NCBI GenBank assembly: GCA_963575745.1
Contig: CAUYUJ010015726.1
Coordinates: 591,542-655,541, forward strand
Source: Prorocentrum cordatum
Taxonomy: Eukaryota > Sar > Dinophyceae > Prorocentrales > Prorocentraceae
Reading direction: 5' to 3'
DNA length: 64,000 bases
In this document: piece by piece, positions 1 through 64,000 of the stretch
Layout of the letters: every line of letters begins with the position of its first letter
Numbering within the stretch: position 1 is the stretch's first letter
Notes under the pieces: generated by a model
The model's input: the letters and a program-made list of their open reading frames with translations, nothing else
What the model was told of the DNA's origin: nothing
Database searches by the model: none
Position numbers and translations under genes: made by a program

Positions 1-351
1 CCGACGTCGGGATTCTTTCCAGCACGGAGGTCCCCAGAAGCCCCGACCCTCTCCCCAAGACGGGGCCTCCCGTCCTGAATCGTGTTTTCACTTCCCAGGC
101 AGGGGCCCGATGAGCACTCCCCGAGGCCGAAGACTGGGAAAAACCTCCGCCTTGATCTTCTCGATGCGTTGAAAATCTGGGCCCACCTCCCGAAACCGTG
201 GCTCACCCCGAATCCGCCGATCCCTCGTGGGACTCTAGGCGCGTGAGATTCTTCCCCCCCATCTCGGGGGCCGCCGAGCGGGGGGGGGCCAAAATGGGGG
301 AGGGGCGCAACTCATGGCCAGCAGCATGTGCGCCGCCCAGGGGGGGGGGGG
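1..351. other. Left flank of the Copia element, no gene
   Basis: No coding signal is visible. The last part, about 290-345, resembles a stretch near 24360-24420: both run gagggg(g)cgcaa-tcatggcc, then agcatgtgcg or a close variant, then a run of G. This suggests a dispersed repeat directly beside the LTR. The G run at 341-351 touches the LTR edge and could hide the true insertion boundary. Confidence 0.4.
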
Positions 352-637
352 AGTCGAAAACAAGCTGGTAAGCTTAGGTATACAGTCCGCCTTAGGCGCT
401 TCCATATCCCAGGCTTAGGCTCATAGCGCATGAGCAAGAGAGCGAGACGAAGCATGGGATCTGGAGTAAAGAGTAAGATGGGCATCGCCAATGGAAAGGA
501 TGTTTTCCGATCTCAGATGCAAGTAGTGCGCCTCGGTGAGGCGCAGTCACATATTAGGCCGGGCCCGGCTTGAGCCAGGCACGGCAGCGGTACATGCTCG
601 ATTTATACCTCGCCTTTAACCTTCTCCGTTTAAAGTC
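352..637 (-). repeat. 3' LTR (downstream in the element's sense)
   Basis: This is the second LTR copy, and the sequence outside it diverges at once on both sides. It contains a perfect 7-bp stem with a GGT loop at about 527-543 (GCGCCTC-GGT-GAGGCGC). The same stem in the other LTR has one mismatch. The first Gag ATG of the other LTR is changed here (ATT for ATG), but the next in-frame ATG is kept. Confidence 0.93.
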
Positions 638-738
638 GGAGGGGGAGGAGACGAGCAGGTACCGCACTTCTATTATGCGGAAAAACAGTGCTAAGCAGCA
701 GCGGCTGCCTACAAGGAAAGGGCGCGCGAGTAGCCTCG
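638..738 (-). other. Short untranslated stretch before the 3' LTR
   Basis: A polypurine tract is expected here on the sense strand to prime plus-strand DNA. Instead the sense strand has a pyrimidine tract (CTCCTCCCCCTCC) touching the LTR. One hairpin repeat (GCGAG-TAGC-CTCGC) straddles the end of the RT ORF. Confidence 0.5.
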
Positions 739-2445
739 CTACCGGCGAGTTTCCTCGCTGCTAAAGCGCACCTGCCCGCGGGTTTCCCCGCTGGCTCGGG
801 AGGCAGGGCCGTCCTGAGACGACCTGGCCGCCCTATACGGCGTATGTTTCTTCAGCTCGTGCTTGAAGGATTGCTGGCCGGCCATTACTTGTAGGAGCAA
901 CGCGCGGTCAATGCTACCTTTGGTATGACCATCGGCAGTCATATCCCGCGTGTCACACCATTGGACGCTTTCCACGATTCCACGTTCCATCATCTGGCGA
1001 ATCCAGCTGATGTGCCCAAGCAGAGTACACTCTGTGGGCTTCTTCAGATCCTTGCTAGACAAAGATTTGAAGACAGACTCGGCATCAATAGTCAGAGTGA
1101 CTTTGATACATAGACCACCCATTTCCAATATGTTCTTCAACTGTGTGGGGGTCAATGGTCCCGAGTGTAGCTCGTGGAGCGTTACAATGGTCGGGTAGCA
1201 GTCTTCCAAGTTGTGGGCTGCTGCCAGTGTTTCCGCAGAGTAGCTCGAACGCACCTGCAGTCGATGAGACTTGCAGTATGCGTCCACCAGGTGCACGACG
1301 GGTTTCCCCGCTTGCGTGTGGCCACGCCTCAGCAGGTTAGCCCCGCGGATACCATAGCCTTTGACTTCGTCGTCTTCATCTCCGTTGAGACGACGATAGC
1401 CAGAATCGCTATGCAGGTCGACTTCTCCTGTTGGAGTCATAGCATGATACACGATCTTCTTCGGACCTGCCTGCAATTTTCTGGTAACCGCGTTTAGTCG
1501 TCGTACCTGGATGTTTGTCGGTTCTTGGATACGTTGTAGTGAGACAACATAGACCATTAGCCATACCTGCGTGATCAACGCATAGGCTAGAGCGCCACGA
1601 AGACTGACGAACATATCAGAAATTGTCTTCGTCGCCTTGCTTTCAGGATCAGCTCCTGTGAGTTCTGGATGTGTGATAGGACGAAGCTGTTTGATGTATT
1701 CGTCCTGGTCGAGAGTGACGCTCCCATCATCGGTCTTGTTGTACCGGACAGCACAGTTCGTGTATGTGTGCTTGTTCAGTTTGCACTTCCCAAACGTATC
1801 TTCAACACACTTGACATACTTGTCGATAGCCTCTTCCTTCCCAGTCATATTGATGTCATCAACGTGCTTGGCTGTCAAGAGGTTTGGGCTCATCTCGAAT
1901 TCTTCGTCGTATGAAGTAGGCTGTAGCCCAAAGCTCCTAGTGATGGACCTGAGCTTCAGCGAGAATGCCCTGGGAGCATCCTTCGTGCCTGTCCCCGGTT
2001 TCAGACACCGGAGACAATGCTTTGATTCGTCATATGACTCAAAGCCTGGCAGTGTGCGAAGGACAGCTGCAGATCCAGGTGGTAGTGTGAAACACACCAC
2101 ACGTTCTTTCTCGCCCGTTGCCGCGGCGAGCTCGCCATAGGTCAGTCCCTTCAAGAAAGCCATGTTGATGTCCAGGGAAGCGATGATCCAAGCTTTGTTG
2201 CATGCAGCAGAACTTGCGAGCAGTCTCTGGCTTGACCTCCTTGCCGTGCCAGAGAAGGTTTCGACGTCAAAGGCTTCGAGGTCCATGAAGCCACGGAGTA
2301 CCAAGCGTAACCGGATCGTCCTTTCCATTTCGCCCTTTTCGTTCTTGACAAACTTCCATTTGTATACGTAGCGTGACGTCATGATGTTAGACGCCTTGCT
2401 TAAGTCAGTCATCTGGAAGCATTTGTTGTCAAGCCAAGTCTTCAT
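739..2445 (-). CDS. pol: Copia reverse transcriptase and RNase H (568 aa)
   Basis: This copies the element RNA into DNA and degrades the RNA strand. The RVT_2-type polymerase has YVYKWKFVKN, LVLRGF, ASLDINMAFLKG (catalytic D92) and AKHVDDINMTG (HVDD at 194-197, for the usual YVDD). RNase H follows: LHSDSGY, SYSAETLAAAHN, TIDAESVFKSL and CDTRDMTADGHTKG. The ORF starts exactly at the overlapping stop of the integrase ORF. The C-terminus after about residue 520 runs into three hairpin repeats (778, 745, 726) and is probably not part of the enzyme. The H for Y in the catalytic motif is unusual, but both aspartates remain. Confidence 0.9.
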   Translation of the reverse strand: MKTWLDNKCFQMTDLSKASNIMTSRYVYKWKFVKNEKGEMERTIRLRLVLRGFMDLEAFDVETFSGTARRSSQRLLASSAACNKAWIIASLDINMAFLKGLTYGELAAATGEKERVVCFTLPPGSAAVLRTLPGFESYDESKHCLRCLKPGTGTKDAPRAFSLKLRSITRSFGLQPTSYDEEFEMSPNLLTAKHVDDINMTGKEEAIDKYVKCVEDTFGKCKLNKHTYTNCAVRYNKTDDGSVTLDQDEYIKQLRPITHPELTGADPESKATKTISDMFVSLRGALAYALITQVWLMVYVVSLQRIQEPTNIQVRRLNAVTRKLQAGPKKIVYHAMTPTGEVDLHSDSGYRRLNGDEDDEVKGYGIRGANLLRRGHTQAGKPVVHLVDAYCKSHRLQVRSSYSAETLAAAHNLEDCYPTIVTLHELHSGPLTPTQLKNILEMGGLCIKVTLTIDAESVFKSLSSKDLKKPTECTLLGHISWIRQMMERGIVESVQWCDTRDMTADGHTKGSIDRALLLQVMAGQQSFKHELKKHTPYRAARSSQDGPASRASGETRGQVRFSSEETRR

Positions 2446-5400
2446 TCTGTGTAGAGGGCTTTGGAAACTTTGACCGGATTTGCTTGGATGTCGGCCTTCG
2501 TGAGTAGATCGTCTTCCTTGACGACCACGGCACGTTTGGAGGCAGCGCTAACGTATACTCGCATAGTTGTGACGCTGCTGTCATCCAACAGTCGGTGTTG
2601 CTGCTCGGACAGGACGACTTTGGACATGTCTGCAGTGAAGCAGAGCTCGATATACTTCCCGTGCTCATCGGAGTCCAGATCATATTTGCTATCCGGTTCC
2701 GTGGAGCATAAAGGAACGTAGTAAGAAGTGTCCATGTCGTATCCTGGCGGGTGACCCCGCTCCGGCAAGTGGCCTTGCACATCTTCACAGGTCGTAGAGA
2801 CTAACACACACTGTGTGTCTGTCATGTATGTAGGAACTGTATGCATGACTTCCTCTGTGTCAGCTTCAAGGAGTGTTCTGTCATCCATCAGTTCAGCATA
2901 CCACGACTTCAAGACAAAAGCATCCAGATCCTCTTCTGTCTCCTCTATGATGGTCGGGAGCCGACCATCGTTGTCCGTAGGAGGCTCCTCAGGAGCAGCT
3001 GCTGGAGGTGATTCGCTTGGTGGTGGACCATCAGCGAGTTCCTCAAACTTAGTGAGGTCTTGGTCAAACCCAGCAGACGGCTTCCTGGATTTAAGACACT
3101 GGATGATGCGTGAGTGTGTGGATCCTGTGATGTCATAGATGTTCAAGGCAGTGCCATCAGCTTCATAGTAATGAAACCCAGGGGTCACATCGTTATCATA
3201 GTGCACTAGTGTACAGCTGTCTGCATAGGGTGCGGCAGGCAGCTTCGTCAGGCTCTTGGCGAGTCGTACAGCAACAACGTTTTCAATACGAAAGTAGTTG
3301 CGTATGAGGTACTGAAGAGCCAAGTGCACCTTAGGCGAAAGTCGGCTCGCAGCAGTCATCTGCAGCCGACCCTGTTTCGCTGGTAGATATCCGAAAGTCA
3401 TGGCGGGTTTCCCCGCTGGCAGACCGGCAATAAAGGCCAATACTGTCCGAAGGGCCGTATTGTCCGATCCTATCTCGCGGACCATAAGTGCTTCGATGTA
3501 CAGTGTGTGTCGTGTGTCAGGATACTGTACTCGCACTTCGCGATTGCCGACCTTCACGATGACCTGGCCTCGGTCAGGTTCGTTGCGGATGACCGGGTAT
3601 GGACCACTCCATCCACCCCAGTCGTCTTTCGTGGTGGTCGGACGGTGATAGTCCACGAGATCTCCTTCTTTATAGTGAAATTCACCCGTAGCAGTAGTCT
3701 TTGTACGGAGAGCCCTGTTCGTCTTGGCAACCGCAGTGGCCTGCGTGATTGCCTCCAGACTAACCCTCCTGATTGTTTCCTCCCTTGAGTGATCTGATGA
3801 TTCAGTGGGCTGATCATGATCCAAGACAGGGAAATCAGGAAGCATAGCTGGCTGTCTACCATACAGCGCATTGTACGGAGACACTTCATTGTAGAAGGTA
3901 AATGCGTTGCTGGCAAACAAGGCTTCATGTAAGAGACGAGTGAAATTGAGAGGGATATTTAATCTATTCAATTCTTCTCCCATCACGTGTAAGAGGTGTC
4001 GCAGGATGCCGTTCCTAGCTTCGATAGTTGTAGCGTGTTGGCCACGCGCTCGAATACGAAGCTCTGTTCCCTTAGCCTTAAGGATGGCCTTTGCTGTATC
4101 ATTATTCAGTGCTCCTTCCCCATCGGAGTATAGAATTTTAGCAGGGCCATGCTGCATCCAAGTCGTATGATAGGCATCGAGAACAGTATGCATAGCTTTA
4201 TCAGGAATCTCTGTGCCAGCTGCCCAGCGAATACAACGGTCGATGATGTGAAAAACAATATGTTCCTGTTTATAAAAGAAGAGATCACATTCGACTTCTT
4301 CGTTGAAACGTCCTGGCAGTGACACGGAAGGCATCACCGTGTTGCCTGGTTTATCCCAGGCTCGACATTCTCTACACGAGTCACAAATGCCTTTGATCAG
4401 ACTCAAACGGGTTTCACCCAGACCAACCTTGGTTAGAATCATCCGCATTTTTGGCTCCTTGGCATGAAACCATCTCAGGTGGAGTTTGCGGAGTTCTCGC
4501 TGCACTACAGCTGGGTCGAAGCTGCGCAGGTTTTGGAGGCTGAGCTGAACGTCGAAGCGAGTCCAATCAGGGAGCCTTGGCCTTGGCCGTGGCTCTGCTT
4601 GAGGCTGCGGCGGTGGTGGAGGATCTCCTCCCTCCATGCGTCCGCGCCTTGCTGCAACTTGTGGCAGTCTACGGTGATCGTCAGAGCTGCCAGCGCCACT
4701 GTTGCCACCATTAGCCCCGTCGGCTCTGGTGATGTCATGGCTGCTGGCGCCTGCGGTTGGATCGCCCTCACCAGGCCGTGGCGGCCTAGGCGCACGTATG
4801 CGCGCTCTCGCGGCCGGCGCCGCTTTTGCGGCTGGCGCCGCTTCTGCGGCTGGAGCCGCTTCCGCGGCTGGCGCCGCAGGAGCGGCTTGTCCCGCCGGGC
4901 GCGGCTGGCCAAAGTTATCTGGCAGCTTCCATTTTTCGGCGAATCTGCATTGGCCAGATATCTTGGTGTGGTGAGGATTGCTCTTCTGATATTCCTTCTT
5001 ACAGCTTGGACAGTCCCAGTAATACGGTTCAACATCATACCACCGACACATCTTCGGATCCCTACTGTGCTTTGGTGATTGCTTGTAGTTGTTGTCCACA
5101 CAGCCAGGGCACCCAAGACCGCCAGGTGGTGGTCGACAGATTTCTCCGTTTGGGTGTCTCCGGATTGTTGGGTCGTCCAAGTCGTAGCCAGCACTGTTTG
5201 TTACGAACGCATAGCTGCGTTCACGATTCGCGAATGGATCGCGACCGTAAGCAAACAGGTCTTTGGCGATTTGCACCGCATCAACGATCAGTGACTGCAT
5301 TCTGTAGGTATACTGTGCCGCCCTTGCTAGCTCTTTGTTACAAGCATTGGCGTGCACATGATTTCCTGGACAACGCTTGCCTTTGAAAGGTGCCAACAAC

Positions 5401-7136
5401 TCTTCTTTATTTGCCATTATCTGTGTTGGCTTGCGGATGTATTGTCCAAATGAATCTTTGAGACCAGTCGTGCACTGATCAATGATCGTTTGGCAAGTGA
5501 CCTTGCGTTGTGCCAGTTCCTTCCATGGCTGGATCTCATCCACCCACGTGCCCATTGGTTGTTCCCTGAGAAAGAAACGTCTTAGGTCGTCTTGTAATAG
5601 AGCAACTGTTCCACAGAACGTGATGTGAGGCAGGTCCTCTTTGTGGTGTTTAAGCCACGTATCATGATTGACCTGTGCGTTGAAGTAAGAAGGGAGTCCA
5701 GTAGTTCTGCAACTTGGCTGCAGAATCGTGATCTTGACAAAGCAAGTCTTGAGGTAGTGGAGGACTGCTCTTTGTACTTCCGAGTTTCCAAGGTCAACCA
5801 TAGATATCTTGTCAAGGTTCCCGCCTGACGAGAGTCCCCTCTTGAAGGCTAATATGGATATACCACCCTTGCCCCCACATAATTCAAGCATGTCCACTTG
5901 ATTGTTTCTGCCGTAGCATAATGACTGGACTATCGAGAAGACATCAGCATGTGAGTCAGCGGGTTGCCCCGCCGGTAACATCATGAAGATGTCCTCTGAT
6001 TCGCTGTCCGAGTCCGAGTCGTCAAGAGGAACGTCGTTGAAATATGTGGAGCAGTCAAGCCCTTTGAGGTCCTCTCCACAGTCGTCGTTACCGTCTTCCA
6101 CTTTCTTCGGGACTTTCTTCGGTTTGATGCCGGCTTCTTTGTCAGCTTTCTGCTTTTCTTTCTGTTTTATCCTGGCATCAGTGGGCAACGCAGTTTCCGC
6201 GGAGAGATCCGCTGCGGAGGAATCCGCTGTAAAATCAGGAAATGGCGGAATTTCAGGAAGGTTGTTGGTGGGTCGCGTTTGGCAACGCTCAATCGAAGGG
6301 GGAGGAGATCGATCGTCATCGACGATCGTCACACGCTTTGGGCGTGGCCTTCGCGACTCACCATTGCCATGAAGAACTGGAGCCGGAGGCTCCCAGTATA
6401 GCCGAGTACTGATGTTTGTAACCCCATCAGGTAATGGAGCTACATAATTGTACCCAGTTGGCTGATCCTGGATTCTGATATCTTGAACGATCTTGTTCGT
6501 GTCCAGGTCGGTCGTGACTCTACGAACCACATGGTCCCATTGAGGGCCCTTTTGTGGACATTGAACGTAGTGTCTGACCTTTTTGTCAACGCGTGTACAC
6601 ACACTGAGGTGTACCGCACTCCGCTCATTCCTGATCATGTTGGCTTTATCGAGTTGATCAAGGAAGCGTGCAATAATAATAGCCAAAGTTTTATACCGAA
6701 ACTCGGCACGTTGCTGATCTTGGCCATACCAATCCAAATCATGCTCCCTGTGTGATCCACAAGTACATTTCCATAAGTTTATCGGTATATGAGGACAAGA
6801 TGTAGCAACTTGTATATAAGAACCACTGGGATGTTTACTGGATCGGTCAAACTTAATACCGAAATGACAGAGTCTGATTCGTATAACGCTTAGCTTCAAA
6901 TCTTCGATAACATCTTTGATCGGACCCTGTTTCCAGAAATACCCGGGTGGCCCCAGGATAACTATCTGCATTCTCAGAGCACGCGCTTTGATCAGGAGAT
7001 TTTGTATACGTTGATAATGTGGTCCCGCCCTCTTTCCTGGTGTACGCACGTACCAATCAGAGGGTGTGGCCACCCACAACATATTGTAGTCTCCTGCCAA
7101 CAAATTTCCCAAATACTGTGTTCCAGTTGAAGTCAT
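2442..7136 (-). CDS. pol: Methyltransferase-like domain plus integrase (1564 aa)
   Basis: The open frame continues upstream of the Met at 7136 to about 7250 (PREKYHSKC...). Residues about 1-150 form a conserved-looking unit with CHFGIK and C-x-C...H. Residues about 410-630 resemble a cytosine-C5-methyltransferase core: MLELCGGKGG (motif I-like, E418), QPSCRTTG (at the PC motif, C476) and REQPMGTW (ENV-like). Then comes an A/P/E-rich repeat stretch. Integrase follows: an HHCC zinc-binding part (HLRWFH, CDSCREC), a core with D951, D1005 and E1039 (33 residues between the last two) and a C-terminal GDLVDY...WSGPYPV module. Integrase inserts the cDNA into the genome. The frame ends in ATGA at 2445-2442, overlapping the first Met of the RT ORF. 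A single missing base best explains the break, because the residues join naturally. Confidence 0.85.
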   Translation of the reverse strand: MTSTGTQYLGNLLAGDYNMLWVATPSDWYVRTPGKRAGPHYQRIQNLLIKARALRMQIVILGPPGYFWKQGPIKDVIEDLKLSVIRIRLCHFGIKFDRSSKHPSGSYIQVATSCPHIPINLWKCTCGSHREHDLDWYGQDQQRAEFRYKTLAIIIARFLDQLDKANMIRNERSAVHLSVCTRVDKKVRHYVQCPQKGPQWDHVVRRVTTDLDTNKIVQDIRIQDQPTGYNYVAPLPDGVTNISTRLYWEPPAPVLHGNGESRRPRPKRVTIVDDDRSPPPSIERCQTRPTNNLPEIPPFPDFTADSSAADLSAETALPTDARIKQKEKQKADKEAGIKPKKVPKKVEDGNDDCGEDLKGLDCSTYFNDVPLDDSDSDSESEDIFMMLPAGQPADSHADVFSIVQSLCYGRNNQVDMLELCGGKGGISILAFKRGLSSGGNLDKISMVDLGNSEVQRAVLHYLKTCFVKITILQPSCRTTGLPSYFNAQVNHDTWLKHHKEDLPHITFCGTVALLQDDLRRFFLREQPMGTWVDEIQPWKELAQRKVTCQTIIDQCTTGLKDSFGQYIRKPTQIMANKEELLAPFKGKRCPGNHVHANACNKELARAAQYTYRMQSLIVDAVQIAKDLFAYGRDPFANRERSYAFVTNSAGYDLDDPTIRRHPNGEICRPPPGGLGCPGCVDNNYKQSPKHSRDPKMCRWYDVEPYYWDCPSCKKEYQKSNPHHTKISGQCRFAEKWKLPDNFGQPRPAGQAAPAAPAAEAAPAAEAAPAAKAAPAARARIRAPRPPRPGEGDPTAGASSHDITRADGANGGNSGAGSSDDHRRLPQVAARRGRMEGGDPPPPPQPQAEPRPRPRLPDWTRFDVQLSLQNLRSFDPAVVQRELRKLHLRWFHAKEPKMRMILTKVGLGETRLSLIKGICDSCRECRAWDKPGNTVMPSVSLPGRFNEEVECDLFFYKQEHIVFHIIDRCIRWAAGTEIPDKAMHTVLDAYHTTWMQHGPAKILYSDGEGALNNDTAKAILKAKGTELRIRARGQHATTIEARNGILRHLLHVMGEELNRLNIPLNFTRLLHEALFASNAFTFYNEVSPYNALYGRQPAMLPDFPVLDHDQPTESSDHSREETIRRVSLEAITQATAVAKTNRALRTKTTATGEFHYKEGDLVDYHRPTTTKDDWGGWSGPYPVIRNEPDRGQVIVKVGNREVRVQYPDTRHTLYIEALMVREIGSDNTALRTVLAFIAGLPAGKPAMTFGYLPAKQGRLQMTAASRLSPKVHLALQYLIRNYFRIENVVAVRLAKSLTKLPAAPYADSCTLVHYDNDVTPGFHYYEADGTALNIYDITGSTHSRIIQCLKSRKPSAGFDQDLTKFEELADGPPPSESPPAAAPEEPPTDNDGRLPTIIEETEEDLDAFVLKSWYAELMDDRTLLEADTEEVMHTVPTYMTDTQCVLVSTTCEDVQGHLPERGHPPGYDMDTSYYVPLCSTEPDSKYDLDSDEHGKYIELCFTADMSKVVLSEQQHRLLDDSSVTTMRVYVSAASKRAVVVKEDDLLTKADIQANPVKVSKALYTE

Positions 7137-7336
7137 TACCTCATTATGGGTAATCCGGTCGCATATATAACCACGGGTTCGGAGTTCAGCGCAAGCTGTG
7201 CGAATATCTTCGATGACGAGGCATTTTGAATGATATTTTTCTCTCGGGCCTCAGCGCGGCCAACGTATGTCGCGAGGAGGCCGGTATTCGGCTTCTCTTC
7301 GCAAGCGAGCGCCGCCGGCGCGCCCGCCTGCCCCCG

Positions 7337-7876
7337 TCAGAGGGGCATGCTGTTAGCGGATGACTCCGCAGGTGTCACTGGTGCGGCTGCGCTCACGATC
7401 TCCACGCGGGTTGGCCCCGCAAGGTCCGTCGAACCTCCGCCCGTGCAGCTTGGTGGTGGTGGCGGTGTCGCGGGTGGCCCCGCTTGGTTCTCAGGCGACC
7501 AATTATTCACCGCCTCCTGGACTGCCCAGAAAATCTTAGACTTCAGGGCATCCTTCATGTGTGGCCAGGTCCCTTCAGGACACTGTTGGCCTTTCCACCA
7601 GCTGTCGAGCGTCCTGTCTACGATCGCACGGGTCGTGTCCTTCAGGAGCTGCTTGTCGAGATACGGCTCGACAATGAACGTATCAGTCGTAACGGTCATA
7701 GACTGTCCCATCGCGGGTTGCCCCGCTGTTACCCCAGCGGGTGACCCCGCACCTACACCGGCGGGTGGCCCCGCATTGACGGAGTCCTCGTCGTTCTCCG
7801 TCTCGGTGTAGCCATCACGACTACTGCGGATTGTGAAGGTGTTGGTGACCGTCTGGCTTTTAGCCCCGTCATACAA
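7337..7876 (-). CDS. Protease-integrase linker segment (179 aa)
   Basis: The segment opens just after the protease remnant; the codons upstream of its first Met (about 7920-7876, sense VLRAKKTPSGHLAIPCGLYDG) are also open and look coding. It contains hairpin-encoded peptides in tandem (AGPPAG, AGSPAG, AGQPA) and then WSPENQAGPPA and a proline run. It stops at 7337. From there to about 7250 the frame changes again before the next ORF. No enzyme domain is recognised. It is probably spacer within the Pol polyprotein. Confidence 0.5.
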   Translation of the reverse strand: MYDGAKSQTVTNTFTIRSSRDGYTETENDEDSVNAGPPAGVGAGSPAGVTAGQPAMGQSMTVTTDTFIVEPYLDKQLLKDTTRAIVDRTLDSWWKGQQCPEGTWPHMKDALKSKIFWAVQEAVNNWSPENQAGPPATPPPPPSCTGGGSTDLAGPTRVEIVSAAAPVTPAESSANSMPL

Positions 7877-7920
7877 CCCGCAGGGAATGGCTAGGTGTCC
7901 TGAGGGGGTCTTCTTCGCCC

Positions 7921-8390
7921 TCAGGACCTTGGCGCCCTTCCCCAGCTTAAGAGTATATCTCCGCTGGGGAAGATAACCTTCTGGAAGCCTGGCTTTAGCA
8001 CGATAATTGTGTCACGTGCTTCCATGGCACTCAGGCCCCAGATGGCTGGGAGGTTTGCACCTGAGCCCTCTGCGATGTTGGAAGCATACTCCTCGATGCG
8101 GGGGCTTGCCTCATTGGCGTATTGCACCCCGATCTTGAAGTTGCCCATTTTCCGACAGATCGCAGCACCCTCACCGACACCGTTGATGTAGAGGGTTTTG
8201 CTCAGTGTGCATATGGCCGGTCTGTGATTGTACCTGCCATAACCTCCTGGAAGGTTCGTGCTGTATTAGCTCCGATGATGTTCACGTTGGAGCCAATGTC
8301 TAGCATGAACGATATGCAGGGCATTCCGTCTTCGTCGGGGAAGAATGAATGTTCCTGTCCGCGCCGCCAGAGCCATCGTACCATGGTCAT
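7921..8390 (-). pseudogene. pro: Aspartic protease split by frame changes
   Basis: The part at 8202-8390 has FMLDIGSNVNIIG, which fits the retroelement protease active site (hydrophobic-D-x-G-S/A followed by N). The part at 7921-8148, in another frame, has LPAIWGLSAMEARDTII, the usual second conserved region near the protease C-terminus. The end of the large ORF overlaps the first part in a third frame, so at least two frame changes separate intact-looking pieces. Protease would normally cut the polyprotein; in this copy it could be made only with frameshifting or after correction of the sequence. Confidence 0.7.
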
Positions 8391-11300
8391 CAGTATGGTA
8401 CGTAATCTGTGAACCGAGCGTGCCTTTCAGTAGGCGTTGTTCCAGCACCCACTGGCTCATTGTTAGCTCGGTGCACCATATTTGCTCATATTGGCGGCGC
8501 TCCTCCACGGCAATTGGTTCCTGTTCAAGAACCCAATAATTCGCAGAGAGTGTGGAGGTCCACTCACCTCCTGGCGGAAGCGTATCCGTGACGTCACGTG
8601 TGTAGGTCAGCCCTTCCGTGTTGATCATGAAGGTATTGTGGAATTGGGCTGCCTCCGCGCTTTCAGCACTGGCCCGGATTCTAGCGCTTACCGGGCTCTC
8701 TACACGTGAGGTTCTGGATCCGCCTCCGCTCCTGCCACTCCGCCTAATATTGGCCTCCATTGCCCTCAGAAATCCCGGATTCGGAGGTCCATTTGCGGGT
8801 GACCCCGCTTTGGCGGCAGGAGTCGCTTCGGCGGGTGGCCCCGCTGCTGGGGGCCCCTGTGCTCGAAGCGTAGACAGGATCGGCATCTGGATGCCTTGCT
8901 CTGGCGCTGCGGCTCGAGCCTCTAGCGCCTCCACTGCTTCCCGCAGCCGACGCAGTTCCCGAGCATCCACCACGTATCTTTCCTGCTGGCGCGCCTGTTC
9001 CGACTCAGCGTCGCGCTGTCCAGCATGCGGAAAATGCGCTGTGATTATGCCCGGCCCACGACATACAGCGCAGGGTGCCTCGTTTGGCGCACCTGGCCGC
9101 TGATTGCTGACGTGCTGCTGTGCAACACGATCCCAGCATATATCGTGGAAGAAGTGCCCGCACGCCAGTCTCCACACCGTGGTGCCCATCTCGTAGGGGT
9201 CCATACAGATTGGGCACTGTGTGAAATTGTAGTCTGAAATGACTGGAGTAGGCACGTCGGGGCGAGTCCGAGCCTGACGCTCGAAGGTCGTTTCGCCCTC
9301 CCGATATGGCGTCGGTGGTGGCGGTCTATCTGTCTGTTCAGCGGGTGGCCCCGCGCCTGCGGGTGTCCCCGCTTGGTTGTCACGCTCGATCCTTCTCTGG
9401 ATCGCGCGCTGTTGGCGCAGCCTAGCGTTGTCCCGAGCCTGCTGCCTAGATGCCAGTATCGCTTGCTGCGTGTTGTGCACGTCGCGAATATAGTCTGGCA
9501 TACTGCCCAGAGCGGCTGGCACCGCGAGACCAGCTGGCTGAACTACGGTCTCGGGGTCCGTCGGCGTGGGCATATAGGCGTAGTGCGGCAAAGACTGCGC
9601 ATCGACTGCTCGTGTAAACTGCAAACGATACATCTCATTGGCCAGATTTCGAGTGTATTCGTTCGCAGGTGGCCCCGCAATCATAGGAGTGTTATTTACT
9701 TGCGCGTAGTACTCCGGGTACATCGGCGCATCCATGGCCGGTGCCTCTGCTGGTCCATGATTGTCCCATCCATATATTGGGTGTGATGCTATTCCTGGAA
9801 TAAACACCTGCCGATATGGATTCGTGGGATCAGCATTCGGAGCATCATCAGAAGTCCAGCTCCACAGAGGCCGAAAGTCGCCATGATTCGTAACATCTAT
9901 GTTGCGGTTCCGCAACAGGCTGGGCACTCTATCAGCTTGTTGATGTAAAAAGGTAGCTTGTGCCCTCAAAGTGGCCGCCCTCCGTTCATAGTCTGCGCCC
10001 TGCTGACTGTCAGCGGGTGGCCCCGCGTGTGCGGATGACTCCGCAGGCGTTCGCTCGGCGGGTGACCCCGCAGCCACTCCTCCTTCACTACCCCTCGGAG
10101 TGCCGAAGGGAGTGGTCGCCCGGAGTGCCGCTGCGAGCGTCGGATTCCCGCGAATCGCCTGGAGTCGTTGCCACAAACTGTTTTCGCTCGTTTCGGGCGG
10201 CGGAGTCCGATACGGCGAGCCACCATCTGATCCGCTCATGGGGACAAACCTCGCGCCTCCAGCTTGCTGCGGAGGGCGTTGTGGTTGTGTCCCTAGGATG
10301 CCGGGTGGCCCCGCAGGAGGGCGCAGGTTCCTCTGCTGTGCATCTTGGATACCTGCGTGAACCGCCCACGGGTCAGCTCTATATAGCTGATCAGTCAGCC
10401 CAGAGACGTCAGCTGATGTCAAATGGCTGTTGAGAGCGTGGACCCAAGACTGCTGGTCCTGCCGCCACGGGGATGCTACCGTCGCCACCGGTGTGACTAC
10501 TTGTTGCCACGACCCGTCCGAGGTGTCTACTGCGGGTGTCCCCGCACCTGCGGGTGGCCCCGCACCTGCGGGTGGCCCCGCTTCAGGCATGGCCTCGTCC
10601 TCCTGGGCATTCATCATGAGGACTGTCTGTGTCTCAAACGGTCGTGGAGCAATATCTTGCTCGGTCATGACCAAGTTGAATGGACGACCGTCCGTCTTAG
10701 TCCAGCCCTTGAGGTACATAGCATGATCTTCCATTACACCTACAGTTTTATCACACATTTTGAGTGGCAGGTAGTCATCAGTGCGAATCCTGTCCGCGGG
10801 TTGGCCCCGCTTCCGCGTCTTGTCATAGAACAGCGGATTGCTCCAGGCTTCGCCGACCCGATACTTCGCAATGCTCACGATCTGCATGATGTGATCGGGC
10901 GGTATACGTCCGTCGTGGCCCCTTGTCATGACTATGTCATTTGCTGATCTCCATAGAGAGAAGCCACTGGACAGCATCTTGTTGATGCTGCAGAATATGA
11001 GCACCTCCGAGTCAGGACGGATGCCCGATTGTATCCTCGGGTCGCCCGGGAGGTAGGGGCAGCCATGCACAAATTGGCGCCCCCCCTTCCTCTTCGGGTT
11101 GTCCTGTGCGAGGCATGACAGGCCATTAGCAAGAATGTCCTTGACATACTCCCACTGCATACCGTGGATGAAATATACTGGGTCGTCTGGTTCTTTCATC
11201 CATGTTGTGATCGGCTTGTACAGCGACTCGGGACAGTGGATGCCTGGACTGCTGTGGCCGTTCGTGGCTCTGATGAAGTACTGTGGCCTGCGTGCCGTTG

Positions 11301-14300
11301 GTCGAAACCTGGGAGACAGCAGCATACTGTCATCAACGCACTTCATCTGGAGCCTGCCCTTCTGCATGCCGTGATGGTCAACCATCTCACAGCAGTTTAG
11401 CAGCACCCAATACACGAATGACGTGTGTGGCCTGCCTTTGATCAGCACCTCGTGCATTTCACGATAGTGCTTATACTGATCATTTTCAGTCCAGTTTGTC
11501 AGCAGATCATCAACGACAACCCAGCCGTCGTTTGGATCAAAAGTGCTGACCTTTTCGAAGTATCGATTATGTTTGTCCTTGTAATATGGACTGTGGCGTA
11601 GAGCCGTTGAAAACCACATCGACACCTTGGTCATCTGCTCGTTACTCGGCAAGGTTGGATCCATGCCGTTCTGTGTCATGACCTTCAGGAGTGCTTCTTT
11701 ATGCTGCGCAGCGCGTAGTGGCGGCCTGTCTCGCAGCATGTTTCCCACTTTCTGCTGTTCGCGCTCCCAGTCGTTGTGGCACTTGAAATTACGACGAACC
11801 GGACAATTAATGACTTCATATCGGTCCGTGTCGTCTGGAGTGACTCGTGGGTTGATGGGCTGCCTCGGGCCTTTGTCTACAATGCCTTGCCAAAACAACT
11901 TGCATTCCAAAGGAATGACCCTCAGAACAGACATTATTGGCTGCCCGCTTGCGGGTGACCCCGCTAGTGCAGCCGGCGGCGCTTTGGCGGGTGACCCCGC
12001 TAATGCAGCTGGCGCCGCTTTAACGGGTGGCCCTGCAGAACCTGCGGCTGACGGGGCAGCTCCTGCAGATGACTCCGCGCCAGGGTTCTGGCGACCTTTG
12101 TCAGCAGCTGCATCATCAGTCAGTTTCTGTTGGTCGCCAAACTCTTTGAGGACTCTGAAGCGTTCTACTCTGGAGAGAGTGCCTTCTGCGGGTGTCCCCG
12201 CTGTTACGGCTGGCGCCGCTTTAGCGGGTGGCCCCGCAGAGCCCTTGTCCTCCTTAGCCTTGGCGGCTGCTTCTGCCCGCACCGACCTCATCCCAGCTTC
12301 GGGCTTCGGCTGTGCTGTCATTCGTGCCGAACCTGGTCGTGGTGCAAGGCGCGGCTGATGCAGAGTTGGAGTCCAGTCACCTCGGAAAGCTGCCTTAGGC
12401 TTGTCGCGAGCTTCGTCCTTGACATCGCCTTGGGTCGCCGGCGGCATCGGGGTCGATGGTCCAGCAAAAGCCTTCTTCCTCTCTGTCACGGACGGACCGG
12501 GAGGAGCTGCCGGCTTAGGATCGTCCGTCTTGGCAGTCCCTCTGGCCTTCGCCCGCTCACGGGTGCCTTCGGGGCTCTTGGACGGTTGCCTTTTCGCAGG
12601 AGTCGGTGAGGACGAGGAGTCGGCTTTAGGTCTCGGCGGTGGTCTGCTGCTCTTGCCTGGTCGTGGACCAGGAGGGTCTCTAGGAGGGCCTTCTGGCTGG
12701 CCATGATCATGGATGACCTGCCTCATCTGGTCGATGTCGGCAGTACCCTTTATGGCCAGCTTGTACTTGCCATTCTCGTGGCGGTAGAGTACCCTCGAGC
12801 AGAACCACTTCTGCGCCGAAGAACTGTAGTACCAGCAGGCGCTTCCGTCAGGGAATGGATTCTCTGAGCCGTCTTCCGCCGCCCACTCTTCATGTAGCTC
12901 GGTGCGGTCAGTGCCGGCGGCGGACCCGGCAGCAGAGACAACGTCTATCCACTCGTCCGCAGATCCAGCGGCTGGTGCTGCTTCTGCGGGTGACCCCGCT
13001 TCCTTGCTGGATTCTGCAGGTGACACCGCTTCCTTACTGGATTCTGCGGGTGACCCCGCTTCCTTATGGAATCGGCGGTTCCATTCCTTGAGGCGGTGGT
13101 CATTGGGAAGCTTTGCCCAATTTTCCTTGACGGTGTTGGCCACCTCTTCGGTCATAGGGACGCGATCGGCCTCTGTGATACGCTTTCCTCCTCCAGGAAC
13201 CTCTTTGTTCGGATCATGGACGTTGCCCGCGTCGTCTCCATGAGACCAATTCCACGGGGTCTCTCCATGGTGAGGGCTCCTGGAGGGGCGGTCCATCGGA
13301 CACCTGCGCATGTGGCCTTTAAAGGGATCACACTGACATACTTGCTTTCTGTACGTTTTGCGGTCAGTGATGATCTCCTGCTTCTTCGCCCTTTTGTCCC
13401 AGGCCTCTGGCGTCTTGGTCTTGCCGCCCTTGGTACGGATTATCGCGCCAGTCTCGTCCCTTTTGGTACAGTATTCCTTAGAATACCAGTGCCGAAGAGT
13501 ATCCATAGAGTAGCCGGGGTACCATCTGATGTACCAATCCGGCACCTGCTGAGCAGATACTCCTACGGAGTGCTCAGTGCTGTATGGATAGCCCGATTCA
13601 TCATGCGTAGGGCGTCTAGGAGCTGAGCGGCTCCTTCCGCGGGCTGGCCCCGCTGACGCACTACCACGTGTCACTGGCCTTTGATCGTCATGCTCTGAGT
13701 CTCGGGGAGGCGACGGTCGCCTGTCCCTCTTGGCGTACCGCATGTCCACCGAGTCCTCTGAGCTGTCCTGGACCATGAACACGTTTTGATACGGGCTTCT
13801 GAAGTATCCGATGTCATTTAACTGCTCCATCGAGAGGTCGTTAATGTTCATTTGATCGCAACCTTGCATGAATACATCCATATACCAAGCGGGTGGCCCC
13901 GCTGTTGTGTCTAGCATCTCTTCGGCGGGTGACCCCGCTAGAGCTTGGAGTGCTGTAAGCATCTGAGATGCTGACATGTTCGAATCCAAGTATGGACGTA
14001 GACGGGCAACTCCTGGGTGCGACAGCAGTTCGATCATCGTCATCTGCTGCTGTGCTGGCGCACTCAAGAGTCGGATTGCTTCTGAAACCTGCTCCTGGAG
14101 CATGTCGTTATAATCTTCTTCGGATTCTTCGGAGTCGGAATCCGCGGGATGGCCCCGCATTTCGTCATCGGCGTCTCCCATCTCCGAGCCAGCCCACGAC
14201 GGATTTGGCAGCAACGACATGCCAATCACTTGTGGGGCCAGCGCGGCGGTGAGTTCTTCCTCTGTTGCCGGGACAGTCTCGGCTTCGGAGACCTCGTCAC

Positions 14301-14610
14301 CGGCGGGTGGCCCCGCTGGAAGACCGAACCAAGCATTGTACGCAATCTCATCGACCTCGTCCCAGCCGTGGAACTCGTCGAAGAGGGTCACTGCGTAGTC
14401 TTCCAGGGCTACGGTCACTTCAGCGTAGCGGGCCATCACGTAGTACGTGGAGGAGCCCGCGGCGGGAGCCGCTTCTGGATTGACGTAAAACTCGTAGTCA
14501 ATGTAGTCTATGTCATCCATAAAGAATTTTGAGCCAAATGTACGGATCCCTTTCCTTTCCCTTTCGGGCATTGATCGCGCAAGTGCTCTGTGCTGCCGCA
14601 TGTATGACAC
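8266..14610 (-). CDS. Large accessory ORF with Tpt1/KptA and RING-H2 domains (2114 aa)
   Basis: This is a polyprotein segment between Gag and protease. Residues about 995-1250 match the Tpt1/KptA RNA 2'-phosphotransferase fold in order: ALRHSP, DGWVVVDDLL, IRATNGHS, IHGMQWEYVKDILANGL, QFVHG, SGIRPDSEVLIF, LWRSANDIVMT and GRIPPDHI. The four residues used by Tpt1 enzymes are present (R1005, H1006, R1114, R1221 by my count). Known Tpt1 removes an internal RNA 2'-phosphate with NAD+; some members ADP-ribosylate nucleic-acid ends. Residues 1799-1850 form a RING-H2 finger (CPIC, CGHFFHDIC, CAVC) typical of ubiquitin ligases. The rest is low complexity, rich in P, A, G, S and charged residues, with many A-G-x-P-A peptides encoded by hairpin repeats. 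The Met at 14610 lies in the zinc-knuckle region in another frame; the real join is probably near 14545. Confidence 0.85.
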   Translation of the reverse strand: MSYMRQHRALARSMPERERKGIRTFGSKFFMDDIDYIDYEFYVNPEAAPAAGSSTYYVMARYAEVTVALEDYAVTLFDEFHGWDEVDEIAYNAWFGLPAGPPAGDEVSEAETVPATEEELTAALAPQVIGMSLLPNPSWAGSEMGDADDEMRGHPADSDSEESEEDYNDMLQEQVSEAIRLLSAPAQQQMTMIELLSHPGVARLRPYLDSNMSASQMLTALQALAGSPAEEMLDTTAGPPAWYMDVFMQGCDQMNINDLSMEQLNDIGYFRSPYQNVFMVQDSSEDSVDMRYAKRDRRPSPPRDSEHDDQRPVTRGSASAGPARGRSRSAPRRPTHDESGYPYSTEHSVGVSAQQVPDWYIRWYPGYSMDTLRHWYSKEYCTKRDETGAIIRTKGGKTKTPEAWDKRAKKQEIITDRKTYRKQVCQCDPFKGHMRRCPMDRPSRSPHHGETPWNWSHGDDAGNVHDPNKEVPGGGKRITEADRVPMTEEVANTVKENWAKLPNDHRLKEWNRRFHKEAGSPAESSKEAVSPAESSKEAGSPAEAAPAAGSADEWIDVVSAAGSAAGTDRTELHEEWAAEDGSENPFPDGSACWYYSSSAQKWFCSRVLYRHENGKYKLAIKGTADIDQMRQVIHDHGQPEGPPRDPPGPRPGKSSRPPPRPKADSSSSPTPAKRQPSKSPEGTRERAKARGTAKTDDPKPAAPPGPSVTERKKAFAGPSTPMPPATQGDVKDEARDKPKAAFRGDWTPTLHQPRLAPRPGSARMTAQPKPEAGMRSVRAEAAAKAKEDKGSAGPPAKAAPAVTAGTPAEGTLSRVERFRVLKEFGDQQKLTDDAAADKGRQNPGAESSAGAAPSAAGSAGPPVKAAPAALAGSPAKAPPAALAGSPASGQPIMSVLRVIPLECKLFWQGIVDKGPRQPINPRVTPDDTDRYEVINCPVRRNFKCHNDWEREQQKVGNMLRDRPPLRAAQHKEALLKVMTQNGMDPTLPSNEQMTKVSMWFSTALRHSPYYKDKHNRYFEKVSTFDPNDGWVVVDDLLTNWTENDQYKHYREMHEVLIKGRPHTSFVYWVLLNCCEMVDHHGMQKGRLQMKCVDDSMLLSPRFRPTARRPQYFIRATNGHSSPGIHCPESLYKPITTWMKEPDDPVYFIHGMQWEYVKDILANGLSCLAQDNPKRKGGRQFVHGCPYLPGDPRIQSGIRPDSEVLIFCSINKMLSSGFSLWRSANDIVMTRGHDGRIPPDHIMQIVSIAKYRVGEAWSNPLFYDKTRKRGQPADRIRTDDYLPLKMCDKTVGVMEDHAMYLKGWTKTDGRPFNLVMTEQDIAPRPFETQTVLMMNAQEDEAMPEAGPPAGAGPPAGAGTPAVDTSDGSWQQVVTPVATVASPWRQDQQSWVHALNSHLTSADVSGLTDQLYRADPWAVHAGIQDAQQRNLRPPAGPPGILGTQPQRPPQQAGGARFVPMSGSDGGSPYRTPPPETSENSLWQRLQAIRGNPTLAAALRATTPFGTPRGSEGGVAAGSPAERTPAESSAHAGPPADSQQGADYERRAATLRAQATFLHQQADRVPSLLRNRNIDVTNHGDFRPLWSWTSDDAPNADPTNPYRQVFIPGIASHPIYGWDNHGPAEAPAMDAPMYPEYYAQVNNTPMIAGPPANEYTRNLANEMYRLQFTRAVDAQSLPHYAYMPTPTDPETVVQPAGLAVPAALGSMPDYIRDVHNTQQAILASRQQARDNARLRQQRAIQRRIERDNQAGTPAGAGPPAEQTDRPPPPTPYREGETTFERQARTRPDVPTPVISDYNFTQCPICMDPYEMGTTVWRLACGHFFHDICWDRVAQQHVSNQRPGAPNEAPCAVCRGPGIITAHFPHAGQRDAESEQARQQERYVVDARELRRLREAVEALEARAAAPEQGIQMPILSTLRAQGPPAAGPPAEATPAAKAGSPANGPPNPGFLRAMEANIRRSGRSGGGSRTSRVESPVSARIRASAESAEAAQFHNTFMINTEGLTYTRDVTDTLPPGGEWTSTLSANYWVLEQEPIAVEERRQYEQIWCTELTMSQWVLEQRLLKGTLGSQITYHTDDHGTMALAARTGTFILPRRRRNALHIVHARHWLQREHHRS

Positions 14611-15206
14611 TTCATAGTATTGCCAGAAGCGTCCCTAGGGTTGCCCCTCCGCCCTTTTCCCTTACCGGAGGTCCGCCTGTGACCCCGACCTTTGCCTCCG
14701 ATAAGAACTTCCTCAAAGACTATATCAGTTAAGGACGTGAGGAAAGCAGTAATACCCCTACCATGCATACGGCGTCTGCGACCCCCTTTACCACGACCCT
14801 TTCCAAATTGTTTGAAATGTCGGCGTACTGCACGTCTCACCTTTCTGACTGGTTTCTTCATAAAGCGCCTCCAACGGCGTTTTGATTTGCGATAAGCCAT
14901 AAAGGCGGCTTCCGCCCTTTGCTGTTCAGAAAGGTGAGTGTCATCCGCTGGATAGTCATTACCAGCAGAGACTATTCCATTGTGCTCATCGTCAGATGAA
15001 GTATCTGTGTCAGTGCCAGATTCAAACGGTGAGGGTGGCTGAGACCATTGAGCGGATGACTCCGCTTGGCCCCAGAGGGTTGTGCCCGAGGGCGGGCTTG
15101 CAGTGTAGGCGGCGCCTGGCGAGTAGTTCGACCAGGCGTTTGCCTCAGCTGCCTCTGCCGATACCTGGCCGGTCTGCCCTAGAAGGGCAGTGGCCTCGCT
15201 GGGCAT
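14508..15206 (-). CDS. gag: Gag C-terminal part with CCHC zinc knuckle (232 aa)
   Basis: This is the nucleocapsid-like end of Gag. It has a long basic run of K, R and G (about residues 110-190), then CHTCGSTEHLRDQC, a perfect C-x2-C-x4-H-x4-C nucleic-acid-binding knuckle. It lies in the -1 frame relative to the upstream Gag ORF. The open frame extends upstream of the Met at 15206 to about 15260, where it picks up the recurring A-G-S-P-A peptide, so the frame change probably falls near 15260-15280. The shared stretch with the upstream ORF suggests one interrupted gene, not two genes. Confidence 0.75.
   Translation of the reverse strand: MPSEATALLGQTGQVSAEAAEANAWSNYSPGAAYTASPPSGTTLWGQAESSAQWSQPPSPFESGTDTDTSSDDEHNGIVSAGNDYPADDTHLSEQQRAEAAFMAYRKSKRRWRRFMKKPVRKVRRAVRRHFKQFGKGRGKGGRRRRMHGRGITAFLTSLTDIVFEEVLIGGKGRGHRRTSGKGKGRRGNPRDASGNTMKCHTCGSTEHLRDQCPKGKGKGSVHLAQNSLWMT
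14527..14545 (-). other. Degenerate spliced leader before the large ORF
   Basis: The sense strand reads CCGTACATTTGGCTCAAAA. It matches the dinoflagellate spliced leader over 17 bases if two gaps are allowed (loss of GC after CCGTA and of one T); the final G of the leader is A here. It is followed by about 8 bases and then ATG GAT GAC, a Met codon in the large ORF. That spacing is what the 5' end of a trans-spliced mRNA would look like. Confidence 0.5.
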
Positions 15207-16492
15207 ATCGGCTGGGTCAGCCCAGGGATTTGGCTCGCCAGGACCAGCGGGTGACCCCGCAGTCGTGGCGTAACACCTGCATGTGAGTGGTGCCCTGTGA
15301 AGATACCCGCTATGTTGCCAGGAGAGCGCTCGGCAACATGTCCGTAGTTCCTCATCCTGGTCAGCAGCCTGTCATAGTCTGCTTGTGTTCGGGGCATCTG
15401 ATGATTGAAGGGCTCAAGCAGGTGTTGGGCTCGTGACGCGCCAACGCCTAACGCTCTGAAGAGAATCAGCGTTAGGATCTGAAAGTTGGGGATGACAAAG
15501 CCAACAGAGTTAGCCTCGTCACGGGCCATCTCGAATCGAGCTAATACTGAGTCGATTCGCTCGCCCCTTTCGACGCGGAAGTCGATAAGGGCCGTGCCAG
15601 AGTTGAGCTGGCGCTCATCTTCCAGATTTTCAAATTTGGTGCTCAGTAAGTACAGTATGTAGGTTACTGCATCCGTTGGCTGTCCATTGACAGTTGCACC
15701 ATAATTGATGATCTGGGAGGGGGCCTGCATGGCGATACGACGAGCTAGACCTTGAAGGCCTCGTTGTAGTGCTGCAGCTTGTTGTGGCGGTGTCATATTG
15801 CCGCTCGTTACGTTTAACCATGCATGTACTTCGCGAACGTATTCGCGGAAAGGCGTAGTACCGGCAGGGTCCCATGAAGGGCCAGTAGTACGCGTGTCGT
15901 CCATCCCCTGCCGCATGTATCCCACAGCACATCCCATTATCACCCATAGAATGCCGAAGATAGTTATCTTGATCCAATGCATATGCATTTCGGCTTCGGT
16001 GATTGGTTTAGGCTGTGGTTTGTCAGGCTCTGGCGTGGTAGCCGTGAGGCGCCTGACCGGCACGGGATGCAGGTGGCCCCGCTGCGGGTAGCCCCGCAGG
16101 GTGACCACGTTCTCGATCGAGTTGCCGATTGGCATCTGGTGGAAGTCGGGAGTGAAGTAGCGCAGTGAAGTAGGAGAAAGCGTCTCGAGTTCGCGGGTTG
16201 CCCCGCTAGCTCGATCGCGGACTGGCTCCGCTCCTCGCAGAGCCGGCGCAACATGGTATTCCACCGTGGTAGTAGTCCACCAAGTTGTGCCGTGGATTAC
16301 TGGAATCAGAGCGAGAGCCAGCCACACGAGCGTGTAGCCAGCTCCGCTACCAAGTCGAAAACAAGCTGGTAAGCTTAGGTATGTGTTACGCCTTAGGCGT
16401 TGCCATATCCCAGGCTTTGGCTCATATCGCATGAGCAAGAGAGCGAGACGAAGCATGGGATCTGGAGTATAGAGTAAGATGGGCATCGTCAA
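15179..16492 (-). CDS. gag: Gag N-terminal and capsid-like part (437 aa)
   Basis: This ORF would form the structural protein of the retrotransposon particle. It opens at an ATG inside the LTR (16492) and reads through the primer site. Residues about 53-70 (LVWLALALIPV) and about 175-193 (TIFGILWVIMGCAVGY) are strongly hydrophobic and could span a membrane, which is unusual for Copia Gag. From about residue 210 the sequence looks like a retrotransposon capsid: a helical region with YILYLLSTKFENL, then DFRVERGERIDSVLARFEMARDE, then a leucine-rich stretch and MPRTQADYDRLL. The frame ends about 27 codons past the point where the next frame takes over. Hairpin repeats at 16193, 16084, 16069 and 15247 lie in it. 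A start at a later Met is possible. Confidence 0.75.
   Translation of the reverse strand: MTMPILLYTPDPMLRLALLLMRYEPKPGIWQRLRRNTYLSLPACFRLGSGAGYTLVWLALALIPVIHGTTWWTTTTVEYHVAPALRGAEPVRDRASGATRELETLSPTSLRYFTPDFHQMPIGNSIENVVTLRGYPQRGHLHPVPVRRLTATTPEPDKPQPKPITEAEMHMHWIKITIFGILWVIMGCAVGYMRQGMDDTRTTGPSWDPAGTTPFREYVREVHAWLNVTSGNMTPPQQAAALQRGLQGLARRIAMQAPSQIINYGATVNGQPTDAVTYILYLLSTKFENLEDERQLNSGTALIDFRVERGERIDSVLARFEMARDEANSVGFVIPNFQILTLILFRALGVGASRAQHLLEPFNHQMPRTQADYDRLLTRMRNYGHVAERSPGNIAGIFTGHHSHAGVTPRLRGHPLVLASQIPGLTQPICPARPLPF
16341..16352 (-). other. Primer binding site, tRNA-iMet-like
   Basis: The sense strand reads TGGTAGCGGAGC immediately after the LTR end. It is complementary to a tRNA 3' end ...GCTCCGCTACCA and resembles the initiator-Met primer sites (TGGTATCAGAGC type) common in Copia elements. 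It also lies inside the open Gag frame, where it encodes L-G-S-G-A. The exact tRNA is inferred, not checked. Confidence 0.75.
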
Positions 16493-16569
16493 TGGAAAGG
16501 ATGTTTTCCGATCTCAAATGCAAGTAGTGCGCCTCGGTGAGGCACAGTCACATATCAGGCCGGGCCCGG

Positions 16570-16586
16570 CTTGAGCCAGGCACGGC
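16570..16586 (-). other. Spliced-leader-like segment in the 5' LTR
   Basis: The sense strand reads GCCGTGCCTGGCTCAAG. This equals the dinoflagellate spliced leader with one A and one ATTT removed. The same segment is at 569-585 in the other LTR. It lies 78 bases before the first Gag ATG. The exact 9-mer TGGCTCAAG alone is not significant in 64 kb; the case rests on the flanking CCGT and GCC. Confidence 0.4.
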
Positions 16587-16601
16587 AGCGGTACATGCTC
16601 G

Positions 16602-16608
16602 ATTTATA
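16602..16608 (-). promoter_or_regulatory. TATA-like box in the LTR
   Basis: The sense strand has GGTATAAATCG, and the equivalent site in the other LTR is 601-607. It lies about 20-30 bases upstream of the spliced-leader-like segment. Dinoflagellate promoters are usually described as TATA-poor, so the role is only inferred. Confidence 0.35.
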
Positions 16609-16638
16609 CCTCGCCTTTAACCTTCTCCGTTTAAAGTC

Positions 16639-17390
16639 CGCCGGCTCCTTCCAGGAGGCCGGCCGGCGGGGCGTGAGGAGGCGGCCCGGGAGCCGGATGC
16701 TCGACCGGGTAAGGAAGGCCACCGCCGGCTCCTGCGGGGAGGCCGGCCGACGGGGCAGAGAGAGAACGCCGAGGATCGGAAGGCTCACCTGGCGTGCTGG
16801 ACCGTCCCATCGTGCGCTAGCGAAGAAGTACCAGAAGCTGAGCAACACGACCGGCTTGAGCCCCAACGATTACGGAATGACGCCGAACAAAACCGAAGAA
16901 TCCATGTCAAACACGTCATTATTGAATTGACGATATGGTGCACGACCGACCCCGCGGAAATGATACAGTCCACCAGCGGGGGCGCACACATGGGAAAGCG
17001 GACATTAGGAGACACGACCCTTCAAGTGACATCAGCGAGGCACGGACGCAAGGTCACCCCGGTTACGGCGGGAACCGTATACATGCACGGACTATTTCAT
17101 GGATCCGTTGTGCACGATTGCGGAAGGCCATCTGATATCGCCATCCCCTGCTCCAAATTCGCCGACCCAGCGGGCCAGAGGCGTACACAGAAGCGCCCGG
17201 GGAGCTGTGTGGCCCCTGCCTCTCCGGCACCCAAGATGGCCCAGGGTTGCCTGAAAGACGGCCCAACGAGGGCCCAAGATGGCTCCCGTAGTTCGCCGAA
17301 TATGTCTCCGATATACCCTAGGATAGACTCAGGACTCACCGGGACGACCTCGACATGGCCGAAGACTTACGGCACCGGGCCCCCAAGATC
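16639..17390. other. Right flank of the Copia element, no clear gene
   Basis: The stretch starts with GC-rich repeats of CCGGCTCC...GGCCGGCCG (16640-16760). At 16851-16862 the minus strand shares GGCTCAAGCCGG with the LTR, suggesting an older spliced-leader or LTR scrap. A 247-residue plus ORF begins at 16927, but its second half is simple threonine-rich repeat, and I do not accept it as a gene. Confidence 0.4.
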
Positions 17391-17394
17391 TGCG

Positions 17395-17670
17395 CCTCCC
17401 CACGGGGCCTGCGTGCACCACAGCAGCCTGCGTGCATCACAACGCCTGTGTACGCCACAGCGCCTGCGTGCACCGCAACAGACGCGTACAACACAGCGCC
17501 GGTTGCCTGTGCACACCACAGCGCCTGCGTGCACCACAGCGCCTGGGTACACCACGGTGCCTTTGTACACCACAGCAGCCGTGTGCATCACAGCCGAGGT
17601 GTGCACCACAATGCCTGCGTGCACCACAACGCCTGCGGACACTTCGGCGCCAGTGCACAAGCAGCCATAG
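17395..17670 (+). repeat. GCCTGCGTGCACCACAGC minisatellite, left arm
   Basis: Imperfect 18- and 24-base units of GCCTGCGTGCACCACAGC type give a Thr/Ala/Pro/Cys peptide if translated. The same repeat appears inverted at 20451-20556, so the two arms flank the 159-bp array. Confidence 0.75.
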
Positions 17671-18099
17671 AAAAAAACGCACGAACACCTAAATCTTCCT
17701 CTTCCTCCACCCTCCTCCCCCCATGTCCGCCTCTGTTCTTGTTGGAACAGCAGCACGAAGGACGTTGAATGTCGCGGAGCCAATTAAAACCTTACACACG
17801 TCGAATACATGTCTCGGAAACGATTTTTGTTTCCCCCAGGGGGCGGGCCCAAGAAGGAGAAATGTCAACGAACCGAATATGATTGCAAAGAAAAACAATA
17901 CATTTCGAACACTCGTTGCGCATGTGAGTGCACGCGCCGAACGTCCAGCGACTGGAAAACCACGCGCCAGGTTTATCCCAGCTTCGGCTGGCAGCCGTGA
18001 AAATCCACGAGCTTTCTTTTTTCCCTAAGGTCTATAATTCGTGGAAGGCGGCTCGACTCGTCGTCCGCGCGCGGCCGTTCAGCGGCTACGTCGGTGCAT
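17671..18099. other. Unassigned spacer
   Basis: There is mixed sequence with a pyrimidine-rich part near 17697-17725 and no sustained coding frame. Nothing else was recognised. Confidence 0.4.
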
Positions 18100-18134
18100 C
18101 GATGATGATGATGGTGGTAATGAGGATGATGATT

Positions 18135-18165
<31 letters not shown>
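18100..18165. repeat. GAT trinucleotide microsatellite
   Basis: Nearly uninterrupted GAT units lie directly before the first unit of the 159-bp array. Confidence 0.9.
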
Positions 18166-18171
18166 CGCGCA

Positions 18172-20310
18172 CACGACCGCCCCAAGACGGTTCCAAGTGG
18201 CCAAGGAGCCTCCCGACAGGGGTGTAAATATTATCCCAGGACTCCGGGCTACATGGACCCCATGTGTGTCTGGAGTCTGTCAGAGCTCCTTTTTTGGCCA
18301 AAGGTGGTTCCAAGAGGGCCTTAGAGAGGCACGATGGCATCCAATATCGTTCAAGTGGCCAAGGCGCCTCCCGACAGGGGTGTAAATATTATCCCAGGAC
18401 TCCATGCTACATGGACCCCTTGTGTGTCTTGAGTCTGTCAGAGCTCCTTTTTTGGCCAAAGGTGGTTCCAAGAGGACCTTAGAGAGGCCACGATGGCCTC
18501 CAAGATTGTTGAAGTGGCCAAGGAGCCTCCCGACAGGGGTGTAAATATTATCCCAGAACTCCGGGCTACATGGACCCCTTGTGTGTCTTGAGTCTGTCAG
18601 AGCTCCTTTTTTGGCCAAAGGTGGTTCCAAGAGGGCATTAGAGAGGCCGCGATGGCCTCCAAGATCGTTCAAGTGGCCAAGGAGCCCGACAGGGGTGTAA
18701 ATATTATCCCAGGACTCCGGGCTACATGGACCCCTGGTGTGTCTTGAGCTGTCAGAGCTTCCCCTTGTTTGGCCAAAGGTGGTTCGAAGAGGGCCTTAGA
18801 AGGCCACGATGGCCTCCAAGATCGTTGAAGTGGCCAAGGAGACCTCCCGACAGGGGTGTAAATATTATCCCAGGACTCCGGGCTACATGGACCCCTGGTG
18901 TGTCTTGAGTCTGTCAGAGCTCCTTGTTTGGCCAAAGGTGGTTCCAAGAGGGCCTTAGAGAGTCCACGATGGCCTCCAAGATCGTTCAAGTGGCCAACGA
19001 GCCTCCCGACAGGGGTGTAAATATTATCCCAGGACTCCGGGCTACATGGACCCCTTGTGTGTCTTGAGTCTGTCAGAGCTCCTTTTTTGGCCAAAGGTGG
19101 TTCCAAGAGGGCCTTAGAGAGTCCACGATGGCCTCCAAGATCGTTCAAGTGGCCAAAGAGCCTCCCGACAGGGGTGTAAATATTATCCCAGGACTCCGGG
19201 CTACATGGACCCCATGTGTGTCTGGAGTCTGTCAGAGCTCCTTTTTTGGCCAAAGGTGGTTCCAAGAGGGCCTTAGGAGGCCACGATGGCATCCAATATC
19301 GTTCAAGTGGCCAAGGCGCCTCCCGACAGGGGTGTAAATATTATCCCAGGACTCCGGGCTACATGGACCCCTTGTGTGTCTTGGAAGTTCCAGAGCTCCT
19401 TTATTGGCCAAATGGTTTCAGGCCACGATGGCCTCCAAGATGTTCAAGTGGCCAAGGAGCCTCCCGACAGGGGTGTAAATATTATCCCAGGACTCCGGGC
19501 TACATGGACCCCTTGTGTGTCTTGATCTGTCAGAGCTCCTTTTTTGGCCAAAGGTGGTTTTCCAAGAGGGCATTAGAGAGGCCACGATGGCCTCCAAGAT
19601 CGTTCAAGTGGCCAAGGAGACCTCCCGACAGGGGTGTAAATATTATCCCAGGACTCCGGGCTACATGGACCCCTGGTGTGTCTTGAGTCTGTCAGAGCTC
19701 CTTTTTTGGCCAAAGGTGGTTCGAAGAGGGCCTTAGAAAGGCCACGATGGCCTCCAAGATCGTTGAAGTGGCCAAGGAGCCTCCCGACAGGGGTGTAAAT
19801 ATTATCCCAGGACTCCGGGCTACATGGACCCCTTGTGTGTCTTGAGTCTGTCAGAGCTCCTTTTTTGGCCAAAGGTGGTTCCAAGAGGGCCTTAGAGAGT
19901 CCACGATGGCCTCCAAGATCGTTCAAGTGGCCAAAGAGCCTCCCGACAGGGGTGTAAATATTATCCCAGGACTCCGGGCTACATGGACCCCTTGTGTGTC
20001 TTGAGTCTGTCAGAGCTCCTTTTTTGGCCAAAGGTGGTTCCAAGAGGGCCTCAGGGAAGCCGCGATGGCCTCCAAGATCGCTCAAGTGGCCAAGGAGCCT
20101 CCCGACAGGGGTGTAAATATTATCCCAGGACTCCGGGCTACATGGACCCCTTGTGTGTCTTGAGTCTGTCAGAGCTCCTTTTTTGGCCAAAGGTGGTTCC
20201 AAGAGGGCCTTAGAGAGGCCGCGACCGCCCCAAGACGGTTCCAAGTGGCCAAGGAGCCTCCCGACAGGGGTGTAAATATTATCCCGGGACTCCGGGCTAC
20301 ATGGACCCCG
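18172..20310. repeat. 159-bp tandem array, 14 units
   Basis: GGTGTAAATATTATCCC recurs at 18221, 18379, 18538, 18694, 18855, 19014, 19173, 19331, 19472, 19633, 19792, 19951, 20110 and 20269. The spacing is mostly 158-161, with one unit of 141. Since 159 is 53 codons, long minus-strand frames arise that repeat one 53-residue unit. The frame is broken by units of 156, 158, 161 and 141, so I read it as satellite, not as a gene. The sequence GACCGCCCCAAGACGGTTCC occurs in the same orientation at both ends (about 18175 and 20223) and replaces the usual unit sequence there. Confidence 0.9.
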
Positions 20311-20330
20311 TGTGTGTCTTGAGTCTTGAA

Positions 20331-20341
20331 ACTTGAGCCAA
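20331..20341 (-). other. Spliced-leader 3' end at the array edge
   Basis: The minus strand has TTTGGCTCAAG, an exact 11-base match to the 3' end of the dinoflagellate spliced leader, with TAGC a few bases upstream. About 0.03 such matches are expected by chance in this window. It reads into the 159-bp array. Confidence 0.45.
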
Positions 20342-20364
20342 ACTAAAGCTAAAGCGCTCCAAAA

Positions 20365-20556
20365 CCTCCTCCTCCTCCTCCTCCTCCTCCTCCTCCTCCT
20401 CTCCTCCTCATCAAACTTTTCCCCGTCCTCTTTCTCGTCGTCGTCGTCGCTGTGGTGCACGCAGGCTGCTGTGGTGTACACAGGCGCTGCGGTGTACACA
20501 GGCGCTGTGGTGCACGCAGGCACTGTGGTGTACACAGGCGCTGTGGTGCAGATCGC
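20365..20556. repeat. CTC microsatellite and inverted right arm
   Basis: CTC units run at 20365-20410 and a short CGT run at about 20436-20449. At 20451-20556 the repeat GTGGTGTACACAGGCGCT lies inverted relative to the left arm at 17395-17670. Confidence 0.75.
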
Positions 20557-21489
20557 CACCTTCACGCTGCCCCTACCTGTCCTCGGTCATCCCTAGGCAT
20601 TCCCAGACGCCGCGGGCGCCGAACGTGACGCTACCGGCCCCCCGCCCCCCCCCCCCCGGTAACGCCCGTTATCGCCGGGGAATAAAAAAACGGGCTCTTG
20701 GGACGCCGGTGTGCGTCGGGAAACTGAAAAGCGAAAATTCCAAAATCCTTCGAAAAACTTCGGAGAAGCAATGATTCTGCCTCGTCGGGCCTTCTTTGGA
20801 GACCTCTTCGGGCGTCCGGGCTGCCCGTTCCAGACTTCTAGAGGCCTCTTGGGGGCCTCTCGAGTCCGATCGCACCACGACGTCATCGTGTGCCCAGATG
20901 CCTCCAGACGCCCAGGCACCCGCAAGCTTCAATCCTCGAGCCCCGATACTGGACCTGTGCTTACTGTCCTCGGGCCGACTGGGAGGAGGAGGAGGAGAAG
21001 GAGGAGGAGGAGGAGGGGGAGGAGGAGGGGGAGGAGAGAGAGGAGGAGGAGGGGGAGGGGGAGGAGGCGGAGGAGGGGGAGGAGGAGGCGGAGTAGGGCT
21101 TCAGGGCTTGAGGGCTGATGACATCTGGCTCCGTGCACGCGCGGGGACAGAAGCCGATGCGGAGGACGAGACAGTGCGCAGGGAAGTTGCAGTGGACCTG
21201 CCACCGCCGACCCTCTTCGAGGCAGCTGGAGCTGCCGCTGCACAACCTTTCGGCCAGAGCAGAACCGTTCGCCCTTTGGCTTGCCTCGGCTGCGACACGT
21301 CCCACGACCCTGCCCGGAGTCCAAACGTACCAGTTCTCCAAGCTGCGTCCAGCCGTGGCGACGAGGGGGCCACTCGAAAGTCCCAAAAGCCCCGCCCCGT
21401 GCATCGGTTTCAGGGCAATGCCTCGGGCTTCCGGCGGCCGACCGGGACGATTCCGGCACACACAGGACGCAGTTTTTCAGCCCGGATCG
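20557..21489. repeat. Spacer with GGA-rich microsatellite
   Basis: The GGA/GGG-rich microsatellite covers about 20980-21095, with long artefact frames on both strands. The rest of the stretch, including a C run near 20640-20658, shows no gene. Confidence 0.55.
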
Positions 21490-22215
21490 ATTTTTTAAAA
21501 TCAACAATTCGGGCCTCCCGGGCCTCTCTTGGGAGGCTTCTTTGGGGCCTCTGGGCCGCAGTTTGGAGGCCTCATGGGGAGCCGGTTTGGGGCCCATTGG
21601 GGTCTTTTGGGAGCCTCTTGGGGGCCTCCTTGGGGCTTCTTGGAGGCCTCTTGGGGCCTCTTGGGGCCCTCTGGGGGTCTCCTGGGGCCCTCTCGGGGCG
21701 GTAAATTAGATGTTTGAACCTTCGGTCGCCCTCTCGGGCCCCTCTTGGGGCCTTCTCGGGGCCGTGTTGGGATCTCTTGGGCGCCTCTTGGGCTGTCTTG
21801 GGGCCCTCCAGAGCTGTCTTGGGGCCGTCTTGGGGCCGTATTGGGGGCGTCCCGGGCCATCTTTGGGCGCTCTTGAGGGCCTCTGGAGCTGTCTTGGAGC
21901 GTCGGAAAGCTGGAAGAGCGAGAACGCAAAAAAACATCGAAAAACACACAGAAAATCAACAATTTTGGCTTCCCCGGGCTCTCTTGGTAGGCTTCTTTGG
22001 GGCCTCTTGGGGCGTCTTGGGGCCATCTTGTGCTGTCTTGGGGCTGTCTTGGGCGGTCTTGGGGGCCTCTGGCGCAGTCTTGGGGCCACCTTTAGCGTCT
22101 TGGAGCCCTCTGGGCCTGTGTTGGAACGCTCTTCGGGCACTCTGGGGCTGTCTTGGCTGCTCCGGGGAGGCTCCAGGCCCCCCCCGTCCTCCCATGGGGG
22201 GTCGGGGCACCTGTT
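21490..22215. repeat. CTTGGGGCC tract
   Basis: CTTGGGGCC or a near copy recurs about every 11-12 bases. Translated, it gives only Gly/Leu/Trp or Pro/Arg/Gln repeats. Related tracts are at 25915-26100 (inverted), 37040-37420, 41460-41850, 54270-55150 and 59090-59580. Confidence 0.8.
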
Positions 22216-22238
22216 TTCAGGCCGCGGGTCAGCCCCGC

Positions 22239-22240
<2 letters not shown>

Positions 22241-22301
<61 letters not shown>

Positions 22302-22936
22302 AACACACATGCATGCATGCATGCATGCATGCACATACATGCATACATACATACATACATACATACATACATACATACATACATGTATGCATGCATGCAT
22401 GCATGCATGCATACACACATACATACATACATACATACATATATACACATGCATGCATGCATCCACACATACATATATACATACATACATACATACATAC
22501 AGACAGACAGGCAGACAGACAGACAGACAGACAGACATACATACATGCATACATATATACATACATACATACATGAAGTCATACAACCTTACAACCATAC
22601 ATACATACATACATACATACATACATACATACACACACATACATACATACATACATACATGCATGCATGCATACATACATACATATACGTATACATATAT
22701 ACATGCATGCATGCATGCACACATACATACACACGTACACATACATACATGCATACATGTAAACAGACATACACCCATGCATCCATCCATACATGTATAC
22801 ATGCATACATGCATACATACATACATACACACATACATACATACATACATGCATGCATGCATGCATGCATACATGCATACATACATACATGTGCATGCAT
22901 GCATGCATGCATGCATGCATGCATACATACATACAT

Positions 22937-22988
<52 letters not shown>
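22241..22988. repeat. AT, CATG, CATA and CAGA microsatellite
   Basis: An (AT)n run at about 22243-22291 is followed by blocks of CATG, CATA, CAGA and ACAC and a second (AT)n at about 22947-22986. The long frames here are artefacts (Tyr/Ile/Thr/His or Met/Tyr/Val/Cys repeats). Confidence 0.95.
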
Positions 22989-24050
22989 CATCGAGGGAAA
23001 CACATGACTTTCGGACCTTTGCGAGTAGGCACTTTGCGAGTAATGGAACGCGTTCTGTGACTCGGGATCCCTTCCCTCCATGGCGAGGTTGGCCGGAGAA
23101 GAGCTTCACGATGTCCCCAAAATGGTCACCGCGGGCGGCTCGTGCGCGCCCCGCGCGCCGCCACGGCGCGGCCCCGCGAGCCCCACCCTCCAAAAACACC
23201 TGCCGTGTGGAGGCGCCGAGTGAGCCGTCTGAGGCGCCTGTGTGCCGGCTCGGGACGAGCCGAGGCCGCCGAGGATCGTCTTGACGGCTGTTTGAGCGCC
23301 CTCGGAGTCGATCTGGGGCTGCCGAAATACAGTGGAGGCCAGTCCACAAGAGACCTTCCACAAAAAACCCAACCCTGAGACCCCAGGCCGTCCATTGGTT
23401 TTTGGTGTGGGAATGTCACGCTTTCCATCGCAGAACCATCGAAACCCAAGAACCCCAGGGCACCCTGGAAGCGAGCAGGATGTTTCTTGGCATGGATCTG
23501 CCCTGTATGCGCGAGGAACCCCGGTCCACCCATTTGCGGTCGGGATTCCCGCCCGGGGGGCCCTGGACCTGGGCCCCAATACATGTGTAAACGAGGTCCT
23601 GAAGTACCAATTCTTCAGCCCGATATGTTGGTTGACGGTCTCGGGCCATCGAAACGGAAAAAAAAACAAAGACGTCCGCGCGTGTTCTTTGACCTTCCGT
23701 TCTGCATTTTCAACGGCGCGAGCATGTCTGCGTCTGTGGGGGAGCTTAAAGATCGTACGCGCCCAACCACTTACAAACACCACCTCCCAGTCCGCGAGAC
23801 CAGCCTCGTGATACGAATGTTCGCGCAGTGCGTACTCTCGAAACATACGTGGATCCATCTACGTGCGCGTCTTTCTTTCGCTCCCGATCTGTATCCCAGG
23901 TGCGCCCTTGTAACAATTTGTTGTCTCCCACCGCCGCGTCAATCACCTGTGCGCACCCCAGCATGTAGGAGGGGGGCCCAGGCCACCCACACCAGAATGA
24001 TCGTTAGCGTTACCCTGGGGTGGGGGATGGGGTGGGGTTTGGCCCAGGTA
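22989..24050. other. Unassigned spacer
   Basis: No domain or consistent coding frame was recognised on either strand. The sequence is not repetitive at short scale. Confidence 0.35.
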
Positions 24051-24059
24051 ACAAGCGCG

Positions 24060-24430
24060 ACTCTGGGAAGGGGGCAAGAAGAACGATGCATCGGCGATGC
24101 ACCCGCGATGCGCCAGCTATGCATCGTCGACGTCGGCGATGCATCGGCGACGCCAGCGTGGAGCAAAGCGGGCTCCACATCGAGCCGCATCGCCGATGCA
24201 TCGGCGATACGGCGCGATCCTCCGACCCCATCTGCTCGAACCCCATCTGGGAGGCCTAGATTGGGGCCCCGGGGGCGCCTCTCCCCCCCCCCTCGCTCTG
24301 GCCGTGGGAGGAGCCTCGATCGTCAAGGAGGGGCAGGACGAGGGTCGGGGGCGTCCGAGAGGGGAGGGGGCGCAAATCATGGCCCGAGGCATGTGCGCGG
24401 CCCAGGGGGAGGCCCAAGGGACGTATTGAA
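24060..24430. repeat. GCATCG palindrome cluster and dispersed repeat
   Basis: Copies of GCATCG-G-CGATGC and variants fill about 24085-24215. A segment around GGGCTCCACATCGAGCCG and the nearby text recur at about 27350-27480. The part at 24360-24420 resembles 290-345 at the left edge of the Copia element. Confidence 0.55.
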
Positions 24431-25914
24431 ATAAGACGAGGCGCCATGAGATCTGGGGAGATCTCATGGCCACCCCCCTCTCGGCCGCCCCCGAGAGGGC
24501 CACCTCTCCGCCCTGGCCGGGGCAGAACGAGAAGCCCCGATGGGCGAGGGACCAGAGCGCCAGGGCGCCAGCGCGCCACCCTTGGCGCCGCCGCCGCGCG
24601 GGATCCCAAGGGCCCCTCTGTATGGCTGCACGCAAGACTGACCCCGGGTGCAGTCGGACCTAGGACAGATGAACAGCTCTCCTCCGGCCAAAATGAAGAG
24701 CATTCGAGGGTACCCCCCCCCCAGGCACACGAACACCCAGCAATCACGAGAAACATTAGGGTGCCCTCCCTGAACCGACCTCGATCTTGTACCTCGGTCC
24801 CGCTGTAAGGACGACCTTCGGTGCGCGGCTTTTTAGGGGCCACGGGGTAACCAAACACGAGCGCGCGGGACGCTACTATCGCGTCGCGTTCGGCGATCGG
24901 GGGACCTCAGCGGGCCCGCACTAAGGGTCACTCGGGCCACAGGTCACTCTTGCGTCTAGTCGACTGTACCATCCGACGCCCCGCCGTGGAGGTGTTGAGG
25001 TCGTTCCAGAGGCCCGCGATGGAATCCGTGAGCTCCTGAGGGGGGCCGCTGGCCCTCTTGGCCTCCCCGCGCGGCTGCCCAACCAGGACACGGAAAACCA
25101 ATCGGCATTCGGATCGGGAACTTCGGATCGGATCGGAATGCTCGGACGCAAGATTAAACCGGATTGCGCACGATTGAGGCGGATTCAACAGGATTATGAC
25201 GGATTGGTTTTCGACAGTGGATAACTATACAAATCCCGATGCTGAGTGTAACCTTCCAGGAATTGCATCCTAAAGAATATGCGCCTCAAGAGCGAAGAAA
25301 GACAACCGCAACCGCCTGGCTGAGGGAACCGCCCCTAGCACCCCCCAAGGCCGACCCAGATCCCCCAGGTGTGACGACTCACGACATGCACTGGAATTCG
25401 AGTGCCGCGCGCAGGTCTCCACCGCGTTGGGGGGTCGGGGTCGGCCTTGGGGGGGGGGGCGCCACAGGCGGGCTCCTCAACCTAACGGTCGCAGTTGTGT
25501 GTTTTCTTCGCCCATGAGCATGCCCATGAGCCGCAATGGAGTCGGGTCGGTTGCGCCAGGATGCACAGCCGCGCCACGCAAGTATCGTGCCACCGAGACC
25601 GAATTGGATCAAACGGGGTGACTCCGACATCGGACCGGATGGGTCGGATCGAAACTTGTCGGCGCGCGCTCAGTCGCCGCATCCGTTGTCCTCTTTCCCT
25701 GCGTCTCCGTCGTCCCCTTTCCCTGTACCATCCTCTTCAAGCCTGCCAGCGAGAGAAAACCGTAGCGGCGTCGCACTTCAGTCGAAAGGAAGCCCCTTCC
25801 CTTTGATCCCTCCCCCGCCGAAGGGGGGGGTCCAGGGGGAGTCCGGGGGGGGGGTCGGTCAGATAAGCATCCGCCCCTGGGCGTCCCGGCGCCCCAAAAA
25901 GCGCTAAGACGCGC
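24431..25914. other. Unassigned spacer
   Basis: No gene was recognised. A segment with AAACCGGATTGCGC near 25150-25260 recurs in altered form near 26535-26610, pointing to another dispersed repeat. Confidence 0.35.
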
Positions 25915-26100
25915 CAAGAGGGCCCCAAGCAGGCCCAAGAAGAGGACCACGAACCGACATTTCGAGCTTCCCGCCCCAAAAAGCCCCCAGAAGGCCCCAA
26001 GAGCCCCTCAAGGGGCCCGACGAGGCCCCCAAGAGACCCCCAAGAGACCCCCAAGAGGCCCAACAGAGGCCCCAACAGGCCCGAAAACATCCAAGAGGCC
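25915..26100. repeat. Inverted CTTGGGGCC tract
   Basis: The complement of the CTTGGGGCC family (GGCCCCAAG units), about 185 bases. Confidence 0.7.
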
Positions 26101-26235
26101 TTTGGACCAAAACCCCAGCACGGTGGCGGGAAGGGCCGCAGGCCACAAGGCTCCCTGTCTGTCTCTGCTACGACTCCCTCGGCCCACATGGGGAACATCT
26201 CCTTCGCCCTCTCCTGCTCCCTTCCACCTTAATCC

Positions 26236-26300
26236 CCCTCCTCCTCCTCCTCCTCCTCCTCCTCCTCCTCCTCCTCCTCCTCCTCCTCCTCCTCCTCCTC
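26236..26300. repeat. CTC microsatellite
   Basis: An uninterrupted CTC run of about 65 bases. Confidence 0.95.
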
Positions 26301-29069
26301 GTATTCGTCATCATCGTCTTCAGGGTCGGCGGCACAGGCGGTAATGCCTTAGCAATAATTCGGCCCTGCCAGGAGGCTGGCCTTCACAATCGGTCGACCA
26401 AAGCGCTCCTAATTGTCGAATCGATCGAGTCGAGCAGGAAGGATCAGGTGGTGACTCCTGGGAGGTCTTCGTGGGAAATATTAAGCGTTTTGGGGGCTAC
26501 GAAGCAAACTTAGGGCAGAATGACCCTCTACTTAAACCGGATTGCGCCGGATCGAACAGAATCAGGCTGAATTAGATTGAAGAAAATGCTAACGCCGACG
26601 CTGAATGTAAACTCCCATGAAAGGCAACCAAATCAGGAGGACCCTGGCCTGCAGGGCCTCGGGACCGTCAAGCTGGAGGAGAAAATCGGAGAGGGTCCAG
26701 AGCTTTACAAGAATCACGACGTTGGATGTCCGGAGAAAGGAGAGGTTCGAATGGGTTCGGCCAGCATTGGGACATTCGGCGGTGGACAAACCTCCCTTTA
26801 GCAAATCTCTCCTCAGTGAAAACGGCCTGGGACCGAAATCGACGGACCTGGACACGCAAAAATGACGGCCGCGATGCCCTCTCGCGAACCGAAAACGGCC
26901 AATTCCTTAATCGACGTGTCAGGGTAGGAGGTCGATCCACCTCCGAGACATTTTTCAATACAGGAACGGCGCCCGTGCGCCGTATTTGCTTCGGTTTGAC
27001 CTCCCTTCAGGCCCCGCTCCAACGCGGCGGTGCGTAGCTCTTCGGCTCCGAGGGCCGAGAGCATGCACCGTACCCTGCCTGCATGGAGGATCGACGGCGC
27101 CTCGAGACGCCAACGCGGTACGGTGCACACGAGTCGTCCGTGGATCAGCGGTCACTCTACCCACCCATCGGATGTCTTGATCTTTTCACTACGGGGCCCG
27201 CGGACGTCCCAACACATTTCCCCAAATGCCTCTTTTCATTTGCGCCTAATTTGTTTACGGTCCAGGGACCCAGAGAAGGCCTCCAAAAGCCGAAAATGGC
27301 CCAAAACCTTTCGTAATGTTTTTCTTGCGACGCGAGCATGTCCGGGACGGTGCCTCCGAAATGGGGTCGGAGGATCGCGCCGCATCGTCGACGCATGTTG
27401 TCGGCGTGGAGGAAACTGGGCTCCACATCGAGCCGTATCCGCATCGGCGATGATATCTGCTCGGACCCTATTTTGGGAGGCCAAGCGATCCAGATACCGC
27501 TACTCCCCCCCCTGGACAACTCCCAAGGTGCGTTCCGACAAGAATTTCGAGGCGAATCCAGCCGTGGCGACGAGGGTCTTCCAGGAGGCCGAAGCATGTG
27601 AAAACGAGGGAAGGGTGGTCGTATCGGTGCGTTTACTCCTATCAGCGGCGAGCGAGGGGGGAAATGAGAAGGAGAAGGCCTTCTCAGAAGGCGGCGGGAC
27701 TTCTCAGAAGCCCTCGCGTCTTCTGAAACATTTTCTGTACATTCGGGTAAGGCTTGGAAAGCTTCTCAGAAAGCCAGTGGACTTCCGAGACTTCTGAGAA
27801 GGCCCGCCCCTGCTCACATCTCCCCTGGACTCGCCTGCGACACAAGAAGGCGCGACGGCTCTTCTTGGCCGCCCTGCGAGGATCAAACTAGAATCAAACA
27901 TCAATTGTTTACTATTTTTCGTGACTACGCCCGTGAACGGCCCCGGGCCGCCGCCCCCCTTCTCATCCCCCCTTGTCACGTCACGATTCGCGCCGGCGCC
28001 GTGCGGGGATGCCCTTCCTAAGCACTCGCAGTTGGCGGCGGCACGCATCGTGACGTGACGGGCCCCTTCCCACTCTCCCGCCCCTCCCCTGGTCACGCCC
28101 GCTATCGCCAGGGGAACATGGAAACGGTTTCCAATCGGGTAGATCTGCACGCTTCAATGCACAGTCCTGGTGCTACTGCCCAGACATGCTCGACTCGGCT
28201 ACACGTAAGAGTGACCCTAGGCAAGGGTGACCCGTGGTGCGCGACTTTCGTAGACCAGGTGGAGGCCGAACTGGAGCGCGCAAGCCGCTGCTATCGCATC
28301 TCGTTCAGCCATCTGGGGACCCCAATGTGCCCGCACCAAAAGTCAATCCAACGAAAAATCACTCATACGTCTTGTCGATCGAGTCTTAAGACAAAACTCA
28401 CGACGCGACGTTGTTGGCCGTGATTGGCCTCCAGGGGCCCTCGCTGGGCCCCAGGACCGTCAACAAGACGACTCTCGGACCCCCACCTCTGGCCAAACCT
28501 TCGGGCGCAGACCAACCAAACCTAGCGCAAAACTGGCTCATCCAACATAGAATGTACCCAGTGACGTACCCAACTCATTGGCATCAAGTGACAAAAGGAA
28601 TTGGCCCAAACTTGCCAGGACAATGACAATGCAGGCGCCTTAGGTGTTGTGCAAGCTACATGGGATACGCCCGCGTGGCGCAATTCACAGGACAACAACA
28701 GAAGGACGAGGAACGAGGGCCCAAGCTTGAGGAGGACATGGGGGCGGGAACAGAAGGCAAGAAAAAAGACGCGCGGGAGGCCGAACCGTCAGCGCGGCAG
28801 CAGCAGAGGGACGGTGGCTGAGGACAGAGGTCGACGACGAAAGTGACGGGAGGAAACCGAAGAGTGTTGCTTTTGTCGGTCGCGCGCTAAAGATGCAGCG
28901 CTGCCTGCGCCATGTCGCCGCGGCGCTCGAAACAATGATAACACCTGCTTATACTTTGTGCAAGAAGCGCGCAAAGCCCAACTCGCCCGCCAACTTCTCT
29001 GTTTTTTGCGTGACGACCCCGGAGCTCTAAGCAACCCCCAAGTAACATAAACAAGCGTCACCCAGCTGG
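26301..29069. other. Unassigned spacer with palindrome cluster
   Basis: No gene was recognised. At 27675-27815 there are about five copies of CTTCT-C/G-AGAAG, a short palindrome. The dispersed segment at 27350-27480 matches the one at 24160-24250. Confidence 0.35.
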
Positions 29070-29690
29070 ACCCCAGGGATGGCGAGGTCTCCTGGTGGTC
29101 CGCATAAGACGTCACGCCGCTGCACTCCCCATCAACCCAATCAAACTGCGACAGTTCCGCAGATCGCAGACCCCCAGGGATGGCGAGGTCTCCTGGTGGT
29201 CCGTGTCAGACGTAGCTCCGCTGCACCCCCAGCGGCCATCGAAAATGGCGACAATTTCTCGCAGATCGCAGCCCCCCACGGATGGCGAAATCTCCTGTTG
29301 GTCCGCGTAAGACATCAATCCGCTGCACCCCCCAGCAGCCCTCGAAAAAGGCGACAGTTTCGCATCGCACCCCCCCCAGGGATGGTGACATTTCCTGGTG
29401 GTCCGCGTAAGGCGTCACTCCGCTGCACCCCCCAGCAGCCCTGGAACTTGGCGACAATTTCGCAGATCGCAGCCCCGCGAGGCCTGATCTGAGTCTGCGT
29501 ATTTCGTCACTCCGCTGGATTCCCCAGCAGCCCTCGAAGGTGGCGACAATTCCGCAGATCGCAGCCCCACAGGAATGGCGAGGTCTAATTTGAGTCCGCG
29601 TAGCAGTCCATTCCGCTGGATCCTCCAGCAGCCCTCGAAAGTGGCGACGGTTTCGCAGATCGCAGCCACCCAAGGGATGGCAAAATAGGA
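29070..29690. repeat. About 100-bp tandem array, 6 units
   Basis: GATCGCAG or a near copy recurs at 29163, 29263, 29365, 29465, 29557 and 29658. The unit includes GGATGGCGAGGTCTCCTGG and a CTCGAAAATGGCGACA-like part. Confidence 0.85.
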
Positions 29691-30814
29691 GAGAGACAGG
29701 GTAGAAGGCAGGTAGGAAGGATGAGAACAGAAGGGAGGCCGGAGGAGGGAGGTGGAGACCGAAGTGCTCCATTCAAAAAGAGTACCCAACGCAGGAGGGT
29801 TGGGAAGAAACCTGTGCTTCAATGTGTTCATTGCTCCGCCAATATGTGAGGCGACCTCCACGGCCGCGTGCGGTTGTCAAACCAAGCTCAACCCAAATCT
29901 GGCATCGCCGGGTCCTCGCTGTGGCTGAGCCCCGTTTGCGCTGAACCTTTGACCTGCCGCTGAAACCTCCATTCGGGGATGGATCTACTGACAGACCCGG
30001 GTCAGTGGTCTTTGCAGGATCTTGCAAAATCCTGCAGGATCCTGCGTGATCCTGCACCCAAGCCCGGGTCAATGCACCCCTGGCTGCGCAGGATCCTGCA
30101 AGATCTGGCGCTCTGACTGACCCCCGTTTGCATTGAACTCCCTCTCCTAAGCCCCGATCCGTTACCCTCCAGCCAAGCCTGGTCAGAACAATAAATCTTT
30201 TTCCCGTGAGCACGAGCCGCAGATAGGTGGCCGGTCCCCAGTGTGCAGTCTGACCCCACTTAGGCTTGCGCCCGCCTGCATCGGCCACGCGGCGGGGACA
30301 GCTACGTCTCGTGCTCCACAACGGCGGAGCAACAAAAACTCGGCGAACGAGCGGGCGAGACGAGGCCAGGCTGAAGAGAAACGTGGAGAGCTCAGACTAG
30401 AAATAATGCCTCGATCGTTCCACGAGCGCACGCCCTGACACGTGCATCGACCTCGTTGTGCAGAGCCACCCGTGTCAGGCAAAATGCCGTTTGTGGGGAC
30501 GGGTTGCAATCATAACAATAATAAACACACAAACTGAGCCGAGCAAGAAAGGCGTGAGATAATTGACAAAACGAAGGTGTACAGTTCAAGCCTAGAGCCC
30601 CATAGCGGGTCGTGAACTGCCACGTGCCTACGTGATATGGGGAAGGCATCTTCAACGCAACCAGACTGCAAACTGCGGAACAATATTGGGCATGACTAAA
30701 TGGGGAAAAGGAGTGGGCGGCCGCGCCGACGGGGCGCGACCTGCGGGCTACACGCGCGACCCGCGCAGACGGGACGGCGCCAGCGATCTGGCGCGGAGGC
30801 CGAGCGCCTCACCC
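29691..30814. other. Unassigned spacer
   Basis: Several GCAGGATCCTGC-like palindromes lie at 30010-30100. The 19-base AAGCCTGGTCAGAACAATA near 30175 recurs near 33131. No gene was seen. Confidence 0.4.
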
Positions 30815-31275
30815 CGCCACCATGAGGAGGAGAGCAAGGGAGGAGCGGGAGGGAGGAGGATGGGGGGAGGGAGGGGGGGAGGCTGCACGCTCGTGCCGAG
30901 CGCTCAGGGCATCCACAACCACGGATGAATCTGCTGGCTGGGATCGACGGCTCGGCATCTCGAGTCCGAGGGGAAAGGACGAGGCGGAAGGAGGAGGAGG
31001 ACGGGGGGAGGGAGGGGGGGAGGCTGCACGCTCTGGCCGAGCGCTCAGGGCATCCACAACCACGGATGAATCTGCTGGCTGCGATCGACAGCTCGGCACC
31101 TCGAATCCGAGGGGTGTGGAGGCGAGGCGGAAGGAGGAGGAGGAGGACGGAGGGAGGGAGGGGGGGAGGCTGCACGCTCTTGCCGAGCGCTCTGGGCCTC
31201 CACAGCCACGGATGAATCTGCCGGCTGCGATCGACAGCTCGGCACCTCAAATCCGAGGGGGGAGGACGAACGGAG
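30815..31275. repeat. About 140-bp tandem array, 3 units
   Basis: CACGGATGAATCTGC recurs near 30920, 31062 and 31207, each followed by CTCGGCA and a GGAGGAGG run. Confidence 0.8.
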
Positions 31276-31784
31276 GAGGAGGTGAGGGAGAGAGACACTG
31301 ATACGAAACACCCCAGCAACGCATCATCTAACCCCGCGCGCTGAGCGACGGAGAAAATAAATCGCACCCCAGGCCGGGGAACGCAGCCCACTGGCCAAAC
31401 TACATAGCTGTGACAACTATGAGAGCACAAGCCCCAAACCCGAACCAGTGATGCGTAGCATAGCGAAGCGGGCACGACGTCGAACCTCCGAGGCGCGAGA
31501 GCGGGTCCAACAGCAAGCAGCAACGACGGGGGAGACACAGGAGGGAGCGGGCGCCGTCCCGAGCCGTGGCCATGGTGCCGAGTCCCCAAGCACGCGCAGC
31601 TGGACCCAAGGGGCCCAAGGACACACACACACACACACATAAACACACACAAATAAAAGGATTCCCCCAATTTCCCCATATTTTCTAGGTTTGTGCCTTC
31701 CCGCCCAATTCCAATATTTTCAAATATTTTCTGGGGAATCGACGATTAATTGTGTCTGTGTGTTTGTTCCCCTCCTGATGGACG
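31276..31784. other. Unassigned spacer with CA microsatellite
   Basis: A (CA)n run is at about 31620-31640. Nothing else was recognised. Confidence 0.45.
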
Positions 31785-32757
31785 CGCCGCCGCGGTCGAA
31801 CTGGGCGCGCCGCCGTCGAACTGGGGGCAGCTGGAGAGCGCTGCGCTGCAATCCCTTTTACGTCGGGTCCAACCGGTGGGCGCCCGCGGCCTTCCTGCAC
31901 GGCCTCCCTCTCCCGGGCTTTCCCGCGCGCCTTCCGGACCTGCCCGCGACGGCGCTGGCGGCGAGGTACCGAGTGTGTCAATTTGAGGCAGCGGCGGAGG
32001 GCGGCTTGCGCGTGGCCGCCAGAGCAACGGAGCTGCGCGCGACGCGGCTGCACAGCACGGCACCGCTTGCGCGCCTGGGGCGCTGGGGAGCAATTGGTTC
32101 AACAGCTCGTTCCTCTTGCAGCTTGATGCGGCGCAGAGCTACTCCCATCAGCGCGCGCTGGGCCCGCGCCAGGTGGCACTGGCAGCGGGCACGGCCGACC
32201 CCGTGCGCCTGAGGAAAGCCTGGCAGAGCACGTGCGTGCGCATGATCGAACCCGACAGGGCCGCGTCCCTGGCACGCTTCTTGCGGCATCGGCTGTCGCG
32301 CTGGTCTTGCGACCTGTCAGTGGAAGAGATGACCAACCGCGCATTGCGCGCGTATCCCGCCGTGGCAAGGCGAGTTCCCCCGCGGGCGTTGGCCGCGTGC
32401 CTGCGGACGCTTTGGAACGGCTGGGTCACCGCCCGGCGGTTTCAGCAGCGCGCGGGCTGCTGCTTCGGGTGCGCAGACGGCGAGGACTCCGTGGAGCACT
32501 ACGCCGATTGCCCCTGCGTCGCGGCGGCGGCGGCCGACCTGCCGGGGCTGCCCCAGCTGGCCTCGCGGGAGGCGCGGCTCGCCGGGTTCTTGATCCTGGC
32601 GCCCCCTCACAGCGAGCAGACGGGCTCCCGAGCTGCGGCGCCGGGCGCTTGTGACGGCCAGCGTGTACCTGACCCACTGTCGGTGCAGGCACGCCGCAGG
32701 TCGCAGCCGCGCTGCCTGCTTGAACGCGCTGAGGGTGACCATCCGCCAGCTTCTTGA
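31785..32757 (+). pseudogene. 3' fragment of a LINE with C-terminal zinc finger
   Basis: The best frame (32116-32757) has RALRAYPAVARRVPPRALAA, then LRTLWNGWVTARRF, then CCFGCADGEDSVEHYADCPC. The last is a C-x2-C...H-x4-C element that I associate with the tail of dinoflagellate and other LINE reverse transcriptases. The preceding stretch (31785-32130) is open in another frame with a compatible leucine-rich helix (LPDLPATALAARYRV), so at least one frame change is present. The polymerase core is missing, which fits a 5'-truncated insertion. A CTC run begins about 40 bases after the stop and could be the 3' tail. Confidence 0.55.
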
Positions 32758-32796
32758 GTGCCAGCGCCAGTTCTGTTCCTCGTTATTTTGTCCGTC

Positions 32797-32837
32797 CTCC
32801 TCCTCCTCCTCCTCCTCCTCCTCCTCCTCCTCCTCCG
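32797..32837. repeat. CTC microsatellite
   Basis: A CTC run 3' of the LINE fragment. Confidence 0.9.
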
Positions 32838-33589
32838 TGAAGTGCAGCTTTGGTGCGAATCTAGGGGTCGAATCGCTCCCTGTAGTGAATTATATATTTT
32901 TTCGCGAGGCCGAGGTCCCTCCTGCTGTCGTCTTCCGTCGTCCTCGTCGTCGTCGTCGTCGTTGTCACTCGTCTCTCCGCTCCTCCCGCCCTCACCGCTC
33001 CTTGCACGGCAGCCGCTGACATGTCCCATGATTATGGGAGTCATCCGCGGCGTTCTCCCCCCTCGGGGGCTGTGCCTTGCTGCGGGCTGGTCGGTGGGCG
33101 AGACCCTGGGTACCCGCTCGCGGTTGCTTGGAAGCCTGGTCAGAACAATACTGTCCATTCGAAACACAATAGCTAAATCCAAAGGTGTCCAACTAAAATC
33201 CGGGGAAGGTGCGGAAGCTCCAGCGCGAGTTTTAGGGCAGCAGAAGTCGTTGAGCCCTCAAATAATGGTTGTTCGCTGAGGGTGCGTCTGCCGTTCCTGC
33301 CTGGGGAAGCGCGGTTGGACACCGACGACGCCGAAGTGCCTGCAACAGCCCACAGGAAGGGTCACCATTAAACCGATATATCGGATCGGATTGGAACATG
33401 CATCGAATCACGCCGCATACATACAGTCAGGAACTCGGATCGAATCGACCGCGTCAGGGTGCACAACAACGTCCGCATATCGGGATCGAGTCGGATCGAG
33501 CCAAATCAGATCGCTCAATATAAAAACATGCATCGAATGTCAGAATCGATATCGAAATCAATATTGATATCGATTGACATCGGTCATGA
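32838..33589. other. Unassigned spacer
   Basis: A short CGT run lies near 32940-32963, and ATCGGAT-type words are frequent at 33370-33590. No gene was seen. Confidence 0.4.
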
Positions 33590-34725
33590 TGTCGGAGAGA
33601 GCGTGATCCACCGCCGCTTTACTGTGGAAAATTGCCGCCCTCATCCTCTGGAATCCAGGGGTCCCCCCCCCCTCCGAAATTCCCCCCCCCCCCCCCCGCT
33701 GGAACCCCTCCCCCCCCCCTCCCCCCGGCAACCCCCCCACCCTCTCCTAACCCCCCCCCCCCCCCCCTCCCCCTCGAAAACCGGGGGGGGTCACTACCGG
33801 TTCGAACCCCCCCCCCCTCGAAAACCGGAGGGGGGGTCACTACCGGTTCGAACCCCTCCCCACCCCCCCCACTCACCGCCAGCAAACGACTCCCGGTCCC
33901 TACCACCGTCCGCACCACATCCCCCACTGTTGTTCCCAGCACCACTGTCCTCACCACCACTGTCCCCACTGGCTCCACCACCGTCCCTACTGTCCCCACC
34001 AGTGCCCCCCACCACTGTCGCACTGTCCCCACTGTCCCCACCACTGTTCCCACCAGGGTTCCACTCTCCCCACTTTCTCCACGGCCCCAACCACTGCCCG
34101 ACTATCCCCACTGTCCCCACTGTCCCACTGACTCCTCCGCTGTCCCACTAAGCTGTCCCACTGTTCCCACCACTGTCCCCACTGTCCGCACCACTGTCCC
34201 CACTGTACCTCTGTCCCATTGTCCCACCGCCGTCCTCGCCACCGCCTTCACCACTGTCCCCACCACTGTACCCTCCACTGTCCCACTGTTTCCACCTCAT
34301 TCCCACTGTCCCCACACCACTGTCCCCACCACCACCGTCCCCACCACTGTCCACTGTCCCTACTGTTCCCACCATTGTCCTCACCACTGTCCCCACCACT
34401 ACCGTCCCCACCACTGTCCCACTGTCCCCACCACTGTCCCGCTGTCCCCTCACCACTGTCCCCATCACCACCATCCCCACCACTGTCCGCACCCCCCCCT
34501 CGGTTTTCGAGGGGGGGGGGTTCGAAGCGGTAGTGACCCCCCCCCGGTTTTCGAGGGGGAGGGGTGGGGGTGGGGTTCGAACCGGTAATGACCCCCCCCC
34601 CTTTCATGATGAACGGGGGAGGGGGGGAGGGGTTCGAACCGGTAGTGACCCCCCCGAACCGGTAGTGACCCCCCCCGGTGTTCCGCCAGCAGCGGTAGGA
34701 CACGCTCTTTCTGATGTCGAGATCG
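33590..34725. repeat. Fold-back structure with minisatellite core
   Basis: The left arm (33590-33870) has GTCGGAGAGAGCGTG, then C runs with TCGAAAACCGG and TCACTACCGGTTCGAACCC. The right arm (34480-34725) carries the same elements inverted. Between them, 33880-34490 is a CCCACCACTGTCCCCACTG minisatellite. The single-base runs make exact arm lengths uncertain. Confidence 0.7.
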
Positions 34726-35239
34726 ATACCCATCGGTCGGAAGAAATAGGTAGAAACATGAAGTAGGAAAGCGTTGAAACATATATCGGGTGTTCGTCCG
34801 CCCCCTGAGGATGGAACAAGTGAAGCCACTCGAACATTCAAGGTGGAAGGCGCCTAAAGTAGATTGGAAGATCAGAATCCAGAAATCTACTGTCAACGAC
34901 CGATGGGCATCGATCATATCGAAACCGTCCCTGGCGGAGCGCCGACGCCGGGGCAGCGCAGCCGCCCGAGGGGGCGGGCGCGGCGAGGCGTCCTGGATCT
35001 CCGACTCGAGCTCGTCCTTCTTGAGCTCGAGGCTGGCGACCTCCACATTCAGGGTCTTGACCTCCTGGTACCTCGAGGCTGGGGCCCCACAAATCCAGAC
35101 CACCTAAAGGTCATGGCAACCATCACGACGGACAATTGTTCCGTAATTTCGGCCTCTGCGGGCCCTCGCTGGGCCCTCGGACCGTCAAACATTAGCCTGG
35201 CGAAGGCCCCAACCAAATGCAGTTGTGAGTAAGGCAATT
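34726..35239. other. Unassigned spacer
   Basis: No coding frame was supported. A segment at 34900-34925 echoes the ATCGATACCC text at the fold-back edge. Confidence 0.35.
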
Positions 35240-36440
35240 GTGGGTGCTCCCTATGGGATCACGATACGTGTGAGGGGTGTGCCGACATGGGTGGCGGGTA
35301 CGCATGCGAACACCGCCACTGAGGCCTTCGGTGGAGCTCCCTGGGGGCCACGAAACGTGTGAGGGTGTGCCAAAATATGTGGCGGGGACGCATGCGAACA
35401 CCGCCACTGGGGCCTTCGGTTGAGCTGCTTATGGGACCACGAAGCGTGTGCGGGGTGTGCCGAGTGGCGGGACGAATGCGAACACCGCCACTAAGGCCGT
35501 CGGTGGAGCTCCCTGTGTGGCCACGAAATGTGTGAGAGGGTATGCAGAAAGAGGTGGCGGGGGACGCATGCGAATACCGCCACTGGGGTCTTTTGTGGAG
35601 CTTCTCTATGGGACCACGAAACGTGTGAGGGGTGTGCCGAAATAGGTGGTGGGGACGCATGCAAACACCGCCACTGGGACCTTCGGTGGAGCTCCCTATG
35701 GGGCCACACGAAGCGTGTGAGGGATGTGTCAAAAGTGGTGGCGGGACGCATGCGAACACCGGGCCTTTTGTGGAGCTCCCTATGGGGCCACGACACGTGT
35801 GAGGGATGTTGAAATTGGTGGCGGGGACGCATGCGAACACCGCCACTGGGGCCCTCGGTGAAGCTCCCTATAGGGCCGCACGAAGCGTGTGAGGGGTGTG
35901 CAGGAATCAATGGCGGGGACGCATGCGAATACCGCCACTGCGGCCTTCGGTTGAGCTCCCTATGCCCTATGGGGCCACGAAACGTGTGAGGGGTGGCGGG
36001 GACGCATGCGAACATCGCCACTGGGGCTTTCGGTGGAGCTCCCTATGCGGTGACGACACGTGTGAGGGATGTGCCGAAATGGGTGGCGGGGACGCATGCG
36101 AACACGGCCGCTGGGGCCTTCGGTGGACCTTCCGATGGGGCCACGGAACGTGTGAAGGATGTGCCGACATGGGTGGCGGGTACGCATGCGAACACCGCCA
36201 CTGAGGCCTTCGGTGGAGCTCCCTGGGGGCCACGAAACGTGTGAGGGTGTGCCAAAATATGTGGCGGGGGGCGCATGCGAACACCGCCACTGAGGCCTTC
36301 TGTGGAGCTCCCTACGGGGCCACGAAGCATGTGAGGGGACTGTCGACATGGGTGGCGGGGACGCATGCGAACACCGCCACTGGAGTCTTCGGTGGAGCTC
36401 CCTATAGGGCCACGAAACGTGTGAGGGGACTGCCGAAATG
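35240..36440. repeat. About 90-bp tandem array, 13 units
   Basis: GCATGCGAA (one copy reads gaATGCGAA and one GCATGCAAA) recurs at 35302, 35390, 35474, 35566, 35657, 35748, 35829, 35921, 36004, 36094, 36184, 36273 and 36363. The unit contains ACCGCCACTGGGGCCTTCGG and GGGGCCACGAAACGTGTGAG. The frames found here are artefacts. Confidence 0.9.
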
Positions 36441-37954
36441 GGTGATGATGATGATGATGGGAGGAGGGAGGAGGGAGGGGGCAGCGGGAGGAGGAGGAGG
36501 AGGAGTGAACGCGGGGACCGTCTCTTCAAAACGAGGACCCAACACTACCGCACGGTTGGGAGCTTCTCAGGATGAAAAACTGGTTCCAGGAGTGATGGGT
36601 TGAGACCCCCGGGGGTCGACGTCGCGCAAAAACATGACGGCAAGGATTCCCAAACGGTGTGGTGCCTGACCGCGCGGTGATTTCCGGAATCCCCCGGAGA
36701 CCTCACCGCATGGTCCGCCGCCGCACCGTTCTGGGACCTCCGAGGCCCCAATCGCTCGAGACATCTCCTGAGAGGATCCAGGAACAAATACCTGTGCATT
36801 TAACACGTCTGACTTTCTCGAACCTGGACCCCCCGTTCTCTCGGCCTCGCTGGACAAATCGCTCACCCCCAGTGCGCAGCGGTGCCCGAGTTGAGCGGCG
36901 AGTGAACGCTTCGTGGCCTGCCCGGGCCTGGCGTGCCAGTTTTAACTTTGTCTCGCGGAGTCATTGATTTCACGCGGTGCGCCGCTGTTTCCCTCGGCAA
37001 GTTCCGAATTCTTCGTTTCTGCATCGGGCGCGCAGATCTGAGGCCGTCTTCCGGGGCCTTCTAGGATGCCCTGGAGGCCCGAAGAGAGCCCCAAGATACT
37101 TCTTCAAGACGTCCCCGAGAGGCCTTCGCGATGTCGTGCCTCGCCGCATTGGTGTGATATCGTCGGGGACCCTTCACAGGGACCCTTCGGGGCCCCGAGA
37201 GGGCTTCGAGATGCCCGCCCAAAGAGGTACAAGTGTGTGAACATATAGTGTGTCTTTTTGTTACCCCTTCTGGGAACATCTTCGGACTCTCCTGGGATCT
37301 CTCGCGGCTGTCTACGGGCATCCATCGGGCCCTCTCGTGGCTTCCCGCAGCCCTCTCGGGGGCTTGTACAGGTTCTCCTGGGCCTGCTTGGGGCTCTCTT
37401 GGGATTTTTGGGGCTTCGTTCAGGGGCAGGTGTGCGCGACCCGTTGTTTCTTCTACGGGGGGGGAGTGGTCGTAGGGTCAGATTTGGGCGACCAGGGGGC
37501 TGGGGGGACAGGCGCTTCTTGGCCGATGGGAGCGTTAGAGACTGGCGCCGCAGAGCATGGGAAAGAGGGGCAGGCCAAGAGGGAGGGGAGGGGGATGACA
37601 AATGCGAGGAAATGGGGGGTGTAGGGCCACGGCCGAGGAGGGAGATGGTCGCGTGAAGGGGGGGCCGTGGACGGAGGAAGAAGAGGATGGAGGGCGCCGC
37701 GAGGCCGCCAAATAATTACTCGACGCGGATATCCCTAGATGTGGATCTCATAGTGATGGCAAACTTCGGTAGAAAACACTGTCCTTGTCAATATCTGAGT
37801 GTCAGCGAATCCACGTGGAAAACGAAAGCGAGAGAGACGCCGACGACTAGGACGACTTTACATAGTTGCTTCCTCCTTCCGTGCTCCTCCTCCTCTTTGT
37901 CCTCCTCCTCTTTCTCCTCCTTTCCCTATGGACACCTGTCAGGAAAATCCATCC
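36441..37954. other. Unassigned spacer
   Basis: A GAT run at 36443-36460 and GGA-rich sequence to about 36508 continue from the array. CTTGGGG-like words occur at 37040-37420. No gene was seen. Confidence 0.4.
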
Positions 37955-39210
37955 GTGAAGGCGAGAACGGGCCCGTGCAATACCTCCTGGCGCCCCCCCC
38001 CCCCTGGAAGTGCTGAAACCAGCGCCTCGCCTGAAACATCCTCGAAAACTGCTTCAAAAAAATGATGTTTAGCACCCGAACAGGCAAACCGCCTGAGACA
38101 TCCCCCCAATCTGGGCGCAAACGGGCCCGTGCAATACCCCCTGGCGCACCCCCTTGGGAGTACTGACATCAACGCCTCGCCTGAGACATCCTCGGAAACT
38201 GCTCCGACAGAGACGGATGTTTGGCACCCAAACAAGCAAACCGCCTGAGGCATCCCACGAATCTGGGCGCAAACGGGCCTGTGATATACCCCCTGATGCC
38301 CCCCCCTGGGAGTACTGAAGCCAACGCCTCGCCTGAGACATCCTCGGAAACTGCTCCGAAAAAAAATGTTGGGCACCAGTAACCACCAAACCGCCTGAGG
38401 CATCCCACGAATCTGGGCGCGAACGGGCCTGTGACATACCGCCTGGCGCCCCCCCCCCTGGGAGTACTGAAACCAGCGCCTCGCCGGAGATATCCTCGGG
38501 AACTGCTCCGAACGAGAAGGATGTTGGGCACCCAAACAGGCAAACCGCCTGAGACATCCCCCCAATCTGGGCGCGAACAGGCCAGTGATACACTCCCTGG
38601 CGCCCCCTCTTGGAAGTGCTGAAACCAGCGCCTCGCCTGAGACATCCTCGGAAACTGCTCCGAACGAGAAGGATGTTGGGCACCCAAACAGGCAAACCGC
38701 CTGAGACATCCCCTCAATCTTGGCGCGAACGGGCCTGTGATATCCTCGGAAACTGCTCCGAAGGAGAAGGATGAGAAGGATGTTGGGCACCCAAACAAGC
38801 AAACCGCCTGAGACATCCCCCCAATGTGGGCGCAAACGGGCCTGTGATATACCCCCTGGTACCCCCCCCCCTTGGGAGTACTGAAACCAGCGCCTCGCCT
38901 GAGACATCCTCGGAGACTGCTCCGAAAGAGAAGGATGCTGGGCACCCAAAAGACAAAGACATCCCCCCAAATTTCAGCGCGAACGGGCCCGTGCAATACC
39001 CCCTGGCGCCCCTCCTTGGGAGTACTGAAGCCAGCGCCTCGCCTGAGACATCCTCGGAAACTGCTCCGAAAGAGAAGGATGCTGGGCACCCCAACAAGCA
39101 AACCTCCTAACACTTCCCCCCAATCTGGGCGCGAACGGGCCTGTGATATACCCACTGGCGCCCCCCCTGGGGAGTGCTGAAACCAGCGCCTCGCCTGAGA
39201 CATCCTCGCA
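37955..39210. repeat. About 152-bp tandem array, 8-9 units
   Basis: GGGCGC(A/G)AACGGGCC or a near copy recurs near 38113, 38265, 38415, 38569, 38721, 38828, 38976 and 39128. The unit includes GAAACCAGCGCCTCGCCTGA and CATCCTCGGAAACTGCTCCG. One unit is shortened to about 107 bp. Long minus-strand frames are artefacts of the repeat. Confidence 0.9.
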
Positions 39211-41459
39211 ACGTGTGTGTGTGAGCCTGAGCGCGGAAATACCAGAAGTGTGATTGAGTCTGCATATGGGTGATCCCGAGCATGGGAAATCCGAGTATCA
39301 GGAATCTAAGAGCGAGTGCATCTGAGTATGAGGAAGTCTGAATCTGAGTGAGTCCACATTTGAGTGAGTCAGAGAATGATGACCTGAGGGTGGAAGGTGT
39401 GAGTGTGAGGTGTTCCGCGCGGGCTAAGTAATAACAATAACCCCATCATCAGGATATGGGGAACAGTACGTAGAGGAAGAGGGGGACGGAAGAGGAGCAA
39501 GGAACAATGACTGGGGGGGATGAAAAGCGGGAGAAGGAGGAAGAAGGGGAGGAAAAACTCGATAGGCACCAGTGGCAGGATTAGCAGGACAGAGAAAGAA
39601 AGTGGCGAGGAGGAGGAAGGAGGAGAGCGGAGTGAATCCTCGTGGGCTGTCCTGTCCAAGAGGGAGGGCCTGTCGTGTTTTGTCAGACGCGTAGAGCAAA
39701 TTGACTATCAATTGCGCCAAACTGGAGGGTATTACAGCTAATGTTCGTTTTGATTTCAAGTTTTCAAGCCGTCGCCACGCTAGGGGAAAGAAAGCTATTG
39801 AGTTACGCAAACAGAGCAGGCATTTCCGACAAAAGAACACACGTTTGCGGGACTGGGGGCGGCCCGAGGACTGGGCCGCCCGAGGAGGGACTGGGGGCGG
39901 CCCGAAGAGGCCGAAAAGCAAACCTGCGTGAATAAATCTATTCGCGGCGCGAACAGATCGGTGCCTCGGGTGCTGTTTTGGCGGTGGTCTCCAGGGCCGC
40001 GTCTCCCCGGACGGGCCGGGCCCGGTCTCGCTGGACGGCGTTCTGCCCAAGCCATCCCACGATCGCCTCTGGCATAGACGTCGGTCTGGTTGAGGGGTTG
40101 ACTGAGGGATGAAAAAACAACCCTATCCTGGGTTATAAGTGAGTGGTCTGTAAACCTCCTGGGAACCCCCAAAACATCCGCCAGGACGCGGCACATCACG
40201 CAGGGCTTACCATGTCAGCCCACAGGAAGTTCAGCGCGCAGCGCCTCGTAAACCAGGGTTGGGGCGTTGTTTCAAAACCCTTGAGTTAAAATATCGGTGC
40301 TTTATGAAGCGCCAGTTTCGCGTCGGTTGAAAAACCATGTCGACGGGGCCGCTCCGCGGCCTGAGGTCCCAAAGCGTCCCAGGACGCCCAAGAGATACCC
40401 CAAGAGGCTCCGAGAAACATCCGAGAGACCTCTGGCCTTTTTGCTTGCTCTCCTGTCCCTCCTGCCTCCTGCCTCCTCCTCGTCCTCCGCCTCCTCCTCA
40501 TCATCCTATTCATCCTCCTTCTTCCCACTCCTTCATCCATCCATCTATCCACCTCCTCCTTCTCCTCCCCACTCCTTTGCACGGTTCGGCCGTCCCTGTT
40601 TGCTGCCGCACTTCCCTGATCACCTCAACTCGCCTGGACATCGTTTCTGGATGGGTTGGCGGGGATACTTTTTGGTCTGCGGGCTCGCGAAACAAGTCGA
40701 ACGCCGTCCGCTCATTAGCCGGGCCGCGACACGGCAGCAAAAACAGAGAGGGACAAACGAAGCGAGCGCGCTGGCAGCCACTCAGAAGGAACACCAAGAG
40801 CGGCACTCCCAACCCGGTGGCGTGGAAATCCCGGTGGCGACCATCAAGTAGGCGCGACCATGATCACGCAGAGGTCGATCACCCGGTGTGAGTCGGCATA
40901 AGGCCCGACAAAAACGAGGTCCGACAGGCACTCCAAGACGACATCCGTGCCGTAGGTGACATAACAACATCGTGACGGCGCCGGAGTGAAGAGGGGGGGG
41001 CCTCGTCACAGACAGGACTGCAAACGGCAGATCCTCTTGTATGTACACCCGGTGGAACAGGTCGAAAGCGAAATCCATGTAGGAGAAAGCAGCCGACGGG
41101 CGCCCAGAGCCACGCATGCCGAAGTCCTTGCACCGAAGAGGACGGCAGCGTAGCGAGACCCCACGGAATCCAAACGGTCACCAGCAGAGGCTGACACCAA
41201 GCAGGAGCAGGCCAGGGGCCATCTTACCGCCCATCCCCGGTGTGGTCTTTGCATGGAATTCGAACCGAAACCTCACTGAACCCTCCCGGTCACCAGTGGA
41301 GGCCGACACCGGCCAGGAGCAAGTCAGGGGCCACCTGACCGCCCGTTCCCAGTGTGAACCACTGGTGGGGATACTTTTTTGTTAGCAGCGGCAGGCGAGA
41401 ACGCCAGCGGCGAGTAAACTAGTGGGGATACGCGAAGCGTCTAGAATTTCCTTTAGGTA
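39211..41459. other. Unassigned spacer with a direct repeat
   Basis: No gene was recognised. An imperfect direct repeat of about 85 bases lies at 41165-41250 and 41283-41365 (CGGTCACCAG, GAGGC, GACACC, CAGGAGCA, GGGGCCA). Purine-rich stretches occur at 39470-39640. Confidence 0.45.
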
Positions 41460-42224
41460 TTCAACGATTTGGGGCTTTTGAAGGCTTCATGGGTTTTTTT
41501 GGGGGGAGGTGCGGGGGGCCTGAATTGTGGTTTGTTGTGCAAGAGTAGGCCCGGGGACAAACTGGAGAAAAAAACAATAATTGTGGGATTTCAATGTTTT
41601 TCCAAATTCCTCGGCGCTGTTCGGTGCTGTTTTTGTTTGTGCCTCGCGGGTTTTGTTAGCCCGGCCCCTCAGGGGTGTTGGATATTCTGGACCCCCCGGG
41701 GGGTTTTGGAGGACTCCTGGAAGCCTGGAGAGCCGTCGGAAGGGTGCTGCGGGCTGCGCGGGAGCGTGTTGGGCCGTTTTTTACGTTCTGGGGGCTCCTT
41801 GGGGTCGTCATGGGCTGTCCTTCGGCGACTTGGGGCCTCCCCCCAGGAAGCCGGGAGGCGCGGTACCGGCCAGATGTCAGGGGATGTGTAGGACCCCCGA
41901 GTAGGAGTCCCACTTTGAAACAAAAGAGGGGATTCTGGGAATTCCTTTTTTTCTCAAAATCTTCGATCTTCGAAGGTTAAAAGCGGGAAAACGTGAGAAG
42001 GCGAAAAACATTAGAAAAACCATGGGCCATGGGACATCAACGATTTTACCCGCTTCGGGCTCTCTCGGGACGGCTCTCGCAGCTTTCTTGGGCTGTTCTT
42101 GGAGCCTCGTCGGGGTCTTTCTGGGGCCTCTCAGCTGGCTGTCTTTAGGGCGGGCTTTTGGAGCTCAGCTGCCTCACTCGTTGTTTATTATTATGTTAAA
42201 AGTGTGTTTTACTTTTTTTTTTCA
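41460..42224. other. CTTGGGG-like tract and spacer
   Basis: A degraded CTTGGGGCC-type tract covers 41460-41860. The rest has no recognised feature. Confidence 0.45.
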
Positions 42225-42450
42225 GCGTCGTCATCATCATCACCCCCATCACCATCATCACCACCATCATCATCATCACCATCACCATCATCATCATCGT
42301 GGTCCTCATCATCGCCCTGACTGGTCATGATCATGGGGATGATGATGATGATGGGGATGATCATCACGATGACGATCCTCATGATGACGATCATGGGGAT
42401 GATGATGGTGATGATGATGATGATGATGATGATGATCCTTATGATGATGG
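42225..42450. repeat. ATC/GAT microsatellite
   Basis: ATC units (to about 42310) change to GAT units (to about 42435), forming an inverted pair that could fold on itself. Confidence 0.9.
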
Positions 42451-42657
42451 CGATGATGATGAGAGAGCCGAGCTCTGGGCCAAGAGCGGGCTGGACTGTT
42501 GCAGCATGGCGCGGTGCCGACATTCGAGAGTCGAGCTCGATGATGAGGGCTGGAGGAGGCAGAAGCAGACGGGGGGGGGGCCGGGGGGAAACAGATGGCA
42601 GATGGCATCGAGAGTCGAGCTCTCGGTCAAGGGTATCTCTCTCGCCGCCCGCGGTGG

Positions 42658-43745
42658 CTAGTCGGACGCGGCACTGCGGGGCGTTGGGGCGGCTGTCCTG
42701 CGGCCGCTCATGGGCGTTGACGCGATGTCCTGCGGCGCGCTGGTCAGCCCCACTTCGTCGAGCGCATCCGCGAGGCCAAGGGGCGCCGCGGGGACATTGG
42801 CCAAGTGCTCGGCCACAACGTGGTTCACGACGTTGAAGAACTCGAGAGTGCCAGGCGCGGCGTCGATCCTCCGCGCCCTGATCTCCCGAAACACGTCGGA
42901 GCGGATCATCGCGGCGATCAGCAGGTCGCGCTTTCCTTCGGGCTGCTGCTTGAGGTACTCGTTGGAGAATGTGTGATCGCAGCGCTCGTGGCGGTGCACA
43001 TAGCGATGCAGGGCGGCGAGGGTTCCCACGTAGCAGGGCCCGGGCTTTTGCTCGAGGTTGAATTGTTGTTTGTCTTCATTCTCCACTTCCACGGCGCGTG
43101 CCCCCCGCAGGGCGACGGCCGCGCGCAGCAGCGAGCAGCCACCGTCTGTGCGCCATCCATCGTCCCGCGCGCCTGGTTCCAGGAGCTGGGCCGACGCGTG
43201 CGCGAAATCGTTGTCGGCGAAGTCCTCTTCCACGATGGGCTTCCCGTTCAGTTTGACGAGGTCTTCTGGCATGTTGTCGAGGGCGACCGCCAGGCGCATT
43301 TGGTCTCCCAGCTGTCGCAGCCGAGGGCGCCACTTTTTCTTCAGCGCTCGCACGAAAGCGGCGAAGCGCTCGGACGGGATCATCTGCAACTTCTTGTCCC
43401 TGTTCAGGCTGCGGGACTTCGGGGGGTTCTTCTCGTCCACGATGCCTGGGATCTCGGTTTTTAAACCCTTTTTCGCCTCATCCCCTCGAACGCATCTGGA
43501 GTGGGTTGCCCCCGTGTCCACGCGCTCCTTGGCCAGGCCGCCCCAGCAAGGGTCATTCTGACAAAGTGCAGCAAGTCTGGGTCGAGGTCTGTCTCCGCTA
43601 TCGTTCCGGTGCCATTCTTGCCCCGCTCCATGTTCACGGTGATCTGCAGCTTGCCAAGCGGCTGCATGAAGCCAAACGGCCCTGCCTGTCTGAGGGTCAG
43701 TCTGCGGCCTGGCTGCCACTTCAAACAGTCCTTGCTGATGGACAT
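42658..43745 (-). CDS. Kinase C-terminal end and extension
   Basis: The start of this stretch (43745-43600) has SKDCLKWQPGRRLTLRQAGPFGF, which fits kinase subdomain XI (C-L-x-W-x-P-x-x-R-L-T). In a different frame from about 43560 a 300-residue extension follows (GLAKERVDTGATHSRC, then ALKKKWRPRLRQLGDQMRL, CYVGTLAALHRYV, EFFNVVNHVVAEHL) down to the stop at 42658. The extension family was not recognised. The change of frame near 43560 is either an intron or an indel. The composition looks like ordinary coding sequence, unlike the surrounding repeats. Confidence 0.55.
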
Positions 43746-43859
43746 GAGGCCTGCGGGGCAGCCTTGGAAGCCTGCCGACGCATGGAAACCTTCGTAGCGT
43801 TTCGGGTCGCTCTTTTCTTCGCTGTTTCAGCCGCTATCCAGGCCGCGCCATTCTGACCG

Positions 43860-44300
43860 AACCATCTCTCAAAGAAAGGGGAAGGATCCAGAAACGAGGC
43901 TGCGGTCTCGACGCCAGGCGCATCGCTGCTGAGTGGAAGCCCCATCGATGCTGAGTGGAAGTCCCCCGCTGCCTCCTGGCCAGGCAGCCCCGCGCCCTTC
44001 CTGATGGCATCGATGAAGTCTTTACCAGTGACCTCCTTTCGCCGCTCACGCGGGTCTTCTTCAGCTGACGCGCAGATCAACGGCCGGCGCGAGTACAACT
44101 CCGCGGCCGCACACCCGAGGGGCCACATGTCCAAGTCTTCCTGGAAGCGCAGGTTCCCCGAGAAGACATCTGGCGGCCTGTGCTGGGGCGCGGTTGCACC
44201 GACGTCGGCGCTGCTGTCGCTGGGGCGCAGCTTCTTCACCAACCTGCGGCGGGGGTCCGTCGGCCCCATGCAGCAGAGATCGCCGAGCACCACCTGCGGA
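43860..44300 (-). CDS. Protein kinase C-lobe exon
   Basis: The sense strand has CTCTCTCCGCAG then GTGGTGCTCGGCGATCTC, which I read as an AG acceptor followed by the exon VVLGDLCCMG. The DFG position reads D-L-C. Then come HRPPDVFSGNLRF (APE region) and EDLDMWPLGCAAAELYSRRPLI (subdomain IX, D-x-W-x-x-G-C). The exon continues to about 43860 without a clear domain. Together with the exons upstream this makes a CMGC-like Ser/Thr kinase. The DLC in place of DFG keeps the metal-binding aspartate. Confidence 0.65.
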
Positions 44301-44409
44301 GAGAGGCGGGCGGAGGAGAGGGGAGCGACGGCGACCTCCAGGGGGGGGAAAAGAGTTGCGACAGGACGACGGCCCCATGGGGGAAGGGTAGACACCGCCC
44401 TGAGTAGGA

Positions 44410-44790
44410 CTGGGATGTGAGTTCTAACATGCTATGCTAGAGCTCAATTTCTGATCAAACATCCTCCGTATAGCTATGTTAGATCACAAATGTGATCGAA
44501 CATGCTAAGTTAGATTACAAATTGTGATCTAACATGCTATGTTAGATCACATATGTGATCTAACAGGCCATGTTAGATCACACTTCGTGATCTAACATGC
44601 AATTTTAGATCACAACTGTGATCCAACATGTCATGTTAGATCACAAGTTGTGATCGAACATGCTATGTTAGATCGCACGCGTGATCTAACATGCTATGTT
44701 TAATCACAGTTTGTGTTCTAACATGCGATGTTAGAGCTGAATTTCTGCTCTAACATGCTATGTAAGAGCTCATATTGTGCTCTAGCATGC
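44410..44790. repeat. Palindromic GATCTAACATG satellite in a presumed kinase intron
   Basis: Units of about 32 bases alternate two palindromes, GATCTAACATGCTATGTTAGATC-like and TTAGATCACAA-TTGTGATCTAA-like. The block lies between the kinase exon with the catalytic loop and the exon with the DFG-like motif. The same family is at 51780-53640. Confidence 0.85.
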
Positions 44791-44944
44791 TTTGTGATCG
44801 ATCCGAGCACCTCGAACCACCTCGGGATCTGGCACTGGAGCTCCAGCCTGCTCTGGATGGCAGGATTGACGGGGCCCCATTCGCCAATCTGCCGCTTTGT
44901 CAACGCCTCTTTCTCGAAGCAGCCGCGCATGCACATCGATCCTC

Positions 44945-45145
44945 GCATCGGGATGCCGGCGGGCTTGAGGTCGCAATGTACACAGCCTTTGTCGTGGAGG
45001 AAGCCAAGCCCAGCGATCGCGCTGTTCAGGGCGTGGCGGATTCCGGTCTGCGTCAAGGTGGATTTCTGAACGAACAGGCGCACGTCAATCTCGTACAGGT
45101 TGAACACGAGGCCGATGTGCGCTTCCCATGTCCACCTCCTCTGCG
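44945..45145 (-). CDS. Protein kinase catalytic-loop exon
   Basis: The exon reads HIGLVFNLYEIDVRLFVQ, then LNSAIAGLGFLHDKGCVHCDLKPA. The last part is subdomain VIb with the catalytic aspartate (HCDLKP for HRDLKP). A possible acceptor GCGCAG/AGG lies upstream near 45145. The exon probably ends just after KPA near 44960, where the kinase homology stops. The donor there was not identified and may be non-canonical. Confidence 0.65.
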
Positions 45146-45182
45146 CTGCTCCAGTGCTAGCGGCAGCTGGCAGCTGTTGCAG

Positions 45183-45518
45183 CTATCTCGCTGGAGGGTT
45201 GAGCTTAAACAACTTCTTGAAAAGGCCCACGTCGAGTAACCGAACGACGTTCGGGTGCAGGCCCAGCGCAGCGTGGCGCCCGACCTCCTCTTCAGCCGCG
45301 CCCGTGGCATCCGAATTGAAACCCTGCGCCTCATCTTCCTTCGAGTCGCGCAGGAGCTTCATGGCAAAGCGCTCCACGACGTCATCGCCTAACCCTGGGC
45401 AGGGCTTCGTGCCCAAATAGACCGCCCCATAAGTGCCCTGGCCGAGCTCCGCCTCCCAGTCCACCTCGAACGAACGTCGCGGGCCCTCGTACTTGCGCGG
45501 GCCCTTGGCCTTGTACAC
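45183..45518 (-). CDS. Protein kinase N-lobe exon
   Basis: The exon has AELGQGTYGAVYLG (the glycine-rich ATP loop), ERFAMKLLRDSK (the VAIK lysine) and LHPNVVRLLDVGLFK (beta4 region), so the N-lobe is complete. An in-frame TAG falls in a stretch that does not fit kinase sequence. A GT...AG intron of about 73 bases from GTTGTTTAAG to GCGCAG would remove it. The fit to CMGC kinases (CDK or MAPK-like) is by eye. Confidence 0.65.
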   Translation of the reverse strand: MYKAKGPRKYEGPRRSFEVDWEAELGQGTYGAVYLGTKPCPGLGDDVVERFAMKLLRDSKEDEAQGFNSDATGAAEEEVGRHAALGLHPNVVRLLDVGLFKKLFKLNPPAR

Positions 45519-46152
45519 TTGTGATCGCTTCGAGCCTCAGCGAAAGCAGAGGGGCCTGCGAGCTGCGACAGCCACCTGCGCCAGGAGAGCCTTTCGCTCC
45601 CGAGCTAGACGCCCCTAGCGCGGGAGCTGCCGATGGCGCAGAAAGACCTGCGTGTTCGCTGGCCCGGCAAAACGCGCTGGCCGGCGCCTCCTCAGCCCCC
45701 AGCGCTTCCCCCAACGCCGCTTCAAGGGATTCCCCCTCGGCTGCTCCCCCGGCCGTCGCAGCTCGTGCCCGGGCCCCCGCCGCCCCCGCGGGGTCAGTCA
45801 CGAAATCCCTCCAGTTGGCGCCCAGCGCCCTCTCTAAGATCCGCGCGGCGTTGTCGAAAACACATGGCGCGGGCCACGAAATCTGCACTTTGGTCTTCGT
45901 GAGCTTCTCCATCAGCAGAGGTTGCTTTGATGATCCTGGCTTCTTGGCCATGGACTCGCTGCTGGTCTCCCTCAATTTCTTGACGACATCGTTGTTCTGT
46001 GCGCCGTTCGTGCCACGCATGTAACAGTGCCACGCCGAGTACTTCGCCGTGCTCCTGTCGCGACCGCTGTTCGTTGGCTGCGTCGCCACCAAGGCGCGGT
46101 CAGGGCAGACGCCCCGAAGTGCCACGATGGCTGTTGCAGCGGCCCTGAACAA
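45519..46152 (-). CDS. Probable N-terminal region of the kinase gene
   Basis: The frame has YSAWHCYMRGTNGAQNNDVV, then KQPLLMEKLTKTKVQISWPAP and ILERALGANWRDFVTDP, followed by an Ala/Gly-rich stretch leading towards the kinase N-lobe in another frame. No domain is recognised, but the sequence looks coding and is collinear with the kinase. It could equally belong to a separate gene. Confidence 0.4.
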
Positions 46153-46299
46153 AAACTGCCGCGGTCCCTTCCGCCGCCCCCCTCCCCCTGCGCCCGTCCA
46201 TGGGGTTGCTGAATCACCGACCCCCTCTCCCTGGCCCGAGCCTGCCCTCCGACACCCCCTCCTGGCTCGACCCTAGCTGGGGACTGCGGCGTGAGGATG

Positions 46300-46571
46300 C
46301 AAGGGCCCTGGCGGGTCGCGGTGGGCAACAGCGAAACCTGAGAGCACCGAGCAGAACTGGCGGATACGATGGAAGCCTTTGGAAAGGTGATCATCCTACT
46401 CTGAGCCCCTTGACTGATGCCCTAAGACATGATGGCGGAGGGACGACGGAGTGATCATGGCGGGTCGCGGTCTTGGCGGATAGATGGAAGCCGTGATCAT
46501 CCTACTCTGAGCGTTGACTGATTAAGACAAGGGATACGGAGTGATCATCGAGCAGATGGCGGTGGCATTTA

Positions 46572-46619
<48 letters not shown>
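46300..46619. repeat. Partial tandem duplication and TA microsatellite
   Basis: A unit with GATCATCCTACTCTGAGC and GGAGTGATCAT occurs twice (about 46385-46460 and 46492-46540). (TA)n covers 46574-46619. Confidence 0.8.
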
Positions 46620-46625
<6 letters not shown>

Positions 46626-46775
46626 ATACTAACGGCTAGTTTCTGAACTCGCGGCATCGTGGATCGGCGCTTCCAGGGCAGCGACGATGGGCCCATGCAG
46701 CGCGCAGCAAAACTTGGCGGCCGTTGCCGTGCGGTCACGGGGGCGGCTTCGCCAGCACGCCCACCTGTTGCAGAA

Positions 46776-47225
46776 TTAAGCTGAGTCGGGTCCCCGTCGT
46801 AGGGATGCTCGGGGAATCGCCGTTTTCGCAGCAAGCCCAAATCTCGCCGCAGCCATCGGCCAAGCGGAGCGCGACGCACTCGTCGCCAAAGTCGAAACTC
46901 GGGGCAGCTGTTCCGGCAGAGGCGGGACTCGGCTCCTGCCTAAGCTCTTCGTGAGAGATGTTGGGCGCTGCCTCAGCACGCACTCAGTCCTTCTCCGTAT
47001 TGGGCTTCTTCTTCTTCGGCGCGTCGTCGTCGGAGGTGGGGTCGGAGTCCGTGGGCGAGGGCGAGGCGCATCGGCCTTCTTCTTCGGCTTATTCTTATCA
47101 TTATTCTTGTCCGCCGCCTTCTTACCCTCCTTATTATCCTCAGGCTGTTCCTTCTTTTCCTTATTGACTTCCTTCTTCTCCTCCTTCTGTTCCTCCTTCG
47201 GCGCGTCCTCCTTCGTCGAGCGCAA
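46776..47225 (-). CDS. Lys/Glu-rich segment after a TAG
   Basis: This frame continues directly from the 438-residue ORF after its TAG stop. It encodes a very charged K/E/D run, then a P/R/T-rich run. It may be a readthrough tail, a true 3' part of the same gene with a nonsense change, or chance. No domain was recognised. Confidence 0.3.
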   Translation of the reverse strand: MRSTKEDAPKEEQKEEKKEVNKEKKEQPEDNKEGKKAADKNNDKNKPKKKADAPRPRPRTPTPPPTTTRRRRRSPIRRRTECVLRQRPTSLTKSLGRSRVPPLPEQLPRVSTLATSASRSAWPMAAARFGLAAKTAIPRASLRRGPDSA

Positions 47226-48542
47226 CTACACAGAGCGCTGCAGCAGGGCCTCGTCAATGAAGACCATTGCATTGCTGCTGAGCACGGCCTCGACAGCACG
47301 CTCCGTGAGAAACGGCATCAAATTCGCTAGATGGTGATCGTCGTAGCACAACGCCAAGACGCTGGCGCCCTTCTCAATGCAACCGTGCATGCCCGCTCCG
47401 CCCGCAGGCGCCCCGAAGTGCACCCACCGGGGCCCCCCCGCCTCGCGACGCAGCTCCACGAGGAACTCGGCGGCGTTGTCGCGGGGGAACCACGGCACCT
47501 CAGCGGCTGCGAGCTGGCGGTAGAGCTTCCGCTTCTTCACGGCCGCGTTCACGAGTTGCTTCTCGGGCGTCCCAGCTGTTGCAGCATCCGCTGTTGCAGC
47601 ATCAGGGGCATCCTCGTCGTCGTTCGGCGGGGGTTCCAGCAGCCCGTCTTTCTGGCGCCCCTGGGCCTCCACCTCGGTGATGCACGTGCCGGCCATCGAC
47701 TGCAAGCTCGTCTCACGGACCTGTTTGGACATGATGGCGTGGCTCTTCTGGGGGAGGATGGGCACATTCTTCACCACTTCGCACCAGACGGTGCTGCCTC
47801 CTCCGTCCACGTGCCCCCTGACCTTGGGAAGGTGCTCCGGGATCTTACCCTTGTAGGCGAGCAACATCGCCTCGTGGCTGCGGGAATTCGCGACGCCTCT
47901 CTGCCTCCTGAAATGCCCGCACTGCTGCATCTGCTTGAGGTTGTAGCAAAGGTGGAATCGCAGGAAGTTGTAGCCGTTCTTACTGAGGATATTCTCGATC
48001 TTGGGGTGGTTTGACTGCGCGGCCCGTGAGCACCCACAACACGTCCCGTCCATGGACCATGAGCGGAGATAGGACTTGAGGTAGCGTTCAAAGTCCGCCT
48101 CCTCCAGCGCAGGCTCTCGGTGGTTGAGCCCTTGCCCCTCGAGGACGTTGCACAACCTCGCATTCTTGACGTCGTAGAAACCCATCACTGTTGCAGCGTC
48201 CGTGAGGTTATTGTAAAAACGAGTCTGCGTGACGTTTTGGTAGATTTCCACATCTGTACCCTCCGCAACGAGCATGGCCACCCGCCCCTCGAGCTCCGCC
48301 GCGCACGCCTCCTCGCACTTCTTCCTGAAGGAAGTCGCATCGCCCGGAGAGACCTCGACTTTCTTCTTCTCCTCGGAAGCCACCTCCTTCCCGATCCCTT
48401 TGGCGCCGCCCGCTGCCGCCTCGTCCTCGGTTTTTTTCTCCTCTGGAACTGGCCTGGAGACTCCCAAGAGGCTGTCGTGCGCGATCTGGAAGGGCTCGAA
48501 GAAACGCTTCACCACTCGCTGGCCCTTGTGGAATCTCTCCAA
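47226..48542 (-). CDS. Unknown protein with N4/N6-methyltransferase-like C-terminus (438 aa)
   Basis: Residues about 340-425 read VPWFPRDNAAEFLVELRREAG, GPRWVHFGAPAGGAGMHGCIEKGASVLALCYDD and FLTERAVEAVL. The layout resembles the AdoMet-binding end of beta-class N4/N6 DNA methyltransferases (K-P-x-x-L-L-x-x-L, then D-P-F-x-G-x-G-T-T, then a strand ending in an acidic residue). I do not see a DPPY or SPPW motif in the remaining 340 residues, so the enzyme may be degenerate or the likeness may be accidental. The N-terminal part has a charged linker (EEKKTEDEAAAGG) and a Cys-rich part, CCGCSRAAQSNHP. Two hairpins GCTGTTGCAGC (47575, 47590) lie in it and encode ATA repeats. Confidence 0.5.
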   Translation of the reverse strand: MERFHKGQRVVKRFFEPFQIAHDSLLGVSRPVPEEKKTEDEAAAGGAKGIGKEVASEEKKKVEVSPGDATSFRKKCEEACAAELEGRVAMLVAEGTDVEIYQNVTQTRFYNNLTDAATVMGFYDVKNARLCNVLEGQGLNHREPALEEADFERYLKSYLRSWSMDGTCCGCSRAAQSNHPKIENILSKNGYNFLRFHLCYNLKQMQQCGHFRRQRGVANSRSHEAMLLAYKGKIPEHLPKVRGHVDGGGSTVWCEVVKNVPILPQKSHAIMSKQVRETSLQSMAGTCITEVEAQGRQKDGLLEPPPNDDEDAPDAATADAATAGTPEKQLVNAAVKKRKLYRQLAAAEVPWFPRDNAAEFLVELRREAGGPRWVHFGAPAGGAGMHGCIEKGASVLALCYDDHHLANLMPFLTERAVEAVLSSNAMVFIDEALLQRSV

Positions 48543-48605
48543 GCTGCACCGCTCGCTCTTCGGTTGCGAGAGAGCGCCCGCGATCTTCGAGGAAGTGCCG
48601 CATCG

Positions 48606-49535
48606 TCAGCCGCAGCGCCTCGCTCGGCAGGGGCTGGATCTAGGTCGGGCCCTTGTCAGGCCCTCGGTCTGCAGGAAAAACTGCAGCGGGCAGTCGAGGT
48701 GGGACCTGGCCGTGCGAACAACTTTGGCCCTGGAGAGACACTCCTGCGTGCTCTGGCCCCCTTCTCTGTTGCAGTTGGTGCTTGATTTGATCAGGTCTCG
48801 GCACTGCCGCAGAATGGCCGACGCGTAGACCCTCGCCCAGAGGATCTCGTTGATCACGTCATTCAGAGCACGCCCGCTGGCGCACGGGCCCTTCTTGTTC
48901 GTCCGCCACATCCTCGTGAATAAGGCTTCGATGACGTAACCCAGCGAGAGGTGGTCGGTTTTTGTAACGATCGCCCCAAGCTTCGTTGGCCAATCCAACA
49001 GATCGTCTCGCCCCCAGCGGGTCACGGCCGTCTCCATGAGCGCCATTGCTGCGGGACACTTCGCGAGGGCAGCCCAAGCGCCCACGCCAGGACAGCGGTG
49101 GGCGCCCCACGTCGCGCTATTCAGCAGCCACTCGTGAACCTTCTCTGGCGCTGACTGTCCGCCCCCCGTCGCATGGGCCCGGGCGGCGTCCGCCGCCTTG
49201 GACGCGACGCGGAAGGGGCTCGAGTTCTCCAGCCCGAAGAAGTCGCGCAGGCGCTCGGCGCGGGCCGACGCGTTCACTGCCCACTTGAACTTGTTTTCCT
49301 CGATATCCTCGGCCGCGCCCCCCTTGATGTGGATGAAGTCGAAGGGCCCATCAAGAATCAACTCTTCGAGCGCTGTTGCAGCCTCCATTGAGCCTTCTTC
49401 TTTCGCCCAATACAAGGCCAGCCGCGCTGCATTCACCGCGACGCCCATGGCCAATCGCTTGAACTTGCCGAGCTCGGGCGCCATAAACTGGTTCACGCTG
49501 GAGACCATGATTGGGATCTCGAAACCTTTTCTCAA
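48606..49535 (-). CDS. Unknown coding segment (309 aa)
   Basis: The frame contains VSSVNQFMAPELGKFKRLAM, an alanine-rich helix AARLALYWAKEEGSMEAATA, and DLLDWPTKLGAIVTKTDHLSLGYVIEALFTRMW. It joins upstream, by one frame change near 49525 (a TTTTC run), to the segment ending LPWNIPKQIEKRF. It is in the same frame as the 438-residue ORF downstream, with a stop near 48606, so it is likely part of the same broken or intron-containing gene. No family was recognised. Confidence 0.45.
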   Translation of the reverse strand: MRKGFEIPIMVSSVNQFMAPELGKFKRLAMGVAVNAARLALYWAKEEGSMEAATALEELILDGPFDFIHIKGGAAEDIEENKFKWAVNASARAERLRDFFGLENSSPFRVASKAADAARAHATGGGQSAPEKVHEWLLNSATWGAHRCPGVGAWAALAKCPAAMALMETAVTRWGRDDLLDWPTKLGAIVTKTDHLSLGYVIEALFTRMWRTNKKGPCASGRALNDVINEILWARVYASAILRQCRDLIKSSTNCNREGGQSTQECLSRAKVVRTARSHLDCPLQFFLQTEGLTRARPRSSPCRARRCG

Positions 49536-50100
49536 TCTGTTTCGGGATGTTCCAAGGCAGCCGACCGCTCGCGCTTAGGGCCTCCACGGCCCGCCGCTGC
49601 GGCTTACTCTGCGGGGGGGCATCGACGTCGTCAGCCGCCCCCCCAGGCTCGGCCGCTGTTTCAGCCGCCGCGTTCGTCGGCTGGTTCTTCAGAAGCATAT
49701 CCGCAGCCGCGTCCTCCACCTTGCCCAGCGATATCGCATCCTGAAGCATAGTGCTATCGATCGGCCCTGTCCACGCCAAGTTCATGTAGGCATTCCTGCG
49801 CTCGCCCTTCTCCTTCGCCCCCTCGATGGCCCTTGCGAGCTTCTCCTGAACTGGGTCCTTCTCCTTCCTCCTAGCAGTCTTCCCCTCGGGATTATCCGTG
49901 TCATCCTTGTCCTTCTTGTTAGTTTCCGCCCTCTCCGTCTCCGCTCTCGGCGATGCGCTTCGGAATGGTTTTCGCGAGCCTCTCGTAATCGGTCTGGATG
50001 GCGGGCCAGATCGTTCTGGCCCAAAACTCCTTGAACGGCTGCTCGGGCGACTGCGTCTTGCGCTGACGGACGGTCGCAGCTGCTGGCCGCTTGTCACAGC
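49530..50100 (-). CDS. Unknown coding segment, charged then helical
   Basis: The best stretch runs from about 50000 (FKEFWARTIWPAIQTDYERLAKTIPKRIAES in one frame) through KKDKDDTDNPEGKTARRKEKD and EKLARAIEGAKEKGERRNAYMNLAWTGPIDSTMLQDAISLGKVEDAAADML in another, to SGRLPWNIPKQIEKRF. The frame changes once near 49920. The regular helix pattern suggests real coding sequence. The region 50100-50770 between this and the next segment shows no coding frame, only one GCTGTTGCAGC hairpin. Confidence 0.45.
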
Positions 50101-50771
50101 TAGTGCGCCTGTTGCAGGTCTGGCTCTGGCCGAGAGTGCTATGGAAAAGGAGGGGAAGCGAGCGGGGAGGAAGCGGGGCGGACGAGGCGGCATATTGCAA
50201 TCTTGAGACCACTTCGCGTCTGCTTCTGGGTGGCCTCGACGCGTGAATACTCAGAGTTCCAGCACGGGGCCACCATGTTAGATCTCCCTCGGGGTGACCA
50301 GGGCACGTGGGAACACCTGGTTCACCATCACCTTCGGCCCAGAAGCTCCTGGCCAACTCCATGAAACAGGACAACGAGATGACGATAACGGACCAGCTGC
50401 TGGTCACGGACCACCATCGCCCCTCACAGCACGCCCCCCGTAGTCTTGCCCCTCCCCGCTGCGGGGGTTCAAGCCATTTGGCCCAAGTCATTTGCGCGCG
50501 GGACGACTGCGCGTAGGGATCGCGGGGGCAACGTTGACGCCGCGGTGGTCTAATGCGCAGTCTCAAATTGCGCACTGACATACAGGATACATCGATGTGT
50601 GGACATCCGTGCCCGATGATCTCTGGCTAGACGTTGCTTTGCAGCTGTGCAGCTGTTGCAGCGATGCGATGATGCTGTCGCCGCTGTGCAAGGGCTCCCT
50701 ATCGCTGTTGCGGCGAATATTTTTTGTTTAAAAAGCGCGCCATGCATCCCCGGCACATTCGTTCAGCGCCC

Positions 50772-51200
50772 CTACGAAAAGAATCGCTTGAATACGTTTC
50801 GCCCATGCATCGGTGCAGCTGGAGGCATGCCCCGCAAATCCAAAGCGCTGCGCAAGGCACTGCATAAAGTAATGTCGAGCATCATCCCGATATCATCCTC
50901 ATCCCGCTGGTGGTTCTTCAGCATAACATGCGAGTGCACGCGGCTGCAATAGAAGCACACAGAGTCCCTCCCCTCCTTGTCCTTCTGGCACTTGCACCCC
51001 TGCTCCACGTAGCGCCTGAAGGAGCGGGTCTTCATCTTCTTGTGGTGCGCAAGCTTGGCCCAGTACGACGGGCACAAGATGCCGTCCTCGTCGGCGCGTT
51101 GCCATATCGGCACCAGCCCCCACGGCATGCCCCCTGGCAACTCTGTGTACATCAGATTGGAGACGGTCTTGAATGTGTGGAACTGCACGCGCTCGGGCAC
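50772..51200 (-). CDS. Unknown Cys-rich segment (142 aa)
   Basis: The frame reads MPERVQFHTFKTVSNLMYTEL, GGMPWGLVPIWQRADEDGILCPSYW, RRYVEQGCKCQKDKEGRDSVCFYCSRVHSH. The CKC...CFYC...H pattern could bind zinc. Upstream, in another frame, 51200-51500 has a proline-rich coding-like stretch (LLQFPLFHPAPSGLEHHAPF) that joins it near 51215. I take it as the 5' part of the gene series reading leftwards. Family unknown. Confidence 0.45.
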   Translation of the reverse strand: MPERVQFHTFKTVSNLMYTELPGGMPWGLVPIWQRADEDGILCPSYWAKLAHHKKMKTRSFRRYVEQGCKCQKDKEGRDSVCFYCSRVHSHVMLKNHQRDEDDIGMMLDITLCSALRSALDLRGMPPAAPMHGRNVFKRFFS

Positions 51201-51779
51201 GTGGGGATTCGTGGCCTCGTGCTTTTCAGCGCTGGCTCGAGTAGGTCGAGCCCCTCATCGCTGGAGAAGTCCACGCTCGGGCTGTAGGTGAAGCTCGGCG
51301 GGGCGCGCGGCGGAAACAACGGCGGGGCGCTCGGCGGGGCGTCCGTCAGTGACGGCTTCGGCGGGAACGGCGCGTGGTGCTCCAAACCTGATGGCGCGGG
51401 ATGGAAGAGCGGAAACTGCAGTAGCGGGGCGCGTTCCGCCTGCGTCACATAACTGGTGAACGACACCAGACCTTCCTGCGAGATTGCGAATCTATGTGTG
51501 CTTCGATCGTCAGTGCTGCAATCTATGCGTGCCCAAATGGCTGCGGCTGATGTTGCTGATGTTGGCGATGCAACTGGGGGCTGCTGCGGGCGGGGGCAGG
51601 CGCGGGAGCAGTTGCAGTTCTGCGTGCCCCCCCCGCATCCACGCCGCCAGCGTATTGGTCTCTGCACCAGAGCCAGACATCGTGAATATCGATCTGTGCG
51701 TGCGCGGCGAAGAGGGTGGTTTCGTGGCGCTACCTGGGGGCCATATCGGCGGCCGAAGGAGCGCGGGATGGGGCATGCG

Positions 51780-53640
51780 GACCACATGTTGCGATCTAAC
51801 ACGGCATGGTTGGTCACAAGTTGTGATCGAAGATGCTATGTTAGATCAGAAATTGTGCTCTAACATGGCATGTTAGAGCCCAACTGTGGCTCTAGAGCGC
51901 AATTTCTGCTTTAGCATGGCAGGTTAGAGCACAACATCTGATCTAACATACCATGCTAGATCACACCGTGCGATCTAACATGGCATGTTCGATCCCAAGT
52001 GTGATCTAACATAACATGTTAGATCACAAATTGTGATCCAATATGGCAGGTCAGATCACAATTTGTGATATAACATGCTATGTTAAACCACAAAGTGTGA
52101 TCTAACATAAGATGTTAGAGCACAAATTTGGCTGTAGAGCACAAATTTGGCTGCTGGGGGTTGTGCTGACAGGTCATGCTAGGGGTTGTGAGGCTGGGTG
52201 GGGGGTTGTGCTGGGGGGGGGGGGGGGGGGGGGTTGTGCTTGGGGGTTGTGCTGGGGGTTTGTGCTGGGAGGTAGTGCTAGGGGTTGCGAGGCTGCGCGG
52301 GGGGTTGTGCTGGGGGGGGTGTCCTTGAGGGCTTGTGCTGGGGGTTGTGCTGAGAGGCAGTGCCAGGGGTTGCGAGGCTGCGTGGGGGTTGTGCTGGGGG
52401 GTTGTGCTGGGGGGGTTGTGCTGGGGGTTGAAGGAACGTAGGATGGGGCATGCGGACCACAAGTTGTGATATAACATGGTATGTTGGATCGCAAGCTGAG
52501 GTCTAACACGCGATATTAAGCCAGAAATTGTGCTATAACATGGCATGTTAGAGCCCAAAATTTGGTTCTAGAGCGCAATTTCTGCTCTAACATGGCAAGT
52601 TAGAGCGCACATTCTGATCTAACGTACCATGTTAAACCACAGCGTGCGATATAACATGCCATGGTCGACCCCACTTGTGGTGTAATATCGCATGTTAGAT
52701 CGCAAGTTGTGATCTAACATGGCACGTTAGATCACAATTGTGATATAACGTACTATGTTAGACCACACATTGTGATCTGACGTGCCATGTTAGACCACAG
52801 GTTGCGATCTAACATGCTATGTTAGATTGCAACGTGTGGGCGAACGTGCTATGTTATATCAGAAATTGCGTTCTAACATGGAAGGTTAGAGCGCAAGTTT
52901 GGCTCTAGAGCGCAATGTCTGCTCTAACCTGGCAAGCTAGAGCACCACATTCTGCTCTAACATACCATGTCAGAGCACAGATCTAACATGCCATACTAGG
53001 TCACATTTGTGATCTAACATATCATGTTAGATCGCACGTTGTGGCCTAACATGGCATGTTAGATCGCAAGTTGTGATCTAGCATACCATGTTAGATCACA
53101 TCTTGTGATCTAGAATGTGTTGTTAGATCACAAGTGGGATCTAACATGCTATGTTAGATCGCACTTTGTGATCTAACATGGTCTGTTAGATCACAACTTG
53201 TGATCTAGCACACCATGTTAGACCACACATTGTGATTTAACATAGCATGTTAGATCACAAGTTTGGCTGTAGAGCACAATCTCTGCTCTAACATGGCATG
53301 TTAGAGCACAAGTTGTGATCTAACATACCATGTTATAGCACACCTTCTGATCTAACATACCATGTTAGATCACAACTGTGATCTAACCTGCGATGTTAGA
53401 TCAGATGTTGTGATCTAGTATGGTATGTTAGATCACAACTTGTGACCAAACATACCATGTTGGGTCACAACTTGCGATCTAACATACTATGTCAGATCAC
53501 AAATTGTGATCTAATATAATTAGCATGTTAGATCACAAATTTGGCTGTCGAGCACAAATTCTGCTCTGGCATGGCATGTTAGAGCGCAAGTTGTGATCTA
53601 ACATGCCACGTTAGATCACAACTTGTGAACTAACATGCTA
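51780..53640. repeat. Palindromic GATCTAACATG satellite with G-rich insert
   Basis: About 32-base palindromic units like those at 44410-44790, in two blocks (51780-52130 and 52455-53640). Between them, 52130-52440 is a GGGGGTTGTGCT minisatellite with a G run of about 20 near 52215-52234. The words AGGATGGGGCATGCGGACCACA precede both blocks (about 51763 and 52440), so the larger unit may be duplicated. Confidence 0.85.
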
Positions 53641-54205
53641 TGTTAGAGCTGAAATCGACGTTCGCGAAAACAGATTTCCCGCGGGCCCGCCCCCGCCGCA
53701 CCCAAGCGCGCGTGGCGCGCGGAAATCGAACAACAAATGAATCGTGCTGCCCCCCCCCTCCTCCCCCCAAGCGCCCTCGCCGCGCCCTTCCCCCCCAAAA
53801 GCGTCCTTAACCAGTGAACATATATGTTCATAATGCCTCAGCCCCCCCCCCCCAAAAAAAAGCGCCCTTGACCGGCGAAAATCGATTTTCGCAAGCTTCC
53901 CCACCCCCCAAAGCGCCCTTGACCGCCGAAAAATTTACTTCCACAGTGCTAAGGCTTCCCCCCCAAAACAAAAAAAACGCCCATAACCGGCGAAGATCGA
54001 GTTTCGCAGCGCTAGAATCCCCCCCCCCCCCCCCCCCCCCAAAGCGCCCTTAACAGCCGAAAATCGATTTTCGCAGTGCTGACGGCCCCCCGCCAAAAAA
54101 AAACGCCCATAACAAGCGAACGTCGATTTTCGCAAGGCTAAGGGCCCCCCCCCCCTCCAAAGCGCCCTGAACCGCCGAAAATAAATTTCCGCTGGTTAAG
54201 ACTCC
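53641..54205. repeat. Palindromic tandem repeats with C runs
   Basis: Units of about 60 bases contain AAAGCGCCCTTGACCG then a palindrome such as GCGAAAATCGATTTTCGC (53875-53892, perfect; variants near 53998, 54057 and 54117), then a long C run. Single-base runs here are likely to be miscounted in assembly. Confidence 0.8.
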
Positions 54206-54221
54206 CCCCAAAATGGTGGGT

Positions 54222-54261
54222 GTCTTAACCAATCCGAAATCGATTTCGGATTGGTTAAGAC
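54222..54261. repeat. Perfect 40-bp palindrome
   Basis: The left half is GTCTTAACCAATCCGAAATC and the right half is its exact reverse complement with no spacer. A further GGTTAAGAC lies at 54194-54202. It separates the palindromic array on its left from the CTTGGGG modules on its right. Confidence 0.95.
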
Positions 54262-55218
54262 CCTCCTTTTCGCCGGGGGTCTCGTGGGGGCCTCTTGGGC
54301 CAAAACGCTTGAATCTTCAGTTCCTCGCCCCCGTCTTGGGCGCCGACTCGGGGCGTAGTTCGGCGGTTTGGGCGCCTCGGCGGCTGGGCCCCCTCTTGGG
54401 GGCACCCTCGACCGGCTTGGCTGCCTCTTGGGCCGTCTTGGACGCAGTGGCAGACCAAGAGGCGAACGCGCCAAAAACATCAGTTTCCCCATAGGAAATT
54501 TAGGACCGTTGCTTATTAGGGCTCAATTGGTGTGCCCCGTGGGGCGTGTTCGGGGACTCTTGTTGTTGCGTTTTTGTTGCGGGTCTCTTGGGGACTTATT
54601 GGGGCTTCTTGGGCGCTTCTTGGAGCCTCCTGGGGTCTCCTGGGGGCCTCTTGGGCCAAATGGCTCGCATTTTCGGTTCCTCGCCCCCGTCTCGGGCGCC
54701 GACTTGGGGCGTTGTTGAGCGGTTTAGGCGTCTCGTGGGCCGTCTTCCCCCCCTCGTGCGCCGTCTTGGAGCCCTCCTGGGGGCATCCTCGACCGTCCTG
54801 GGTGCATCTTGGGCCGTCTTGGATGCAGAGGAAGCCCAAAAGGCGAACGCACCAATAATATCAGTTTCCCTATAGCAAATCGACGATGTTTGCATATTTG
54901 GGACTCTATTGGAGTGCCAATTGGGAGCCTCCTGGTGTCTCTCGGGGGCCTCTTGGGGCCTCCTGGGGACCTCTTGGGGCCTCCTGGGAGCCTCTGGAGC
55001 CGAAAGCTGGGAACTTGAATATGGTTGTGCACCTCTGGGACCCCTCTGGGGCTCGTCCTGGGGCTCTCTTGAGGACCTCTGGGGCCGTCTTGGGACCCTC
55101 TTGGGGTCGTCTTGGAGCCCTCTTGGGAGCCTGTGGGGCAGTCTTGGGGGCCTCTTAGGCCGTCTTGGACGCAGTGGAAGCTCAAAAGGCGAACGCGCCA
55201 ATGATATCAACTTCCCGA
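54262..55218. repeat. CTTGGGG modules left of the LINE
   Basis: At least three modules of about 300 bases. Each ends GGCCGTCTTGGA(C/T)GCAG, then GGCGAACGC(G/A)CCAA, TCAGTTTCCC and an A/T-rich leader (GAAATCGACGAT-like, then CTCTATTGGAGTGCC), followed by the CTTGGGGCC tract of the next module. The last module stops at about 55218 after AACTTCCCGATA. Confidence 0.75.
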
Positions 55219-55288
55219 TACTTCGTCGGGCGCCGGGCCCCCAGGCCCCCGCGGCCACATGGTGAATGAGCGCTCCGTGACGATGGTC

Positions 55289-55800
55289 GCGGGCAACGTG
55301 GGCGGCCAAGGCGACCTCTCACAAGCCACCGAATGGTTCAAGAGCAAATCGGCGTCGCTTCCAAGCCCCACCCCGTCCAAGACATACAGTGAAGGAGCTT
55401 TTAGTGGAGTCATGTTCGCAGAGTTCCTCAACGCGGGCGCGCGCGACTAGGCCGCGGGGCTGCTTCGCAGGGCAACCTGCGCGAACGGCGACAAGCAGAT
55501 CTGGGCCACCGAAGACCGCTCTGCGCCAGAGCGTGCCGCCAGGAACTATTGTCTTGGTCTCAAGCGCATCCTAAAAGGCAAATGGGAGATCCCGTGCAAC
55601 ATTTCAGTCAGCAACGAGGCGCCTTAGATTGCGACTGTGCGGGGGGGGGGGGGGGGGCACGCGCTCGCAGCCAAGGTCGCGGGGGGCAATGTGGAATGCG
55701 AGTGGCAGGGCGAGTGGGCCACCTGGTCCGAGCTACACGGCAACCCGCTGATCAAGGACCTCGCTAAGAAGTCAGACGACCTCCCCCAGCGTGCACCCCG
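55289..55800 (+). pseudogene. LINE 5' coding remnant
   Basis: Short coding-like pieces follow one another in different frames: a 63-residue piece to 55450 (TEWFKSKSASLPSPTPSKTY), then DKQIWATEDRSAPERAARNYCLGLKRILKGKWEIP, then GNVECEWQGEWATWSELHGNPLIKDLAKKSDDL. A G run at 55638-55658 separates the last two. It probably encoded the LINE ORF1-like N-terminal part; this is inferred from position only. Confidence 0.4.
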
Positions 55801-56737
55801 AGGTCTTAAAGGGAGCGCAAAAGGAGGAGCCAAGGGGCGCGGGCCCCATTGGGAAGTAAGGCGCGTGAGCAATGTTTCACCCGTTTCACCGGTAGTCGGC
55901 CATACTGCCAATATGAACCACGATCTGTTGAGAATTCGCCCTTGCAAACACTTACCCGCAGCAGCCGGCAATGCTGCTGCCTATCTATACCCTGCCCCCA
56001 AACATTCCACCAGAGCTGAGGAAGCACTTCGCGTTGGCGGGGGCCCCCTTCGCCCTTGTTCTCGGCTGCCCCGGGTGGCGCCCTGGAGCGTGGAGGGCTA
56101 CGCGGGCGCAAATCCGCTGGAGCTGGAGTGGCACATGGTTCAGCTCAACATCGACATTTTGTGCATCCAGGAGACGCACAAGGCAGGTGGCGATTATCAC
56201 GTTTCTGATGGAGGTTTCCTCGCCGTTTTCTCCGGCGCCGCCGACGCCGACCAGGAGGAGACGGCCGGAGTTGGTTTCATAGTTGCCCCTCGTCTTCGCC
56301 ATAGCGTGTTTGGATTCAGACAGGAGACAGCACGCATGGCGCACTTAAAGTTACGGGTGGTTGGTGGCAAAGTTGTGGTCTGTAGCGCATGCGCCCCGCG
56401 CGAAGGCAAAGTCTTCGAGGGCAGGCGGCCCTTCTACAGCAACCCTAGTGCTTTCTTGTCTGGTGTATCTTCGCATGGCCGCCTTTCGGTCCTGGGCGAT
56501 TTTAATGCTCGGCTTCGTCGTTGCCCCCCCCGGCAGGAGGGCATCGTGGGGCCCCATGTGTTCGGCGACCCTGCGGCTGCATGCACTCCGTCTTCCAACC
56601 GTAGTCTGCTAGCAGAGCTCTGTGCCAGACACAAACTGTTCATTGGCAACGCAACCTTCGATCAACCGGCGGACCAGCAGATCGCGTGTTATAACGTTGG
56701 GAAGAAGCCGGCCGTCTGGCGCTCCCATGCCAGATAA
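55637..56737 (+). CDS. LINE endonuclease part (366 aa frame)
   Basis: From about residue 165 the frame matches the endonuclease/exonuclease/phosphatase fold: VQLNIDILCIQETH (the Mg-binding glutamate), ETAGVGFIVAPRL, GKVVVCSACAPRE and LSVLGDFNARL (D-x-N). This enzyme nicks the target DNA to start reverse transcription. The C-terminal part of the domain (VGQIDFLLMSKDW) is in the next frame, so the gene changes frame near 56710. The first 100 codons lie downstream of a G run and belong to the upstream remnant. Confidence 0.75.
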   Translation: MRGGGGGHALAAKVAGGNVECEWQGEWATWSELHGNPLIKDLAKKSDDLPQRAPRGLKGSAKGGAKGRGPHWEVRRVSNVSPVSPVVGHTANMNHDLLRIRPCKHLPAAAGNAAAYLYPAPKHSTRAEEALRVGGGPLRPCSRLPRVAPWSVEGYAGANPLELEWHMVQLNIDILCIQETHKAGGDYHVSDGGFLAVFSGAADADQEETAGVGFIVAPRLRHSVFGFRQETARMAHLKLRVVGGKVVVCSACAPREGKVFEGRRPFYSNPSAFLSGVSSHGRLSVLGDFNARLRRCPPRQEGIVGPHVFGDPAAACTPSSNRSLLAELCARHKLFIGNATFDQPADQQIACYNVGKKPAVWRSHAR

Positions 56738-57605
56738 TGTTGGACAGATCGACTTTTTGTTGATGTCAAAAGATTGGCTGGGCAGTCTGAAAGACACCAC
56801 GAATGACCGGCGGCGCGCTTTGGCGTCGCACCATTTTCTGGCCCACGCAGATCTAGACGTGCAAGTCCCAAAAGAGTCGCGACAACAGCCAACTCCCCGA
56901 CGTGACCTGCGAGCCCTCCGCCTCCCTGGGACATCTAGCCGGTTTGCCGCTGCATTCGCAGATCGCGCAGAGGAGCTGGGAAACAGCATGCCAGTATCGA
57001 CGGCGTCCGACACTGACGCTCTCATGACAGAGTCGTTCTCCACGGCTGCGACGGCGATCCCTGTCCGGACGGCTACGCCGCGGAGGCCGCGGGTCTCTGA
57101 CCGCGCAGTGGGCATCGTCAAAACGCACGCAGATGCCAAGCACCGCGGGGACGTGGACGCAGAGAGACGGTTGAATCAGCAAGTGAGTGTCTGTGAAGAG
57201 AGAGAGAGAGACCGCGCAATGTGGATGGAACGTCTTCTCGCCGCTGGAGACCGGGGGCAAATTCGCAAATTGCGGAAGGGGTTTGCGCCTGGACAAGGGC
57301 GGATGCGAGACGTGCACGGCGAACTTATTGATTCAGATTCCCGTCGAGATACAACGGCCGATTACCTCAGAAGCGCGCAGTGGGCGGCGCAAGACACACA
57401 GCCTATGCAGGCAAACGTGCTGGGGCCCTCGCTCCCCGCGGAAGTCGGGCCCACTCAAGACTGGGAAGTCGTCGAGGCAGCAAAGGCGATGAGACGGGAA
57501 AAAGCTTGCGGATCAGACGAAAGTCCCGGAGATTTTTGGGAGGCAATATGTCGCCCGGACTCGGCGGCGCAAGCCTGGGCCACCGAGCTACGCCAGAAAT
57601 GCTGA
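56622..57605 (+). CDS. LINE endonuclease end and linker (327 aa)
   Basis: The frame resumes the endonuclease at about residue 40 (VGQIDFLLMSKDWLGSL, then ASHHFLAHADLDV, corresponding to the D-H end of the fold). A long linker follows, ending with AAKAMRREKACGSDESPGDFWEAI, a typical lead into a LINE reverse transcriptase. The frame stops at a TGA at 57603 and then continues in the same frame as the polymerase. It is a single nonsense change or a sequencing error. Confidence 0.75.
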   Translation: MPDTNCSLATQPSINRRTSRSRVITLGRSRPSGAPMPDNVGQIDFLLMSKDWLGSLKDTTNDRRRALASHHFLAHADLDVQVPKESRQQPTPRRDLRALRLPGTSSRFAAAFADRAEELGNSMPVSTASDTDALMTESFSTAATAIPVRTATPRRPRVSDRAVGIVKTHADAKHRGDVDAERRLNQQVSVCEERERDRAMWMERLLAAGDRGQIRKLRKGFAPGQGRMRDVHGELIDSDSRRDTTADYLRSAQWAAQDTQPMQANVLGPSLPAEVGPTQDWEVVEAAKAMRREKACGSDESPGDFWEAICRPDSAAQAWATELRQKC

Positions 57606-57644
57606 GAAGACGGCGACATCCAAGAGAGATGGCACGAGTCGCTG

Positions 57645-58985
57645 GTGATCGCCATCTTCAAGAAGGGCGGCCCTTCCCTGTGCGAGAACTACCGGCCCAT
57701 CTGCTTGTTGCAGGCCGGTTGCGAACTTTTCGCAGCAATGCTCTTGCGCCGCTTGAAGAGGGCAGGGGCGGAAGACATAATCTGGCGGACGCAGTTCGGG
57801 TTCAAGTCGAAGCGCAGCGCAAATCACGCGATCTTCGTTGCGAGGCGCAGACTGGAGGAGGCATTCGCGCGGACTGACAAGCCGCTTGTGCTCCTCGCGC
57901 TGGATTGGGCCAACGCTTTCGACAGTGTCATGCCCGACGCTCTCATAGCAGCCCTGCGCCGATTCGGGCTACCAAGCACGATGCTGGACATCGTCCAGGC
58001 GATCTACTCTGACCGGCTTTCCGCTGTTCGCGACGCGGGCAGGACGTCAGGGCAGCGAGAGCAGCAGGCGGGCATCTGCCAAGGCTGTCCTCTGTCGCCG
58101 CTCTTACTCGCCATTTTGATGACCGTCCTCCTCTGGGACGCGAAGAACGCGCTTGGTGACCTGGCCGGGGCCGTCAGTGACCTGGCATGCGCGGACGACA
58201 CCTTGATTGTGGCTTCCAGCGCTGCGGATGCGGAGGGGTGCATGAAGGCCATCGCAGACGCCGGGGCTCATTTTGGCTTGAAATGCGACTGGCGGAAGCT
58301 CGAGCTCATGGCCACTGGGTGCAACGCCCATTCTATACTTAAGCCTGACGGCGACCCAACCCCGCAGAAGACTAGCATGATATACCTGGGAAGCGTCTTG
58401 ACATTTGATGGTTCTGTCGGTGCAGAATTGAGCTGGCGGATCGGCCGACCCAGGTCAGAGTTCGATTCTTTACAGCGTGTTTGGTTTCATTATTCTATGT
58501 CTACCAAGGGAAAGATCAACGTGTACCTTGCGTGCGTCGGGTCGACGCTGCTGTACAGTCTCCACACATCTTGGTTACGTCAGCGCGAACTGGCCACATT
58601 GAATGCTTTTCAGGCGCGGCGCGTGCGGAGAATCCTCGGCATCAAGCATTCTTATGTCAGTCGAGTCACCAACGCCGCGGTGTTGCAGCGAGCCGGACGC
58701 GGCAAGCTCAGCGACCTCTTGCTGCGACGGCAGTTGATACTGTTCGGGGAAATCGCACGCAAGGCCGACGGCCATCCTGTCCGCACGGCTGTTTTCCAGC
58801 CTTCATCCTCTGAGCTGGCGCAGGCGCCCGGCCGCCGGAAGAGGGGCAGGCCCCGGCAGGCGTGGGCAACAGAAGTGTCTAAGCATGCTAAGCAGATTTG
58901 TCGCAATTCTCGATGGAACTTTTCAGATTTGGGCACCTTTCCAGCGGAAGCCTGGAAAGCAGCGGTGCGCAAGTATACTGTCTAG
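57645..58985 (+). CDS. LINE reverse transcriptase (446 aa)
   Basis: Nearly complete RVT_1 polymerase: VIAIFKKGGPSLCENYRPICLL, FGFKSKRSANHAIF, LLALDWANAFDSV (first catalytic Asp), GICQGCPLSPLL, DLACADDTLIVAS (A-D-D catalytic pair) and MIYLGSVLTFDG. The C-terminal part (LNAFQARRVRRILGI, then GRPRQAWATEV) is the usual thumb-like tail. Unlike the fragment at 31785-32757, there is no C-terminal Cys/His finger, so two LINE families are present. The Met at 57645 is not the true start; coding continues upstream across the TGA. Confidence 0.85.
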   Translation: MIAIFKKGGPSLCENYRPICLLQAGCELFAAMLLRRLKRAGAEDIIWRTQFGFKSKRSANHAIFVARRRLEEAFARTDKPLVLLALDWANAFDSVMPDALIAALRRFGLPSTMLDIVQAIYSDRLSAVRDAGRTSGQREQQAGICQGCPLSPLLLAILMTVLLWDAKNALGDLAGAVSDLACADDTLIVASSAADAEGCMKAIADAGAHFGLKCDWRKLELMATGCNAHSILKPDGDPTPQKTSMIYLGSVLTFDGSVGAELSWRIGRPRSEFDSLQRVWFHYSMSTKGKINVYLACVGSTLLYSLHTSWLRQRELATLNAFQARRVRRILGIKHSYVSRVTNAAVLQRAGRGKLSDLLLRRQLILFGEIARKADGHPVRTAVFQPSSSELAQAPGRRKRGRPRQAWATEVSKHAKQICRNSRWNFSDLGTFPAEAWKAAVRKYTV

Positions 58986-59035
58986 CGCAAGCTCGTCTCA
59001 TTGCTCATGTGCCTATGGACACGCGGTTTTATTCA

Positions 59036-59600
59036 TTCGTTGTAGGAAATCGACGATTTTTGCTCATTGAGGCTCTATTGGAGTGCCCCTCCTGGGGGTC
59101 GCTGGGGGGCCTGCTGGGGCCTCTGGGGGGCCTCTTTGGGCCTCCTGGGGACCTTTTGGGGCCTCCTGGGAGCCTCTGGGGCCGAAAGCTGGGAATTTGA
59201 ATATGGTTGTTCACCTCTGGGACCCTTCTGGAGCTCGTCCTGGGGCTCTCTTGGGCTGTCTTGGGGGCCTCTCGGGCCGTCTTGGGACCCTTTTGGGGTC
59301 GTCTTGGAGCCCTCTTGGGAGCCTTTGGGCCGTCTTGGGGGCCTCTTAGGCCGTCTTGGACGCAGTGGACGCCCCAAAGGCAAACACGCCAAAAAGATGA
59401 GTTTCCCCAATACGAAATCGAGGATTTTTTCTGATTGGGCCTCTCTCGGGGTGCCGCTTGGGGCGTCTTCGGGGCCTTCGGGGGCCTTCTTGGCGTCGTG
59501 GGAGTCGTCTTGAAAGGCGTCTGGAACCATCGCTGCGGCCTCCTGGGGCCTCCCTGCAGCCTCTTGGGGTCGTGTTGGCCCCGGGTCGCCGAAACCCCGT
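59036..59600. repeat. CTTGGGG modules right of the LINE
   Basis: Continues the module family of 54262-55218: leader GGAAATCGACGATTTTTGCTC, CTTGGGGCC tract, GGCCGTCTTGGACGCAGTGG, then a second leader with ATGAGTTTCCCCAATACGAAATCG at about 59397. Confidence 0.75.
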
Positions 59601-61492
59601 AACAACACAAGGAAAACGACGTCCTGGCCCCACATTTGTGGTCGTGGTGGTGGCCCCCAGCCCCCGGACCCGGTCCCCCGTTATATGTATACATCGTCCC
59701 CAGACTATTTGTTTTACTATTTTTGAATATTCCTCCTGTAGAGGTGCACGCCCGATTTAACTCTATGCCCACGCGTGTCTTTGTTTTTGTTACCCGTTTC
59801 AACCCCCACCCTGTCGCCCTCGCGGGCGCCCCTTGCTTTCGCGCAGCGCAAACAAGGGAAGCCGCGCTTCGGTGAGGTCGCACTTCGAGGGTAACCACGC
59901 CCGTTGGGGGCGACAAGCCGTTGTGGGCCGTTGGATCAGGCGCGTGCGGGTTCGTCAAGGTCAGGGTGCGCAATGACGCGCGCTTCCCAATGTAACGCGC
60001 TTTCCAGTCCATTCGGCGACGCCGCGAACACAGATTTTCCAATTTAAACACGCGCGCGAAAGAACACAGTCCTGCATTGGCCTTCGCGCGCGCGGCGCCC
60101 CGAACACTGGCGAGGCTTATTCGGGCAATGCCATTCCATGCAATAACGTCGGGCAAGTCGCGCCTGCGTCGCAGTTGCTTCCCAGGCGACCCTGGGATAA
60201 ATGAGGATACTTCTGCTAGATGTATGGGGGGCGGAAATCTGCATCAACACAAACGTTCGGAGGTCCGCGGCGCAGATTTCTTGGATCGAAGCTGGGCCCA
60301 GGGTGGCGCCAGAGGCGCCGCCAAGTGCGTTCCTCTTGTCTTCAGCCCCCCCCCCCTTGACCCCCCAAACAAGTCCTCCCTGTTTCCCTTCCCCCACCTC
60401 CTCCCCCCGCTACTGCGAGGCGAACCGAGAATCGACGTTCTTTACCGTTTGAAACGTTCTACACCTGGTCAGCACTAACCTGGGTCAGCCAAGGCCATGC
60501 TGCGAACCCAGGCTGGCCACTCCCGAATCTGGATCAGCCGAAAGGTATCAGAGGTGATTGGAGGACCCCGTGTTAGCGCTGACCCCAAGTACGTGCGCCC
60601 CGATATTCATCCCCCCCTGTCGTCTTCTGCAAAAGACACGTACAACACGCAATCCGTGTAGAAACACATGTGGCGGAGGCAACCGAAAATGACGTGACAC
60701 CTCTTGCGTCCAAGGTGCATGCGAAAATGCACACCGCATGAGAAACGAACATCGTGTGTGGACAGTTGCACACGACGATGAGCTCAAATGGGGCGTCGGC
60801 GAAATATGAAACATTTGGATCGGCGCAGGGCCCTGGCGCGCTGAGCGCGCCAGGCGTGGCACTGGGGGCGCCGCCGAGGGGGCCCAGCGCCGATCCAAGC
60901 AATCCGCGCGGAGCTCCGACAGCTTATGGTCATGCTCTTTTTGGTTCCTCGAAACAGAAAGCAACGGTGGCAATCAAGGTGGGCGACGGGGGAAGACTGG
61001 GATTGGTCCAGACTGCACGAGGGTGGCTCGGTTGGGGAAGGATGCGAAGGCCAAGCTGCGACGGTTCCCGGACGAGGAGGCGGAAGTTGACTAGAAGGAA
61101 AAGTGAAGGTTAAGAAACTCTGTATCACGATGATCTGAATCACACGGTTAAAGTAGCTGGCACGAAATCTTGGCCAGATTTCGGCCCCCATGCAAAAACG
61201 GCAGCGGTGAGGGAGGCGATTGCAAAAGCAAGATACAGTGCAAAACAAGAAAGTTCTGCGATAAAAGTCTGGTGTCACAGAACGTCGCCCTTTCTGCTCT
61301 GAGCGAAAGGCCCCAGAAACAATGACCTGCCTAATTACCGTTCGAGTCTGGTGCTCAAACGAGTCTGCTTGTGCCTCGTCAGTCCGAATGCGGAATCCGC
61401 GCCCAAACCAACGAAGCAACCGGAAGCTAAGGTGACTGCGCGAACGAGGGGGGCTGAGCTGAGCACATAAGACCTTCTAGTGCCCAAGTCCT
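59601..61492. other. Unassigned spacer with inverted repeats
   Basis: No gene was recognised. At 60812-60902 TTGGATCGGCGCAGGGCCC pairs with GGGCCCAGCGCCGATCCAA, and inside lies CTGGCGCG-CTGA-GCGCGCCAG-like sequence, so a nested hairpin is possible. A related segment (GGAGGTCCGCGGCGCAGATT, then CTTGGATCGAAGCTGGGCCC) lies in the opposite orientation at about 60260-60302. Confidence 0.5.
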
Positions 61493-61773
61493 TCATACAA
61501 AATTTGGTCTCGCCGTGCTGGCGAATGCGTTGGTCTGCCTATAGTCACTGCGCATCGGGCTGACTCCCGCCTCTCTCGCTCTCCACCGCGTCGCTGCCAT
61601 GCGCGACAAGTCGTGATTCCTGCATCTCCTGGCGAGTCCTCCTCGTGCCCTGCAAGAGCGTTCTGGTGTCTGTCCCTCCGCGCGTCTTACAATGGTGTTT
61701 TCCTGCTGCAAACGAAATGGGCCCGCGCCAGTCCAGAGGCGCGATCCCTGCTTCCCCGCAGATGGTGAGGATC

Positions 61774-62850
61774 TCACATCTCACTTAGCCAGGTCCGAGA
61801 AGCGAACGGTTCTCCAGCTTCCGCGACCGGTTCCGATCCTGACCCCGCACTGGCGCATCTCCCGAGGTGGCGATGTATGGCGCCGCGAGCCGCAAGTGCG
61901 CCGCCGTCACGCGTCTCGCCGCTTTTCCGCAGATGCTGCCCACCCGCCAATGCCACCGTCTGTGTTCGTGGCCCCTCTTTGTGCCTCCGCGTGAGGAGCA
62001 GTGCGCTGCGACTTTCTTCTCGCCGCCTGTCTTCTTGGCCGCTCTGGCCTCCCCCCGAGATGCCTACCCAATACCCCACGTGTTCCGGGTTGACGGCCGG
62101 TCTTGAGTCGTTCGTGCTACTTCCACTGGTGCCAACCACTGGGGAGGGTCTCTTCTCTTGGCTGATTCCTTGCATTCCTTGAGCATGTCCTGCCTGTCTC
62201 TGGCAGCCGCTGCTCTGATGTGTGCATCCTCTGACAACTGCGTCCCCGCTGCCGCCGATTCTCGATGGCCCTCCTGATGCTGAATCAATTCGATACTCTC
62301 TCCAGCGAATCCCCCCTCATGCGGGTGCTTCGCTAATTCAGCTTCCCAATCTTCGCGTTCTCGCCAGGTCCTAGGGGGGGGAGTGGCGCATATTACGCTT
62401 TCCCCTCAATGTTTTATCAAGCGACACGTGCGCCTGCCAGATTGCTTCCACTAACTTCGCTCTTTTCGCCTTTTCCGCCGCCTCTCGCTCTTTGCTATTC
62501 GCTGCCGTGATTTCCGCCGGGTCTTCGCGAACTCCGTCTAATTCCTGCTGTGACTGCGCGGGGGCCATTGCCCCTCTTAGCTACATGCTCTGTTCCAACA
62601 ATTTGAATTGTTTTTCTTTCAACGCGCTCACTGCTGGGTCTTCGCACCCCCGCTTCGCCGGGAAGGTCTCCTGCATAATTGCTCTCCCCCCCCCGCGCCC
62701 CGCCGTTCCCCGTTCCGCTGCCGCATTTACCAAGCATTATCAGGCGTTGGCTCTGAGAGAGGGGTTGTTCCCATGCATCCCTTCCCGTTTCCAGGATCTC
62801 TTTCCCGAGACCGTGGTACAGCTCGCTTGCTTTGATTGCCCTTCTTGATG
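61774..62850 (-). pseudogene. Decayed unknown coding sequence
   Basis: Coding-like pieces follow in order on the minus strand: ALKEKQFKLLEQSM then TAG then LRGAMAPAQSQQELDGV, then ITAANSKEREAAEKAKRAKLVEAIW, then REREDWEAELAKHPHEGGF, then AAARDRQDMLKECKESAKRRDPP. The change of frame between RHSPP and RTWRERED falls exactly on a run of eight C (62373-62380), so it may be a sequencing or slippage error. The product would be charged and helical. No family was recognised; it could be the ORF1 of a LINE or an ordinary gene remnant. Confidence 0.4.
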
Positions 62851-63382
62851 CACTCCATGAGGGCTTCTCTGTGTGTGCTCCCCTCTTGTCTCCTACCGCG
62901 CCTGGGTGGGGGGAATCTTTGCGTCGGGCCTGTTTAGACGAGTATCCCTACGGGGATATGGTATCGCCGTCTTCTTCGTTCGATGCCCAGCAACCTTTTT
63001 TCAACGCCCCTGGGGGCGACGTATTTCTTCGCAGTGTGTAGAGTTTCAGCTGGTAGTGTCACGCTGTCCATGTTGGTTGCTATACCCTGCGCATTCTAAC
63101 ACGTCGGCGCACAATCGTGGCGTGTCGTCGAAACCGCCAGTCCACCCCGATCACAACACTTGGAATACAACTTCCCATTAACAGTATCTTCTTGTTTCGC
63201 CCAGGGTCCAGTCGTCATTCTCCTCCTCTGTTGAGTCCCATGTGGCTATTTATGCCCCCCTACTACTATTGTACACCTGCGTGCCACACCACCACAACAT
63301 CCTTCCACTGAGTCCTATATGTCCTGCGCGGTCGGTCCGCACTCGTTGTAACAAGTCGTCGGACGGCACATCGCAAATATCA
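62851..63382. other. Unassigned spacer
   Basis: No coding frame or repeat was recognised. Confidence 0.3.
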
Positions 63383-63745
63383 TCACATCAAATTCCAGTT
63401 GGCCAATCTGATTCTTGCGAAGTTTCCCTGCAATGATGTTGGTGGCATGCGTATGTGCCGGGGGGCGTTGACCTCCATATGAAATGAAACAAGGGATGTC
63501 ACCCCGCAAACTTCAAATCTCCACCTTTCCCCTCCGAGCTGCACTCCCAATTGGTGTCCCATATACGTCCTCTGTGACCGTTCTGGTCCAGCCCTTGTGT
63601 GTGTACCTGTCAATACCACAACGTCCCATCCTCGCAGTCCTTGGCACATCTCATCCAGCCTGTGACGAAACGTGGTCTCACCATGGCTGTAACATGCAAC
63701 CTGCATAACCGCTGCGAAGAACACGAAAACAAAACCCATTGCCAT
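63383..63745 (-). pseudogene. Possible LINE endonuclease fragment
   Basis: The frame has WDVVVLTGTHTRAG at the position where LINE endonucleases have V-x-x-L-Q-E-T-H, followed by MGHQLGVQL, a strand-like VCGVTSLVSFHMEV and ARIRLANWNLM. The order and spacing suit the first third of the endonuclease fold, but E is replaced by G and no later motifs are seen. It may belong with the decayed sequence at 61774-62850 as one minus-strand LINE. Confidence 0.35.
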
Positions 63746-63845
63746 CCCTGGCTGGTGCGAGCAGCCTGGTTGGAGTCTGAGGAAGGTATGTTTGGTGCAC
63801 TTCGTTCATGGTCGGTTGTTTGGTCTCGAGTGCCTACGACGATTC

Positions 63846-63905
63846 GGAGGAGGAGGAAAAGGAGGAGGGGAAACAAAAGGAAAAGGAGGAAGAGGAGGAG
63901 GCGAA
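63846..63905. repeat. GGA/AAG-rich microsatellite
   Basis: A purine run of GGA, AAG and GAA units at about 63846-63905. Confidence 0.8.
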
Positions 63906-64000
63906 GGCCTTTGTGCTCAAACGAACGATGCATCCGACCCAGTACACCTGCTGGGCAGACGCGTCAATGTTCGCTGGCCCGAACAAAATGGAGGAGCAAC

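Follow-up and report, generated by a model that had tools for sequence, protein, structure and literature searches.

Introduction

Several retroelements with an added enzyme are described in the literature. Dinoflagellate elements, SymbioLINE and SymbioDIRS, are reported to have captured a nucleic-acid-modifying enzyme, a DNA methyltransferase (DNMT), and to have kept its key residues (PMC5890265). They resemble the Prorocentrum cordatum element described here in host group and in the capture itself, but they are LINE and DIRS elements, and the Copia elements of Symbiodinium are presented in that account without a DNMT domain. In orchids, Ty3/Gypsy elements combine an LTR retrotransposon with an RNA-modifying enzyme, an AlkB m6A demethylase that was active in vitro according to the authors (PMC9289625). 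These differ from our element in their Gypsy type, in the placement of the enzyme in an additional ORF, and in the chemistry concerned. The same study reports that a screen of 121 angiosperm genomes left 15 unusual domains past its filter, in Gypsy and not in Copia elements, and it considers the fixation of extra domains in LTR retrotransposons to be rare. Bdelloid rotifer LTR elements likewise belong to the retroelements with extra enzymes, but theirs are a DEDDy exonuclease or a GDSL esterase, located in a separate ORF3 (PMC5408684).

We analyzed a stretch of 64,000 nucleotides of the P. cordatum genome (the window). The initial annotation of this stretch had claimed that a retrotransposon polyprotein carries a Tpt1/KptA RNA 2'-phosphotransferase domain, and this claim was borne out by the Pfam score (55.7 bits), by relatives in the PDB and by the LTR element around it. 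It had also noted that no LTR retrotransposon with this enzyme was known to be described, and our literature search, which included direct queries, found no described LTR retrotransposon with a Tpt1/KptA domain either.

Layout of the element

The window contains a 16.3-kb LTR element of the Ty1/Copia type, damaged and lying on the minus strand at positions 352-16637 (Table 1). An RVT_2 reverse transcriptase (RT), LTRs, a putative CCHC knuckle, a tRNA-Met primer site and 5-bp duplications are shared with Ty1/Copia LTR retrotransposons. The element differs from them in its length of 16 kb and in the Tpt1 and RING domains added between the knuckle and the protease-like stretch. In addition, no polypurine tract was seen by eye before the 3' LTR of the damaged window copy, where the sense strand is pyrimidine-rich. 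The two flanks of this copy read GGGGG and CCGCC and thus show no target-site duplication.

Table 1. Features of the Tpt1-bearing element, in window coordinates
Feature	Position	Strand	Basis or remark
5' LTR	16353..16637	-	285 bp; direct repeat of 352-636, 95% identity; ends set against 10 further copies, target-site duplications included
3' LTR	352..636	-	Partner of 16353-16637
Primer-binding site TGGTAGCGGAGC	16341..16352	-	12 nt, complement of host tRNA-Met 3' end plus CCA
Gag-side ORF	15182..16513	-	444 aa stop to stop; 54% identity with corresponding part of family B
ORF with CCHC zinc knuckle	14508..15206	-	19.2 bits, slightly below cut-off 20.8
ORF with Tpt1 and RING, 2114 aa	8266..14610	-	ORF list and Pfam
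Tpt1/KptA RNA 2'-phosphotransferase domain, residues 995-1231	10918..11628	-	Pfam PF01885 55.7 bits; PDB relatives
Tetrad R1005 and H1006	11593..11598	-	Alignment
Tetrad R1086 (K-x-R motif)	11353..11355	-	Alignment
HGT motif position, HGM in window copy	11158..11166	-	Alignment
Tetrad R1178 (GRQFVHG)	11077..11079	-	Alignment
RING-type zinc finger, residues 1798-1851	9058..9219	-	Pfam zf-RING_2 30.0 bits, cut-off 27.3
Protease-like region, frame broken in window copy	7948..8448	-	tblastn using matching stretch of copy L073
Second ORF, 1564 aa, upstream of RT	2442..7136	-	No Pfam match above cut-off, integrase included
RVT_2 reverse transcriptase (Copia type)	1645..2427	-	Pfam PF07727 45.5 bits, cut-off 31.6

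Some of these assignments rest on position or motif. The Gag-side ORF was named capsid from its position and by eye, with no family match; the protease-like stretch is presumably a protease, judging from its motif; and the second ORF we take to be integrase-like, from a motif judged by eye. Copies L010 and L014 gave no Pfam protease or capsid match. Rfam returned nothing at gathering score for window positions 1-17500, and the one NCBIfam match reached 13.5 bits, below the cut-off of 239.

A single ORF spans Gag through the protease-like stretch in copies L010 and L073. Since the Gag, Tpt1 and protease-like parts share one ORF in intact copies, Tpt1 would be made together with Gag. Unlike its relative L073, the window copy has its Gag, zinc-knuckle, Tpt1 and protease-like stretches spread over different frames or frames that are broken. 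Because of these frames, and because it reads HGM in place of HGT in the Tpt1 domain, the window copy is probably dead.

The Tpt1 domain and its active site

The PTS_2-RNA profile matched residues 995-1231 of the 2114-aa ORF with an E value of 8.1e-15 (curated cut-off 26 bits). A phmmer search with window positions 10860-11670 as the query retrieved the solved tRNA 2'-phosphotransferases 7yw3 (E 1.8e-12) and 7yw2 (E 2.1e-11), and a nine-row profile of the domain matched 13 distinct PDB sequences, every one of them named an RNA or tRNA 2'-phosphotransferase. Sequence profiles of the domain aligned with both lobes of the solved structures. The domain thus shares with cellular Tpt1/KptA/TRPT1 the Pfam profile, the alignment across both lobes, the RHRR tetrad and, in most rows, the HGT motif. 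It differs from the cellular enzymes in sitting in a Gag-side polyprotein and in having extra residues between the lobes.

The essential tetrad is reported as R18, H19, R68 and R121 in CthTpt1 (PMC6333775) and as R40, H41, R86 and R150 in human TRPT1 (PMC6582358; residue numbers counted on our alignment). By alignment to both, the window tetrad is R1005, H1006, R1086 (in QKGRLQ) and R1178 (in GGRQFVHG). The initial annotation had correctly named R1005 and H1006, but the two arginines it added, R1114 (IRATNGHS) and R1221 (WRSAND), are largely conserved residues outside the tetrad; the correct ones are present. All 21 rows of the window-type family (family A) carry RHRR, as do 33 of the 34 rows of a second family (family B), the exception being L059 with W in the last place; rows L008 and L018 represent the same copy, which leaves 33 family-B copies, 32 of them with RHRR. 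In family-A copies chosen by their RT, the tetrad was RHRR in 11 of 11 readable cases. The NAD-binding HGT motif, which holds the NAD+ ribose, occurred in 19/21 family-A rows, 34/34 family-B rows and 12/12 RT-chosen copies.

The arginine that cages the NAD phosphate (R139 in Cth) corresponds to R1198 in the window and was kept throughout family A (21/21 rows chosen by domain, 12/12 chosen by RT). Family B, by comparison with the cellular enzymes, lacks it: this position was never R in 34 rows (31 D, 3 G). We also considered that family B had lost the fourth catalytic arginine, given the W at its WRSAN position, and rejected this because that position lies outside the tetrad; R139 is what family B lacks. 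In the Runella enzyme, the matching R137A mutation is reported to weaken NAD use and to cause accumulation of the ADP-ribosylated intermediate (PMC6333775). Considering this effect and the replacement of R139, the family-B domain may do something other than that of family A.

Mobility, families and selection

Structural features of other copies showed that the Tpt1 domain belongs to the element and moves with it. All 11 LTR pairs found at a spacing of 15,988-16,133 bp contained the domain, and the 5-bp target-site duplications were exact in each of the 10 copies read among these 11. Among the matches listed, 58 of 142 window-type Tpt1 matches had the element's RT downstream on the same strand, at a distance of 9.19-9.53 kb in 57 of the 58 pairs, and none had the wrong order. 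Conversely, copies chosen by RT carried the Tpt1 domain without a stop in 12 of 12 cases. The profile scores, the many copies and the target-site duplications rule out chance or artefact as the source of the Tpt1 match. Many further copies likewise had Tpt1 between the Gag zinc knuckle and the protease-like stretch, in line with the initial annotation. The absence of a profile match, the loss of the catalytic residues or the lack of any other copy with the domain had been named as grounds against the annotation; the match, the residues and the copies were all found.

Families A and B are only ~27% identical in the Tpt1 domain and 44-54% identical in Gag, and both have the order knuckle, Tpt1, RING, protease-like stretch. 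As two diverged families carry the domain in the same place, it has been kept for long. In a tree with 26 cellular rows, the element domains were separate from the cellular ones (16 rows on one side of the branch; support 92/84; 93% of 200 bootstrap trees); the same tree did not resolve the source of the captured gene. The element is very abundant and recently active in P. cordatum, and its RT protein was 100% identical in all 146 rows scored, out of 10046 genomic candidates. Such a recent burst would also be expected if one copy had gained a host Tpt1 once, by accident, and the gene had merely been copied along. This explanation was already disfavoured and is extremely improbable, given the same placement in two families of such low identity, the split from the cellular rows in the tree, and the low dN/dS of the domain.

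The pooled dN/dS of the family-A domain was 0.177 for the 21 rows chosen by domain and 0.264 for the 12 RT-chosen copies plus the window, with the strongest constraint within the domain in the NAD lobe (0.08-0.10). For the family-B domain it was 0.199 (8 ORFs), and other parts of family B gave lower values (Gag 0.095, RING 0.067, two spacer stretches 0.126 and 0.140). These ratios indicate purifying selection on the Tpt1 domain in two families at least. They also bear on whether the domain is a passenger that serves Gag by binding RNA or as a structural element, its catalysis being irrelevant. The location after the zinc knuckle, a family-B dN/dS not below that of some spacers, and a third, old subfamily with stops in 92/137 rows (counted by eye) are consistent with a passenger. 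However, constraint in family A peaks in the NAD lobe, the tetrad is preserved in both families, and stops are expected in the old subfamily, as old copies of any element decay; we consider this reading quite unlikely.

In six elements, dS was 0.197 in Tpt1 versus 0.047 in RT, the latter lowered by the choice of RT rows at 100% protein identity. A Tpt1-specific excess of silent divergence was dropped, and no special claim is made for the Tpt1 dS, because dS was patchy along the whole of ORF1 among the window copy, L073 and L074.

Possible roles of the enzyme

The element's Tpt1 is most likely an active NAD+-dependent RNA-phosphate enzyme that would be made with Gag and packaged. In the proposed course of events, a Tpt1/KptA gene would have entered the Gag-side polyprotein long ago, between the zinc knuckle and the RING domain. 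The element's protease would release Tpt1 inside the particle, where the enzyme with NAD+ would move ADP-ribose onto RNA phosphates; its likeliest task would be to rid the packaged RNA, or else the tRNA primer, of 2'-phosphates or similar lesions and so keep reverse transcription unblocked. We tentatively favour, at somewhat short of an even chance, that a Copia-type family took up Tpt1 long ago and kept it under selection for this clearing. The 2'-phosphate job appears the likeliest because the window's family keeps the residues named for both steps, and the reaction chemistry described for cellular Tpt1 (PMC6333775) was used as support.

The 12-nt primer-binding site, CCA included, pairs with a host tRNA-Met. 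This tRNA was sought by a pattern taken from the primer-binding site itself, so the match is not independent (8 matches versus 13 for the reversed control). ARAGORN identified tRNA-Met (cat) at L071 and L072 and tRNA-Ile at L068. From its features, we take the host tRNA-Met to be of the initiator type. The host assembly contained eight RtcB matches on five contigs, contamination being possible, and RtcB ligation leaves no 2'-phosphate. Fungal-type ligase families gave no match in the host assembly, but their controls were equally silent. The RtcB matches and the silent ligase controls were counted against the clearing of 2'-phosphates, as were the lack of R139 in family B, the weaker constraint in that family on Tpt1 than on Gag, RING and two spacers, and the damage and HGM reading of the window copy.

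The RtcB matches, which leave room for doubt that 2'-phosphates occur, were counted in favour of another role, in which the domain would cap the RNA or cDNA of the element by ADP-ribosylating its 5'-phosphate ends, as a shield against nucleases or end joining before integration. Human TRPT1 is reported to ADP-ribosylate both RNA and DNA with a 5'-phosphate, and S. coelicolor KptA to do so on RNA; in TRPT1, replacing any one of the four tetrad residues by alanine abolished this activity (PMC6582358). The absence of the NAD-caging arginine from all 34 family-B rows points the same way, as the matching Runella mutant accumulates an ADP-ribosylated RNA intermediate (PMC6333775). Family A, however, retains this arginine in every row of both samples, as expected of a two-step enzyme, and we regard capping as possible but rather doubtful.

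Alternatively, the enzyme could act in counter-defence, stripping an RNA phosphate mark made by the host or repairing RNA cut by a host defence nuclease. The long retention of the domain favours this, but we know of no dinoflagellate defence of the RNA-phosphate-mark or RNA-cleaving type, and this role seems unlikely. It would have parallels in the dinoflagellate retroelements with DNA methyltransferases (PMC5890265) and in the m6A demethylase of orchid Gypsy elements, which its authors tie to host surveillance (PMC9289625).

A more elaborate scheme would couple NAD+-dependent ADP-ribosylation of nucleic acid in the particle to ubiquitin. Tpt1 would place ADP-ribose on element RNA or cDNA at phosphate ends or junctions, the adjoining RING ligase would mark either this modified nucleic acid or partners of it, and family B, lacking the NAD-caging arginine, would stop at the ADP-ribosylated product. 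DELTEX ligases are reported to act on ADP-ribosylated nucleic acids (PMC10810221), and the scheme would be their retroelement counterpart. Neither the window ORF nor copies L010 and L014 gave a Pfam match to the DELTEX C-terminal domain, and we hold the scheme to be highly unlikely.

Extra domains kept by LTR retrotransposons may point at the limiting step of the element. That very successful Copia families have long retained an RNA-phosphate enzyme suggests that, in P. cordatum, damage to RNA phosphates or their marking either limits reverse transcription or serves against mobile elements. The element is likewise a natural system in which to study the role of Tpt1 where tRNA splicing of the fungal type is lacking.

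Occurrence outside this genome

Viral contigs gave 31 pattern matches, with no relative among them. The protein searches that bear on other dinoflagellate genera took in lengths between 0.55 and 1.75 times 270 aa, a range that full polyproteins fall outside. Many matches were labelled 'Pyramimonas sp. AAC', and we rejected horizontal spread to this green alga, as the dataset most likely includes P. cordatum sequence, to which these matches would belong: the two proteins tested against P. cordatum loci were 100% identical over 284 aa (P0002) and 99% identical (P0010). One ENA protein (P0003) had the same type of domain, and its identity to the 150 scored rows of the P. cordatum genome did not exceed 55%.

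Reality and active site of the Tpt1 domain

The initial annotation had placed a complete RNA 2'-phosphotransferase (Tpt1/KptA) domain in a retrotransposon polyprotein, and a Pfam profile search bore this out, in which PF01885 scored 55.7 bits (cut-off 26). A phmmer search with the window domain led to solved tRNA 2'-phosphotransferases. A nine-row profile that included cellular sequences matched 13 PDB sequences, and these alignments ran across both lobes; a profile of 14 element-type rows matched six, with a weak N-lobe. Using the residues named in PMC6333775 and PMC6582358, we assigned the four essential residues (RHRR) to R1005, H1006, R1086 and R1178; R1005 and H1006 of the original choice belong to this tetrad, and R1114 and R1221 lie outside it.

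No general loss of catalytic residues was seen. The tetrad was kept in 21/21 rows of the window-type elements (family A), in 33/34 rows of a second, diverged family with Tpt1 in the same place (family B; the exception, L059, has W in the last place) and in all 11 readable rows of 12 copies chosen through the RVT_2 reverse transcriptase (RT), the twelfth being incomplete in the stretch taken. At the position of the NAD-caging arginine (R139 in Cth numbering), family A has R in 21/21 rows, and the 34 family B rows have D (31) or G (3) and never R.

Organization of the element

Two LTRs of 285 bp (95% identical) enclose a 12-nt primer-binding site, an ORF on the Gag side, a CCHC knuckle and a 2114-aa ORF that encodes both Tpt1 and a RING finger. 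The element also has a protease-like region, a second ORF and an RVT_2 RT. Capsid, protease and integrase are presumed from position and known motifs; the Pfam search returned no match for these three. The window copy is damaged: its flanks show no target-site duplication, and the Gag, knuckle, Tpt1 and protease-like parts, which a single ORF spans in the P. cordatum loci L010 and L073, are split here among separate or shifted frames. The frame of its protease-like region is broken. In the second ORF, the sequence MLELCGGKGGISILAF...QPSCRTTG... looks by eye like a set of DNA methylase motifs, but Pfam gave no match.

Features of the element and its surroundings in the window
Feature	Position	Strand	Basis
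LTR element	352-16637	minus	LTR pair, primer-binding site, ORFs, profile matches
Second ORF	2442-7136	minus	
RING finger	9058-9219	minus	
Array of tandem repeats (about 159 bp), beside the element	18166-20000		

Copies in the genome

Other copies of the element, for which the initial annotation had suggested a search, do carry the domain. In the 4.13-Gb P. cordatum assembly, we scored 142 Tpt1 rows of 4567 first-look candidates (window included), 146 RT rows of 10046 and 40 LTR rows of 1330; these candidate totals are not copy numbers. The listed Tpt1 domains other than the window's were 91-98% identical to it, and three of the 142 contained a stop. An RT row lay downstream on the same strand for 58 of the 142, at 9.19-9.53 kb in 57 and at 6.5 kb in one, with no wrong order among these partners. 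Among the 88 RT rows with no listed Tpt1 partner, the expected place was read for 12, and a domain free of stops was present in all 12. Eleven LTR pairs about 16 kb apart each enclosed a listed domain row, as did the 16-kb surroundings of 17 of 18 unpaired LTR rows; the remaining one, on contig C20066, had none of the listed rows within that distance. Of the 142 domain rows, 94 entered this pairing; 48 are on contigs without LTR rows. An exact 5-bp duplication flanked all ten LTR pairs whose outer flanks were read, and extended to 6 bp in none.

All 146 scored RT rows encode the same protein as the damaged copy in the window (100% identity), yet divergence among the Tpt1 domains reaches 9%, and the window, L073 and L074 show patchy dS along ORF1. 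A very recent burst would fit this combination, as would mosaic evolution.

Our literature search, which included direct queries and mostly lay outside subscription papers and preprints, found no retroelement with Tpt1 among the matches listed. In PMC4053983, the two terms appear in unconnected contexts.

Families of Tpt1-bearing loci

A genome search with PF01885 scored 150 rows of 2877 candidates. L001-L006 (135-186 bits; stop in L003) and L007 look like cellular-type Tpt1 genes. The remaining 143 rows scored 71-92 bits, with a stop in six as counted from the listing; the 33 of them that were read all belonged to family B, whose set of 34 rows represents 33 copies, L008 and L018 being one. 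Identity between families A and B is about 27% in the Tpt1 domain, 37% in the protease-like stretch and 44-54% in Gag; from Tpt1 to RING, the two are colinear and 28% identical. A search with the database protein P0002, in which 137 rows of 4868 candidates were scored, revealed a third, older subfamily. With one exception, these rows were 55-79% identical to P0002, and 45 had no stop when counted by eye. P. cordatum has several cellular-type Tpt1 loci, and its protein P0034 contains a PF15247 domain as well.

Origin and spread

In a 42-row tree, 16 element rows were separated from 26 cellular rows, P. cordatum and Symbiodinium genes among them, by a branch with support of 92/84 that recurred in 93% of 200 bootstrap trees. 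With its long branches, this tree singled out no source lineage. The matches labelled Pyramimonas sp. AAC (EukProt) most likely do not show spread to that alga: the two compared, P0002 and P0010, were 100% and 99% identical to P. cordatum loci, so the dataset seems to include sequence from P. cordatum. The ENA protein P0003 probably comes from another organism, since none of the 150 rows scored in this genome exceeds 55% identity to it. Both protein searches with the element domain were restricted by protein length, and full polyproteins elsewhere would escape them.

Expression and possible function

As the domain is encoded in the Gag ORF, Tpt1 would be plentiful and would be packaged together with RNA, the primer tRNA and, at a later stage, cDNA. 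Family B ORF1 stops at an in-frame TGA, with almost identical surroundings, in all nine copies where it extends that far (L009-L012, L014, L016, L022-L024). In most of them, AGATGGCAGGGCGACGTCGCCC, holding a 14-nt palindrome, follows, with slight differences in L014 and L024; three further stops inspected were located elsewhere. The next ORF is in frame with ORF1 in L016, L022, L023 and L024, the four copies showing one. Integrase and RT may thus be made by read-through of this TGA, a candidate read-through site ahead of the second ORF; Tpt1 production is independent of it.

Cellular Tpt1 works in two steps, joining ADP-ribose to the RNA 2'-phosphate and then freeing RNA with a 2'-OH (PMC6333775), relatives also cap 5'-phosphate ends (PMC6582358), and loss of the NAD-caging arginine in the Runella enzyme makes the intermediate build up (PMC6333775). 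In family A, the residues assigned to the two steps are kept, and family B is without R139. The host genome has RtcB matches. It gave none for a fungal-type ligase, but the controls of the ligase searches were silent too. On these grounds, clearing of 2'-phosphates or RNA lesions is our first choice among the roles that the element's Tpt1 might have, followed by end capping and then by counter-defence, all three unproven. A tRNA gene cluster (Met, Ser, Ala, Thr and Leu) lies on contig C19152 (L071, L072).

Selection on the domain

Pooled NG86 dN/dS of the Tpt1 domain was 0.177 in family A (21 rows), 0.216 over all 33 rows of the A and RT-chosen sets, and highest, 0.264, in the 12 RT-chosen copies with the window. 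Selecting rows by domain score favours intact copies; the RT-chosen rows were picked without regard to the domain, and all have an intact RT and are therefore young. In the A sets, the NAD lobe (residues 1152-1232) showed 0.08-0.10, against 0.27-0.44 for residues 1072-1152. In eight full family B ORFs, Tpt1 (0.199) is constrained, yet not beyond all surrounding parts of ORF1 (Gag 0.095, protease-like 0.182, presumed spacers 0.126-0.330, C-terminal end 0.357). The dN/dS of family B pairs fell from 0.44 at dS <0.05 (young) to 0.09-0.20 at dS >0.2.

The RING finger lies downstream of Tpt1 in both families (residues 2304-2358 in L010) and had the lowest dN/dS (0.067) among the labelled parts of family B ORF1. 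A RING ligase within a retrotransposon polyprotein is worth separate study.
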